Of a stretch of DNA of 64,000 nucleotides, positions 1 to 64,000 are shown piece after piece. A program made the translations under genes and the position numbers. The first letter of the stretch is position 1. Each line of letters opens with the position of its first letter. The notes below the pieces were generated by a model. The model worked only from the letters and a program-made list of their open reading frames with translations, made no database searches and was not told the origin of the DNA. This stretch comes from Chimonanthus salicifolius (Eukaryota > Streptophyta > Magnoliopsida > Laurales > Calycanthaceae): contig CM023542.1 in assembly GCA_013350335.1 (NCBI GenBank), forward strand, positions 2,294,001 to 2,358,000. Direction: 5' to 3'.

Positions 1-448
1 TTTTTTAGAATATATTTTATTTGTATCGAAATTTCAGTTCTCAAGGATCTAAAACTTTTTTTTAAAAAACCATTTTTTAATAAAAATATACTTACACTAA
101 GTTTAAATTATTTTTTTTCTAGTTTCCTGATATGTTTCTGTAGGTTTTTAAAAAAATAAAAAATAAAATAAAAAATGAGGAGAGATTTTCAAAAAATAAT
201 ATACAGATTACAGAGTACAGGTACGGTAGAATGTCTCTCTCACGCTTTCCGCATTTGACGGACTTAAAAATCATACCTTTCACTGTTTCAGTACTTGAAT
301 TCAAGTATCCAAATCATCCTTCTTAGGTTTGGAACTTTTCTTTTCCACTATTATATTTCTCCATAAGTAGATAGTAATTTGGTAATTTTATTGTATTTAC
401 AGTAAATATCATTCATCTCATCTTACACAATAAAATCATCTAAAATTA
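1..448. other. AT-rich non-coding flank
   Basis: No gene, RNA or clear mobile element is visible. The stretch is rich in A/T runs with no spliceable reading frame. Its counterpart in the right-hand duplicate would lie inside or before the assembly gap, so it cannot be compared. Confidence 0.5.
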
Positions 449-522
449 ATTATTTTACTTTTATAAGTTTACAATTTATTGATACACGTATCACTTGCAC
501 CACCCAAGTTAAGAGGACAAAT

Positions 523-705
523 CAGGGGTTGAAAAATGGAAACGGCCGATATATCTGTCGTTATGATATATCGGCCGATATTAGGTATTAATCGATTTAT
601 CGGCGGCAAAATTATTGTTTTTATTTATTTTTTTACTTAAAATTACTGATATCAGCGATATATCGACCGATGTCTACTGAATATCGGCTGATATTAAAAC
701 CCATG
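523..705. mobile_element. hAT-type MITE, ATCGGCCGATAT family
   Basis: The element starts CAGGGGTTGAAA and ends TTAAAACCCATG. It is flanked by ggacaaat (515-522) and ggacaaac (706-713), an 8-bp target-site duplication with one mismatch. The interior carries several copies of the palindrome ATATCGGCCGATAT with decay. No coding capacity. CAGGG ends plus an 8-bp duplication are hAT superfamily hallmarks; assignment is by ends only. Confidence 0.7.
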
Positions 706-824
706 GGACAAACCACCTCTCCATTTGATGAGATGGTTAGCCTTTATGAAATGTTGTCAATGCAGCAATACAATCCCTTATCCATCTCTCACACCATGAG
801 ATCCGCTTGATGTATGGTCTAGAT

Positions 825-1029
825 CAGGGGTAATAATTTCAACCACACATAGATGATCTCGGTCAATATGACCGATATATTGATGAGCTATATCGACTGA
901 TATCATTAAATATCGCTGCTTTTGTTTTAAAAAAAAAAAATTGATTTCTTAGTGGACTCGACCGATATTGACCGATATTTCTAATTTTAACTTTTTGTCC
1001 ACGACCGATACTCGAGATTTAAACTCCTG
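825..1029. mobile_element. hAT-type MITE, ATCGGCCGATAT family (decayed)
   Basis: Starts CAGGGGTAATAA and ends TTTAAACTCCTG. Flanks gtctagat and tcctggat agree at 5 of 8 positions, so the target-site duplication is weak. The interior has repeated ACCGATAT/ATATCGGT half-palindromes and a poly-A tract. Confidence 0.55.
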
Positions 1030-1824
1030 TCCTGGATCACTTTGTAAGATTGATGAGGTGTACTAGTGTTACTTAGGGCCAATAAGTGGGCATATTCTGA
1101 GGTACATTGAGGTGGCTGAAAATTTATTGATGGTGTTGTATGATGAGGTCCCAATTTAGTAGGTTGAAACTTTGCATTGAATCAATGTCGAGAAGTGAAA
1201 AAAAGGAAGCCTAGCCACCTCTGGTCACGGTGAACGTGGTGGCCCGTCGGTGGGTGGGTGGCGTGAATATACTTAAAAGACGGGGATTAATACTAAATTG
1301 GATAGTCCGGTCAATCAGCTTTGAATGAAAGAGGCAAAAGAAAAAGAAAACTTTGGCAAAACTTTTGTCGCTCCCCTTTCAAGAATACTAGATCGGACCA
1401 TCAATCACTTAATTCTCTTTGTGGTGGGGTAACATTTAATGGTATGATTTTATAGAAGAGCAAGTCCTAATAAAAAACTTAGAGCTACTCGACACGGAAT
1501 GTCATAAATATTGACGATATTTACAAATCTATCATATTTTTATCAGAAAAATATCATTAACGTGCATTTATCGACACGGTAGTAAATTCCCAGTAAAATT
1601 ATATTAAAAACATGATAAACGGTAATATTGCGATAATATCCCAATAAATTCTTAGTAAATTTCTAATATTTTTATTTATTATATTTTTCATAAATTTTTT
1701 CTATTAATTTTCTATTAAAAATATGATAATTTAAAAATACCCCATTATTATCGATTACCTTTAATATCCTGAGAACATATTTGTTAAAATACTTTATTTT
1801 GAGCAAGTACAAGCCATTATATTT
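1030..1824. other. Non-coding, no feature recognised
   Basis: AT-rich sequence with no gene or element that I can name. The same stretch follows the equivalent MITE in copy B1. Confidence 0.4.
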
Positions 1825-1966
1825 CTGAACATCCTTTTAAAATGGGATCAACCTAATAAATTTTGTTCTGAACATCCTTTTAAAATGGGATCAACCTAAT
1901 AAATTTTGTTCTCAACATCCTTTTAAAATGGGATCAACCTAATAAATTTTGTTCTGAACATCCTTT
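1825..1966. repeat. Tandem repeat, 43-bp unit, 3.3 copies
   Basis: Three near-perfect 43-bp units start at 1825, 1868 and 1911, each opening ctgaacatcctttt, followed by a 13-bp partial fourth at 1954. The outer flanks also resemble each other (caagtacaagcca and caactacaagcca), so a larger unit may once have existed. It is a direct, spacer-free array and not a CRISPR. Confidence 0.9.
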
Positions 1967-2273
1967 ATTTTCAGCAACTACAAGCCATCATATTCCTTTA
2001 AGGCTGTAAATATCGATTAAATTTTGTTCTAATAAATATTGATTATATAAAATAAATTAATTACTGAAATGAAATTTAGTTCTTCTTAATTCCTTTTAAG
2101 GCGGTAATTGTCCAGATTCTCTCAGGAAGGTAAGGAATTCAAAGGATTTCTGGTTTTTTTTTCTTCTAAAAATTATAAAAATCCTAGAAAGTGAGACTTA
2201 GAAAAATCTTTTGTTCAGCACAATTAGGCCACTCATTCTAACATGGGCAAACTAGGTCAAGAGACAAAGGATA

Positions 2274-2421
2274 GAGTAAAATTCCCATTTTACTTCTACA
2301 AGTGTACCACTCATCAAGTATCGGTGTACTAATAACATGCTGCTGCATGTATATGTTCTGCATATCGATACACTGGTACTTGATGAGCGATACACTGGTA
2401 GAAATAAATAGGAATTTTACC
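2274..2421. mobile_element. Foldback MITE with long terminal inverted repeats
   Basis: The left arm (from gagtaaaattccc) and right arm (to ggaattttacc) are imperfect inverted repeats of about 55-60 bp around a short loop. Dinucleotide TA flanks both ends (2272-2273 and 2422-2423), compatible with a Tc1/mariner-type target site, though a 2-bp match is weak evidence. No coding capacity. Confidence 0.6.
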
Positions 2422-2423
2422 TA

Positions 2424-4194
2424 TTCCGTGTCTCCTAACAAATTTTGTCTGTACTAAGATAGGCGTCCGAACAATTATAAATCCCCTAAGCATTCAAGTT
2501 TCAATGCATGGAGTTAACACGGACTATTATTGCCAATTAATTTCTCCCAACTTCTTAATTAATAGACGCATGAAGTTAACATGGAATTTTTAATTAATTG
2601 AGATAGTACTATGTTTTTATTTATTGTAATGGTTAAAACTACTTTCTTAAATTTCTCTGAATTGATATTAATAATTGAATTTAATGCAGTACTTTTTGTG
2701 GAGTTGGACTCCAATGTTCATATAATTTACATTATTTACAACTTCAACATTTGCAATTTAACTTCTTAATGGCTGATAATAAAACCCAATTGATGTTAGA
2801 TTTTGTGGAGTCTGATTATCAGATATGTACTGTTGATTTAATTTTATAATTTTCGCATTGCACCGTTTGTAAATCTTAATCATGATAATATATAATGTCT
2901 TTTTTTTCGTAAGAATATGTTGTAGCAAAAACGGTAATGAGGGTAAGGATCATATTTTCTTTGATTTTTGACCTTTCAGTATTGTGAATCGGTATTGAAC
3001 TCATAGATGTACTAAAAGTAAACTGCGTAAATCTCTCTATCGTAGTTTGATCCTGTATATTGATTTTTTTCCTTTCGTTGTTTTCGTACACAATTGTTGT
3101 TTTTGTATGACAGAAACATTTATTTCCTCTCAACAGTCATACATTGGTGGCTATACATATTTTATGTTTGTAACATAAAAATCCTAGTTCTGCCCCTGCC
3201 TACTGCATTAATTGAAGCATCATTATATGTTTCATCCGCCAATTGATTCTTCAAAAATCATTCTTCTCAAATGTCCTATACTTAGAAAATTCCATCCCTC
3301 GTGCCCCCACAAGGTAAGGTTCCTATAAAAAAAAATTCATTTCCCCTTTAAGCTCTTTGATTCTTGTAATAACATATTTGAGAGTGTCTGTTTAATCAAA
3401 TTTATAGTCTATTTTGGTTTGTTTCTCATTTTGGATTAACGTGCACATGTTCGCGCACACACATGTAGAAAACCGTGGAAAATCTAACTCCGACGAGATT
3501 CATGGTGCCCATCCTAGTAATTTTTTTCACTTTCACATTTGAAGTAAATACAAATGCAACTTGAAAATTCAACTCTAAGTCTGCATTTGGATTAGGATAA
3601 GAGAGAAAAAACAAAATTGACCCGTGTAACGAATCATCAAAATAGAATGTTGGGTTAAAGAAGATTTAATCGGGTTTAACTGCGGTGATGCCATTGATAT
3701 AAATATTATAAATTATATTTAATAATTAATTAAGTTTTAATTGATGAGTTGAAATAAGATTTTAAATCAAAAGATTATTGTTTAATATGTATCAGCAAAA
3801 ATACTTTAATAAAATTTTAAATTATTTTACACAAGTGTTGTTTATAATTATTTATTGATTAATGATTTATACTGTCAATCTTATAATAGTTATCATGAAG
3901 ATGAGTGAATTCATTATTCATTTTAAAACAAACAAATTTAGTTATTCATAAAAAAAAAACTATTCAAAACTTAAAGTAGTAATTCATGGTGCAAAAATCA
4001 TTATTTATTATAGAAACTAAATAAAATATGGTAAGAACCTTCACATGATATCTTTCATGGTTTTGAATACATTCCATGCACATCTCGTGCACAATAATTA
4101 CCTAAAGCTGACACTATTGAATTTTGAGTTGTAACGAGTTCATGAATAAAAGTTCAAAACAAGAGGCATGTGAATACTAGTTATCCATTGACTC
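2424..4194. other. Non-coding, no feature recognised
   Basis: AT-rich intergenic sequence. Reading frames of 60-85 codons occur, but they have no family resemblance, splice context or codon signal. They are kept identically in B1 only because the whole block is duplicated. Confidence 0.4.
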
Positions 4195-4202
4195 AGTCTC
4201 CA

Positions 4203-4451
4203 CGGGGTTTGAAAAATCGAGATGTTGCCCGAATTTTCGTATCGGCTGAGATTTTTTTTTCTCTCTTCAATTTTTTTTTTTTTGAGAAATCTCGGTGGCT
4301 TTTTTTTTTAAAATCATTTTTAAAAAAATAAAAGGCTGTTTTTAAAAAAAAATAAAAATATTGACCAATATGGGCTGGACCCACAACAGATATTTTTTTT
4401 TTTAAAAAAAGAAAAAATCGGCCGACGTATCAGCCGAGATTTATACTCCCG
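4203..4451. mobile_element. hAT-type MITE, ATCGGCCGATAT family
   Basis: Flanked by a perfect 8-bp target-site duplication, agtctcca (4195-4202 and 4452-4459). Ends are CGGGGTTTGAAA and TTTATACTCCCG, so the first base or two of the usual CAGGGG end differ. The interior contains long T/A runs and gtatcggctgag / cggccgacgtatcagccgag palindromic segments. Confidence 0.75.
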
Positions 4452-4459
4452 AGTCTCCA

Positions 4460-5344
4460 TTACATGGTAGGGCCGCATCTTCAGCAGATTGTGTTGGGCT
4501 TTAGGTATCTCTGAGCCCTGATCCAGTTTGCGACTACATGCTCCAAATCAGTTATAAGCCCACTTTGGCCCAACTTGGTCAAATCCTACCTTGCCTCATT
4601 TGTATTTTCAATGGCCAGAATTGATTCTAGGTCTGAACTGTATGTGTATTGAGACTTATCTGGGTTGGGGCTTTTCTTGGGCCTATGTTAGGGTTAGATT
4701 GGGCCTATAGAATAAATGTTATATTTATCTTATAATATTTGAGGAAATATGTAAGAAAAATTGGGTCTTACTTGGACTTTTTAATTAGATTGAGACAGCT
4801 TAGACCAAAAGCTGACCCAATTATACTAACTTATTACATGACATTACCGTTTTTAACTAAATTATAAGTTGAATGAAATATATAATGTATATAATATAAT
4901 TATTACTGTTATTATTATTGTAATCACTACTATTATCATCACTGTTATCGTCATTATCATCTTGAATCAAGTTTAATCAATTTATAATCTACACTAACTT
5001 GATAACAGAAAGAATCCAATGATGAATCATTGTGGAAACACTTTTGTCGCACCAAACATTAGAGTTGGATATATGTTTCAACCACGAACGTCTATAATTG
5101 AACGTATAGACAACCATTGTAATCATTCTTTGCATCCGTTGAGTTTAGCTTAATTTCAAAGTGAAAAAGAATAGTCTTATTGTGCCTTTTGGCAGGTAAA
5201 TTCTTTGTTTCTTTTAAATTTTAGTTTGACTTGTGTTGAATTAATTTATTTTATGCAAAGCAAATAAGGATCCACCACTGGCAATTAAATCCTTTTCTTT
5301 GTCACTGCTCTTTACGAATTGATGGATTCGTCGGATTCTAAGTT
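4460..5344. other. Non-coding, no gene
   Basis: Intergenic sequence with a (tta/att)n-like imperfect microsatellite near 4900-4950. Nothing else recognised. Confidence 0.4.
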
Positions 5345-5417
5345 GGGACTGATGGGGCTCATACCTGCAGCTTCTGTCTTGATAGGGCAGTGCTCCGACC
5401 AATTGAACTATAATCAC
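5345..5417 (-). pseudogene. trnD-GUC: Plastid-derived tRNA-Asp (trnD) pseudogene
   Basis: Read on the minus strand, this 73-bp stretch follows plant plastid trnD-GUC from end to end (tRNA-Asp, cloverleaf with TTCAATTGGT in the D arm). It carries several substitutions. The anticodon GTC has become ATC, and the T-loop GGTTCGAG has become GGTATGAG. Immediate flanks may also be plastid-derived, but I cannot define the limits of the transfer. It is a nuclear plastid-DNA insertion and not a functional tRNA gene. The copy in B1 is at 49409-49481. Confidence 0.85.
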
Positions 5418-5439
5418 AGAAAGATCAAACAGTGACTAT

Positions 5440-5790
5440 TGTTGGGGTGCGAACAAGAGTTCCACATCGATTGTGAAAGGAAAAATTTAAAGACTAGTAA
5501 GAGATTGGGTCACTCGACCTATCAGACTAATCTTTTGGACTGGAAGTACAGTCCTAACCGTGGTATCAGAGCCAGGTCCCTAAGTCACAACATGTGAATT
5601 CAAAGATCCCTTAGTCGAATGAGATAGTTGGTGACGTTTTATTTGCCGGAGAGCCTCGTTTGAAGGGGTAATTGTTGGAGTGCGAAGTAGAGTCCAACAT
5701 CGATGGTAAGGGGGAAAATCTAATGACTTATAAGACACCGAGTCACTCCATCTTTCAATCTTTCGGTTTTTTTTGCCCAAATCCAGTTTC
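5440..5790 (+). mobile_element. TRIM (miniature LTR retrotransposon), right LTR truncated
   Basis: The left LTR is about 120 bp (5440-5559), opening TGTTGGGGTGCGAAC. It is followed at once by a primer-binding site TGGTATCAGAGCCAGG (5561-5576), matching the 3' end of initiator tRNA-Met. About 95 bp of non-coding interior follows, then a purine tract (gaaggggtaat) and a second LTR from 5673 opening TGTTGGAGTGCGAAG. That LTR runs out near 5790 where copia-derived sequence starts. The size and lack of genes are typical of TRIMs. Confidence 0.8.
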
Positions 5791-6085
5791 TCATGGTGCA
5801 AGAAACAACTGAGTGTGGCTTGTTCATCAACAGAACATGAGTATCAACTTTTAGTGAACAACTTTTACGATCATATTATTGCAACAATATTAGCACAAAT
5901 ATATTGTTTCCAAACTGGTCTTTCATGCCAATCCCAAACACAAGGAAGTTGATTATTACTTTGTCGAGGAGAGTGGAGTTTAAATCAGGTAGAAGATACT
6001 TCCACAAAAAGTTTATCTGTTGCACATTTTCAATTGATGAATGTCAAGCTTTCGATTCAACAAGTTTTCGTTAACTCTTGTGAGT
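5776..6085 (+). pseudogene. Ty1/copia RNase H / polyprotein C-terminus relic
   Basis: The forward translation contains the copia RNase H signature region SWCKKQLSVACSSTEHEYQ. After a stop it resumes in a C-terminal segment resembling TKSLSVAHFQLMNVKLS. Both are characteristic of the last part of copia Pol. The frame is broken and the rest of the element is absent. The relic abuts the truncated LTR of the TRIM at its left side. Confidence 0.75.
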
Positions 6086-6769
6086 AGTACAACCATGATT
6101 ATTGTTTTATCTAATACAAGTATTCATGCATTCTCCTCACACCGTAAATGAGAGTCTATTTTATTTATCAGTGCTTTCAAAGGGCTTTTCCAGTTATCCT
6201 CATGAAAGAATTTAGAAGTTTTTGAAGAGAATGTGAGAACATTGTATAAGTAGGATCGTACGAGAAAGACTTGTTCGCTGCCCCCAACAACCCAAGTCTT
6301 TTGTAAGTCCCTAAATCTCTCCTTTTATAACAAATGTATAACTTGTTCGTTGCTGCAACAATTAAATAATCTCAATGTTGTTTGACTCTTAAATTACTCA
6401 ATAATCATTCTCTAATATAAATGCATTTTGTTCTTTTGACCTTTGATTTAGGTACCATCAAAGGCTTACCACTCATTTCAATAACATGAATCATGATATC
6501 GGCAGTCATTATCAAATACCATCATTTGTCACAACAGGGAAGATTACTTGATTTCCTCAACTCATATCCCAAAAGATGAGTAACCCTGTTTACCAAAAGT
6601 TCCTTAATACTTGTAATTCCTCATTCATTCAATATAAGCCCCTTCAAAATAGAAATCTAAAAAAAAACAAAAAAAAACCTTACTAACTTGTTAGTCAATT
6701 GGAAACAGAGAGGAGAGTAATGTCAATGCACTTACTAACTTCAGTCCCACTATCACTTCTCTGATCAAT
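6086..6769. other. Intergenic/3' flank of WAK-type gene
   Basis: No gene. The left part may be the decayed LTR of the adjacent copia relic. The part nearest 6770 should hold the 3' UTR of the minus-strand gene to the right. Confidence 0.4.
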
Positions 6770-7672
6770 TCAGCCAAGAATAATCATCACAACCAATGAA
6801 ACCAGAAGGAAGATGATACTACCCAAAGGGCTTGTTGAAATCCCCTTTGAAATGACCTTATCCTCTGCAAAACCAAAACATGTTAAAAACACATTAGAAA
6901 ACAGAGAAAAAAGAAGAAGCAACAGCACTTGAATCTACTCAAATATGGAAGTAAACAACTTACTGCACTCCTTTGGGTGACAAATGCACCTCAGCCCAAT
7001 CCCACAGTTACCATTCTGCTTCGAACACTCGTCGCAAACATTGGGAACATGATCAGGAATCCCATAAGAGACTCTTGTCCCGAATTCAAAACCCTGAGCA
7101 GAAAGAGAAGATCTGTAAATTCTTCTGTAATGCGAACAGTTCAGACCTTTGGGATAAAAACCCACTTCCAATTTCTCATAGTCATCAAGAAACAAGCAAG
7201 AAAAGGGTTGTTCTTGAGCTCTGCAACCAAAGACGCTGCTGCAGTTATGAGGAGCAGATGACACTTGTTCTCTCTCCCTGTAATTGCAGTTGAATAGGAG
7301 AAGGGAGTTTGGTTGTGGAAGAGAGGGAAAACCAGCAGTAAGATGGGATGGGGATACGAAATGAGAAGAGGAAGAACAGGAAGAGTGAGAGATGGTGATT
7401 GTTTTGACTCTGTAATCTACGGAAGAGACGAGAAAGAGGCCTAGGGTGGTCCTGAAGTAGAGTTTCTGGGCTTTGCAGAGGAGCATTTGATTTAGGAGAG
7501 AGGAAGATGGCTGTTGCTGGAGGGAGAAGGGGCTTTGGATTCTGATTTTTCCACAGAAACTTGTTTCATTAGCATTTCTGGTTGTCGGTTGTGTTAAAGA
7601 TGGAAAGAAGAAGAGAATTAAACAGAGGAGGGGAAGATAGATTTCAGATTTCCAGAGGGTTGGCATTGCCAT
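6770..7672 (-). CDS. Secreted WAK galacturonan-binding / WAK-associated domain protein (copy A)
   Basis: Two exons: 7672-6964 and 6864-6770, joined across a GT-AG intron (donor CA|GTAAGT, acceptor TTGCAG|AG), give 267 residues. An N-terminal signal peptide (about residues 1-30) is followed by a GUB_WAK_bind-like region opening FCGKIRIQSPF (about 39-105). A WAK-associated cysteine-rich C-terminal region ends CDECSKQNGNCGIGLRCICH (213-232). Exon 2 adds a hydrophobic tail (SIIFLLVSLVVMIILG) that ends the protein, so a GPI-anchor signal or a short membrane anchor is likely. There is no kinase domain, so it is not a full WAK/LRK10L receptor. By family knowledge it should sit at the cell wall or plasma membrane; its ligand is unknown. 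The start is the first ATG of the tandem MAM; an upstream extension would need a TTG start and lies in the 5' leader. Confidence 0.88.
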
Positions 7673-7753
7673 TGTTTCCTTTAGTTCTTCTTCTTTCTGG
7701 CACGAAAAGGGTGTAGAAATTGAAATCTGCAATGCTTTTTTTTTTTTCCTTTT

Positions 7754-7762
7754 ATGGGCCCA
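7754..7762 (-). promoter_or_regulatory. TGGGCCCAT (site II-like) upstream of the WAK-type gene
   Basis: TGGGCCCAT lies about 80 bp upstream of the start codon on the gene's strand, followed by AAAAGG and a long A/T run. TGGGCC/T motifs are TCP-type (site II) elements common in plant promoters. Conserved in the B1 copy. Function is inferred from the motif only. Confidence 0.4.
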
Positions 7763-7989
7763 ATGGTACATTTTTTTCCATGGAAAGGACTGAGGGAAAT
7801 TACAAGCTGACAAACAAGAAAAGTTAAAGAAGAATATATTCTACAATTGAAAAAACAATCAATATCACTTTACTCTTCTGCGATAAGTGTCACTTTAGGT
7901 AGAATATTTTATCTTGGTAGCTTTCGAAATTAAATTGGGCTTGGCAGATGAACATACATAGGACATTTCTCTCCCACAATTTAGTCTTG

Positions 7990-8660
7990 CCCCAGAACGG
8001 TCTATATACTAGTGTATGGCCCATGAATAGTCCATGTAATATTCACTGGCACAATAAAGTTTACATATTACTTTCTTCAGGCCCTAGTAATAGTTATTTG
8101 TTCATTTAAAGGACTTTGTTATAGGTCCAAAATATCTTCTAACAGGCTTCTAAAAATTATAGTAGCCACAGAAACAGGTTTTAACGGGCCTACAAATGAT
8201 ATTTACTGGCCTATCAACAATTATTGTAGCCCAAGAATGACTCTACATAGGATTTTACGATCCATGAGCAATTGTACAGACTCATTGATGATTTTACATG
8301 CGTAATAGCCCAATAGTATTTTTGCCTAAAAGTAAAATTTTCAAGCCCATAGACAATGCTTAAATTATTATAAGGCCCAAAGAATGAATTTTTATAGGCC
8401 TGCCAACAATTATGATAGCTCAAGAATAGTTTAATCTAGGGCTTTAAGACCGATGAAAGAGTTTACAGATCCATAGACGATTTTTACATAGCGAAAATAG
8501 TCCAGAAAACAACATTTTTTGCTCTGGGTAGTCATTCTCAGGCCCATGAAAAATGCTAATGATGTTGGCAAGCCTAGAACAATATTTAGAAATATATTCA
8601 GGCTTAAGGTAACTATTTTCTGGCCCTTCAATAGTTTTCAACATTTTATGCATCCGTCTT
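7990..8660. repeat. Degenerate GGCCC-phased minisatellite-like stretch
   Basis: About 20 loosely similar segments of roughly 20-45 bp each open with ggccc/ggcct/gcccA and continue with AT-rich text such as atgaatagt or taacaattat. No unit is perfect. Reading frames here (8214-8731 minus) are by-products of the repeat and show no protein family. Confidence 0.5.
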
Positions 8661-8667
8661 AGGAAAC

Positions 8668-8785
8668 AGGAGGTGTCAGGTTTGAGCCTCCATTGCCTCA
8701 CTTGGTGTTTCTTAAATGCAGTAGATATCACCTGTGGCGGTTTTACGCTGGGTTTTCACTTTTCTTCTCAATTTTTGTTGTCTCC
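8668..8785 (+). mobile_element. SINE-like element, family S1
   Basis: It contains a tRNA promoter B-box-like stretch (aggtttgagcctcc) and ends in a shared block (atatcacctgtggcggttttacgctgggttttc). The same block occurs at 19110-19225 (+), 19665-19805 (-), 13515-13620 (-), 52735-52845 (+) and 62570-62710 (-). The repeated head-to-tail order and both orientations argue for a dispersed SINE. No target-site duplication was resolved. Confidence 0.5.
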
Positions 8786-8802
8786 TTTCTCAGTCATGTT
8801 TC

Positions 8803-10230
8803 TGTAATATGCCCCGTCCCGCTATGGGCGCGTTATCTCTGAAATATCTCAAATCAACATAAAGAACGGATATCGGGTATATAATTTTTTTTTTTTTTTT
8901 TTGAAATGGGGTAATCTCATAAATCCAGCTAAAAACGAGCTAGAAACAAGAACGATCCAAAAATGGGCTCTAAAAGCTTTAGAAGGGATTCCAAAACAAA
9001 CCAGAAGCAGCCCAAAACTGGGCCTGGAACGGGCCTGGGCCGGGCCTGAAAGTGCTGGGCCGCTGGATTGGCCTTGTTGCACTGAGTTGGGCTTAGAGCT
9101 GGGCCCACATCAGGTTGGGTCAGACTGTTGGGCTGAAACTGTAGTTGGGCCGAGCTAGCTAAAGAGATGGGCCGGGTACGAGCTGGACGAAACGAACTGG
9201 GCCTGATTTGCTGGGTTCGGCTCAGGAATCACATACTCAGTCCAACTGAGTCAGATGAGTTGCTTAACGCGACTCGACTCGGTTGGGTCAAGAGATTAGG
9301 GTTTCAAGAAAGAGTGGAGAGGAAAAAAAGAAGGAAACCAATGGTGGTGGCAGCGGCTGCTGAGATTAGGGTTTTGGATGGTTGTTGAGGGAGGGAAAAT
9401 AGAGAATGAACTGAGATAAGAGAGAGGTGAGTGAGAGAAGAAAGAAAAGGAGGGAAAGAGATGAAGAGGAGGTGAGAGAAAGGAGGCCGAAATAAGTATA
9501 GAGAAGAGGAGGCAGCGGCGACACAAAGGGGGGATAGGATAGGGTTTTAAATGGAGAGGGAAAGGAGGAAGGTGAAGAGGCGGCGGCGGGAAAAGAGGTT
9601 AGGGACGGCGGCAGCTGCAAAGGATTTAGGGTTTTTGGGCTTAGGAGGAGAGGGATTGGAGAGAAGAGAAAGGAGAGGATGGAGGCTAGGATTTTGCAAA
9701 AAAAGAAAGTAAAGGAGAAAGAGAATATTTATATGAGTGACTTAGGGTTAAAGTTAGGATTTGGGTTTTCTATATAAACATATATATTTTTAAAAGAGTT
9801 TTAATTGCAAACAAAAAATAAAATAAAATAAAATAAAAATCAGAACTCACAATCTTTTGTATCATCGATTTTATTTTATTTATTAATATTACTATTATTA
9901 ATATATATTTTTTTAAACCTTGAATGTGTTAAATCAAATTTTAAAAAAGAAGAGCCTTTGTATTTTCAAGAAAAAGAATTGAAAATCTGAAAAACTCAAA
10001 CGTCGAACGTTGGGACAGAAAAAAAGTGTGATTTCCAAATATTTTTCTTTAGACAAAACGTATAATAATTCAGAGTTACAAAATTATCCTTCAAGTCTCC
10101 GTACTCGAAATCAGGTAAACTGTGGCCCGTCTCAGGACCCACACTCTCTCAATGTGCCAAAATCCCGTAACAGTTCAGAGATCCGAAAGTCTCCTAAAAG
10201 GATCTAGAAATTTCGGAACGGGACATCACA
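8803..10230. mobile_element. Solo LTR, 1428 bp, Ty3-type ends
   Basis: The LTR opens TGTAATATGCCCCGTCCC and closes GGAACGGGACATCACA. It is flanked by a perfect 5-bp target-site duplication, GTTTC (8798-8802 and 10231-10235). There is no internal coding sequence between the ends, so this is a solo LTR left by recombination. The interior has GGGCCTGGGC-rich and GA-rich tracts, and Ser/Pro-rich reading frames there are artefacts. The extended inverted TGTnAnAT...CCCGTCC ends resemble Tekay/Del-type LTRs. The lineage is tentative; the solo LTR call is strong. Confidence 0.85.
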
Positions 10231-10300
10231 GTTTCTCTCACTTGCAGTTCCTGCAATGTCCTCAATCACCTCTTTCCAACTTCTTAGATATATTACATCC

Positions 10301-10498
10301 TATTAGTGATAAGACTCCAGCAAATCTTTCTTTACATAGAACCCGTGATTATCCTCACCGATAATCACGGAATAGTAACCGGTTTTTTGATTTCGTGTAA
10401 GCTGTATATTTGGTAAATCTCTCTTAGAGATTACGATCTCTTGTATCTATTAATATTGTGTGAATACATGAGAAGAGGTAGAGAAAATTACTTCAATA
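10301..10498. mobile_element. Short solo-LTR-like insertion present only in copy A
   Basis: A 198-bp insert is flanked by catcc (10296-10300 and 10499-10503). B1 has a clean empty site at 54340-54344. Its text (tctcttagagattacgatctcttgtatctatt near the right end) looks like a copia-type LTR U5/R region. Ends are TATTAG and TCAATA, so the usual TG...CA is altered. It contains a perfect hairpin, GTGATTATC-6 bp-GATAATCAC. Confidence 0.65.
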
Positions 10499-10503
10499 CA
10501 TCC

Positions 10504-11183
10504 TAGGTAGTTTCTATCATGGGGATGGGACTAGTGTGACTTGGGTTAAAGGTTAATTTGAACTCGGTTGATCTAATCTAGAAAATAAGTAGATTAATTT
10601 GACCCATTTAAAATATGTTTGATACGTTATCCGAGCTAAAACAATGCTTTGTATAACTCAACCATTTGAATTATCTAAATTACATACGCATAAGCACGTA
10701 CTCCTCCTTTTTTTTTTATCATTATATGATATTTTTTAGGTTTAACCTTTTTTACGATGACTATGTTATAGAAGTGGTGATTTATTTTCATGAATGTCTA
10801 TTTTCTTAAAACAATATTAATACAATATACAAATATTCCATTTTTGTGTGATGGTTGGTATGATTTGGTTATCTCTATCGTGCATTCTTACACTCAAAAA
10901 TAATAATATCGGTCAAAACATATCATATTGACCGATATGTACAATATTGACATATTTATAAATTTAAAATCTTCACAAACTAAGTCAATGTCCCAAGCAC
11001 ACAAAAGCTTATATGTCTTTCCCCTTTTATAATTACTTCTACTCCTATTAATATTTCCCATGGGGAACTGATGTGTCTTCTGTGTCTAATTTTTCCTATT
11101 ATAGCATGCACGTTTTTTTTTTTTTCATTTCTTATTTCCGCTGGCTGGACCCACAACACATCCTGACTCTGTCACAGATTCCC
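10504..11183. other. Non-coding; small ATCGGTC hairpin
   Basis: No gene. Around 10907-10945 lies an ATATCGGTCAA / TTGACCGATAT inverted repeat. It is perfect with 13-bp arms in B1 (near 54747-54780) and has one mismatch here. It uses the same vocabulary as the hAT MITEs but lacks their CAGGGG ends and target-site duplication, so it may be a fragment. Confidence 0.4.
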
Positions 11184-11655
11184 TTCCAACTCTGTTACAC
11201 AACTTTGACTTGGCTTCGCATCGTGTTTCACTTCTGTTCTGAAACAATTTCTTCATCCACAAACTTATTTGGTTTGGCTCTTCCCCATGTCTTGGCTTTG
11301 TGACATGCTTTAGTCTTCATCTCCCATGGTTGTGATTCACGATGGCACATATAATTGTCTAAGTGTCAAACTAATGATTAAGAGATTAAGATATCTATTT
11401 TATAAAATGAGATCTTGAATTTGATTCACCTTTCAACTCTGTTGCACAACTTTGACTTGCTTCGCAGCGTGGAGCAATTTCTTCATCCACAACTCTATGT
11501 GGTTTGACTCTTCCCCATGTCTTGGCTTTGTCACATGTTTTAGTCTTCAGCTTTTCTGGTTGTGATTCGCGACGGCACAGATGATTGTCTAAGTGCCAAT
11601 TTAATGCTCAAGATGTCTCTTTATGAAGTAAGGTCTTGAATTTGATTCACACTCA
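11184..11655. repeat. Direct repeat of about 240 bp, two units
   Basis: Two adjacent units (about 11184-11430 and 11432-11655) share caactctgttacacaactttg, cttcatccacaa, ttccccatgtcttggctttg and a tail ending tcttgaatttgattcac. The tail resembles the third SINE-like family (S3) seen at 14285-14400 and 20746-20850. The pair recurs at 55034-55500 and, more diverged, at 61265-61690. Confidence 0.75.
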
Positions 11656-11751
11656 ATATCAATGTCCACTTTCTGTATACTTAATCGGTGTGGATTGAGA
11701 ACTTTATACATATTCGTAGAATTAGTCTCACATCTAATATGAGGTTAATAT

Positions 11752-12624
11752 TGTTAGCGTTTAGCGGAAATAAACACAATAAACGAAATAAAAATAAGCA
11801 CACTATAAGACAAGAATTTTACGTGGTCCGGCTCACTTGATCTACGTCCAGGGAGCGATAAAAAACTTCGCTATATGAGAAAGAAATAAATACATGTACA
11901 AGATTAACTCCCTGAGGTTAAGCCCAAATCCGAAGTCTTGAACCCCTTATACACCCATGTATACAACATACATCACCTCTCAGTCGGTGTTTGTATCTCT
12001 CTCCTACTCAGAAAAGTGAATCCAACTCCTGTCTCGCTCTTCTCTCCGCTTCCTACGTTCTACAAGCACATCACGAAATGCTTTACGAACGCGAGGGTGC
12101 ATTTCCTTTATAGTGTGTTCCCGTACACACTCATGTCTTGCTGCAATCACCCCAGCTTCTCTACACATATGGCAAAAGTGCCATCTCCACGCGTACCCAC
12201 AAAGGCTGAAAGGCCCTTCACCATGCAGCAACCCTCTCGACTACATCTTAATGCCGTTGTTGGTGTGATCTCAAACGGATTCCACACACTATAGCAGCAC
12301 CCACGATGGCATATATGTACTTGTTATTGTCCACTTCATATTGCCATGTAGATCCCTATCTTCTCTCCTTTTTATTCTCTTGCGGTGTTTCCACAACTTT
12401 CTAGTCGACTCTTGGCAGCTTCCTAATTTGATCAAGGTCCCTTTTAAGCAGCTGTTTTTCTCTGGCTTCCAACCAGTCGTCTGTTTCTATCCATGTTGCA
12501 CATGACTACAACTTTCACAAGTAATATTCTTGCTATAAATAGATAATCCCATCTATATCCTCTTCTAAATTTTCTGAATGAAAATCTCGACTGTAGATGT
12601 GGTGAATCAAACTATATCCCAACA
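11752..12624. mobile_element. Solo LTR, 873 bp
   Basis: Starts TGTTAGCGTTTAGCGG and ends CTATATCCCAACA. It holds the acgtggtccggctcac... ctacgtccagggagc text typical of plant LTRs, and a TATA-like ctataaatag near 12534. AATAT precedes it and recurs one base beyond its right end, an approximate 5-bp target-site duplication. The diverged block Y' lacks it: sequence at about 61775-61800 passes directly from the left flank to the right flank. That supports the limits chosen here. Confidence 0.7.
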
Positions 12625-12949
12625 AAATATATGCATATTATAAAAAAAATATCAATATTTACTTTTGGTATTTGCAAAGCAATATTATGAATTAGAAATG
12701 AAAAAACAAGCTTTGAGTATCGGACAAGAAAAGAGCCTTGGATAAAAGAATTTGAAATGATTTTTAACTGGATCTATAATATATGCAGCCTTTAGATAAG
12801 AACGGTTCCCAAAGCATTCATTCTCAATCAAGTATTAATGTACTAGTTTTTTTTCTTTCATGATTCTAAGTTTCTGCATGGCTCCATGATTAAAGTTGAA
12901 AACTTGAACCTTCCTCTTCTTTTCTATTTTGTTTGCCTTTTATTCTATT

Positions 12950-13095
12950 CAGGGATTTAAATTTCAAATATCGGGCAATAATTTAGTCAAGAAATTTCTC
13001 TCTCTTATTTTTTTTTTTAAGCCACCTTTCTCGACCAATATCAACGATATATATGGCCTATGTATATCGAATATCGACCGAGATTTATTTCCTTG
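12950..13095. mobile_element. hAT-type MITE, ATCGGCCGATAT family
   Basis: Opens CAGGGATTTAAATTTC and closes ATTTATTTCCTTG. Flanks are attctatt (12942-12949) and attctatc (13096-13103), 7 of 8 matching. The interior has gaccaatatcaacgatat and tcgaatatcgaccgag half-palindromes. Its right end is the exact place where block Z begins here and where the B1 copy instead jumps to block W. Confidence 0.7.
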
Positions 13096-13514
13096 ATTCT
13101 ATCCATTCCTACCATCTTCCAAGTTCCAACTTGCATTTACCTTATTTATTAATGAGTATCACGTTTATTAACATTATTTCTCCATCTCACTGCATCACGC
13201 TCTCATACTATTTAACTTGTTTCTCATGTATTTAATATTCTCACTGATTTTCTGATCACTTTCCTAGTCATTATCATGTTCCCTCATTAACAATGCTTGA
13301 TCTTGTCAAACATGAAGAATCCTTCACATTATACATTATCTAAATAAAATATGGTATATGATGGAAGATGGTATTGACAGATTAATATAAAAAATGGGTG
13401 ATACAAAATATATGATATGTATCAGTCTTAGATTTGGTCATACAAATATGAGGAGGTCGATGCCACATTGACTTAGCCATGTAGATGTATTGGCCAATTT
13501 TTTTTTTCTTTTTG

Positions 13515-13620
13515 AATTTATATGTGGGAAACTATGGGATACTCAACGTAAAATTCCTACGAGACTAAGGTTAGGCCGTGGGAATTCAAACCCACAATCT
13601 CCCGCTTCCTGAGGCAATTA
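13515..13620 (-). mobile_element. SINE-like element, family S1 (internally deleted)
   Basis: Minus-strand copy of the S1 element. The Z' partner at 62570-62710 keeps about 30 bp in the middle (gagccaactacccttaagg) that is missing here. The partner also has a better B-box-like GATTCGAATTC. Confidence 0.5.
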
Positions 13621-14015
13621 GTTGAACTCTTCGTTGATATTAGAAGAGTACAATACATATACGCTTGTAGACTTATTCATCGTGTTGGCCATGTGTGTTC
13701 ATGTTCCATTTTCACTGAAATGATGTGTTAATGTGATTGAATTTAACAAAACTTTAATAAATTATATTGAATTGATGTGAGTTTAAATAGCTTTTGATTT
13801 TTTTATTAGAAATGTTTTATTGCATTTTCTTAAATAATCAATAATTTTAAAAAATTTAAATAAAAACTATATATAATTAAAAGAGTAAAAGAAGTTGAAA
13901 TGTGGAAATTGGATCAAAACATACATATTGTTAAAAATTGTGTCAGCTGAATTTTAATCCATTCATGCTGAAACTATCAAATGAGCTTTATCATCATACA
14001 TTCATACTAATGGAA

Positions 14016-14215
14016 GGATTCAATTGGAATTTCTGAATCAATTGATGACAATAATTTATTACAAAGTAAAGTCAATTAGCTGACTTTAAATAGGGTTTAG
14101 GATTCAATTGGAATTTCCAAATCAATTGATGCCTATAATTTATTACAAGGCAAAGTCAACTAATTCAATTATGAAGCATTCAACACCAATTGGAATTTAT
14201 CTAATCAATTGATGC
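14016..14215. repeat. Imperfect tandem repeat, about 85-bp unit, 2.5 copies
   Basis: Units carry attcaattggaattt, aatcaattgatg and ataatttattacaaagtaaagtcaa. The recurring aatcaattgat is nearly palindromic. Same array in Z' at about 63100-63300. Confidence 0.7.
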
Positions 14216-14951
14216 CCATTTTAAATCAAATCCACCCACTCTTCCACTTAAACCAGCTCTAAACACTTTGACATCAAACTCAGAGAGGGTTGACGTGATG
14301 ACTAAGAACCCACTTTCATGGTCTTGAATTTGATTCTGGATTCATTTTAAAGAGCCACTTCCTATAAATTTGTTCAATATGTGAGTTAGAAGTCATTATA
14401 TCTCAAAATTCCTTCCAAATGCAGGTATCTATGTACTTTTTGACGGTCAAAACATGTGATTAATATCTTTTATTTTATCAACAATGTTTTGTCTTAATAC
14501 TTTTTCAAAAAATGTGTCATGAGAAATATAAAATATTTATTACATATTGTGATAATTGAGTATAGATTAAAAACAATAAAATTCTATCTATCGAGATTTG
14601 ATATTAGAATTGTTTCTTACTTTAGTTAAACATCCCATAATTGGACATGAAATAAACAAAATCATATGAATAAGAAGTGTACGAAGTTTTATCATTATTT
14701 AATCATTTTATCTCTTGATTTTGAACTTTTAGAAATCAATTGTTTATATCGCTTGGATTATCAATTAATATTGAAACTTAACATTCTTAATATCTATAGA
14801 ATGGGCTGGCCCCCTTCTTTATGATAAAAAAAACTATATTGAAAGATTGTTATGACATGAGATATCATATTATTAAAGTGTCACGTGAAGGGTCGTTTAG
14901 AACATGTACCAAGCCAAGAAAGTAGGAGTGCTCCACTCCGAAAGACAAGGA

Positions 14952-15282
14952 ACCTTAAAAGTAGGCGACAATCTCTCGTCGCCTTCGGAAGAATTCCTTT
15001 CTCATGATTAGACATCAGTTTTATCTCTAATTTTATTTAGATCACATTCTAAAAGTTTGGACACATTGAATAATAATAGCCATTGATTTTTTAAGATTAA
15101 CTATGAATCATTGAATAAATATTTTGATCTAATCGTATTAAATAGAAATTTTGAAAGTTGAATCTATTTTAAAAAAAAAAAAATTAAATAACCCGAACAA
15201 ATTGAATTCAAAATAAAATTGACAGTAGATGGAGCCTTTGTACCCAGGCACCAACAACACCCGAGCATTTCTTAGATTTTTC
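14952..15282. other. Non-coding, no feature recognised
   Basis: AT-rich intergenic sequence between blocks Z and W. Its counterpart on the right would lie beyond the window end. Confidence 0.4.
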
Positions 15283-15954
15283 CCCTTATCAAATGCACTT
15301 AATTATTTAAAATACATCATTCATTTTATTAAAAAGTCTCATTACTGAAGGTCAAACAGTAGAAGACAAATCTGACTAGCCTAATTCTAAAAACAAAAAA
15401 ATAACCTAGTTTTGCAAAAAATCAAAGTGGGATGTTTCTCCATTTTCAAATGCACCCATTTAGACCTCCTTCTAATGGGTAGAAAATTAGACACGAAATT
15501 CGGAAACTCACTCATTCACCGGTACCGGCTCTGACTATAGACGGAGTAGGCCACCGCCTAAGGCCTCCATCAATGCGACCAATGACTTTACTCACAATCT
15601 CATGGCCCCTGAAATTTCAAGACTTGCACTGCGCGGCATCTCAGGATCGGCACTGTCACTCACTCTCAAATCTCAATTAACTAGAAGTGAACGACAATCC
15701 ATTTAAAAAAATTGGTGCATAATTATTAAAAAAAGACTACTAGCTGAGAATTGAGACCACTTAAGAAACTGAATTAAAAAAAAACAATTATTATAATGAA
15801 ATCAAATTTATTTCAATCATGCTCTGTTCTGCAGCAAAATACAATATCAAATCTACTAAAATCTTCTTCTTCTTCTTCTTCTTTTTTGTTTTTGTTTTTT
15901 CAGGAATGAATTCTGATGAATCCCACTCTACATGAGAAGCTTCTTGTTCTTGTA

Positions 15955-16540
15955 TCAAGCTGTGGCTGTTGGTGTTGGATTTCCTGGCTCGGCTGGAAAA
16001 TCAAAGACGGAGCTTTTCTCGATGGCTTTACGAAACATAGCACTGAACTGGATGTGAGTAGGATGAGTTAAGTAAGCAGTGAGGCCTTTTGAGTTTTCAA
16101 ATGTCAATAAGAAAGCATGGGTAAATCCTTGCTCCATCGCGTCCTCGTTACTTCCCTCTGTCGGACCCCTGTTTTGAAACCATTCGCATATAAATGCAAA
16201 TCACAGATCAATCACATACAAAAACAACAACAGAGTTTTACGTAATTTCTTTTCGATACTTCCACGCGTTCAAATCAGATCCACTATACTCAAAAGTAAA
16301 AACAAAAAAAAGAGGTGCAACTACATAGAGCACAAAAACAAAAAACCGGACAGAATGACTAAAAGAGAAATAAAGCTAACAAGATATAAATATGACTACG
16401 AGTAATTCGAGTGAAAAATACCATTCCAAAGACTTGATAGCATGAATATCAGCAAGCATCTTCTCCATCCCATTCTTTATCTCTTGGCTCACCTGCCCAT
16501 CTTTGAACTTGGCCAGAACCAAATGCTTCAACCTTCCCAT
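15955..16540 (-). CDS. Stress-response A/B-barrel (DABB) protein, HS1-like (copy A)
   Basis: Exons 16540-16422 and 16168-15955 join across a 253-bp GT-AG intron (TG|GTATTT ... AACAG|GG) to give 110 residues, the usual DABB length. The core opens with MGRLKHLVLAKFKDG and continues QGFTHAFLLTFENSKGL, AYLTHPTHIQF and SSVFDFPAEP. This is the dimeric alpha+beta barrel pattern of Arabidopsis HS1 and of plant polyketide cyclase-like DABB proteins such as olivetolic acid cyclase. His6, Tyr72 and His78 fall where that enzyme has its active-site residues, but HS1-type proteins share them, so no enzymatic role follows. Likely cytosolic, with no signal peptide. A TATAAATA box lies 51 bp upstream of the ATG. 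The C-terminal PGNPTPTATA tail is extra. Confidence 0.88.
16200..16330. repeat. LTR-derived relic inside the DABB intron
   Basis: The stretch gttttacgtaatttctttt ... cttccacgcgttcaaatcagatccactatactc matches the LTR-like relic at 20914-21367 and the longer version in the B intron (about 57860-58040). It is a degraded insertion of one LTR family. Confidence 0.45.
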
Positions 16541-16590
16541 GCTTTCTTCTTCAGACTTGACTTTGTGGAGACAGAAGCGAGAGAGTTCCC

Positions 16591-16598
16591 TATTTATA
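16591..16598 (-). promoter_or_regulatory. TATA box of DABB gene copy A
   Basis: Minus-strand CTATAAATAGG lies 51 bp upstream of the start codon. It implies a short leader of roughly 20-30 nt. Identical in copy B (58873-58880). Confidence 0.7.
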
Positions 16599-16599
16599 G

Positions 16600-17723
16600 A
16601 AGGGAATGGTTGCCTTAATTGAATCACGATATTATCGTGACATTATTAAAATCTGCCATGATAAAACCGATAGTCAGATTTAACAATTTTGAAAGAACTA
16701 CGTAGGAAGTTGCCCAATGCTGTCCTTATTTTAAAAAGGACGTCCATATTTTTAAATCAAGAATTATCTCATGCAACCATGGGTCCTACTAGCTTAAAAT
16801 GGTTATTTTATTTCTTCAATGATCTCACTTTTAATTGAAGGGATAACACAACCCATTTTATTCTAAAAAACTCATTTCAGCAATTTTCGAGTACATGAAG
16901 AGATGTGATATTGTCGGCATCATCTCTCAAAATCTCTATTTTTTAATATTGGACTGTAACGATAGTGTAATATCAACACTTTCAGAGGCTCGTCATCGAA
17001 AGCAACTTCCAATTGCTCATTTTATAAGTTTGACTTTCATTTAACTATATTATAAATTTAAATATATCTCTTCCTTAAGTCATCCAAATGTAGACACAAA
17101 CATAGTGCTAAAACTCGAGTCACGTCAAGTCTGATTTTAATAAATCCATCTCAACTCATGTCAAAATTTATTTAATCCAACTCGATCCGATTTAACCCTA
17201 ATTTCTGATCCGAGTCAATCTGAGTGTTTGTGCTCGCAGGACAAATCGAGTCAGATTCAATAAAAACTATAATACGTTTCATGTGGAACCGTGTGTATGG
17301 AATCATTTATATATTAAAAACCTAATGCACACCGGTCAACATGAGCCCATATCATTTAAAGATTACTTGAAAGAATACACTCTTCTCTTCTATTTTGGCC
17401 AATTGATAGAGTTGAGCTAACTGCTAACGTCACAACTCAATACGTGTTGAAATCCTAACAGCGTCCGCGTGAAACACGATGTTACGATTTTCCGTTCGCA
17501 CCTAACTGCAGTCCTTTGCCTTAGGTTTTAAGTTAGATATTTTTGTCCTTGGGTTTTAAGTTAGCCATTTTATTCAATACAAATGATAAATGATAGATAT
17601 CTCATCTAAAGTAATTAGTTGATATTTTATGTGTTGGCCGATATTTATATTTATGAGCGATAGATATTAGATTTCGTCCTTATGCGATATTTATCACATA
17701 GAATCTTGTGACAAAAAATATTT
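16600..17723. other. Upstream region of DABB gene, non-coding
   Basis: No further gene. ATCGGCC-like fragments (ttggccgatatttat near 17634) are present without recognisable ends. Confidence 0.4.
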
Positions 17724-17731
17724 ACCGAAAT

Positions 17732-18170
17732 CAATGTTATCAAACCCAGCCCGACCCATGGGTTGACCCAGGGGTCAACTGTGACCAGGCTGAAACACGG
17801 GTCGGGTCATTTAAAAATCTCTCTAGATTAAAACCCTTAAAACTCTCTACGACCCGCGTGTCAACCAGGTTTTTTTAATAAAATCGTGACCTTGACCCTT
17901 AAAAACCCTTGGTTTTTTAAATGAAGAAAATGAAGATGTAAATGTTGGTTCTTTTAAGAATATGAATTTTGGATTATTAATTTTTTGTATTTACAATTGT
18001 GTTTGAGTGAAAAAAATATACTTTTATGAAATATAACCTTAGTTAGTAATTTAATATTATATTAATAGCACGGGTTTGACTGGCCTGACTACGACTCAAC
18101 TCTATTGAATCTTATTTAACCCACTTTTCATCGAAGACAGGTCGCTCTACCAACTAGGTTTTAAACATTG
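17732..18170. mobile_element. hAT-like non-autonomous element with empty-site partner
   Basis: The 439-bp element has ends CAATGTTATCAAACCC and GGTTTTAAACATTG, which are inverted repeats. It is flanked by accgaaat (17724-17731) and accgaaac (18171-18178). Block W of copy B has the unoccupied site accaaaac at 59871-59878 with both flanks continuous. The interior is rich in gggttgaccc/gggtcaac words. No transposase. The 8-bp duplication fits hAT. Confidence 0.78.
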
Positions 18171-18253
18171 ACCGAAACTATACTTGTAAATTTCTAACCA
18201 GGTCAACTATAAACGCATGCTTTTCTAATTTTAGGTTTCACATAGTTGGCTCG

Positions 18254-18401
18254 TTAAAAAATAATATTAAATACAATTGTAAATATTAACTCTAATTTAA
18301 TTAGTAAAATAAATAATTTAAATGATAACGACGATTTATAACAATTTATACTCTATAAATTAGAGTTAATATTTACAATTGTATTTAATATTATTTTTTA
18401 A
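18254..18401. repeat. Perfect 46-bp inverted repeat
   Basis: Arms 18254-18299 and 18356-18401 are exact reverse complements (left arm opens ttaaaaaataatattaaata) around a 56-bp loop. The W partner keeps only the left arm, diverged, and homology between the two W blocks ends just past it. Either a foldback element or a palindrome created at the rearrangement edge. Confidence 0.85.
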
Positions 18402-19109
18402 AGAGCAATTGAAAGGACAGCCCCACATGCACATGGTGTCACGTTGATTGATTCTTTGGTAGGTTTGTGATACTCTATACAATATAAAATGTCAATTAGA
18501 AAGTCCATTAACTTATATATTTTTATAGAATATAATATGCTAAGTTAGTTTATTAGCTATTCACCGGCGTATGTATTGTGTTGCACGACATGCTAAAGAA
18601 AATCATTTTTGGCCTTTAAAAAATGATTTGTTTAATTAAATCAATATAATTTTTGGTGAACGATATATTGAAGGAAAAGATCGTTCCAATGCGCCCATCA
18701 CCACTTGTATGATATCGACTTTTTACCTATAAAAGGTTATCAACCTATAATCAACAACAAATTGTCACCTATCTTGTTGCTTGAAGCAATAAAAAGTAAA
18801 TTACTTATCAGTCATCCAAATATCGATTTTAAATATGATTTGTATTTTATTAATATAAATTCACAGAAATTACCAAATCAATTTAATTTTTTACCTCTAG
18901 AGAACGGTTTCACATTTTACCTTCTTATAAGTGCATCTTGTGTACGGAGTTTTTGAGGACCTCAACAGCTAAGTTTAGCACAAACTGACTTATTTTTATT
19001 CAATGATTCAGTTTTAGTGCTACTTTTGAATTTTCTTTTAATAAATTGACATTTACATTTGCAAGTCTATAACTTTATCATTTAAAATATATCTTCTTAA
19101 ATTTATTTA
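18402..19109. other. Non-coding, no feature recognised
   Basis: AT-rich sequence. An 83-codon open frame at 18705-18956 has no recognisable family, and its low complexity suggests chance. Confidence 0.4.
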
Positions 19110-19225
19110 TAATGAACCGGGAGGTGTCAAGTTCAAGCCTCAATGGCCTCACCTTGTGTGCCCTAAGGACAGTGAGTATCACGTGTGAGGATTTTACGAC
19201 ACGTAGATTAAAAAAAAATAATAAT
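19110..19225 (+). mobile_element. SINE-like element, family S1
   Basis: Carries caagttcaagcctcaatggcc, gtgagtatcacgtgtgaggattttacg and then an A-rich tail (aaaaaaaataataat). Same order of blocks as the copy at 8668-8785. Confidence 0.55.
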
Positions 19226-19664
19226 AAATAACTTGTTCTATCTTATGTAAGAGTACAAAAAATGAAAAAATAACTATGAAAGCAGAAGTTTTTAATAAAA
19301 CAAGGAAATGCTATTGCCTATCAATTTATTCTTTGTCCTTATATTAAGAGAATAAAATGTTTCTCTAAAAATTTATATTTAAAAGATTTAATACATATAC
19401 ATTACATAATATAATTGATAAAACTGACGAATGATTCGTTGAGAAGATTCCGACATTGGCAAGCTTCAGGCCACTGTATTCAGATGCTGTTTCTTTCCAG
19501 TTGTTTCCCATGTGAGTCTGCCATTCTACCTACTGTATTGTGAAAGAACAGGATTGATGATCAGTGCTGCTTTTGGTTAAGAATGAAATACATCCAGGCC
19601 ACCATGTGATTGATTTTTGTCACTGTATGATGCCTCTCGACAATCTATTCTCTCTTTTCTTCAA

Positions 19665-19805
19665 TTTTTTTTAATTTAGGTATGGAAATCATAGAAAACC
19701 CAACGTAAAACCTTTACAAATGATACTCACTATCATTAAGACACACCAGATAAGACCATGAAGACTTGAACCTGACATCTCTCAGGTTCGAACCCTCATC
19801 TTTAC
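19665..19805 (-). mobile_element. SINE-like element, family S1
   Basis: Minus-strand member. Read in reverse it holds aggttcaagtcttcatggtc, agtgagtatcatttgtaaagg and ggttttacgttgggttttc, followed by an A-rich tail. Confidence 0.55.
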
Positions 19806-19825
19806 TTCTACTGTTGAAGTTGTCA

Positions 19826-20140
19826 ATTTTTTTGAATGTAAGATTAGTACTTCATTCAAAAAATGAGGGGAAAACCCCAAACTATACAAACAATCAAAGC
19901 CCACAACCCTAAGTCAGACAGATAACAAAACACAACAATCCAAAATGGCTGGCCCAAAGAAAGACAGGAACATATCCAACCAGCCAACAAAAAGAAATCT
20001 CCAAAAAGCCCACAAAATGGCAGGCTCACAACAAAACAGCAAAAAACTCTGTTAGGTGTCAATTCTGAATGGCAATTGTCATTCCTGCATGGCACTACAT
20101 GGTTTAAGACAGTTCTGATAGCTGTGGACATATCCCCATT
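19826..20140 (-). mobile_element. 3' end of a LINE-type element (truncated), tentative
   Basis: On the minus strand a 91-codon frame rich in Trp, Cys and Phe ends in GFPLIF. It is followed by ttgaatgaagtactaatct and an A-rich terminus. That style (short hydrophobic tail, TGAATGAAGT, A run) is common at plant L1 3' ends. No reverse transcriptase is present, so this is at most a 5'-truncated copy. Confidence 0.4.
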
Positions 20141-20216
20141 TTAAGATAGGCTAATCAGGTTTAGTTGTCCCTTGCCTAAGTTGCATCAATAATTTTATTT
20201 GTGACATATCCTTCTA

Positions 20217-20428
20217 TTTTTTTTGTGATCAAAGGTGTCCAGGCGTCTCACCTGACTAATCTTTTATAGTATGTTCACACCTCCCTACGCATACATACTA
20301 TGTTCTTCGACGGAGAGAAACCCCCATGAGAAGTTGCCCTTCATTGGAGTTGATCCTGGATTGAACCCAAGACCTCAATCCTAAGATCTTGCACCCATAC
20401 CACCAACCCAACCCAACCCCTTGGAGTT
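20217..20428 (-). mobile_element. SINE, family S2
   Basis: Minus-strand element with a tRNA-like head (gggttggtggtatgggtg A-box-like, gggttcaatccagg B-box) and a tail ending acctttgatcac plus an A run (T run at left in + sense). Flanks catatccttctat and catattctcctat agree at 11 of 13 positions, a likely target-site duplication. Confidence 0.65.
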
Positions 20429-20745
20429 CATATTCTCCTATGGTTTTGGTCCAGTCATGAAGTGCATGTGTATAAAACCTGAGAAATTAGAACTGCATTG
20501 GTTTGATGTAATCTGGATAAATAATTTTCAGTGATGCCTACATCTACGTTATTTATCTCCTTGATTATTATTTGATAAATTTGATTATCATTAAGTTCAA
20601 GTTGCCAATTAAAATTTTGTAGCCTTTAAGACCTTAGTTTATTTTTTTTCAAGGTGATTCTTTTCACACTTCTTCCAATACATGTGTACATTGTTTTTGA
20701 CGTAACTCATTCTCATGATCTAAGTAAGCTATATAAAAACTTGTG

Positions 20746-20850
20746 AGAGTTGATTTGATGGTTAAGAACTCTAATAAACTACAGGAGGTTCTGAGTTCAA
20801 GTCACACTCTCAACATATAAGGGTCACTCCCCCTAGTTTTACCTGATGTG
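20746..20850 (+). repeat. SINE-like fragment, family S3
   Basis: Text gttgatttgatggttaagaa ... ggttctgagttcaagtcac resembles tRNA A and B boxes and recurs in related form at 14285-14400 and in the tails of the 11184-11655 repeat. Confidence 0.4.
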
Positions 20851-20913
20851 TGTGTTTACGTGTTTACACATGCCCCAAAGACCATCAGGTGCTCTAAGAG
20901 GTCTGAATACCAA

Positions 20914-21367
20914 TATCGGAAAAACAGAAAAGATCAACAAAGAGAAACAAACAACACAAAGATTTATGTGATTTCCTTTTGGTACGTTCACGAGTTCAAC
21001 ATTGATTCACTATACTTGAAGGTAAAAAAAAAAATGAAAGAGAGATGACTCCTGTTACAAATGTTCAAATCTCTTTCATAAAATGACTATATATACTACC
21101 CTAATTAGGATTTACATAAGACGTCATTATAAAAAATTGACTCACGATCAAATCAACAGCACATCTCTGATGATCAGGCTCCATAAAGCCTAACAATTCA
21201 CCACTATAAATGGGTCTCAAATTGTCCACCACCACAACAAAAAATGAACATCGAATGGTAGGGTCTTCCAAACTAAGGCATTGGCAATGATGGGCAACCA
21301 TCAGCTCAAAAAGTTGATCGCTCCACACTCCCCACACTGACCTTGGTAATATATTCCACATTTCCAC
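20914..21367 (-). mobile_element. LTR-like relic with adjacent primer-binding-site-like motif
   Basis: A TGGTATTCAGA-like motif (minus strand) sits directly left of the LTR-like text tatcggaaaaacagaaaag ... cacaaagatttatgtgatttcc. The right edge ends ccacatttccaca. Homologous pieces lie in both DABB introns. An 88-codon frame here (21101-21367) is not a host exon. No target-site duplication found. Confidence 0.45.
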
Positions 21368-21375
21368 AGATTAAA

Positions 21376-21702
21376 GCTCATGCAGTTTCTCATAGCAGTG
21401 AAAAAAGAAGATAATGACAATCACAGCGACAATAATTACCATAAGCTCAAACTCAAATTCATTCTGCGTTTACACCATATCGAAAATGCCCACATACTCG
21501 CTGCTAAAATATTTTACAGCATCATATTTACAGTAATTAAAGAGAAGAAAACAACAAATTTCCAGCAAAAATTCAGTAACATATCCAAGCCAATTTCAAG
21601 AAACTCCAATTTCTATTTAACCAGGAGAGGAATCTCTCAGAGTACAAAACGTAAATGCAGCTCTGGCACCAAATACCATCAAAGTAAAGACACCTCGAGT
21701 AG
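21376..21702 (-). other. Probable 3' UTR of RING-H2 gene
   Basis: Unique sequence directly downstream of the minus-strand stop codon at 21703-21705 and up to the LTR relic. It contains tracts such as aagaagataatgacaatcacag. Extent inferred from context only. Confidence 0.4.
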
Positions 21703-24700
21703 CTATAGATTGGATGGACTCTCCACTTGCTTGCTATCTGAGTTAGCTTTTGCAACATTGTTACCGTCCATCAAAGTAGAGACGATCTCTCTGGCATCAA
21801 TTGCATCATGATCAGATGCAAACGGATTCTCCTCAATAGGTCCCATTGGCTGGTTGCCAGCCATTCTTGATGGATACTCGTCGCCTGTATGTAAACAATG
21901 GTGTGAATTTGAGTTAAGAGCATCTGGGCTATAAGCAGATCTGACAGCTGCACTGAACATGGGTGCCATGACACATTTTCTTTCAGGAGAATTTCGAAGA
22001 GAAATTCGACAAATCGGGCAAGTTGTGTGATGCTGTAGCCATATGTCTATGCAAGTTATATGGAAGGCATGCCCACAATAAGGAAGAATCCGCAGAATGT
22101 CTTTCTCTTGGTATTCTGCAAGGCATACAGTACACCTGCCAAAAATGTGCTCATTAAGGAAGAAAACCCAAATGCCAAGTTCAGTCACTAGATGAATAAA
22201 GAAGAGCTTTGTAGGTTTCTCATTCAAAATTTGCTCCTGTTATTAGCAGGATGCCAAGCAGGTCCTTCAGTGAAAGGAAGAAAAGGAACTTTCTTAACAA
22301 AATCTTTTCAAGGGCTGCCCTGTGTAATGGGTTGGTTTGTTGGATGAGCGTTTGGGATTTCACCACACCAAAGCCCAATTGGTTAAGACAGTCGAAGGAA
22401 ATCATTGAAGGCAAAAGGAGAAAAGAGGTAATTGTGAAAACTTGAAAGTCGAGTGTATCTCGTCTATTACCATATGAACATATAGATATATAGAGGATTT
22501 ACAAAAGAGACCACACGGCTACAAACACTCAATTCATCGGACTCTAACCTAGGACTCTGCTCCAGGAGGACTCTAACTCAGGAGGACTTCTAACCCTAGA
22601 GAATTCTATCCCAAGAGGGCTCTACACCGGAAGAACTCTAATTCGGAAGGATTTCCAATCGGTTAAGTCTCTAACCGGCTAACATTCCCCCTCAAACTCA
22701 AGATGGGTCAAAGGAAAGCAGTTGGAGTTTGGATCACAAAAATCGATGTAATAACATAGAAGAGAGTGTTTTCATGATAAGATCAGCTAGTTAATACTCA
22801 GAGGAAACAAATGGAAGAGTAATAGTCCCTTAAGCATACTCCTGATGAACATAGCGACAGTCAACCTCAATGTGTTTGGTGCGTCAATAGAACATATCAT
22901 TCTGAGTAATATGGCATGAGTGACAATTTCTGAGGCATACTTGACTTGAGACAATACATATCCCTGTGAAGAAGAACACACTTCAAGACCAAGAAAATAG
23001 CGTAGCTGACCAAGATCCTTTATATCAAATGCTTGACTCAGGTGAAGCTTAGTGTGAGCAAGACCATCAGAATCATCTACAGTAAAACCATATTATCATG
23101 TAATAATAAAAGAACAATGCCCTTAGTAGTTTTGCGAACAAATGGTGCAGAATCATGAGTACTTTGAATAAATCCAAAATCAAAGTACGAACAAAGGTCA
23201 TGCAAGCAACAGAAGCAAAAGTTTCTTCATAGTTAATACCATATTCTTGAGTGAAACATTTTGTCATTAGTCGAGCTTTATACCGTTCAATGGATCCATC
23301 TGAAGAGTCTTGATTTTGTAGATCCAGCGACACCCAATTGCAGACTTACCAGGAGGTAGTTCAACAAGATCCCAAGTATTGGTATTCTGTAGAGCTGCTA
23401 GTTCAACTTCCAGGCTTCTTGCCAATGAGGATCAAATAAGGCTTCTTGGTAAGATGACGATTCATGATGAGACAAAGTGGTACTGAGAAAACAATGAAAA
23501 TCCTGAAGATGCTTTGGTGAAACTTGGATGCATACAGGGTAACAACGAGGTGTAGAAGTAGTAAACTCTTGTGGTAATGGAGGAGGAAATCACAGGTCAC
23601 AGTGGTGGGCGAAGGAGGATCAGAGGACAAGGAACAAAATCAGATTCAAGAGGCTCGCTAAAAGGGTCAAAAACAGAGAAGGTAAACAAGAAGACTTGAT
23701 ATGAGGAAGTGAAAAGAAAGGGAATTTTTTCCCGAAAAATAACATTTTGTGAAATACGTAACTTTTTAGCTACTAGATCACAACAGCGATATCCTTTTTG
23801 TTGGAGACTATAGCCTAAGAAACCACAGGTTAGTGCCCTCTGTAGGTGGCAGAAGAACAAAACAAGTAGAGCCAAAAACACAAAGATGAGAATAGATAAC
23901 AAAGTTCAAAAGGAGTTTGACCATGAAGAACAGAGGAAGGGGTCCTGTTAAGAAGATAAACAGAACAGATTCTCCCAAAATTGAGAGGGAACATAAGAGG
24001 ATAATAACAAAGTTCGAGCTGTTTCAATAATATGTCTATGCTTCCGTTCTGCCACACCATTTTGTTGAGGTGTGTAAGTGCGAGAAACCTGGGCTATTGT
24101 GCCATTACTCTTTAAAAAAATTGAAAAAGTTTTAGAGATGAACTTCCCGCCTGAATCAGATCGAAAAACTTTAATGGCAGTAGGCGCCGGAGCAGATCCC
24201 CGGATCTGAGAGAGACTATCCGTGGCAGAGAGAAGAAGTTGCCACCATTCGGATACTGCTTGCTGTACAGAGCAACAAAGGCTGAAAGCTTCTCAGAGCA
24301 GAGATGCAGGCAAAACAAAAGCAGCAATAGGAGAAGATTAAACACAGGAGACAGACACAGCTGAAACGATGAAACCATCTGATCAATGCATAGGATTAGA
24401 GTTGAAGAGAGCAGCACCCATTCAGTCTCTTACAAGTGCACTGATCTATACAGCAGAAGGGTCACTTAATCAGTGTTCCCTTGACCAAGCAAGACCAACA
24501 GTAAGATCTTGGCTTTGGTGACAGGAAGCAGGCAGCAGAAACTTGCAAAGTTTGATTCGCTAACAATGGGAAAACTTATCAGGTCTCACAGCTAGACTGA
24601 AACAGAGCAGAAATTGCTACAGCTTGTTTTTCAGAACTCAGGCTTCAGAACTGTGGTAGCAAAGAAATGTTTCAGGACTGGGACGAGCAGCTGCAGGCTT

Positions 24701-27700
24701 CTGAACAGCAGTGAATCCGGACTTTAGGGTCGAATCTTTGCATGAGATCATGTGAAAACTTGAAAGTCGAATTATCTCGTCTATTACCATATACAGGAGA
24801 TTTATTAAAGGTTACAAACAATTCACCGGACTCTAACCCAGGAGGACTCTGCTCCAATAGGACTCTAACTCGGGAGGACTTCCAACTCGAGAAGTCTCTT
24901 ACTGGCTAACAGTAATGGCTAGATGGATGGTTTTCCCATGTGGTTCTTTGAAGTTCAACTTCAGTGGCTCCCTATTAACCACAGATGGACATGCACTGTG
25001 AGAGGCTTGCTTTTTGTGGTAGGTGGGATTCATTTTGTCATCATTTTTGTTGAAACATCATCCCATCTATGCTGGGTCAGCTAACCAGGTGGATATCCAC
25101 ATTCTTATGAGATTCATCACCAAGAGGGAAAAAGGACTACAGGTTTTTTTGTTACTAAGTATTTTCTGGGTTCCTCGTATAGTTGGATGCTATCATTTGT
25201 TATTAAAAAAATGAAACTTACTTATCATGCACAGTTATATCATTTTCTCCAAGATGCAGATGATACTATTTTTTTTGCTTTTTTTTTTTTATGACCGAAG
25301 GTGTCCACGTGTCTCGCGTGACCAGTCCTTCGGGGCATATGCACGCCTCTCTACACACACATGCCGGGTTTAAGCGGTGGGACCTTATTTGAAGTATTGT
25401 GTCTCAACTACTGGGCCAACCCCTTGGGGTTGATGCAGATGATATTATTCATATCACTATTCTTCTTGCCGTTGATGATGGCATTATTGTTTATTACTAT
25501 TTTATTATTGACCAACTGATTGATGCAAATGATGAAGGATGATGAATTATGAAAAAGCAAGCAGCAGAAGTCAGGCTTTTAATTGGACGGGTCTCCACTC
25601 AAGGAAGATAAGTCAATCAGAGGGATCTTTAACAAAGGCTACTTTTAGGGTTTTCTTTTTTTACTAGAAAGATATGGAGGCTACATATGTTAATATTCAT
25701 CTTCTGGAATCCCCACAGAGCCTGAGACACCATGGAAAGAGAGAGAGGGAGTTGAGTGTATGTCTGTATTAAGCTGCTTTTTAGCCAGTGTTGTTGAGGA
25801 TGACTTGATCCAATCACCAATGGGAAAGGGAAAACATATGAAAGATCTCATTTGAACAGAGAACTGGATAGCATATTCTAGCAGAAAGCGAATCTGGTGA
25901 GCCCTCAGATTCAGCACCAAGATAACTAATCAGTTGCTGGTCTTGGGATGGAAAATTGGCACCTGAGGTTTGATAGTTCTGGAGGCATTTGGACAATATG
26001 GAACTCAAAAGTACTGTATGGAAAAGTTCAGCATTGTCAATTATATGTGAATTTAGATGGCCAATGGGGACAGGTGGGATGGCTTGAGCATCTATAGGCC
26101 AAAATTGTGACAGTTATAGGTTGAGAGAATGTCAATGCTATAAAAGAAGAGGCAGGGACAGGACCTTTTCTTGGTTTGCAATTTTCTTTTATATTGTTGC
26201 CTTTTCTTCTCAGAATTAGCTGCACTACAGAGGATGTTTCACAACATGTTTTTCTGTTGAAAAGTAGAATGGCATGAGGATCACCACTAGCATGAGGCAT
26301 GTGTCACAATTAGTTTTAAAATTACAAAGTAATTGGTCGTCTAATATATCGCAATACATGAGCAAAATCCTCCAGTCAATGACAAAGATCTTCTGTTGCC
26401 AGAAACTTAGTGGTAGCTTAAACCTGTGTACCTGTCACAGTTCCCACAAATCATCTCAGACAAAAAAATTCTAGTAGATACAAGGGGAGTAGAGAGCAGA
26501 TGTACCATTCATATTTGAGAATCCTTGGTTACAGTACAAGGCATTTTCTGCACTCGAGAATTCTTGGTGGAAAGATTGCAATTAACGAGTTATAAGATGA
26601 TTGAGCTGTGAATACAAGGGTCGGTACCATCAAAATGCAATAGCAGGAGAGAGAGAGAGAGAGAGAATCTAGATCATCTGTACCGCAGTACACTTCCACA
26701 GAGATTTCCTTTGGGATAGAATAATAGAGCACAAAGAGAAAACTAAACTATTGAGAAGGAAAACTAAACCTAGCTCAAGAATATTCTAAAAGAAATGCTT
26801 GCTATTATTACAAATTTGATGAAGATTAAGCAAGGAGATAGGCGCCAGTTGGAGAGAAAATTAGCATGGTGAAAAGGACAGAAGGTGGTCTCCAAGAATT
26901 TTTTAACCATAGAAGAGGGTTGGATTTAGAAAGTTGTATCACGGTTCGGGAAATCAGAAACCCAACAGAGATATAATCAGAGCTAATTGAAATGGGGAAT
27001 CAGTTAAAAATTGAGCTTTGAAAAGACATCTGGGTGGGGACAAGACCATTTAATCTCTCTGCCATAGGACATACTTCATCTCTTCCCAAAAAGAGCCTAG
27101 CAAAGACTAATATAGGCAACCTAGAGGCGAGGACCTTATGTGACAGAACTAGTTCCCTCCTCAATGAGAGAAACAATTTTCATAAAATGGAGTGGTCAAA
27201 AGGCTTATATGGGCAAAGGATCTTTTGATCAAGTATGTTTCACTGGAAACCTTCACCTCTCTCCCATTCAAACAAGTTTGGAAATCAAATGCTTAGCTTA
27301 GAGTAAAGGCCTTCTGTTGGACAGCCACGTCCAACAAGATTCTTACAGCCTGTTTGTAACCTGGAATTCTTAGATGGGGTTGGAATTTTGTGGAATGTGA
27401 ACTCCCATACGATTCTATGTTTGGTGATACTGAAACTATAAAGTGGGATCTTGAAATCATAATGAATTCTAATTCTAATTCTAATGGATATACAAATCCC
27501 AACTTGCAAGTGCTATTTTGGACATCCAAAGCTAAACTTTTGTATGATAAAACACTAAAAAATTCCAACTAATAATTTCAAGCCTATCAAGGAAAAAAAA
27601 AAATCTCTGTAGTGCATGTATTCTCCAAATCCTGGAACACGTTAATTCTAGAATTTGAAAATTTACGTATTCCGCTGGGATGTTCAGCCAGTCTTTCACT

Positions 27701-30700
27701 CCTGACCATCTAAAGACAGAACTCTGTGAACTGTGATTCCCAACAATATGTCGTAGTTCCTTTATTGGGCCAACAAGGAAAATTGATTGAATATTATTCC
27801 ACTAGCCTTTAGTGTCACCCATTTGAGATACTGTCTTCAGTCTCTTCTCTGTCTCTTAGGTGTATCACAGTCTCTTGTCCTTAATGGATGGGAACAGATG
27901 GTGTCTTTAAATGAATAATGCCAAATCATGTGTAAATGTAGAAGGTGCAGAACAGAACAAACTTTCAAGATATATAAGTCTCTTGACCTTCACTTTTGAT
28001 CAACTTAATCCTCAGTTACTCAATGGAGAATATTGGTAAAAGAGCTAAAGGAAGTTTTGGTGTCAGACCTCAACAGAATTGGACCATAGTGGCATCCAAA
28101 TTGTTTACTGCAATCAAGAATGGTTTCTTCTAGCTAGAGGTTGTATGTGACAGGTTTAGGGTTTTTAAGTCCATGTGTAGAAGAAGTCAATGTATGTATA
28201 ATAAGTTAGAAACTCCCATATACCCAAATCAATTTGAATAATATCATCTCTATACAAGCATGCCCATATAAGAATATTAGTAACTGATGTTTCAAGCAAG
28301 ATAGGTTCAGTCCACTCAAGCACACATCCAACATCTAAATGCATTTCCAAGAAGACAAGGTCAACCCAAGTTCAGATGCAAGAAACAAGTTCCCAAGTTC
28401 CAAATGAGAAGGCACAGAAACTTGTATATTTGCAAGTACACATACCATAAAACTCACCAAAAAAGTGAATATACACAATTTTCAGGCCAATACAGGATTA
28501 TAGCAACAAGCTCCAGCCTCGTATTGTGAAATGATAGGTATAACTTGGATCAATCATATCTCTCATTGAAATGTCATTTGGTGGATCACATTTAGTGAAA
28601 TAACAAGAATAAAAAAACAATTTTTTATCAGTGATTGATAAAGAATAATATAACATATTTACGTCCAAGTAGTCACTCATATCTTCCAAATACAATTCTT
28701 TTTTATTTGCTCAGGAAAAATTATGGCATGAAGTTTCATTATATAGTTCAAGTCTTCAATAAACAAAATGCTGGAAAGTGGGTTTCCTTGAATTTTTACA
28801 CCAAGTAATACAACATTTATGCCTTATCTAAAACAAGCAAACATGTGCTATGCATCATAGAAAGGAAGAGAAAAAACTTTTGAGAGATTGAAGACAGGAG
28901 GTTCAACATCAAGGAATCTTCAACTTCAATAATGATTGACAGTTCAAACTATGAGTTGCTTATTAGATTTTAGTGTTTGTGTGTGTAGAGGGAGAGGAGA
29001 TCATGCACTTATGATTGTCAGGTTTACTATTAGTTTGGGTGCTTGTATGATTGTGCATATAAGTTTCTTGAGAGAGGGGGGGAGAGAAGAGAGAGGGAGA
29101 GAGAGAGATCAGGGGTGTTAGATTGTCAACTTCATGAGGCAAATCATGGGCTTAAACACAGCCTGAAGTGGACCGAAACCCAACCCTTATATAAATAGAC
29201 TTGAACAAGCATGACCAACAAGTTAGGTCCATCATGTTGTTGTTTGAATGATGTGTAATATTATATGATAATACTACCATTACCACCACCGCCACTTCTA
29301 CTACTACTACTATAAACGTTGATGGATTAAGGAGTATTTTTATAATGGCTTGTTTTATTAAGAATGGTTCTTATAATGCTTTGTTAATTTAAAATAGGTA
29401 AACATGATGCTGAAATTTAAAATTAGGCCACAAATGTGCTTACATGATGAGCCTACCCTAATGTTTGTTTGCCAACAAGTAGGCTTAAGTAGGCAATTTT
29501 GCCTAAACGGGTGAATGCTCAGGCTTGGACCAAAAAAAAAGCTGGGCTTTAAGTGAACCTGGGCTTTCATGAAAAAGGGCTTGGGCTAGGGAAATCCAGC
29601 TTGTGAATAGGACTCAGGTTTTGACATAAAAAGCAACCTCCCCTTTCCCCTTCCCCTTCTTTATATGTTGGTACTGAATAAGCAACAAGGCATAAAATGG
29701 ACAAAGCAAGGTTTCTGGAGTCCTTCACAACAACAGTACAATGACTCATTTCTTCATGGATCAGTGGGTTTTAAGAATCAAATGAAGCAGCAGTATTAGT
29801 ATCCTACTGGTCAAAGCATTTTGAGTTCTTACAGCTACACTTCCAAGGCAGTTAATGACAGGAAGCAAGTAATAGAATGCAATTTTTCAGTATCAAATGT
29901 GAAGGTCCTTTCGATATTAGCATCAGCTTTTGACAAGATTCATTGATATGCTTCTCTTACATAGTCTCAAATTTTCAGCTAAAAATGCCACATTTGACAA
30001 CAGTCCTATTTTCCTTATGTATTTGTTGGGTTTGCTTTGGTTTTTGAATGGAGCTCAATTAACCAGAATAAAAACAGCAAAATATCGCACTTCCAGCAGA
30101 GAAAATAGGAACTTACTGGGTATCCTCTCCAGATGAGAAAAATTCATCACTGAACTTCTTTGTAGGAAAGTTTGCTACCATAACTGGCTCTAGGCCGTGA
30201 AGTCCTCGTTCTAGCTGTTTCAGGAAAATAATGAATAGATCATTCAGTATACCCATTATCCAAATTGTAACTCCACATTGAAAAAAGCCCAATGGATGAA
30301 AATGAAACACAAAAATGTCTACTAGGCTTAATACTGACAACTCAAGCAAACACCACATCACTTTCCAACAATAATTTTAAAACATTCTACATAATCCAAC
30401 TCCTGGCAGCTTTGATCCAGGGAAGGGAAAAAGGAGGAAAAAGAGATAATAAGCACATAGGAATGATTGATACAGATATCCAGTGCTCACCATCCTTCTT
30501 TCAAGGTTTTATACCTACCATGCGATTTACAGGATCAGGGGAATGGTTAGGTTCTAAAGTAAATCAAGGGAGGACCAAAAAGAACCCTACCAAATGAGAT
30601 AACAAATTTAAGGGCCTGAAAGATACCTTGTTGCACAAAGGAAGAATTTTTCTTCTTTGCTTTTAATCGTGAGCATCACTCAAGTGGGTCTAATTTGGAT

Positions 30701-31288
30701 CAGTGGTAGTAAGCTAGTAAGCTAAGATAGGATTGAACACCAATAAAAAGAATCCCAAGCTCAGTTAACTGATTCAATATCCAGAGCAAAAATATAAAAA
30801 AAAAATCAGAAAAACAATCAATTTCTTTAACTGAAATAAGATGTTAGTTACTATAATGACTGCGATTTAATCAAATAGTCGAATTTATCAAACCCAAGAA
30901 AAAAGGAAGAAAGAAAAGTAATAAAATTTAAGATCATGAATGATCACAGGTCAAATTTTGTCACTCAAATACCATCCAATTGGTGAAATTTATTTAAAAC
31001 ACAAAAACTAAAACATAATTTTTGCTCTCAAGTAAAGAATCTTATTAAGCAGAGATTGATATCAGGTGATGCATCTGAAAGAATTAAATTGAAACATAAA
31101 TTACCAAATTCAAGCAAAAAAATTGTTACCAAGCTTAAATCAGATCGAGCAGCGACAGGGAAGGACCGACGGGCAGCAGACAATTGAATCCGGGCACATA
31201 TTAGCCTCGTGCAAAGGAACAAAATGAACATTGTACTCACTGCAAATCCAATAACTGTCATCACCAGATTAAGGCCTGAAGCAATCAT
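21703..31288 (-). CDS. ATL-type RING-H2 E3 ubiquitin ligase, three exons
   Basis: Exons 31288-31130, 30214-30117 and 22135-21703 splice in frame (G|GTAACA...AACAG|CT; CA|GTAAGT...GGCAG|GT) to give 229 residues. Residues 7-28 form one membrane helix, followed by a basic stretch ([11 protein letters not shown]). The [11 protein letters not shown] segment corresponds to the ATL GLD region. The RING-H2 finger spans residues 87-128 with spacing C-X2-C-X15-C-X-H-X2-H-X2-C-X10-C-X2-C, and carries the Pro one residue before the third Cys and the WL that ATL members share. The Ser/Asp-rich C-terminus looks disordered. ATLs are membrane-anchored E3 ligases, often defence- or hormone-related; the substrate here is unknown. 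Intron 2 is 7981 bp and carries a copia insertion and a SINE. The start is the first ATG; an upstream in-frame GTG is discounted. Confidence 0.9.
22433..22684 (-). repeat. 3' LTR of the copia element
   Basis: TGTG...AACA ends, with several ggaggactctaactc-type short internal repeats. The partner LTR is about 90 bp shorter. Confidence 0.85.
22780..24130 (-). pseudogene. Copia integrase and reverse transcriptase remnants
   Basis: Reading the minus strand, integrase text comes first (about 24130-23640: TPQQNG region, [33 protein letters not shown]). Reverse transcriptase follows (about 23400-23060: [27 protein letters not shown]), then a C-terminal piece (LSQVKYASE, about 22930). Frames shift and stops intervene. 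Copia order (integrase before reverse transcriptase) is preserved. Confidence 0.85.
24751..24911 (-). repeat. 5' LTR of the copia element (shortened)
   Basis: Matches the other LTR at both ends but lacks internal segments. The expected tRNA-Met primer-binding site next to it is not recognisable, so the adjoining region was probably deleted too. Confidence 0.8.
24917..25252. other. Intron 2 sequence, non-coding
   Basis: Part of the RING-gene intron between the copia element and the SINE. No exon-like signal. Confidence 0.5.
25271..25431 (-). mobile_element. SINE, family S2, with 18-bp target-site duplication
   Basis: Flanked by gatgcagatgatactatt (25253-25270) and gatgcagatgatattatt (25432-25449), 17 of 18 matching. 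The A-tail is at the left in minus sense (T runs 25269-25290). The head at the right reads ggggttggcccagtagttga, an A-box-like start. It shares aggtgtcca-gtctc-cgtga text with the element at 20217-20428. Located in RING-gene intron 2. Confidence 0.82.
25450..30116. other. RING-gene intron 2 remainder
   Basis: No exon or gene is supported. It holds a (GA)n microsatellite at 26647-26666, a short attcta repeat near 27467-27486, and GA-rich tracts near 29070-29110. Small reading frames on both strands show no family resemblance. Confidence 0.5.
26647..26666. repeat. (GA)n microsatellite
   Basis: Perfect dinucleotide run of about ten GA units. A similar run lies at 31765-31782 in the leader region of the same gene. 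Confidence 0.95.
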
Positions 31289-31960
31289 GGTTTCTTCCCA
31301 AAATACCCCTTCACATCCCACTCATAATGCTCTCACAAGTTCTCCAACTCTAGTGCCACACCTAGATCCTGACATCACTCCACTTTCTCATTCTCTTCCC
31401 AAAACACCCCATCAAGTGTTTCCTATACCAGAAGCTCTAGATCTCTACTTCCTCAGAGCCTTCCCAAGATAACCCTTGAATTTCCAACTGAAGCTGATTC
31501 TTATCTGCTCAGGAGTTTCTAATGTTCTTCACAGAAGACCCCCTTCAGAACCCACCTCAGAGAACTCGTGGGCTTTGAGATTTTTCACCATCCTTCCCAG
31601 AATGACCCTCTGAAATTCCATTGAAGCTAGTTCCTCGGTTTCAGAAGGCCTTGTAACTGATAACAAGCCTCATAATCTCATGTAGTCAGAAGTAAGAAGA
31701 TGAAGAAACCTATGAAGAAGATGTGGAAAGATGGGCTTAGAATTTTCGACATGAATGGGAAGGGGAGAGAGAGAGAGAGAGATGGCTAGTTGTGTTGAGT
31801 GGATTGCAATCCAATGGAAGATTCTCAAAAGGCAGAATTTTAAAAGGTAGGGAGCGGAAATGCTGGAGCTTTCAGACACGATGTAAAATATGCTGGGCTC
31901 GATAAAAGCCTCACCAAATGAAAAGACCCACCAATCCTCTGCCATACACGTGGTCCATTG
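31289..31960 (-). promoter_or_regulatory. Leader/promoter region of RING-H2 gene with G-box
   Basis: Upstream of the ATG the minus strand is GA/CT-rich, with a (GA)n run at 31765-31782. A palindromic G-box CACGTG sits at 31947-31952, about 660 bp upstream. G-boxes bind bZIP/bHLH factors and are frequent in light- and ABA-responsive promoters. The transcription start is not evident, and a 5' UTR intron cannot be excluded. Confidence 0.4.
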
Positions 31961-32490
31961 TTTAGGAGAGGACCTTATCCATTGTCATCCCTTAAACTGG
32001 CAATAGGGGATATTTTATTTTTAATAAAGAGTATTTTTATTTTATTACTTTTTAGATAGTAATAATTCATAGGAAGTGATTGATCCATCAATATTTTATC
32101 TTTAGTGCACCAAATTTATGTAAAATGCTCATTTTGTCCAACAAATAAAAAGGGAGAAAGAAGAAAGATTAAAGAAAAATTGGACAAAATGGATATTTCA
32201 CATAAATTTGGTATACCAATCACTTTCCTCATTTATTTTATTAAAATTTAATATTAAAAAATATTATTCAAACAAGATAAAAATATTATTATTTAAAAAA
32301 AATAAAATATAATCTTTGTAGCTTTTCATTTTTTCTAAATGAAAAAAAATCGTTGAAAAAATAATTTTGTGTGTAATGAACAATTCAATAGTGAAATACA
32401 TCAAATGAACAAACAAAAATCCTTCTAAACTTGAAAGAAAAATAATAATTTTAGCAATTTTATTTTATTGTGAAATGAGTTCGCTCTTGT
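31961..32490. other. Non-coding, no feature recognised
   Basis: AT-rich intergenic sequence. The near-inverted texts acataaatttggt and accaaatttatgt near 32108 and 32200 suggest another small foldback. Confidence 0.35.
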
Positions 32491-32498
32491 GATCAAAG

Positions 32499-32556
32499 TA
32501 GGGTCCGAAATCTACGTATCGGCGGATATCTCATTTGGCCGAGATTTGGACCCCTA
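32499..32556. mobile_element. Minimal 58-bp hAT-type MITE, ATCGGCCGATAT family
   Basis: Ends TAGGGTCC and GGACCCCTA are inverted repeats. Flanks gatcaaag and aatcaaac match at 6 of 8 positions. Between them is little more than gtatcggcggatatctc and ggccgagat. It is the smallest recognisable member in the window. Confidence 0.55.
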
Positions 32557-32588
32557 AATCAAACATACAAAATGCCCAATTATTTACT

Positions 32589-32774
32589 GGGTTATGATTT
32601 TCACACTACCAACTTTGATGGTTGCACATCATAACAAAAGGAAATCTCATTATTACCCTTTGTTATTTAAGGTGTAACTTGCTTTCGGAAGAGGAAAAGA
32701 AAAAGGGTAATAATGAGATTTCCTTTTGTTATGGTGTGCAACTATCAAAGTTGCTTGTGTGAAAATCATTACCC
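32589..32774. mobile_element. Foldback MITE with about 75-bp arms
   Basis: The left arm opens gggttatgattttcacac and the right arm closes gtgaaaatcattaccc. Arms pair over about 75 bp (shared ggaaatctcattattaccctt) around a short loop. The target-site duplication is not clear. No coding capacity. Confidence 0.75.
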
Positions 32775-33599
32775 TTATGTACTACTTTCTCTATTCATAA
32801 ACCTTTTCTTAAAAGTTCACATTTATATTTATTTTCATCACAATTAGATTTTTATCAATCTTCTTATTTTAAATATCACCCAGTATTATTATATAAATTA
32901 TCATATTTTCATAATATTTAAAATTATAATTTCTTAACAAAAATAACCTTCCCAATCAACTCATTCATAATATACTAAAAAAACATATACGTATCATGGC
33001 TTAAAAGGTCATGCAACTTGGTAGGCCAACCCACGCTTAAAACCATGAAGGGCCCAGGCCCATTTGTTTCGCAGGCCTGTAGTTTAAAGGGACCTGATTT
33101 TTGTGGTCAAGATTTTATAGTTTATAACATTGTAATAATAGGTCATGACTTGGCATAATTTGATAATGATATTATTTCTATATTTATAATATTTCAATAT
33201 GTGTTCATAATCTTATACTTTGCAGAATGATAATAAATATAATAAAATTGAATTTATAACTTTATCAAAACCAGCCTAAAATCCAAAATTTTGAGTGAAC
33301 TATACTTGGGCCTAGGCTCATTATAAATTGATCTCTCCTTTCTCAGAGAAAAATTAATTTTGATCAGACGAAACCAAGTTTTTAAGACCCTATATAAATA
33401 ATCTTGAATTGAACATAACCTTTTGTTCAAGTGTAAAATGTAAGAATGTTTTTATGTTTGAAAAAAAATGATTTTACAAATTTATTATCATAAACATCAC
33501 GAGTAAGCCTTTGTTTTAATTATTTGGAGCACGATTTTTAAATTTTACTTTTTTAATCAAACTTTTAGACATTCATATGTTTGTATGTTATTGTATATG
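32775..33599. other. Non-coding, no gene
   Basis: AT-rich sequence upstream of the LTR element. The 5-bp target ATATG at 33595-33599 belongs to that element's insertion. Confidence 0.4.
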
Positions 33600-34505
33600 T
33601 GATGCAACGGGTGTAATTGGATTTGAGGGTTTTGGGTGATGACTCGGCTAAGTTAATAAATAATGGGCATTCAATGATATTTAGATGGATTAATTGGGTC
33701 AATGATAGCCAAATGGCAGTTTGGTAATTAAGAAAGGGAAGACTAATGGATATTGGTTTTACTTTGGTGGATTGAGTGAAACTTTGGTAAATGGGAAAGA
33801 GGGTAGGTGGTGTCTTCTTGGGTAGTAGAAAAGGTAAAGTGGAGAGAGGGGGTATGGAGATAGTACCGTCGGGAACTTGGAAGGTATTTGTGTTTCTTCT
33901 TCTTTGTATCTCTCAGGTGTCCGATGCTCAGTGTGGCCGATTGGATCTTGAATTGAGATGTGGCTCGGACGATCAAGAGGCTGCAACGCGAGAGCAGATC
34001 TGGGACTGGCTCTGTTGGTGTGACAACAATGTCTCTGTTGGGTATACCAACAGAGGATGGACACGGCAGCAGGGGAGGTTCTAGCTGTCGCCTGAGAGGA
34101 CACAATTGATGAAGCGATATTGGATCTGAGAGACAAGGAAGACTTGTCTACAGCAGAAACAACAATACTTCGAAGATAACCGCCTGTAAAAGGTGAAAGA
34201 AGAGTTAGAAGAGAAGGAAGAACAAGAAGAGCAATTAGAGAGAGAATAGAAAAGGATCTAGGTTTTCGATTTCTTTTGTTTATCCTTCCATCGTGGCCAA
34301 GGTAACCCTTTTATAGGAGGCTATAGTCGGCTCGTCAGTGGGATTGCATCTACCAATCTTGGTAGTTTCCATGTAGGAAACGATTTTGCTGAGCTTGGAA
34401 TTTTCCTTTGCAACTCCGTAGGAGACGGGATTGGGAAGGAAAGCCATGAGTTGGCTAGGAGATGAAGACTCTTTCACCCTCATGGGTCCTACCCGTGCTA
34501 CATCA
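33600..34505 (-). repeat. 3' LTR of the gag-protease element
   Basis: 906 bp, TGATGCAACGGG ... GCTACATCA. Compared with the other LTR it shows many substitutions and small indels, so insertion was not very recent. Confidence 0.9.
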
Positions 34506-34636
34506 GTCTCTCTCGGTTGAAAAGAACTCGACATCGAGTTCGTATCCAAGGAATGCAATACAAGAGCACGGTCTTCTTTATTTTCACTTCCATCATTGAA
34601 AAAATGTTGCAACACATGATCTTGACTTTTCACACA

Positions 34637-36435
34637 TCACCTCTGGTTCGTGCGTGTGGGACGTCGCTCTTTGGGGTTATAAGCGGCTCGGTGATCAACT
34701 TGTCGTTTTGTATTGCGTTGTTGGCATCTAGATGCAATATGCCCCTTCCATTGACATGTGAAGCATGTGATATGCCTCATATAGCTCGAACTTTGCCTTT
34801 TGGCACCACAAACTGGAAGGAATGAATCATTCTTCTTAGGTGTCAGCAATAGGCCATGCATAGGAGTGAGAGTAATTTTCCTTCCATGCTTATAGAAAGT
34901 ATAGGTGTTGGCATGACCCTTGTGGGTGCTGTCGACGTCTGATTGCCAGAGACGCCCAAGAATTATATAGCACACATCCATGTCGACAACGTCAAAAAGA
35001 ATGTGATCCTTGTAGGTGTGTCCAATAGAGAAGGAGAAATAACATTGTCTCGTTACATGTGTCTCTCCCACGGGTTTGATCCATCCAACTGAATGAGGAA
35101 AAGGGTGTGGGTGTGTAGTCAAACCCAACTTTTCAACCAACTTCTGAGAAACAATGTTTTTAATGCATCCACTATCAATGATGAGATCACACACCTTTTG
35201 GTTGACAATGCACCGAGTCTTAAAAACGTTAGGATGTTGCAATGGAGGGCTCTGTTTGACGTGTTAAGCAATCTACGAATCATTAGAGTGGATCCTTCAT
35301 CTCCATAGTCAACATAATCATCATCATCATCTGCAACATATTCACATTGCCCTTCTATATACTCATGTTCCACTCCTTTACCATTGTTGGTGGCAATGGC
35401 AACAAGTTGACGAGTAGGGCACATATTTGAGCGGTGACCTGGTTGACCATAACGAAAACACTTTCCTAGCATAGGTTAAGCATAGGGGTTATTTCTGGTA
35501 GGCTCCTTGTTCTCATTGATCTTTAGTGGGCTACCTAGATTACGTGCAGGTGCAGGTCGAGGGAGTATACCCTGTTGATGAGGTTGCACCTGTGTTGGTG
35601 TGGTAGCTGAAGTGGCCGATGGAGGAGTAGATCTACTTACTATTGTATTCCTTCCTCCTGGGCGGTCTAATTCTTCTTCAACTCTTTCGGCCATCAACAC
35701 TGTGTCACTCAAGGCGCGAATCGGTTGGAACCCAACGCCAAGGCGGATTGTTGTGCGAAGACCTTTTAAGAACCATGAGATTTGTTGAGGTTCACTCTTG
35801 ACCAAATTGTTTCGGGCAGATAGGCGATAGAATTCAGTTATATAGTCTTTAACCGAACGGTTTCCTTGTCGATATTCTTAGCACTGCTCGAACAAACGTT
35901 GCTCATAGTCTGCTGGAAAGAAGCATGCTTGGAACAACTTTTTCATTCGCGGCCAAGACTTGACAAGAGGCTTATTTCGTTGCCCACGCGTGGTCTGAAG
36001 GTCTTCCCACCATGTAAAAGCTCCACCTTTGAGCCTGTAGGTGACGAACTTAACCTTCTTGGAGTCTTCAATCTCCATGCAATTAAAGAATGCCTCAACT
36101 TCTGAGAGCCAGTCGAGGAACTCTTCAATTTTGACTTGTCCGTTGAAAGACAGTAAGTCCACCTTCATGCGGTAATCTCGACCCGGCAAGGCATTATTAG
36201 GTTTGCATGTCTCATGCGGTTGTAGGACAGTCTCCACCTCTTCATCGCTGGAGGAATCATAAACAGATGGATTGTGAGGTGTGTGGGATCTCCTGCCTTG
36301 ATTACGGTGAGCGTCATTCCTAAGTGGAGTTTGTTGATCACAAAGAAGATCAAGCTTTGCAGACATATTCATCATTATTGTTCGCAACTCCTCGAATGTG
36401 GTTTGAATGACGAACTGATTACCGTCTGAAGCCAT
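34637..36435 (-). pseudogene. Gag-protease reading frame, interrupted
   Basis: Gag opens with MASDGNQF at 36435 and includes a Ty3-type capsid core (FLDWLSEVEAFF, GGAFTWWEDL) before an in-frame TAA at 35878-35880. The same frame continues to a second TAA at 35476-35478, then into a zinc knuckle whose second Cys is Tyr (CFRYGQPGHRSNMC). After a frame change near 35230 comes an aspartic protease (LIIDSGCIKNIVS, with DSG; later YIILGRLWQSDVD). A second, intact knuckle CFTCQWKGHIASRC follows near 34755. The last frame closes at 34637. The copy is dead as sequenced. Confidence 0.88.
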
Positions 36436-36511
36436 GGATTTTTTTTTTTTCAAAATGTCGAGGAAAGTCTCACCCGATGAGAATCGGTGAGATCTGGCTC
36501 TGAATACCAAT

Positions 36512-37418
36512 TGATGCAGTGGGTATAATCAGATTTGAGGGTTTTGGGTGATGACTCGGCTAAGTCAATAAATAATGGGCATTCAATGATATTTAAATAG
36601 ATTAATTGGGTCAATGATAGTCAAATGGCAGTTTGGTAATTAAGAAAGGGAAGACTAATGGATATTGGTTTTACTTTGGTGGATTTAGTGGAACTTTGGT
36701 AAATGGGAACGAGGGTAGGTGGTGTCTTCTTGGGTAGTGGAAAAGGTAAAGTGGAGAGAGAGGGGGTAAGGAGAGAGTACCGTTGGGAACTTGGAAGGTA
36801 CTTGTGTTTCTTCTTCGTATATGTCGAATGTCCGATGGCCAGTGTGGCCGATTGTATCTTGAATGGAGGTGTGGCCCAGATGATCAAGAGGCTGCAACGC
36901 GAGAGCAGATCTGGGACCGGCTCTGCTGGTGTGGCAGCAATGTCTCTGTTGGGTATACCAACAGAGGATGGACACGGCAACATGGGAGGTTCTGGCCGTC
37001 GCCTGAGAGGACGCAGTTGTTGAAGCGATATTGGATCTGAGAGACGAGGAAGACTTGTCTACAGCAGAAACAACAATACTCCGAAGATAACCACCTGTAA
37101 AAGGTGAAAGAAGAGAAAAAAGAGCAAGAAGAGCAAACAGAGAGAGAATAGAGAATGATATGGGTTTTCGATTTCTTTTGTATATCCTGCCATCGTGGCC
37201 AAGGTAACCCTTTTATAGGAGATTATAGTCGGCTCGTTAGTGGGATTGCATCAACCGATCTTGGTAGTTTCCATGTAGGAAACGATTTTGTTGAGCTTGG
37301 GATTTTCCCTTGCAAAAGTTTCTCCACTCCGTAGGAGACGGGATCGAGAAGGAAAGCCACGAGTCGGCTGGGAGAGGAAGACTCTTTTACCCACATGGGT
37401 CCTACCCGTGCTACATCA
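36512..37418 (-). repeat. 5' LTR of the gag-protease element
   Basis: 907 bp, TGATGCAGTGGG ... GCTACATCA, followed directly by the target duplication ATATG. Confidence 0.9.
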
Positions 37419-37504
37419 ATATGCTAAATATGTACATCTACAACACTTTTTATACTACTTTGTCAAATTTGAGTCAAATATTAATATCTATAATGTCAAT
37501 ATTT

Positions 37505-37507
<3 letters not shown>

Positions 37508-37540
<33 letters not shown>
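37508..37540. repeat. (TA)n microsatellite
   Basis: About 16 uninterrupted TA units. Reading frames through it (YIYIYI) are artefacts. Confidence 0.97.
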
Positions 37541-37544
<4 letters not shown>

Positions 37545-37603
37545 TGCAATTTGTAATGAAAGATTAGACGTCATGAATTAAGTTTGATAAATATAAATTA
37601 AAT

Positions 37604-37967
37604 TGTTGGTGTAATAGCCCTCTGTTGTGCGAATTGCTGGTGTAATATCACTAGTTGAAGAGAGTTGGGCGTGGGATATAAGATGAGACTTCTCCTCTTC
37701 TAGCACAAAGCCTCCCAAGTTGATACGTATGGCTAATGGGAACAAAGTCTTGAGGATTGTCGAGTCAGCAAGTGAGGTTAGACCCGAGGCTCTAAAGAGG
37801 ACAATATTATCGTTGTACACTCTATTACTAGGACAAGGCCTTTTGGGTGCAAACTTAGCTTTGCTCGTCAAAGCAAAGCCGTGCGAATCCATGTGGGTGG
37901 ACCCTAAATAGACAATATTGTGTTGGAAAGATGAACCGTTAGAGTTAGACTTTAAAATTTTCAACCA
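37604..37967 (-). mobile_element. Copia-type LTR or TRIM fragment
   Basis: Minus-strand text aacggttcatctttccaaca ... caatattgtc ... tagagcctcgggtct ... ccaaaaggccttgtcctagt follows a widespread plant LTR pattern. The + strand opens TGTTGGTGTAATAGCCC. No target-site duplication was found, so the limits are approximate. Confidence 0.5.
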
Positions 37968-37995
37968 TATTGCCGTCTAATCTTAGAGTTAAAAT

Positions 37996-38078
37996 CAGGG
38001 GTAATAATAAAACCTTGATATCGTATCGGTCGAGATTACTTTTATCGGTGATATGTATGGACGATATTTATAGCCCTC
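37996..38078. mobile_element. 83-bp hAT-type MITE, ATCGGCCGATAT family
   Basis: Starts CAGGGGTAATAAT and ends TTTATAGCCCTC. The 8-bp target-site duplication gttaaaat is perfect (37988-37995 and 38079-38086). The interior has gatatcgtatcggtcgagat and tatcggtgatatgt. Confidence 0.75.
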
Positions 38079-38086
38079 GTTAAAAT

Positions 38087-38844
38087 GTTTATAAATTGTT
38101 GTGAAAAGAAAGTGATTCATTTAAATAAGGTGTCACTTACCCCATGTAAATGGACACCTTCTCTCTATATCTGTTGTGTAAGCTTTTAGAAAGATGCAGA
38201 AATAGGGTTAGGGTTTGAAAATTGAAAATGACACATTTGGACAAGTAAGTAAGAATGAAAGGCCAATCATCATATAGAAATGAGCAATTCCATGTCATCT
38301 AACCATAGCATGACATATGCACGACACCTACTTTCCTCTTTACAAGTGACATTCAAGAATTTACTATTCAATTTGTGGATCCTACTCTGATAGTCACAGA
38401 TTGCACTGATTGAACAAATCTTACTTAATTTATTGATACGTGTCGACTGCTACAATATTTAGACTTTAGAATAGTAGTAATCAAGGGTAGATTAAAAAAA
38501 AATCTTGTAAATTGACTTGATATAAAAATTATAATTCTCATAGTGGTCAATATGTAAAACTCCAAGAGTTTTTTGTAAGAATTATTTAGTTATTAAGAGG
38601 TCTTTAAAAATTGTGGGGGAGAGAGGGGCATGGAACCTACAGGCCCCTATTCCAACCATGTTTAGAGGTTTTTATTAATATTAATTTGGGATCTATCTCA
38701 AAATCAATATAATAGTGAGTGTGAACACTTCTAGAGAATACACAAGTGGACTATACTTAGTCTCTATAGTAGACTCTCTCAGAAAATATTCGGATTAGAA
38801 AAATTGTAGGATATCGAGTGTTTTTAATACGAAAGGTTATCGAT
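38087..38844. other. Non-coding, no feature recognised
   Basis: Intergenic sequence with no gene or named element. Confidence 0.4.
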
Positions 38845-39050
38845 AATGGATCAACGATTCTCTCACGTGCATTTATGTAATTTGACATGAATTTTACTGT
38901 ATTGTACATTTTGTCTTACAAATTAGCTCGACGAATCCTTTGTTCTAAGTGATTCTAAGGGGGTGAGTCGATTCAAAAGGCAAAATGGACAATACAGTAA
39001 AATCTATATCGGATTAAACAAAATACCCGTAGGAGAATCGCTATCGTATA
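38845..39050. mobile_element. Foldback MITE with about 75-bp imperfect arms
   Basis: The inner arms (38891-38917 and 38977-39003) differ at only two or three positions over 27 bp (attttactgtattgtacatt). Weaker pairing continues outward through cgattctc / gagaatcg. The loop is about 60 bp. Target-site duplication not resolved. Confidence 0.65.
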
Positions 39051-40655
39051 TTTATATTATTTAAATGATGACAAGTAGACAAATTATAAATTTAATATCT
39101 CTTGTTATTTAAAATATCGACGTTTCTACTATTTTCTCTCATATTACTAGAATATATCTATAAAAGATTGAGCCTAACATGTCTGTGTGTTTCTAGAAAT
39201 TGGAAATTAGAATGGAGCATCAAGTTACCTTTTCAGCTTCACTCAATTACATCGCTCAGCTTAAAGGTATATGAAAAGAGGCTCAAAATCAGTCACTCAT
39301 TTTTACACTGATCCATCTTTCTTGAGTTGAATCTGTACTTAATTTAAATTCATTTGAAATTAATTTTACCGTTGCTGATTAAAATTTATCTAAAACCAAT
39401 TATATTTTAACTGTTCATCTTCATACAATTAAAAATCATGACTTTTTTAAATACACAACCATCCACAAGTCTCATGTATTAGAAGAAATTGAACCCAACA
39501 CCTCTATTTTAATCTTAAAAATTTATACCTCCTAAAAACTTATACCAACTGAATTACCTATGCATATAATTTATTTCCATTTTAAGAGACACAATATCAT
39601 CTATATAAAGACCTCCTATCCTAATACGAGATCTCCTATCTATATAAAATTGACTTTTCACATAAATTTTTAAAATCCATGGCCAATAAAAAAAATACCG
39701 TATTAGAAGGGCGCTCCTATATAAATCCATGAGAACAAGGAGGGGTTTGGATAAGTATGGCCAAGCAACTTTGGATAAGTGATGAGTGATACAACAATAT
39801 GGCCCAACGTGCAAATTTTTCAAACAAATGAGTAATTTTTTGTCTGACACGAGAAAAGGCCACAATTAATAAAGAAAAAAGTGTAGATATTTTCCTCTGA
39901 GGTCCCAACACTCAGCCAATTTCATGCATTTCTATTTGTTACCATTTAAGTGGAGATCATTATCATATGAATTAAATTATAAAGTAAAAAGGGTAAAATA
40001 TTCAGTTGATGGATCCTTTTTCTATAAATTGTATTTTTAAAACTTTCAAGTGGAATTTCTTTAAGAAAAGCGAAGGAGAATAGAATTGCCTGATGCTGCT
40101 CCTTTCTCTCTCTAGATCTTCTTCCTGTACTTAGATTAGGCTCTGTATCCATTAAAGTGGTAAAAGGTAAAGGTCAATCAATTGGACATGAAATTGGATG
40201 GACGGTGTAGATCATTGCTCTTTTGTAATAGTACGCACTTTCTCAGTCGTTAAATTCCTTATGTCAGACATTCATAGATTCTTGCTTCTGCCGCAATTTT
40301 TGTTTTAAAATTCCAATAAATTCTTTAGCATAAAAGATCTAAACATGTGATTAATTTTGTTGAATCCAAAACAGTTTCAATTTTGTTGAAGTGGGCATAT
40401 GCAACTTAATGCATTCAACCACTAAGTCTTGTGTTTGGACAAAGGAGGTGCAAGGGCAATGGAAGTTAATCTTCATTATCCTTTTTTAATAACTAAAGAA
40501 TAAGAGTAAAGACTCAAATTTTTACCTTTCCTTTTTAATATTTGAAAATCTTTTTCTTTCAAAGAATTTTTATATTATCTGAGGTAACTCTTGGTCCGAG
40601 GTAACTCCATGTAACTTTCTTATCCAAACTCAGCCTTAAAAGTAGGTGCTCTCTC
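39051..40655. other. Non-coding, no gene
   Basis: Intergenic, AT-rich. Small frames at 39554-39911 and 39946-40152 have no family signature. Confidence 0.4.
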
Positions 40656-41009
40656 TTAGGATCTGGACTTTCAGTCCAAAAGACTAACATGTTAGGTGGA
40701 GTGACTCAAGCCATTTATAAACCAATAGATCTCCTTCTAAACTTTCAATATGGAACTCGTTCGCAGAAGCTCCAATAATCTCTCTTCGAACGAGGCCCTC
40801 CAGTGAAGAGAGTGACGCTGACCATTCCATTCGCTTGGGAAATCTCTTGAACCTACATGAGGTAGTCTGAGACCTAGTTCTAATACCACTTATTAGGATG
40901 TAGACTTCTCGCTCAAAAGACTAGCTTATTAGGTAGAGCGACCTAAGTCCTTTAAAAACCCTTAGATCTCCTTTTATCCTTTCACCACTCGTTGGCACCA
41001 GCCCTAACA
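40656..41009 (-). mobile_element. TRIM, same family as 5440-5790
   Basis: Minus-strand TRIM. The 5' LTR is 41009-40891 (opens TGTTAGGGCTGGTGCC). A primer-binding-site-like TGGTATTAGAACTAGGTC follows directly, then about 110 bp of non-coding interior, a purine tract (ttcgaagagagattat) and the 3' LTR about 40777-40656. The left limit is approximate. It is diverged but colinear with the copy at 5440. Confidence 0.75.
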
Positions 41010-41882
41010 CTAACAATGACAAGGGTCATTAATGTGAATTAGCTATCTCCATTAATAAAAATATGTCCATGTGCCTTTGATGAGACTGTACAAACAATGG
41101 GAAAATATATGAGTCTAAAGTACACCCCCATCCATGGGTTTGCAGAAACCGTTAGCTTGACTTTGAACATGTAATTATGAAAAACCCATGGTTTTCTATT
41201 TCCGGATTCAACCCCATTGCCCTGATCTCATTGTCCACTACTATAATTTATCTTATAGAAAATGGGGTACTTTTGTCTGGCTTTGTGACTGTATTAGATT
41301 GTGGATTTTATTTGATAATTATTAAAAATTATATAGATGAATAGAATATAATAAGATTTATTATATTGTAAAAAAATGAGACTTATTAAATTATATAAAA
41401 ATGGTTTTATTGAATTATATTTCTCTTAATTTTAATATTAAAAAATATTGGATAAATATTTTGATGTATTATGATTAATCCAATGATAACAATGTATCAA
41501 ATATAAATCATAAAAGGTTGATAAAAAAATTAGACTATAGAAAATTTGAACTTATGCAACAAAAAGATGTTTATATTTTGACCCCAGATTCCTTCTGGGA
41601 CCATCAACATGAGGCTTCTTCAAGTACTTTTTAAAGAGGTGGAAGATTAGTCTTCCATCTATATTATTCTAATTTAAGAAGGAAATGATTATATATGGAT
41701 AACTCAACCATTGTATAGAATTTTTTATGTCTATGGTGTTATAAATTCAGCATTTCTGGACCCATAAATCATAAGTGGATAACCCACTTGTGCCCAACAT
41801 TAATAATATATGGGCAAAGAAACTGGTGTCGTCGCACATCCCCATAAGATAGTCACCGTGTTACTTTACGGAGAATGTTAAC
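41010..41882. other. Non-coding, no feature recognised
   Basis: AT-rich intergenic sequence with no gene or element that I can name. Confidence 0.4.
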
Positions 41883-41890
41883 AGCTTAGT

Positions 41891-42179
41891 CAGGGGTTTA
41901 AATATCGGCCGATACGTATCGTATCGGCCGATATATATCGGTTTTGGCCTTGTGAATATCGGCCGATATGTATCGTATCGGCCGATATTCACAATATCGG
42001 CCTTGATATCGGCCGTATTATATCGGGCCCGATATCAAAATATCGCCGATATCGGCCGATATTTACAAAAAAACAAGAAGAAGAGAAACTTATCGGCCGA
42101 TATATCGGCCGATAGCGATATATCGGTCGACATATCGTATCGGCCGATATATCGGCCGATACCGATTTTTAAACCCCTG
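41891..42179. mobile_element. hAT-type MITE packed with ATCGGCCGATAT palindromes (best copy)
   Basis: 289 bp between perfect 8-bp target duplications agcttagt (41883-41890 and 42180-42187). Ends CAGGGGTTTAAA and TTTTTAAACCCCTG are inverted repeats. More than ten copies of the palindrome (a)tatcggccgata(t) fill the interior, with variants gatatcgg, tatcgggccc and gtatcgtatcgg. There is no transposase, so mobilisation would need a hAT transposase in trans. Confidence 0.85.
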
Positions 42180-42675
42180 AGCTTAGTTACCCCGTGTGAA
42201 GATGTATTCTTTGGGGCTCAGGTATAATTCAGTTCCTCAGACCTATTTGAAAAATGGAATTTAGAAAATGAAATCTCATTTCTTCTATTAAAGTATTAAG
42301 GTTGGTGAGTAGGGTTATACATGGCTCAAGTTGGGTGACAGAGGCTTTTTCAAGTGCAGGCTTTTTGGTTATTGCTCTTTGCTTTCAGACACAAAACCAG
42401 CACAGGACGAGCCCATTTGCAACATGCTAGGCTGTTTGTGTCAATTATGTTGCTTCATTCTTATATAGTTGGGTCTTTAACCAAGAATATCTGTATCTGT
42501 ATCGATTTAACTATCTGGCCAAGAATAGGTAACCGGTCTAGTATATAGCCTAAACATGGGTCAAATCCGACTCAATTAGGGCTTGCTGGGCTGACAATCC
42601 TGTGAAAAGCCCAGGTCCATCCATGTTTAGCTTTAGGGATTTCTCTTTGTAAATCAGGAACAATTCACTTGCACT

Positions 42676-42861
42676 CAGGAGTAGAAATATCGCCCGAGAT
42701 ATCTCGTATCGGCTGAGATATCTCGGGTTCTGGTCGCCCCATATATCTCGGCCGATACGAGATATATCATCCGTACGAGCCAGATCTCGCCGATATCTGC
42801 TGAGATTTGACAAAAAAGAGAGAAAGAGAGAGAGAAATATCGGCCGATATTTCTACCCTTG
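42676..42861. mobile_element. hAT-type MITE with TCTCGGCCGAGA-type interior
   Basis: 186 bp between perfect 8-bp target duplications cttgcact (42668-42675 and 42862-42869). Ends CAGGAGTAGAAATATCG and CGATATTTCTACCCTTG are inverted repeats. The interior switches to gagatatctcg and atctcggccgatacgagat words, plus an (ag)n tract near 42816-42833. Confidence 0.85.
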
Positions 42862-42869
42862 CTTGCACT

Positions 42870-43366
42870 GTCATTTATTTTCAAATTTCCATATTTTAGC
42901 CCGTATCAAGGATCCAAGTATCCAACTGCTCTTACACTAGAATAATGGACCTTAAACTGAGTAAGTGGGCCCAATAATGTTAAGTATTCTGAGCCAGCCA
43001 ACACTATTAAATAGGGCCTAACTGCAGGGGTACGTCCACAACCAGATCAAGATCTCCATCTTAAGAACTTTCCAACTGAAAAAGGGTTGAATCTTCTCGG
43101 GCTATTCGCACCCTTCTATAATCATTTTATTTTTGGCTAGCTACACAAATGTTTGACCTATCATCCTCTATGGCTTCAACTTGGACCTAGCCCAACATGA
43201 ATTTGACTTACAAAACCTGACCTTATCACGGGTTTGATTTCGGTTCGAGCAATTTGGGCTTGAGCTCATACATTCTAAACCTGACCTGTGTTTGGGCCAG
43301 ACTTGAGTTGGCCTCACGTGTGCTCAACCAAGTCAATCCTGACAATCGGAGCAGGTCCAAACTATC
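42870..43366. other. Non-coding, no gene
   Basis: Rich in cgggtttg/gggcttgag words typical of decayed LTR sequence. No clear element limits. Confidence 0.35.
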
Positions 43367-44018
43367 TGTTGTAAAACCAGATTTACGTGGAATCAAGCAC
43401 AAGCAAGAAGAACACAGATTTACGTAGTTCGGCAAAATCCCTTACGTCCACGGAACGTGCATGATTCAACTATGAAGAGAATATGGTTACAAGCATTAAA
43501 ACCAACTATTTCCCTTCCTCCCTCTTCAGTCACTCTTTTCTCTCTAGTTTTCTTCTCTCCTCTCTCAGCCTGAGAAAACAGCTCCTTTGAAAAAAAACAC
43601 CCTAAAGGAGAAAGAGAATATATATAGGTGGGCTAAAGTTACACATTCTGGGCATGGGCCCTACAGTCCGCCCAGGCCCAATAAAGGCCTTTTGAGCCAA
43701 AACCACGCTATCCTAATTCTTTACCTCAGTAAGCACGATCCAAATTTGGAGAAAAATACCATATTTCATCAATCTGGGGTGTTAAGTGAAGCTAGATTTG
43801 ATTTGATTTGGTGTTGGTCCTCTCAATCTTACATCCCCATCATTCTATTAAGAAAACTAGAAAACTTTACCTAAAACTCTTATTAGCAGTTTAGTACAAG
43901 ATCCCTTTTGATGTGTAAGGGTATGGCTTAAACCATTTAGATTTGTGGGCCGGGCCTAAATTCTGGGCCGAATTAGTAAAGGGACACAATTTGCTCTCAG
44001 TAAAACTTATGTCCAACA
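43367..44018. mobile_element. LTR-like relic
   Basis: Opens TGTTGTAAAACCAG, contains tttacgtagttcggcaaaat and cttacgtccacggaacg, CT-rich tracts and TATA-like text near 43620, and closes ttatgtccaaca. TG...CA ends are plausible, but flanks (ctatc and gtggc) do not match, so the limits or the solo-LTR status are uncertain. Confidence 0.5.
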
Positions 44019-44288
44019 GTGGCAGAAATGAACATGTTAGGGGGAAATTATAGGGATATTGGTGTTCTTGTTAATAAAGAATACTGAGCTTGTTCGTTTA
44101 TCCATTTGTCGTTATCTAAGTTGTGAAAAAGTACATTAGTATCTTTTATTATCAAAAGCATTGAATTTTCTATCAATTGCCTCGTGTTATCCCTTGGATG
44201 AATTTCGGTGGTAAAACAAATACCAGACTCAATGGGTCAAAAATTTGAGTAGAAATTTTGGCCAATTGAACCCATTTGAGGATCAAAT

Positions 44289-44424
44289 CATTTGAAATAT
44301 TGGCCGATATTATGGTTGGTATTTCACTAATATGAACAAATACTGGCGAAATATCGATGGGGCCCAAGATTGATATTAATTTTTTTTTAATTCCGATCTT
44401 ATTGATATGGGAGATATCATGGCC
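44289..44424. repeat. ATCGGCC-type repeat cut by the assembly gap
   Basis: Contains aaatattggccgatattatgg, gcgaaatatcgatgg and gggagatatcatggcc directly before the N run. Probably another member of the hAT MITE family or a longer array; its right side is missing. Confidence 0.5.
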
Positions 44425-44524
44425 NNNNNNNNNNNNNNNNNNNNNNNNNNNNNNNNNNNNNNNNNNNNNNNNNNNNNNNNNNNNNNNNNNNNNNNNNNNN
44501 NNNNNNNNNNNNNNNNNNNNNNNN
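44425..44524. other. Assembly gap, 100 Ns
   Basis: Exactly 100 Ns, a conventional placeholder for a gap of unknown size. Copy B1 of the segmental duplication begins at the next base, and an ATCGGCC-rich repeat ends at the base before, either of which could have stopped assembly. Confidence 0.99.
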
Positions 44525-44598
44525 ATTATTTTACTTTTATAAGTTTACAATTTATTGATACACGTATCACTTGCACCACCCAAGTTAAGAGGAACAAT

Positions 44599-44779
44599 CA
44601 GGGGTTGAAAAATGGAAACGCCGATATATCTGTCGTTATGTATATCGGCCGATATTAGGTATTAATCGATTTATCGGCGGCAAAATTATTGTTTTTATTT
44701 ATTTTTTTACTTAAAATTACTGATATCAGCGATATATCGACCGATGTCTACTGAATATCGGCTGATATTAAAACCCATG
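44599..44779. mobile_element. hAT-type MITE (B1 copy of 523-705)
   Basis: CAGGGGTTGAAA ... AAAACCCATG. Flanks are ggaacaat and ggacaaac. The left flank differs from copy A by a base shift. Confidence 0.68.
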
Positions 44780-44896
44780 GGACAAACCACCTCTCCATTT
44801 GATGAGATGGTTAGCCTTTATGAAATGTTGTCAATGCAGCAATACAATCCCTTATCCATCTCTCCACACATGAGATCCGCTTGATGTGGTCTAGAT

Positions 44897-45098
44897 CAGG
44901 GGTAATAATTTCAACCACACATAGATGATCTCGGTCAATATGACCGATATTGATGAGCTATATCGACTGATATCATTAAATATCGCTGCTTTTGTTTTAA
45001 AAAAAAAAATTGATTTCTTCGTGGACTCGACCGATATTGACCGATATTTCTAATTTTAACTTTTTGTCCACGACCGATACTCGAGATTTAAACTCCTG
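44897..45098. mobile_element. hAT-type MITE (B1 copy of 825-1029)
   Basis: Same ends as the A copy, with two short deletions and one substitution in the interior. Confidence 0.55.
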
Positions 45099-45891
45099 TC
45101 CTGGATCACTTTGTAAGATTGATGAGGTGTACTAGTGTTACTTAGGGCCAATAAGTGGGCATATTCTGAGGTACATTGAGGTGGCTGAAAATTTATTGAT
45201 GGTGTTGTATGATGAGGTCCCAATTTAGTAGGTTGAAACTTTGCATTGAATCAATGTCGAGAAGTGAAAAAAAGGAAGCCTAGCCACCTCTGGTCACGGT
45301 GAACGTGGTGGCCCGTCGGTGGGTGGGTGGCGTGAATATACTTAAAAGACGGGGATTAATACTAAATTGGATAGTCCGGTCAATCAGCTTTGAATGAAAG
45401 AGGCAAAAGAAAAAGAAAACTTTGGCAAAACTTTTGTCGCTCCCCTTTCAAGAATACTAGATCGGACCATCAATCACTTAATTCTCTTTGTGGTGGGGTA
45501 ACATTTAATGGTATGATTTATAGAGAGCAAGTCCTAATAAAAAACTTAGAGCTACTCGACACGGAATGTCATAAATATTGACGATATTTACAAATCTATC
45601 ATATTTTTATCAGAAAAATATCATTAACGTGCATTTATCGACACGGTAGTAAATTCCCAGTAAAATTATATTAAAAACATGATAAACGGTAATATTGCGA
45701 TAATATCCCAATAAATTCTTAGTAAATTTCTAATATTTTTATTTATTATATTTTTCATAAATTTTTTCTATTAATTTTCTATTAAAAATATGATAATTTA
45801 AAAATACCCCATTATTATCGATTACCTTTAATATCCTGAGAACATATTTGTTAAAATACTTTATTTTGAGCAAGTACAAGCCATTATATTT
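45099..45891. other. Non-coding, no feature recognised
   Basis: B1 counterpart of 1030-1824. A 63-codon frame opened here by small indels (45390-45581) is a chance product: the A copy does not keep it. Confidence 0.4.
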
Positions 45892-46033
45892 CTGAACATC
45901 CTTTTAAAATGGGATCAACCTAATAAATTTTGTTCTGAACATCCTTTTAAAATGGGATCAACCTAATAAATTTTGTTCTCAACATCCTTTTAAAATGGGA
46001 TCAACCTAATAAATTTTGTTCTGAACATCCTTT
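45892..46033. repeat. Tandem repeat, 43-bp unit (B1 copy)
   Basis: Same 3.3 units as 1825-1966 with no change of copy number. Confidence 0.9.
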
Positions 46034-46340
46034 ATTTTCAGCAACTACAAGCCATCATATTCCTTTAAGGCTGTAAATATCGATTAAATTTTGTTCTAAT
46101 AAATATTGATTATATAAAATAAATTAATTACTGAAATGAAATTTAGTTCTTCTTAATTCCTTTTAAGGCGGTAATTGTCCAGATTCTCTCAGGAAGGTAA
46201 GGAATTCAAAGGATTTCTGGTTTTTTTTTCTTCTAAAAATTATAAAAATCCTAGAAAGTGAGACTTAGAAAAATCTTTTGTTCAGCACAATTAGGCCACT
46301 CATTCTAACATGGGCAAACTAGGTCAAGAGACAAAGGATA

Positions 46341-46488
46341 GAGTAAAATTCCCATTTTACTTCTACAAGTGTACCACTCATCAAGTATCGGTGTACTAAT
46401 AACATGCTGCTGCATGTATATGTTCTGCATATCGATACACTGGTACTTGATGAGCGATACACTGGTAGAAATAAATAGGAATTTTACC
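46341..46488. mobile_element. Foldback MITE (B1 copy of 2274-2421)
   Basis: Identical arms and TA flanks. Confidence 0.6.
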
Positions 46489-46490
46489 TA

Positions 46491-48259
46491 TTCCGTGTCT
46501 CCTAACAAATTTTGTCTGTACTAAGATAGGCGTCCGAACAATTATAAATCCCCTAAGCATTCAAGTTTCAATGCATGGAGTTAACACGGACTATTATTGC
46601 CAATTAATTTCTCCCAACTTCTTAATTAATAGACGCATGAAGTTAACATGGAATTTTTAATTAATTGAGATAGTACTATGTTTTTATTTATTGTAATGGT
46701 TAAAACTACTTTCTTAAATTTCTCTGAATTGATATTAATAATTGAATTTAATGCAGTACTTTTTGTGGAGTTGGACTCCAATGTTCATATAATTTACATT
46801 ATTTACAACTTCAACATTTGCAATTTAACTTCTTAATGGCTGATAATAAAACCCAATTGATGTTAGATTTTGTGGAGTCTGATTATCAGATATGTACTGT
46901 TGATTTAATTTTATAATTTTCGCATTGCACCGTTTGTAAATCTTAATCATGATAATATATAATGTCTTTTTTTTCGTAAGAATATGTTGTAGCAAAAACG
47001 GTAATGAGGGTAAGGATCATATTTTCTTTGATTTTTGACCTTTCAGTATTGTGAATCGGTATTGAACTCATAGATGTACTAAAAGTAAACTGCGTAAATC
47101 TCTCTATCGTAGTTTGATCCTGTATATTGATTTTTTTCCTTTCGTTGTTTTCGTACACAATTGTTGTTTTTGTATGACAGAAACATTTATTTCCTCTCAA
47201 CAGTCATACATTGGTGGCTATACATATTTTATGTTTGTAACATAAAATCCTAGTTCTGCCCCTGCCTACTGCATTAATTGAAGCATCATTATATGTTTCA
47301 TCCGCCAATTGATTCTTCAAAAATCATTCTTCTCAAATGTCCTATACTTAGAAAATTCCATCCCTCGTGCCCCCACAAGGTAAGGTTCCTATAAAAAAAA
47401 TTCATTTCCCCTTTAAGCTCTTTGATTCTTGTAATAACATATTTGAGAGTGTCTGTTTAATCAAATTTATAGTCTATTTTGGTTTGTTTCTCATTTTGGA
47501 TTAACGTGCACATGTTCGCGCACACACATGTAGAAAACCGTGGAAAATCTAACTCCGACGAGATTCATGGTGCCCATCCTAGTAATTTTTTTCACTTTCA
47601 CATTTGAAGTAAATACAAATGCAACTTGAAAATTCAACTCTAAGTCTGCATTTGGATTAGGATAAGAGAGAAAAAACAAAATTGACCCGTGTAACGAATC
47701 ATCAAAATAGAATGTTGGGTTAAAGAAGATTTAATCGGGTTTAACTGCGGTGATGCCATTGATATAAATATTATAAATTATATTTAATAATTAATTAAGT
47801 TTTAATTGATGAGTTGAAATAAGATTTTAAATCAAAAGATTATTGTTTAATATGTATCAGCAAAAATACTTTAATAAAATTTTAAATTATTTTACACAAG
47901 TGTTGTTTATAATTATTTATTGATTAATGATTTATACTGTCAATCTTATAATAGTTATCATGAAGATGAGTGAATTCATTATTCATTTTAAAACAAACAA
48001 ATTTAGTTATTCATAAAAAAAAAACTATTCAAAACTTAAAGTAGTAATTCATGGTGCAAAAATCATTATTTATTATAGAAACTAAATAAAATATGGTAAG
48101 AACCTTCACATGATATCTTTCATGGTTTTGAATACATTCCATGCACATCTCGTGCACAATAATTACCTAAAGCTGACACTATTGAATTTTGAGTTGTAAC
48201 GAGTTCATGAATAAAAGTTCAAAACAAGAGGCATGTGAATACTAGTTATCCATTGACTC
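46491..48259. other. Non-coding, no feature recognised
   Basis: B1 counterpart of 2424-4194. Only a few single-base length differences were seen. Confidence 0.4.
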
Positions 48260-48267
48260 AGTCTCCA

Positions 48268-48515
48268 CGGGGTTTGAAAAATCGAGATGTTGCCCGAATT
48301 TTCGTATCGGCTGAGATTTTTTTTTCTCTCTTCAATTTTTTTTTTTTTGAGAAATCTCGGTGGCTTTTTTTTTTAAAATCATTTTTAAAAAATAAAAGGC
48401 TGTTTTTAAAAAAAAATAAAAATATTGACCAATATGGGCTGGACCCACAACAGATATTTTTTTTTTTAAAAAAAGAAAAAATCGGCCGACGTATCAGCCG
48501 AGATTTATACTCCCG
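48268..48515. mobile_element. hAT-type MITE (B1 copy of 4203-4451)
   Basis: Perfect 8-bp duplication agtctcca at 48260-48267 and 48516-48523. Confidence 0.75.
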
Positions 48516-48523
48516 AGTCTCCA

Positions 48524-49408
48524 TTACATGGTAGGGCCGCATCTTCAGCAGATTGTGTTGGGCTTTAGGTATCTCTGAGCCCTGATCCAGTTTGCGACTA
48601 CATGCTCCAAATCAGTTATAAGCCCACTTTGGCCCAACTTGGTCAAATCCTACCTTGCCTCATTTGTATTTTCAATGGCCAGAATTGATTCTAGGTCTGA
48701 ACTGTATGTGTATTGAGACTTATCTGGGTTGGGGCTTTTCTTGGGCCTATGTTAGGGTTAGATTGGGCCTATAGAATAAATGTTATATTTATCTTATAAT
48801 ATTTGAGGAAATATGTAAGAAAAATTGGGCCTTACTTGGACTTTTTAATTAGATTGAGACAGCTTAGACCAAAAGCTGACCCAATTATACTAACTTATTA
48901 CATGACATTACCGTTTTTAACTAAATTATAAGTTGAATGAAATATATAATGTATATAATATAATTATTACTGTTATTATTATTGTAATCACTACTATTAT
49001 CATCACTGTTATCGTCATTATCATCTTGAATCAAGTTTAATCAATTTATAATCTACACTAACTTGATAACAGAAAGAATCCAATGATGAATCATTGTGGA
49101 AACACTTTTGTCGCACCAAACATTAGAGTTGGATATATGTTTCAACCACAAACGTCTATAATTGAACGTATAGACAACCATTGTAATCATTCTTTGCATC
49201 CGTTGAGTTTAGTTTAATTTCAAAGTGAAAAAGAATAGTCTTATTGTGTCTTTTGGCAGGTAAATTCTTTGTTTCTTTTAAATTTTAGTTTGACTTGTGT
49301 TGAATTAATTTATTTTATGCAAAGCAAATAAGGATCCACCACTGGCAATTAAATCCTTTTCTTTGTCACTGCTCTTTACGAATTGATGGATTCGTCGGAT
49401 TCTAAGTT
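48524..49408. other. Non-coding, no gene
   Basis: B1 counterpart of 4460-5344. Confidence 0.4.
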
Positions 49409-49481
49409 GGGACTGATGGGGCTCATACCTGCAGCTTCTGCCTTGATAGGGCAGTGCTCCGACCAATTGAACTATAATCAC
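49409..49481 (-). pseudogene. trnD-GUC: Plastid-derived trnD pseudogene (B1 copy)
   Basis: Same relic as 5345-5417. It differs at one place visible by eye (ttctgcctt here, ttctgtctt in A), where B1 keeps the plastid-like base. The anticodon is again ATC. Confidence 0.85.
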
Positions 49482-49503
49482 AGAAAGATCAAGTAGTGAC
49501 TAT

Positions 49504-49855
49504 TGTTGGGGTGCGAACAAGAGTTCCACATCGATTGTGAAAGGGAAAATTTAAAGACTAGTAAGAGATTGGGTCACTCGACCTATCAGACTAATCTTTT
49601 GGACTGGAAGTACAGTCCTAACAGTGGTATCAGAGCTAGGTCCCTAAGTCACAACATGTGAATTCAAAGATCCCTTAGTCGAATGAGATAGTTGGTGACG
49701 TTTTATTTGCGGGAGAGCCTCGTTTGAAGGGGTAATTGTTGGGGTGCGAAGTAGAGTCCAACATCGATCGTAAGAGGGAAAATCTAATGACTTATAAGAC
49801 ACCGAGTCACTCCATCTTTCAAACTTTCAGTTTTTTTTTGCCCAAATCCAGTTTC
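49504..49855 (+). mobile_element. TRIM (B1 copy of 5440-5790)
   Basis: The left LTR ends cctaaca here (cctaacc in A), with the primer-binding site TGGTATCAGAGCT at 49625. The second LTR starts at 49737 (TGTTGGGG). Confidence 0.8.
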
Positions 49856-50150
49856 TCTTGGTGCAAGAAACAACTGAGTGTGGCTTGTTCATCAACAGAA
49901 CATGAGTATCAACTTTTAGTGAACAACTTTTACGATCATATTATTGCAACAATATTAGCACAAATATATTGTTTCCAAACTGGTCTTTCATGCCAATCCC
50001 AAACACAAGGAAGTTGATTATTACTTTGTCGAGGAGAGTGGAGTTTAAATCAGGTAGAAGATACTTCCACAAAAAGTTTATCTGTTGCACCTTTTCAATT
50101 GATGAATGTCAAGCTTTCGATTCAACAAGTTTTCGTTAACTCTTGTGAGT
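49842..50150 (+). pseudogene. Ty1/copia RNase H relic (B1 copy)
   Basis: Same CKKQLSVACSSTEHEYQ region and downstream STKSLSV segment as in copy A. In B1 one frame runs from the TRIM LTR into it (49736-50017), which is fortuitous. Confidence 0.75.
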
Positions 50151-50835
50151 AGTACAACCATGATTATTGTTTTATCTAATACAAGTATTCATGCATTCTC
50201 CTCACACCGTAAATGAGAGAGTCTATTTCATTTATCAGTGCTTTCAAAGGGCTTTTCCAGTTATCCTCATGAAAGAATTTAGAAGTTTTTGAAGAGAATG
50301 TGAGAACATTGTATAAGTAGGATCGTACGAGAAAGACTTGTTCGCTGCCCCCAACAATCCAAGTCTTTTGTAAGTCCCTAAATCTCTCCTTTTACAACAA
50401 ATGTATAACTTGTTCGTTGCTGCAACAATTAAATAATCTCAATGTTGTTTGACTCTTAAATTACTCAATAATCATTCTCTAATATAAATGCATTTTGTTC
50501 TTTTGACCTTTGATTTAGGTACCATCAAAGGCTTACCACTCATTTCAATAACATGAATCATGATATCGGCAGTCATTATCAAATACCATCATTTGTCACA
50601 GCAGGGAAGATTACTTGATTTCCTCAACTCATATCCCAAAAGATGAGTAACCCTGTTTACCAAAAGTTCCTTAATACTTGTAATTCCTCATTCATTCAAT
50701 ATAAGCCCCTTCAAAATAGAAATCTAAAAAAAAACAAAAAAAAACCTTACTAACTTGTTAGTCAATTGGAACAGAGAGGAGAGTAATGTCAATGCACTTA
50801 CTAACTTCAGTCCCACTCTCACTTCTCTGATCAAT
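50151..50835. other. Intergenic/3' flank of WAK-type gene (B1)
   Basis: Counterpart of 6086-6769. No gene. Confidence 0.4.
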
Positions 50836-51738
50836 TCAGCCTAGAATAATCATCACAACCAGTGAGACGAGAAGGAAGATGATACTACCGAAAGGACTTG
50901 TTGAAATCCCCTTTGAAATGACCTTATCCTCTGCAAAACCAAAACATGTTAAAAACACATTAGAAAACAGAGAAAAAAGAAGAAGCAACAGCACTTGAAT
51001 CTACTCAAATATGGAAGTAAACAACTTACTGCACTCCTTTGGGTGACAAATGCACCTCAGCCCAATCCCACAGTTACCATTCTGCTTCGAACACTCGTCG
51101 CAAACATTGGGAACATGATCAGGAATCCCATAAGAGACTCTTGTCCCGAATTCAAAACCCTGAGCAGAAAGAGAAGATCTGTAAATTCTTCTGTAATGCG
51201 AACAGTTCAGACCTTTGGGATAAAAACCCACTTCCAATTTCTCATAGTCATCAAGAAACAAGCAAGAAAAGGGTTGTTCTTGAGCTCTGCAACCAAAGAA
51301 GCTGCTGCAGTTATGAGGAGCAGATGGCACTTGTTCTCCCTCCCTGTAATTGCAGTTGAATAGGAGAAGGGAGTTGGGTTGTGGAGGAGAGGGAAAACCA
51401 GCAGTAAGATGGGATGGGGATACGAAATGAGAAGAGGAAGAACAGGAAGAGTGAGAGATGGTGATTGTTTTCACTCTGTAATCTACGGAAGAGACGAGAA
51501 AGAGGCCTAGAGTGGTCCTGAAGTAGAGTTTCTGGGATTTGCAGAGGAGCATTTGATTTAGGAGAGAGGAAGATGGCCGTTGCTGGAGGGAGAAGGGGCT
51601 TTGGATTCTGAATTTTCCACAGAAACTTGTTTCATTAGCATATCTGGTTGTGGGTTGTGTTAAAGATGGAGAGAAGAAGAGAATTAAACAGAGGAGGGGA
51701 AGATAGATTTCAGATTTCCAGAGGGTTGGCATTGCCAT
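50836..51738 (-). CDS. Secreted WAK galacturonan-binding / WAK-associated domain protein (copy B)
   Basis: Exons 51738-51030 and 50930-50836 use the same splice junctions as copy A and again encode 267 residues with no stop or frameshift. Against copy A I count ten amino-acid changes: F23S, N33Y, I43F, Q54R, A68S, L118P, R134G, S138P, V147F and L250F. None removes a cysteine, and the signal peptide and terminal hydrophobic tail remain. N33Y changes the residue before the NET glycosylation sequon (34-37 region), and several others fall in the presumed wall-binding domain. Either both loci are active paralogues, or the two are alleles of one locus if the duplication is an assembly artefact. Domain and role as for copy A. 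Confidence 0.88.
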
Positions 51739-52049
51739 TGTTTCCTTTTGTTCTTCTTTCTGGCACGAAAAGGGTGTAGAAATTGAAATCTGCATTGCTT
51801 CTTATTTTTTGTTTTTTTATGGGCCCAATAATACATTTTTTTCCATGGAAAGGACTGAGGGAAATTACAAGCTGACAAACAAGAAAAGTTAAAGAAGAAT
51901 ATATTCTACAATTGAAAAAACAATCAATATCACTTTACTCTTCTGCGATAAGTATCACTTTAGGTAGAATATTTTATCTTGGTAGCTTTCGAAATTAAAT
52001 TGGGCTTGGAAGATGAACATACATAGGACATTTCTCTCCCACATTTAGT

Positions 52050-52710
52050 CTTGCCCCAGAACGGTCTATATACTAGTGTATGGCCCATGAATAGTCCATG
52101 TAATATTCACTGGCACAATAAAGTTTACATATTACTTTCTTCAGGCCCTAGTAATAGTTATTTGTTCATTTAAAGGACTTTGTTATAGGTCCAAAATATC
52201 TTCTAACAGGCTTCTAAAAATTATAGTAGCCACAGAAACAGGTTTTAACGGGCCTACAAATGATATTTACTGGCCTATCAACAATTATTGTAGCCCAAGA
52301 ATGACTCTGCATAGGATTTTACGATCCATGAGCAATTGTACAGACTCATTGATGATTTTACATGCGTAATAGCCCAATAGTATTTTTGCCTAAAAGTAAA
52401 ATTTTCAAGCCCATAGACAATGCTTAAATTATTATAAGGCCCAAAGAATGAATTTTTACAGGCCTGCCAACAATTATGATAGCTCAAGAATAGTTTAATA
52501 TAGGGCTTTAAGACCGATGAAAGAGTTTAACAGATCCATAGACGATTTTTACACAGCGAAAATAGTCCAGAAAACAACATTTTTTGCTCTGGGTAGTCAT
52601 TCTCAGGCCCATGAAAAATGCTAATGATGTTGGCAAGCCTAGAACAATATTTAGAAACATTTTCAGGCTTAAGGTAACTATTTTCTGGCCCTTCAATAGT
52701 TTTCAACATT
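52050..52710. repeat. Degenerate GGCCC-phased repeat (B1 copy)
   Basis: Counterpart of 7990-8660 with only point differences and short indels. Confidence 0.5.
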
Positions 52711-52734
52711 TTATGCATCCGTCTTAGGAAACAG

Positions 52735-52845
52735 GAGGTGTCAGGTTTGAGCCTCCATTGCCTCACTTGGTGTTTCTTAAAGGCAGTAGATATCACCTGT
52801 GGGAGTTTTACGCTGGGTTTTCACTTTTCTTCTCAATTTTTGTTG
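52735..52845 (+). mobile_element. SINE-like element, family S1 (B1 copy)
   Basis: Counterpart of 8668-8785 with tgtgggagttttacgctggg. Confidence 0.5.
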
Positions 52846-52867
52846 TCTCCTTTCTCAGTTATGTTTC

Positions 52868-54274
52868 TGTAATATGCCCCGTCCCGCTATGGGCGCGTTA
52901 TCTCTGAAATATCTCAAATCAACATAAAGAACGGATATCGGGTATATAATTTTTTTTTTTTTTGAAATGGGGTAATCCCATAAATCCAGCTAAAAACGAG
53001 CTAGAAACAAGAACGATCCAAAAATGGGCTCTAAAAGCTTTAGAAGGGATTCCAAAACAAATCAGAAGCAGCCCAAAACTGGGCCTGGAACGGGCCTGAA
53101 AGTGCTGGGCTGCTGGATTGGGCCTTGTTGCACTGAGTTGGGCTTAGAGCTGGGCCCACATCAGGTTAGGTCAGACTGTTTGGCTGAAACTGTAGTTGGG
53201 CCGAGCTAGCTAAAGAGATGGGCCGGGTACGAGCTGGACGAAAAGAACTAGGCCTGATTGCTGGGTTTGGCTCAGGAACCACATACTCAGTCCAATTGAG
53301 TCAGATGAGTTGCTCAACTCGACTCGACTCGGTTGGGTCAAGAAATTAGGGTTTCAAGAAAGAGTGGAGAGGAAAAAAAGAAGGAAACCAATGGTGGTGG
53401 CAGCGGCTGCTGAGATTAGGGTTTTGGATGGTTGTTGAGGGAGGGAAAATAGAGAATGAACTGAGATAAGAGAGAGGTGAGTGAGAGAAGAAAGAAAAGG
53501 AGGGAAAGAGATGAAGAGGAGGTGAGAGAAAGGAGGCCGAAATAAGTATAGAGAAGAGGAGGCAGCGGCGACACAAAGGGGGGATAGGATAGGGTTTTAA
53601 ATGGAGTGGGAAAGGAGGAAGGTGAAGAGGCGGCGGCGGGAAAAGAGGTTAGGAGCGGCGGCAGCTGCAAAGGATTTAGGGTTTTTGGGCTTAGGAGGAG
53701 AGGGATTGGAGAGAAGAGAAAGGAGAGGATGAAGGCTAGGATTTTGCAAAAAAAGATAGTAAAGGAGAAAGAGAATATTTATATGAGTGACTTAGGGTTA
53801 AGGCTAGGATTTGGGTTTTCTATATAAACATATATATTTTTAAAAGAGTTTTAATTGCAAACAAAAAATAAAATAAAATAAAAATCAGAACTCACAATCT
53901 TTTGTATCATGATTTTATTTTATTTATTAATATTACTATTATTAATATATATTTTTTTAAACCTTGAATGTGTTAAATCAAATTTTCAAAAAGAAGAGCC
54001 TTTGTATTTTCAAGAAAAAGAATTGAAAATCTGAAAAACTCAAACGTCGAACGTTGGGACATAAAAAAAGTGTGATTTCCAAATATTTTTCTTTGGACAA
54101 AACGTATAATAATTCAGAGTTACAAAATTATCCTTCGAGTCTCCGTACTCGAAATCAAGTAAACTGTGGCCCGTCTAAGGACCCACACTCTCTCAATGCG
54201 CCAAAATCCCGTAACATTTCAGAGATCCAAAAGTCTCCTAAAAGAATCGAGAAATTTCAGAACGGGACATCACA
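52868..54274. mobile_element. Solo LTR, 1407 bp (B1 copy)
   Basis: Same ends and GTTTC duplication (52863-52867 and 54275-54279) as 8803-10230. About 20 bp shorter, mainly by loss inside a gggcctgggc tract and in poly-T and aaaat repeats. Confidence 0.85.
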
Positions 54275-54279
54275 GTTTC

Positions 54280-55033
54280 TCTCACTTGCAGTTCCTGCAA
54301 TGTCCTCAATCAGCTCTTTCCAACTTCTTAGATATATTACATCCTAGAAGTTTCTATCATGGGGATGGGACTAGTGTGACTTGGGTTAAAGGTTAATTTG
54401 AACTCGGTTGATCTAATCTAGAAAATAAGTAGATTAATTTGACCCATTTAAAATATGTTTGATACGTTATCCGAGCTAAAACAATGCTTTGTATAACTCA
54501 ACCATTTGAATTATCTAAATTACATACACATAAGCACGTACCCCTCTCTTTTTTTATCATTATATGATATTTTTTAGGTTTAACCTTTTTTACGATGACT
54601 ATGTTATAGAAGTGGTGATTTATTTTCATGAATGTCCATTTTCTTAAAACAATATTAATACAATATACAAATATTTCATTTTTGTGTGATGGTATGGTAT
54701 GATTTGGTTATCTCTATCGTGCATTCTTACACTCAAAAATAATAATATCGGTCAATACATATCATATTGACCGATATGTACGATATTGACATATTTATCA
54801 ATTTAAATTCTTCACAAACTAAGTCAATGTCCCAAGCACACAAAAGCTTATATGTCTTTCCCCTTTTATAATTACTTCTACTCCTATTAATATTTCCCAT
54901 GGGGAACTGATGTGTCTTCTGTGTCTAATTTTTCCTATTATAGCATGCACCTTTTTTTTTTTTTTTTTCATTTCTTATTTCCGCTGGCTGGACCCACAAC
55001 ACATCCTGACTCTGTCACAGATTCCCTTCCAAC
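54280..55033. other. Non-coding; carries the empty site of the A-specific insertion
   Basis: Flanks of the A insertion at 10301-10498 are continuous here around catcc at 54340-54344. The ATATCGGTCAATA hairpin near 54747-54780 is perfect in this copy. Confidence 0.6.
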
Positions 55034-55500
55034 TCTGTTACACAACTTTGACTTGGCTTCGCATCGTGTTTCACTTCTGTTCTGAAACAATTTCTTCATC
55101 CACAAACCTATTTGGTTTGGCTCTTCCCCATGTCTTGGCTTTGTGACATGTTTTAGTCTTCATCTCCCATGGTTGTGATTCACGATGGCACATATAATTG
55201 TCTAAGTGTCAAACTAATGATTAAGATATCTATTTTATAAAATGAGATCTTGAATTTGATTCACAGCAGCAGATTTCCTTTCAACTCTGTTACACAACTT
55301 TGACTTGCTTCGCAGCGTGGAGCAATTTCTTCATCCACAACTCTATGTGGTTTGACTCTTCCCCATGTCTTGGCTTTGTCACATGTTTTAGTCTTTAGCT
55401 TTTCTGGTTGTGATTCGCGACGGCACAGATGATTGTCTAAGTGCCAATTTAATGCTCAAGATGTCTCTTTATGAAGTAAGGTTTTGAATTTGATTCACAC
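55034..55500. repeat. Direct repeat of about 240 bp, two units (B1 copy)
   Basis: Counterpart of 11184-11655 with a 10-bp difference near the unit junction (cacagcagcagatttcc). Confidence 0.7.
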
Positions 55501-55599
55501 TCAATATCAACGTCCACTTCCTGTATACTTAATCGGTGTGGATTGAGAACTTTATACATATTCGTAAAATTAGTCTCACATCTAATATGAGGTGAATAT

Positions 55600-56472
55600 T
55601 GTTAGCGTTTAGCGGAAATAAACACAATAAACGAAATAAAAATAAGCACACCATAAGACAAGAATTTTACGTGGTCCGGCTCACTTGATCTACGTCCAGG
55701 GAGCGACAAAAAACTTCACTATATGAGAAAGAAATAAATACATGTACAAGATTAACTCCCTGAGTTAAAGCCCAAATCCGAAGTCCTGAACCCCTTGTAC
55801 ACCCATGTATACAACATACATCACCTCTCAGTCGGTGTTTGTATCTCTTTCCTACTCAGAAAAGTGAATCCAACTCCTGTCTCGCTCTTCTCTCCGCTTC
55901 CTACGTTCTACAAGCACATCCCGAAATGCTTTACGAACGCGAGGGTGCATTTCCTTTATAGTGTGTTCCCGTACACACTCATGTCTTGCTGCAATCACCC
56001 CACCTTCTCTACACATATGACGAAGGTGCCATCTCCACGTGTACCCACAAAGGCTGAAAGGCCCTTCACCATGCAGTAACCCTCTCGACTACATCTTAAT
56101 GCCGTTGTTGGTGTGATCTCAAACGGATTCCACACACTATAGCAGCACCCACGATGACATATATGTACTTGTTATTGTCCACTTCATATTGCCATGTAGA
56201 TCCCTATCTTCTCTCCTTTTTATTCTCTTGCGGTGTTTCCACTACTTTCTAGTCGACTCTTGGCAGCTTCCTAATTTGATCAAGGTCCGTTTTAAGCAGC
56301 TGTTTTTCTCTGGCTTCCAACCAGTCGTCTGTTTCTATCCATGTTGCACATGACTACAACTTTCACAAGTAATATTCTTGCTATAAATAGATAATCCCAT
56401 CTATATCCTCTTCTAAATTTTCTGAATGAAAATCTCGACTGTAGATGTGGTGAATCAAACTATATCCCAACA
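55600..56472. mobile_element. Solo LTR, 873 bp (B1 copy)
   Basis: Same ends as 11752-12624 and the same length. The insertion therefore predates the A/B1 split but postdates the split from block Y', which lacks it. Confidence 0.7.
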
Positions 56473-56790
56473 AAATATATGCATATTATAAAAAAAATAT
56501 CAATATTTACTTTTGGTATTTGCAAAGCAATATTATGAATTAGAAATGAAAAAACAAGCTTTGAGTATCGGACAAGAAAAGAGCCTTGGATAAAAGAATT
56601 TGAAATGATTTTTAACTGGATCTATAATATATGCAGCCTTTAGATAAGAACGGTTCCCAAAGCATTCATTCTCAATCAAGTGTTAATGTACTAGTTTTTT
56701 TTCTTTCATGATTCTAAGTTTCCTGCATGATTAAAGTTGAAAACTTGAAACCTTCCTCTTGTTTTCTATTTGTTTACCTTTCATTCTATT

Positions 56791-56937
56791 CAAGATTTAA
56801 ATTTTGGATATCGGCCAATAATTCGGTTGGAAAATTTCTCTTTCCTATTTTTTTTTTTAAACCACCTTTCTCTACCAATATCAATGAGATATATAGGCGA
56901 TATATATCGAATATCGACCGAGATTTATTTTCCTTAT
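56791..56937. mobile_element. hAT-type MITE at the rearrangement junction
   Basis: Left target flank attctatt (56783-56790) is kept. The interior has gatatcggccaata and tcgaatatcgaccgag. The right end ttttcctta runs straight into block W (tagtaacctatcagatgcac) where copy A has CCTTG and then block Z, so the right target duplication is lost. Confidence 0.65.
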
Positions 56938-57578
56938 AGTAACCTATCAGATGCACTTAATTATTTAAAATACATCATTCAATTTATTAAAAAGTCTCAT
57001 TACTGAAGGTCAAACCGTCAGAAGAAAAGTCTGACTAGCCTAATTCTAAGAAAAAAGTAACCTAGTTTTGCAAAAAATCAAGGTGGGATGTTTCTCCATT
57101 TTCAAATGTACCCATTTAGACCTCCTTCTAATGGGCAGAAAATTTGACAGTTCTCAATAGAAATTCGGAAGCTCACTCACTCATCAGAGCTCCACCAATG
57201 TGACTATTGATTTTACTAACAATCTCAGAGTCTCTACATTGCGCCTAAGGGCCTTGAGATTTCAAAGCATCTCAGAGTCGACAGTCAGTCACTCTCAAAT
57301 CTCAATTAACTAGAAGTGAACGACAATCCATTTTAAAAAATTAGTGCATAATTATTTAAAAAGACTACTAGCTGAGAATTGAGACCACTTAATAAACTGT
57401 ATTAAAAAAACATAATTATTATAATGAAATCAAATTTATTTCAATCACGCTCTGTCCTGCAGCAAAATACAATATCAAATCTACTAAAGTCTTCTTCTTC
57501 TTCTTCTTCTTTTGTTTTTGTATTTTCAGAAATGAAATCTGATGAATCCCACTACATGAGAAGCTTCTTGTTCTGGTA

Positions 57579-58822
57579 TCAAGCAGTGGCAGTTGGTGTT
57601 GGATTTCCTGGCTCAGCTGGAAAATCAAAGACGGAGCTTTTCTCGATGGCTTTACAAAACATAGCACTGAACTGGATGTGAGTAGGATGAGTTAAGTAAG
57701 CAGTGAGGCCGTTTGAGTTTTCAAATGTCAATAAGAAAGCATGTGTAAATCCTTGCTTCATCGCGTCCTCATTACTTCCCTCCGTCGGTCCCCTGTTTTG
57801 AAACCATTTGCACAGACAATAATCAGAAAATGCAAATCACACGTCAATCACATACAAAGACACCAACAGGTTTTACGTAATTTTCTTTCGGTACTTCCAC
57901 GCATTCAAATCAGATCCACTGTACTCAAAAGCAAAAACGAAGAAGAGACAGTTGTAATCCTTGTTACAATTTCCAATCTCTTTTCCACACTCATTCTCAC
58001 GGAAAAAAGACATATTAGGACTTACAAAAGATGCAATGGTAAAAATTACAAAATTCATCTCTCACCATTTCGGCACAGGACCTAACAAATCAAAGTATAT
58101 TAACACCCGTATCTCAGTAGAGCTTTTCTTATATATTTAAACGATCCAAGTTCATAAAAAAATAAATCTACTCATAAATACATAGATATATTATATTTTC
58201 ACATAGATTAGTTATTTTTTGTTAAGCAAACCTAGGTTAAACCTTGATTGCAACATAAGGAAAGAAGCAGAAGAATAAAAAGAAAAAGAGGTTTACAATA
58301 AGAGAGAATGTGGGCAAAAATACCATTCCAAAGACTTTTTTTTTTTTTTAATGCTAATCATAAAATTATAATAATAGATAAAAAACACCAGACGTACAAA
58401 TACAAAGAGCACAAAAACAAAAAAATGGACAAAACGACTAAAAGAGAAATAAAGCTAACAACATATGGAAAGATGCAAAAGAATAAAAAGAAAAAGAGGT
58501 TTACAACGAGAGAGAATGTGGGCAAAAATACCATTCCAAAGACTATTTTTTTAATGCTAATCATAAAATTATAATAATAGATAGAAAACACCAGACATGC
58601 AAATACAAAGAGCACAAAAACAAAAAACCAGACAGAATGACTGAAACAGAAATAAAGCTAACAAAATATAAATGTGACTACGAGTAATTCGAGTGAAAAA
58701 TACCATTCCAAAGACTTGATAGCATGAATATCAGCAAGCATCTTCTCCATCCCATTCTTTTTCTCTTGGCTCACCTGCCCATCTTTGAACTTGGCCAGAA
58801 CCAAATGCTTCAACCTTCCCAT
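57579..58822 (-). CDS. Stress-response A/B-barrel (DABB) protein, HS1-like (copy B)
   Basis: Exons 58822-58704 and 57792-57579 have the same lengths (119 and 214 bp) and junction phase as copy A, giving 110 residues. I see four amino-acid differences from copy A: I21K, E52K, K67N and R86C. His6, Tyr72, His75 and His78 are unchanged and the reading frame is intact. The intron is 911 bp instead of 253 bp because of a fuller LTR relic and a tandem duplication that copies the exon-1 splice donor twice. The TATAAATA box at 58873-58880 is conserved. Given the similar gene lengths and the diverged flanks, this is more convincingly a true paralogue than the WAK-type pair. Confidence 0.88.
57860..58040. 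repeat. LTR-derived relic inside the DABB intron (B)
   Basis: ggttttacgtaattttctttc ... cagatccactgtactcaaaag ... ccttgttacaatttccaatc matches the relic at 20914-21367 over about 150 bp. Confidence 0.5.
58259..58674. repeat. Tandem duplication (about 208-bp unit) in DABB intron
   Basis: Two units (about 58259-58466 and 58467-58674) each contain taccattccaaagact, the reverse complement of the last bases of exon 1 plus its GT donor, and gagcacaaaaacaaaaaa. Copy A has a single unit end at the true exon. Confidence 0.8.
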
Positions 58823-58872
58823 GCTTTCTTCTTCAGACTTGATTTTGTGGAGACAGAAGCGAGAGAGTTCCC

Positions 58873-58880
58873 TATTTATA
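58873..58880 (-). promoter_or_regulatory. TATA box of DABB gene copy B
   Basis: CTATAAATAGG in the same position as in copy A, 51 bp upstream of the ATG. Confidence 0.7.
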
Positions 58881-60015
58881 GAAGGGAATGGTTGGCTCAA
58901 TTGAATCACGATAATATCGTGACATTATTAAAATTTGCCATGATAAAACGGACAATCATTTATTCAATGATCTCACTTTTAATTGAAGGGATAACACAGC
59001 CCATTTTATTCTAAAAAACTCATTTCATCAATTTTCGAGTATATGAAAAGATGTGATATTATTGACATCATCTCTCAAAATCTCTCTTTTTTAATATTGG
59101 ACAGCAAAGATCGCGTAATATCAACTCTTTCAAAGACTCGTCATCGAAAGCAGCTTCCAATTGCTCATGTTATAAATTTGACTTTCATTTAACTATATTA
59201 TAAATTTAAATAAATACATATACCTCCTCATTAAGTCATCCAAATGTAGGCGCAAAGATAGAGCTGAAACTTGAGTCGGGTCAAGTTGGATTCTAATAAA
59301 TTTATTTCAATCTATGTTGAAATTTATTGAATCTAACTCGATCCGATCTAATTCGAGCCTGAGTGTTTATGTTTGCAGGTCAAATTGAGTCAGATTCAAT
59401 AAAATTATATCACATTTCATGTGGAATTGTGTGTATAGAATAATCTATATATTAAAAACCTTATGCACACCGGTCTACATGAGCCCATATCATTTATAAT
59501 AAAAAATTACTTGAAAGAATACACTCTCTCTTCCATTTTGGACAATTGATAGAGTTGAGCAAACTGCTAACGTCACAACTCACAACTCAATACGTGTTGA
59601 AATCCTAACAGCGTCCACGTGAAACACGATTTTACGAATTTCCGTGCACACCCAACGACAGTCCTTTGTCCTTAGGTTTTAAGTTTGATATTTTTGTTCT
59701 TTGGATTTTAACTTGGCCATTTTATTCAATAGAAATGATAGATATCTCATGTAAATTATTGATTGATATTTTACTGTTAATATTTTGCATATCGATCGAT
59801 ATTTATAATAGATATTAGATTTCATCCTTACAAGTCATCTACCACATAGAATCCTGTGATAAAAAATATTACCAAAACTATACTTGTAAATTTCGAATCA
59901 CGAATTAGGTCAACTATAAATATAGGCTTTTCTAATTTTTCCTGGTTCACATAGTTGGCTTGTTAAAAAATAATATTAAATTTAATTATAAATATAAACT
60001 CTAATTTAATTAATA

Positions 60016-61264
60016 AAATGTGTAGCAATCCGGCACTTTTGTTTAATCAAACACAGAAATTAATGGATTTTTTACTTTTCTCTTCATTCTGGTTCATATA
60101 ATTCAAAGTAGATGAAATTTGCGGTGCTTAGATTATGACTTTTGTTGCCTATCTGCAACCAAGAATTTTTGCATGGAAAAACATGGTGAAAGAAAATTGA
60201 GAAGGAAGAGATATGCAGAGAGAATTAGTCCATCAAGCAATCACCTTTGACATTTCTTCTTTGAAGATGCCTCAGATTACACTGTTTGGTTAACAGTTTT
60301 GCACTGTTGCTGCTTTCTAGAAAAAGAAGTAAAGAACAGCTCAATTTAAATGTTTAATGTGGAATCCATCCAATGGAAATATGGGTGGAGAAGAAGGAGA
60401 TATCGAGATTTATAATGAATTTGGTCATTCCACTTGATAGATTAGTCTTTTGGGTTAAATACTCAGATCTTAATGAGTGGTATTAGAGTCAAGTATCAGA
60501 GTACTTCATATGGACTCAGGTTATCCCCCAGACAAATGGTATGACTGGCCTCGTTCGAAGGAGATTATTGGGGCTGCAAATGATACCCATATTAAAAGTG
60601 TAGAGGAAAATTTAAGGATTTATAAAGGACTTAAATTACTCCAAGTAACAAGTTGGTCACTGAGTACTCGTGTCCTAACAATGAATTAGTGCTATTAAAT
60701 TCTTAAAATTTATTATATTTATTATTACATGGGTTCTTTGTACATTAGGCCCTCTGTTGTGTAGTTATCTATACATCAACCAATACACATTGATCCAGCC
60801 AAAACCAGTACAAACCAATGCAATACAAATCAATTGAGATCATTGTTAAAAAATTTGAAGAAAAAAACTCACTGTATGAGTCAAAGTTGTCTGATAAAAT
60901 TTTAAATCGAGTGAGTTGATAAAAAAAATTAATTATTTTTTAACTTTTTAAAAATTAATTAAGTTTTTTTATTCGATAAGATTTAAAATTAAATTTTAGG
61001 AGAGACGAGTAATAGTTGTCCAACCTAAGTTGTAGCCTATAGCCATCTCTTGATAGACTGCAGTGTTTGACCTAAGCGAAACCAAGACCTTTAGATCTTT
61101 CTAATGCATTGACTGTGAAACCGAGAGAATGGTCAGACATTGACTAATGCTATTAAATATTTTCATTCTGGAGAGAATCTTGACCTGACTTGTAAACTCG
61201 ACCCATTTCGATTAAAAATAATCATATTTATATTATATATTCTGAAAAATATTAAAATTAATTT
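60016..61264. other. Unique spacer between block W (B) and block Y'
   Basis: Not found elsewhere in the window apart from the TRIM inside it. No gene recognised. Confidence 0.6.
60375..60680 (+). mobile_element. TRIM, same family as 5440-5790
   Basis: Remnant of the left LTR (to about 60473), primer-binding-site-like TGGTATTAGAGTC (60478 on), short interior, purine tract cgaaggagatta, and right LTR 60568-60680 ending tgtcctaaca. A 70-codon frame at 60477-60689 is accidental. Confidence 0.7.
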
Positions 61265-62150
61265 TAGTTGGAAACAATTTCTTCATCCACAACCCTATTT
61301 GGTTTGACTCTTCCCCATCTCTAGGCTTTGTCACCTGTTTAGGTCTTCAGCTCCCATGGGTGTGATTTACGACAGCACAGATGACTGTCTAGACGTCAAA
61401 CTAATGGTTAAGATATCTTTTTTATGAAATGAGATTTTGAATTTAATTCACACAGATTATATTTTGACCCTGTTACACAACTTTGACTTGGCTTTGCAGT
61501 GTGTTTCATTTATGCTTGGAGCAGTTTCTTCACCACAACCCTATTTGGTCTGACTCTTCCCCATGTCTTGGATTTGTCACATGTTTTAGTCTTCAGCTCT
61601 CATAGTTGTGATTCATGACGGCACATATGATTGTCTAAGTGTCAATTTGATGCTCAAAATATTTGTTTATAAAGTGAGTTCTTGAATTTGATTCGTACTT
61701 AATATCAATGTCCACTTTCTGTATACTTAATCGGTGTAGATTGAGAACTTTATATATATCTGTAACATTAGTCTCACATCTATTAATATATGCATATTAT
61801 TAAAAAAAAATATCAATATTTACTTTTGGTATTTGCAAAGCAATATTATGAATTAGAAATGAAAAAACAAGCTTTGGGTATCGGACAAGAAAAGATCCTT
61901 GGATAAAAACGGTTCCCAAAGCATTCACTCTCAATCAAGTATTAATGTACTAGTTTTTTTTCTTTCATGATTATAATTTCCCGCATGGCTCCGTGATTAA
62001 AGTTGAAAACTTGAAACCTTCCTCTTGTTTTCTATTTTGTTTGCCTTTTATTCGGATTTAAATTTCGAGTATCGGCCAATAATTCAATCAAGAAATTTCT
62101 CTCTCTCCAATATCGAAAATATATATGGCCAATATATATCGAATATCAAC
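61265..62150. repeat. Block Y' (diverged partner of 11240-13095)
   Basis: Shares the 240-bp repeat pair, the tgcatattat...aatcaagtattaatgtactag stretch and a decayed ATCGGCC MITE with block Y. It lacks the 873-bp solo LTR. Confidence 0.8.
62053..62150. mobile_element. hAT-type MITE remnant (Y' copy)
   Basis: ggatttaaatttcgagtatcggcc ... atcgaatatcaaccgag. Both termini are shortened relative to 12950-13095: CAGG and the left target flank, and TTTCCTTG at the right. Confidence 0.55.
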
Positions 62151-62569
62151 CGAGATTTTATTCTATCCATTCCTACAATCTTCCAAGTTCCAACTTGCAT
62201 TTACCTTATTTATTAATGAGTATCACATTTATTAACATTATTTCTCCATCTCACTGCATCACGCTCTCATACTATTTAACTTGTTTCTCATGTATTTATT
62301 ATTCTCACTGATTTTCTGATCACTTTCCTAGTTATTATCATGTTCCCTCATTAACAATGCTTGATGTTGTCAAACATCAAGAATCCTTCACATTATATAT
62401 TATCTAAATAAGATATGGTCTATGATGGAAGATGGTATTGATACATTAATATAAAAAATGGGTGATACAAAATATATGATATGTATCAGTCTTAGATTTG
62501 GTCCATACAAATATGAGGAGGTTGATGCCACATTGACTTAGCCATGTAGATGTATTCGCCAAATTTTTT

Positions 62570-62710
62570 TTCTTTTTGAATTTATGTATGAAAAATCATG
62601 GGATACTCAGCGTAAAACTCCTACGGGTGAGCCAACTACCCTTAAGGCACACTAAGGTTAGGCCGTGAGAATTCGAATCTGCAATCTCCCGCTTCCTGAA
62701 GCAGGAGGCA
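62570..62710 (-). mobile_element. SINE-like element, family S1 (Z' copy)
   Basis: More complete than the Z copy: keeps ctcctacgggtgagccaac and ggcacactaagg, and a GATTCGAATTC B-box-like motif on the minus strand. Confidence 0.55.
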
Positions 62711-63099
62711 ATTAGTTGAACTATTCATTGATATTAGAAGAATACAATACGTATACTTTATTAAGGATGCTTGTAGACTTATCCATTTGCACTGAAATGA
62801 TGTCTTAATGTGATAGAATTTCACAAAACTTTAATAAATTATATTGAATTGATGTGAGTTTAAATAGCTTTTGATTTTTATATTAGAAATGTTTTTTTTT
62901 TTGTATTTTCTTAAATAACCAATAATTTAAAAAATTTTAAATAAAAACTATATATAATTAAGAGAGTAAAAGAAGTTGAAATGTGGCAGTTGGATCAAAA
63001 CATACACAATGTTAGAAATTGTGTCAACTGAATTTTAATCCATTCATGCTGAAACTATCAAATGAGCTTTATCATCATACATTCATACTAATGGAAGGA

Positions 63100-63300
63100 T
63101 TCAATTGGAATTTCTGAATCAATTGATGACAATAATTTATTACAAAGTAAAGTCAATTAGCTGACTTTAAATAGGGTTTAGGATTCAATTGGAATTTCCA
63201 AATCAATTGATGCCTATAATTTATTACAAGGCAAAGTCAACTAATTCAATTATGATGCATTCAACACCAATTGGAATTTATCTAATCAATTGATGCCCAT
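63100..63300. repeat. Imperfect tandem repeat, about 85-bp unit (Z' copy)
   Basis: Counterpart of 14016-14215. Confidence 0.7.
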
Positions 63301-64000
63301 TTTAAATCAAATCCACCCACTCGTCCATTTAAACCAGTTCCAAACACTTTGGCATCAAACTCAGAGAGAGTTGACGTGATGACTAAGAACCCACTTTCGT
63401 GTTAAAGAGTCACTTCCTATAAATTTATTCAGTGTGTGAGTTAGAAGTCATTATATCTTGAAATTCCTTCCAAATGCAGTTATCTATGTACTTTTTGTCG
63501 GTCAAAACATGTGATTAATATCTTTTATTTTATCAACAATGTTTTGTCTTAATAACTTTTTCAAAAAATGTGTCATGAGAAATATAAAATATTTATTACG
63601 TATTGTGATAATTGAGTATAGATTAAAAGCAATAAAATTCTATCTATCGAGACTTGATATTAGAATTGTTTCTTACTTTAATTAAACATCACCTAATTAG
63701 ATATGAAATAAATAAAATCATATGAATAGGAACTGTACGAAGTTTTATCATTATTTAATCATTTTATCTCTTGATTTTGAACTTTTAGAAATCAATTGTT
63801 TATATCGCTTAGATTATCAATTAATATTGAAACTTAACATTCTTAATATCTATGGGCTGGCCCCCTTCTTTATGATAAAAAAAAACTATATTGAAAGATT
63901 GTTATGACATGAGATATCATATTATTAAAGTGTCACGTGAAGGGTCGTTTAGAACATGTACCAAGCCAAGAAAGGAGTGCTCCACTCCGAAAGACAAGGA

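What the first reader, a model, noticed from the sequence alone, without database searches (positions are those of the whole stretch)
41891..42179. A hAT MITE family whose body is made of the palindrome ATCGGCCGATAT
Seen: elements with CAGGGGT-like inverted ends and 8-bp target duplications (agcttagt, cttgcact, agtctcca and gttaaaat are perfect; others have one or more mismatches). Interiors are runs of a 12-14 bp self-complementary word, so each copy is a palindrome made of palindromes and could fold in many registers. Known: CAGGG ends and 8-bp duplications mark the hAT superfamily. Inferred: the element captured or grew an internal palindromic satellite that expands and contracts freely while the ends stay fixed. 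I do not recognise this family from any described set.
Basis: partly seen in the sequence, partly recalled or inferred. Interest (0 to 1): 0.78.

Follow-up and report, generated by a model that had tools for sequence, protein, structure and literature searches.

The report
Plant jumping DNA packed with palindromes
This is a young family of short plant-type jumping DNA pieces with fixed ends, whose body is mostly short mirror-image words that look like landing sites for the enzyme that moves them, rather than a captured satellite repeat.

Summary
The element at 41891-42179 has 12-bp CAGGGGTTTAAA ends, a perfect 8-bp duplication (AGCTTAGT) and nine exact TATCGGCCGATA words. In the host genome (852.6 Mb, unnamed; gene content looks plant), 39 word sites, all from contig C1, were fetched without looking at their ends. 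All 39 lie inside elements with CAGGGGT-like ends; 33 have 8/8 duplications, 5 have 7/8 and 1 has 6/8. Full-length matches at 96-98% occur on C1-C11, so this is a real, recently active hAT-type MITE family.

The satellite reading is not supported. Word layout is inherited: the first palindrome starts at position 13 from the left end in 32 of 39 copies and at 19 from the right in 38 of 39. The same palindrome abuts the ends of sister families. A related ~2-kb noncoding family carries the words near its ends, not in its middle.

Best reading: each word is a pair of inverted CGG half-sites for the BED finger of a hAT transposase, like the Hermes STR1-STR2 palindrome, and the MITE is little more than fused subterminal binding regions. 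Binding is inferred; no autonomous partner was found.

The parts
41891..42179 (+). MITE copy E1, 289 bp, the given finding
   Evidence: full-length matches at up to 98% elsewhere in the genome
41883..41890 (.). left target-site duplication AGCTTAGT
42180..42187 (.). right target-site duplication AGCTTAGT
41891..41902 (+). left terminal inverted repeat CAGGGGTTTAAA
42168..42179 (-). right terminal inverted repeat
41903..41914 (.). first palindrome TATCGGCCGATA, positions 13-24 from the left end; this position in 32 of 39 sampled copies
42150..42161 (.). first palindrome from the right end, positions 19-30; this position in 38 of 39 sampled copies
42162..42167 (.). near half-word (CCGATT) between right palindrome and right terminal repeat, making the two ends unlike
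   Evidence: end comparison
42091..42114 (.). double palindrome TATCGGCCGATATATCGGCCGATA, first of an exact pair 47 bp apart
42138..42161 (.). double palindrome, second of the pair; a 47-bp deletion in this stretch recurs in 7 of 38 aligned copies
42063..42089 (+). A-rich spacer, alike in E2
42676..42861 (+). cousin element E2, 186 bp, duplication CTTGCACT 8/8, words with ATCTCGG and ATCGGCC
523..705 (-). cousin element E3, 183 bp, duplication 7/8; 72% alike E1 in reverse over 142 aligned columns (duplicate copy at 44599-44779)
825..1029 (.). decayed cousin E4, duplication 5/8 (duplicate copy at 44897-45098)
4203..4451 (.). cousin E5, duplication AGTCTCCA 8/8, ends CGGGG (duplicate copy at 48268-48515)
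12950..13095 (.). decayed cousin E8, duplication 7/8 (duplicate copy at 56791-56935)
32499..32556 (.). short decayed cousin E7, duplication 6/8
37996..38078 (.). short cousin E6, duplication GTTAAAAT 8/8, right end weak

Best explanation
It is a copy of a young, non-autonomous hAT-type MITE family in a plant-like genome. Shown: fixed ends, 8-bp duplications, many near-identical copies on many contigs, a length too short for a transposase, and a fixed layout of palindromic words that starts immediately inside the terminal repeat. Inferred: each word TATCG-GC-CGATA is two inverted CGG half-sites that two BED zinc fingers of a hAT transposase bind together, as two BED domains do on the quasi-palindromic STR1-STR2 of the Hermes left end. 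The MITE arose as the two word-rich subterminal regions of a longer element joined with almost nothing between them. It is moved in trans by a transposase encoded elsewhere. Its internal words are therefore amplified binding sites, not a captured satellite; word-to-word deletions trim copies, and copies that keep the end-proximal sites keep moving.
For: Ends and duplications in 39 of 39 word-chosen loci, with controls: cross-paired flanks give 8/8 in 0 of 1482, and 2 of 300 random centres give a comparable end pair. Of the 30 best matches fetched, 27 have 8/8 duplications and 29 are 289 bp long; they are 20 distinct sequences, 19 of them 99% or more to the majority. Duplications favour T at position 2 and A at position 7 (0.60 each), the nTnnnnAn pattern stated for Hermes (PMC10368747, passage). 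Palindrome at fixed distance from each end. Of 100 listed ends from a search that excludes E1-type interiors, 74 have CCGATA with at most 1 mismatch at the free positions 19-24, completing the palindrome, over 14 kinds of dinucleotide at positions 8-9. A related ~2-kb noncoding element exists (one copy 1963 bp with 8/8 duplication CCACAGAC). Another copy of it (2046 bp) has 38 CGG/CCG in its first 500 bp, 6 in the next 300, 0 in the next 1000 and 15 in its last 246, and the left end of that copy is 95.8% identical over 311 columns to a 320-bp MITE lying beside it. 9 of 20 stretches downstream of coding hAT domains in this genome hold 10 or more CGG/CCG in 150 bp, against 8 of 172 controls. Literature: proteins with hAT BED and Hermes-type DNA-binding domains usually prefer CGG or CGC, and four hAT proteins' motifs match their own subterminal regions (PMC8097297, part 1 of 3 read); two BED domains bind a quasi-palindrome at the Hermes left end cooperatively (PMC10368747, passages).
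Against: No transposase gene with these ends was found: 22 of 150 scored hAT domains were looked at, 20 of them only over 1.6 kb downstream. Binding was not measured. Positions 13-18 were part of the search pattern, so only 19-24 were free, and sister families may share the palindrome by descent alone. Half-word sites are less variable than spacer sites (9 of 153 against 16 of 110, p 0.03), but the sample was picked by similarity to E1, so this is weak. The 20 downstream stretches include several of one hAT family, and 11 of the 20 have no such cluster. Two of the 30 best matches show no duplication at the called ends (L049, L069), and neither does the long copy in L100. In Hermes the right end is bound by no BED domains, whereas here both ends carry words. 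In PMC8097297 some hAT proteins gave AT-rich motifs, and the proteins tested belong to particular hAT subtypes.
Confidence: 0.68

Rival explanations
1. One reading: a hAT MITE that captured or grew a palindromic satellite, which expands and contracts by slippage with no role in transposition.
For: Deletions occur with excess flanking homology (10 of 26 distinct deletions with at least 6 bp against 8% null). The 39 sampled copies hold 3 to 15 words.
Against: Fixed phase at both ends and recurring spacings; the palindrome abuts the ends of sister families; CGG/CCG is confined to the subterminal parts of the long relative; tandem-repeat scanning of the window shows the word only inside E1 and E2. 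In 195 kb of flanks there were 11 word clusters outside the sampled elements, none with more than 5 words.
Confidence: 0.12
2. The words are kept for their ability to fold: a foldback element whose hairpin or cruciform DNA, or hairpin RNA, drives transposition, stalls replication or feeds small-RNA silencing.
For: Very strong predicted folding, z -16.8. Arms of 24 and 34 bp pair within the element.
Against: Any palindrome-rich sequence folds. The end-proximal position, the unlike phases of the two ends and the CGG core are not needed for folding. No small-RNA data were available.
Confidence: 0.15
3. Passive descent: the layout is simply that of one recent ancestor, and the words have no present function.
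For: Copies are so alike (19 of 20 distinct sequences at 99% or more to the majority) that fixed spacing within the family is expected from descent alone.
Against: The palindrome next to the ends recurs in sister families that differ at positions 8-9, and CGG-rich subterminal parts recur beside coding hATs with other ends.
Confidence: 0.2

Closest known systems
Hermes (Musca domestica hAT), left-end STR1-STR2
   Same: 8-bp duplications of pattern nTnnnnAn; a quasi-palindrome at positions 11-27 of the left end, bound by two BED domains; unlike left and right ends (PMC10368747, passages seen)
   Different: Animal element with a known transposase; other motif (AAGT/AAGC); right end bound by no BED domains; a few repeats per end, not a body made of them
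Maize Ac/Ds
   Same: Non-autonomous members share ends and often several subterminal repeats (AAACGG) that the transposase binds (PMC3260210, passages seen)
   Different: Other motif, not palindromic; 11-bp ends; known autonomous partner
hAT-derived CGG-binding proteins
   Same: BED plus Hermes-type DNA-binding domains usually preferring CGG or CGC; motifs of four hAT proteins lie in their own subterminal regions (PMC8097297, part 1 of 3)
   Different: Animal and fungal proteins in the part read; some prefer AT-rich motifs; no plant protein mentioned there
Brassica nigra hAT MITEs BniHAT-1/-2
   Same: High-copy plant hAT MITEs with 8-bp duplications and 25- and 12-bp ends (PMC7385995, passages seen)
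   Different: More than twice as long (673 and 666 bp) and 70 and 75% AT; no palindromic words mentioned in the passages seen

Membership tests
hAT superfamily (as a non-autonomous member) | 8-bp target-site duplication | tested here: met
   33 of 39 8/8, 5 of 39 7/8, 1 of 39 6/8 in the word-chosen sample; control
hAT superfamily (as a non-autonomous member) | short terminal inverted repeats of CAGGG type | tested here: met
   39 of 39 sampled loci have CAGGGGT-like ends, up to 2 of 7 mismatches allowed; 14 of 15 matching positions in E1. That CAGGG marks hAT is general knowledge
hAT superfamily (as a non-autonomous member) | target preference nTnnnnAn | tested here: met
   T2 and A7 at 0.60 each in 60 perfect duplications, symmetrised; one site is counted twice and one pair (L009, L010) is probably a copied insertion
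hAT superfamily (as a non-autonomous member) | mobilised by a hAT transposase encoded by an element with the same ends | tested here: inconclusive
   150 hAT domains scored of 1904 candidates; 22 looked at in part, none with these ends. Most further genome searches did not complete
MITE | short, non-coding, high copy, uniform length | tested here: met
   163-299 bp in 38 of 39, one compound locus of 570 bp; 1357 matches of the 23-mer on both strands; 2046 first-look candidates of which 40 were scored
satellite DNA | long head-to-tail arrays not bounded by transposon ends | tested here: not met
   No such array of the word in the window or at the 39 sampled sites; the rest of the genome was not examined for this
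Hermes-like paired BED binding | two BED domains bind the palindrome inside the end | not testable with these tools
   No transposase identified; needs a binding assay

The most novel reading that the evidence does not exclude
A MITE that has reduced itself to ends plus stacked dimeric transposase sites (148 of 289 bp in half-words), so that it out-competes longer relatives for transposase, including its own autonomous source: a binding-site sponge that would explain its recent burst and would fit the failure, so far, to find an intact partner with the same ends.
Probability: 0.25. Interest if true: 0.68.

Novelty: new variant of a known kind. Interest (0 to 1): 0.47.

Why it matters
How MITEs rise to high copy number while their autonomous partners stay rare is unsettled. 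This family is young, its copies are nearly identical, and the presumed binding site is a clean palindrome in a fixed phase at each end. The number, phase and symmetry of transposase sites can therefore be varied one by one in an excision assay. If the words are paired BED sites, Hermes-style end recognition by a palindrome just inside the end would extend to plants.

Tried and rejected
Looked for the autonomous partner in four ways. (1) hAT domains genome-wide: 150 scored of 1904 candidates. Two were fetched with about 4.6 kb each and twenty with 1.6 kb downstream only; none had CAGGGGTTTAAA-type ends, though ends further out would have been missed. (2) A left-end pattern excluding the MITE interior at eight positions gave 1 hit. 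I later saw that it passes only about a tenth of unrelated interiors, so it proves little. (3) A looser pattern gave 640 + 586 hits; the 100 listed look like sister families, and only one pair of them was followed to a longer element. (4) Probing inside left ends of one sister family: 13 of 19 carried the 2-kb noncoding interior at 420-720 bp; of 19 loci probed near 2 kb (those 13 and 6 new ones), 15 showed a right-end string there. One locus (L135) looked at first like a coding start; its translation in the frame I gave held stops and the protein was not searched further.

Rfam at gathering thresholds: no match in the window. The motif and end strings were not found in relevant papers: searched ATCGGCCGATAT, TATCGGCCGATA and three end strings; the 6 papers hit are on influenza and immunodeficiency viruses and were judged unrelated from the listing. 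The listings of the subject searches showed no title or abstract start describing a family of this make. Subscription journals and repeat databases were not searchable.

A resemblance of the half-word to the CGATA/TATCGATA sites of fly BEAF and DREF is recalled, not looked up; it was only a lead.

Full report
What is there. The window reads as plant-like DNA: it holds a receptor-like open frame with a weak GUB_WAK_bind match (25 bits, below the curated 29.4), a RING-finger open frame and pieces of a retrotransposon with gag and protease matches. At 41891-42179 lies a 289-bp element with ends CAGGGGTTTAAA/TTTAAACCCCTG, an exact 8-bp duplication AGCTTAGT, and nine exact copies of TATCGGCCGATA. 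The word is far beyond chance (36 matches with up to 1 mismatch against 0.11), and the strand folds strongly (z -16.8). Seven further insertions of the same general kind were delimited in the window; four of them are also present a second time because 449-18310 is duplicated at 44525-60019. These cousins have one exact word or none, so the title of the finding fits this element, not its neighbours.

Is it a family? The host assembly has 852.6 Mb; the 23-mer ATCGGCCGATATATCGGCCGATA occurs 681 + 676 times on the two strands, its reversed control 0 times. The first 100 listed rows collapse to 39 sites, all in the first 45 Mb of contig C1. If the rate holds, about 530 sites exist genome-wide (extrapolation). 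I fetched all 39 with 3 kb each, chosen by word and not by ends. All 39 lie in an element with CAGGGGT-like ends on both sides; duplications are 8/8 in 33, 7/8 in 5 and 6/8 in 1. Two of the 39 (L009, L010) carry the same duplication in opposite sense and are probably one insertion copied by a larger duplication. Controls: flanks paired across loci match 8/8 in 0 of 1482 and 7/8 in 3 of 1482; the same kind of end-finder at 300 random centres gives a comparable pair in 2. A DNA search with the element itself scored 40 of 2046 first-look candidates, and these 40 match over the whole length or nearly so, on C1 to C11. Of the 30 fetched, which include E1 itself, 29 are exactly 289 bp, 27 have 8/8 duplications, one 7/8, and two show none at the called ends (L049, L069); they are 20 distinct sequences, 19 of them 99% or more to the majority. 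Two of these 30 (L076, L077) are sites already in the first sample. The family is therefore real and recent. There is no excess of changes at CpG sites yet.

Is the body a satellite? No. The start of the first palindrome is at position 13 from the left end in 32 of 39 copies and at 19 from the right end in 38 of 39; pooled over both samples, spacings of 19, 35, 12, 41, 64 and 10 bp recur. The two ends differ consistently: the left has a palindrome directly after the 12-bp terminal repeat, the right has a near half-word and then a palindrome. Shorter copies come from deletions: among 38 aligned copies (L021 left out) a 10-bp deletion recurs in 8, a 47-bp one in 7, and two 12-bp ones in 5 and 4. 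10 of 26 distinct deletions have 6 bp or more of flanking homology against 8% of random ones; insertions of 6 bp or more number 2. So contraction between words happens, but on an inherited layout. In 195 kb of flanking DNA there were 11 further clusters of the exact word. One is E2 of the window (8/8), one is the end of a longer relative that later proved to have an 8/8 duplication (L018), six lie near the edge of the fetched stretch, and three (L014, L060, L066) are unclear. None had more than 5 words.

What the words belong to. A pattern for general left ends that excludes the E1 interior found 640 + 586 hits. Of the 100 listed, 47 have CCGATA exactly at the free positions 19-24 and 27 more with one mismatch, completing the palindrome in 74 of 100, across 14 kinds of dinucleotide at positions 8-9 (positions 13-18 were fixed by the pattern). 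Two facing ends 2.4 kb apart led to locus L100. It holds a 2046-bp noncoding element without a matching duplication and, beside it, a 320-bp MITE (duplication ATCACAGC 8/8) that matches the left end of the long one at 95.8% over 311 columns. A second long copy is 1963 bp with duplication CCACAGAC 8/8. In the L100 long element there are 38 CGG/CCG in the first 500 bp, 6 in the next 300, 0 in the next 1000 and 15 in the last 246. The interior is itself a young, abundant family: 40 of 40 scored matches at 99-100% over 361 bp, out of 537 candidates. The left ~180 bp of E1-type and long-type elements are 71-73% alike. The words thus behave as subterminal repeats of a hAT-like group, and the MITE looks like two subterminal regions joined together.

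How it probably works. hAT transposases bind subterminal repeats with an N-terminal BED finger. In Hermes the first two repeats form a quasi-palindrome at the left end and are bound together by two BED domains; the phase to the end matters, and the right end is bound by none (PMC10368747, passages). In Ac, several AAACGG repeats bind the transposase (PMC3260210, passages). Proteins with BED and Hermes-type domains of hAT origin usually prefer CGG or CGC, some prefer AT-rich motifs, and four hAT proteins' motifs match their own subterminal regions (PMC8097297, part 1 of 3). The word here is two inverted CGG half-sites with AT flanks, at the Hermes-like place. In the same genome, 9 of 20 stretches downstream of coding hAT domains show a cluster of 10 or more CGG/CCG per 150 bp against 8 of 172 controls (rank test p 0.011), some with TTATCGGGCC words. 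Three of these look like one family, so the test is not of 20 independent cases, and 11 of the 20 show no such cluster. The duplications show the nTnnnnAn preference. I therefore take the words as paired BED sites (inferred), and the MITE as mobilised in trans.

What is missing. The autonomous partner was not found. 22 of 150 scored hAT domains were inspected, most only on one side, and none had these ends. Binding, excision and small RNAs were not testable.

Verdict. Observation confirmed; the hAT MITE reading is supported; the satellite reading is not. It is a family that I found described in none of the searches made (listed under Tried and rejected), with an unusual, word-built body: a variant of a known kind, with a clear and testable mechanism.

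Noticed in passing
449-18310 and 44525-60019: Large duplication, 98.5% identical over the first 9.9 kb and about 83-96% in pieces further on, with more related pieces at 61271-64000. The second copy starts at a 100-N gap (44425-44524). Each copy holds a receptor-like open frame; the first has a weak GUB_WAK_bind match.
   Followed up: partly
33600-37418: Retrotransposon remnant: gag and aspartyl protease matches on the minus strand between two direct repeats of about 0.9 kb, 89.6% alike.
   Followed up: no
L100 48-2093; L018 with L101: Young, abundant ~2-kb noncoding hAT-like family with word-rich ends, a leader-like stretch and an AT-rich middle of tandem units of about 158 bp.
   Followed up: partly
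L090, L095, L098; also L096: Stretches downstream of coding hAT domains carry TTATCGGGCC-type words; in the first three they are followed by a different end-like sequence, GTTTACAGGCCTA.
   Followed up: partly
L021: 570-bp compound locus: a second copy of the MITE appears to be inserted in or beside the first.
   Followed up: no
21706-22239: RING-finger open reading frame on the minus strand.
   Followed up: no
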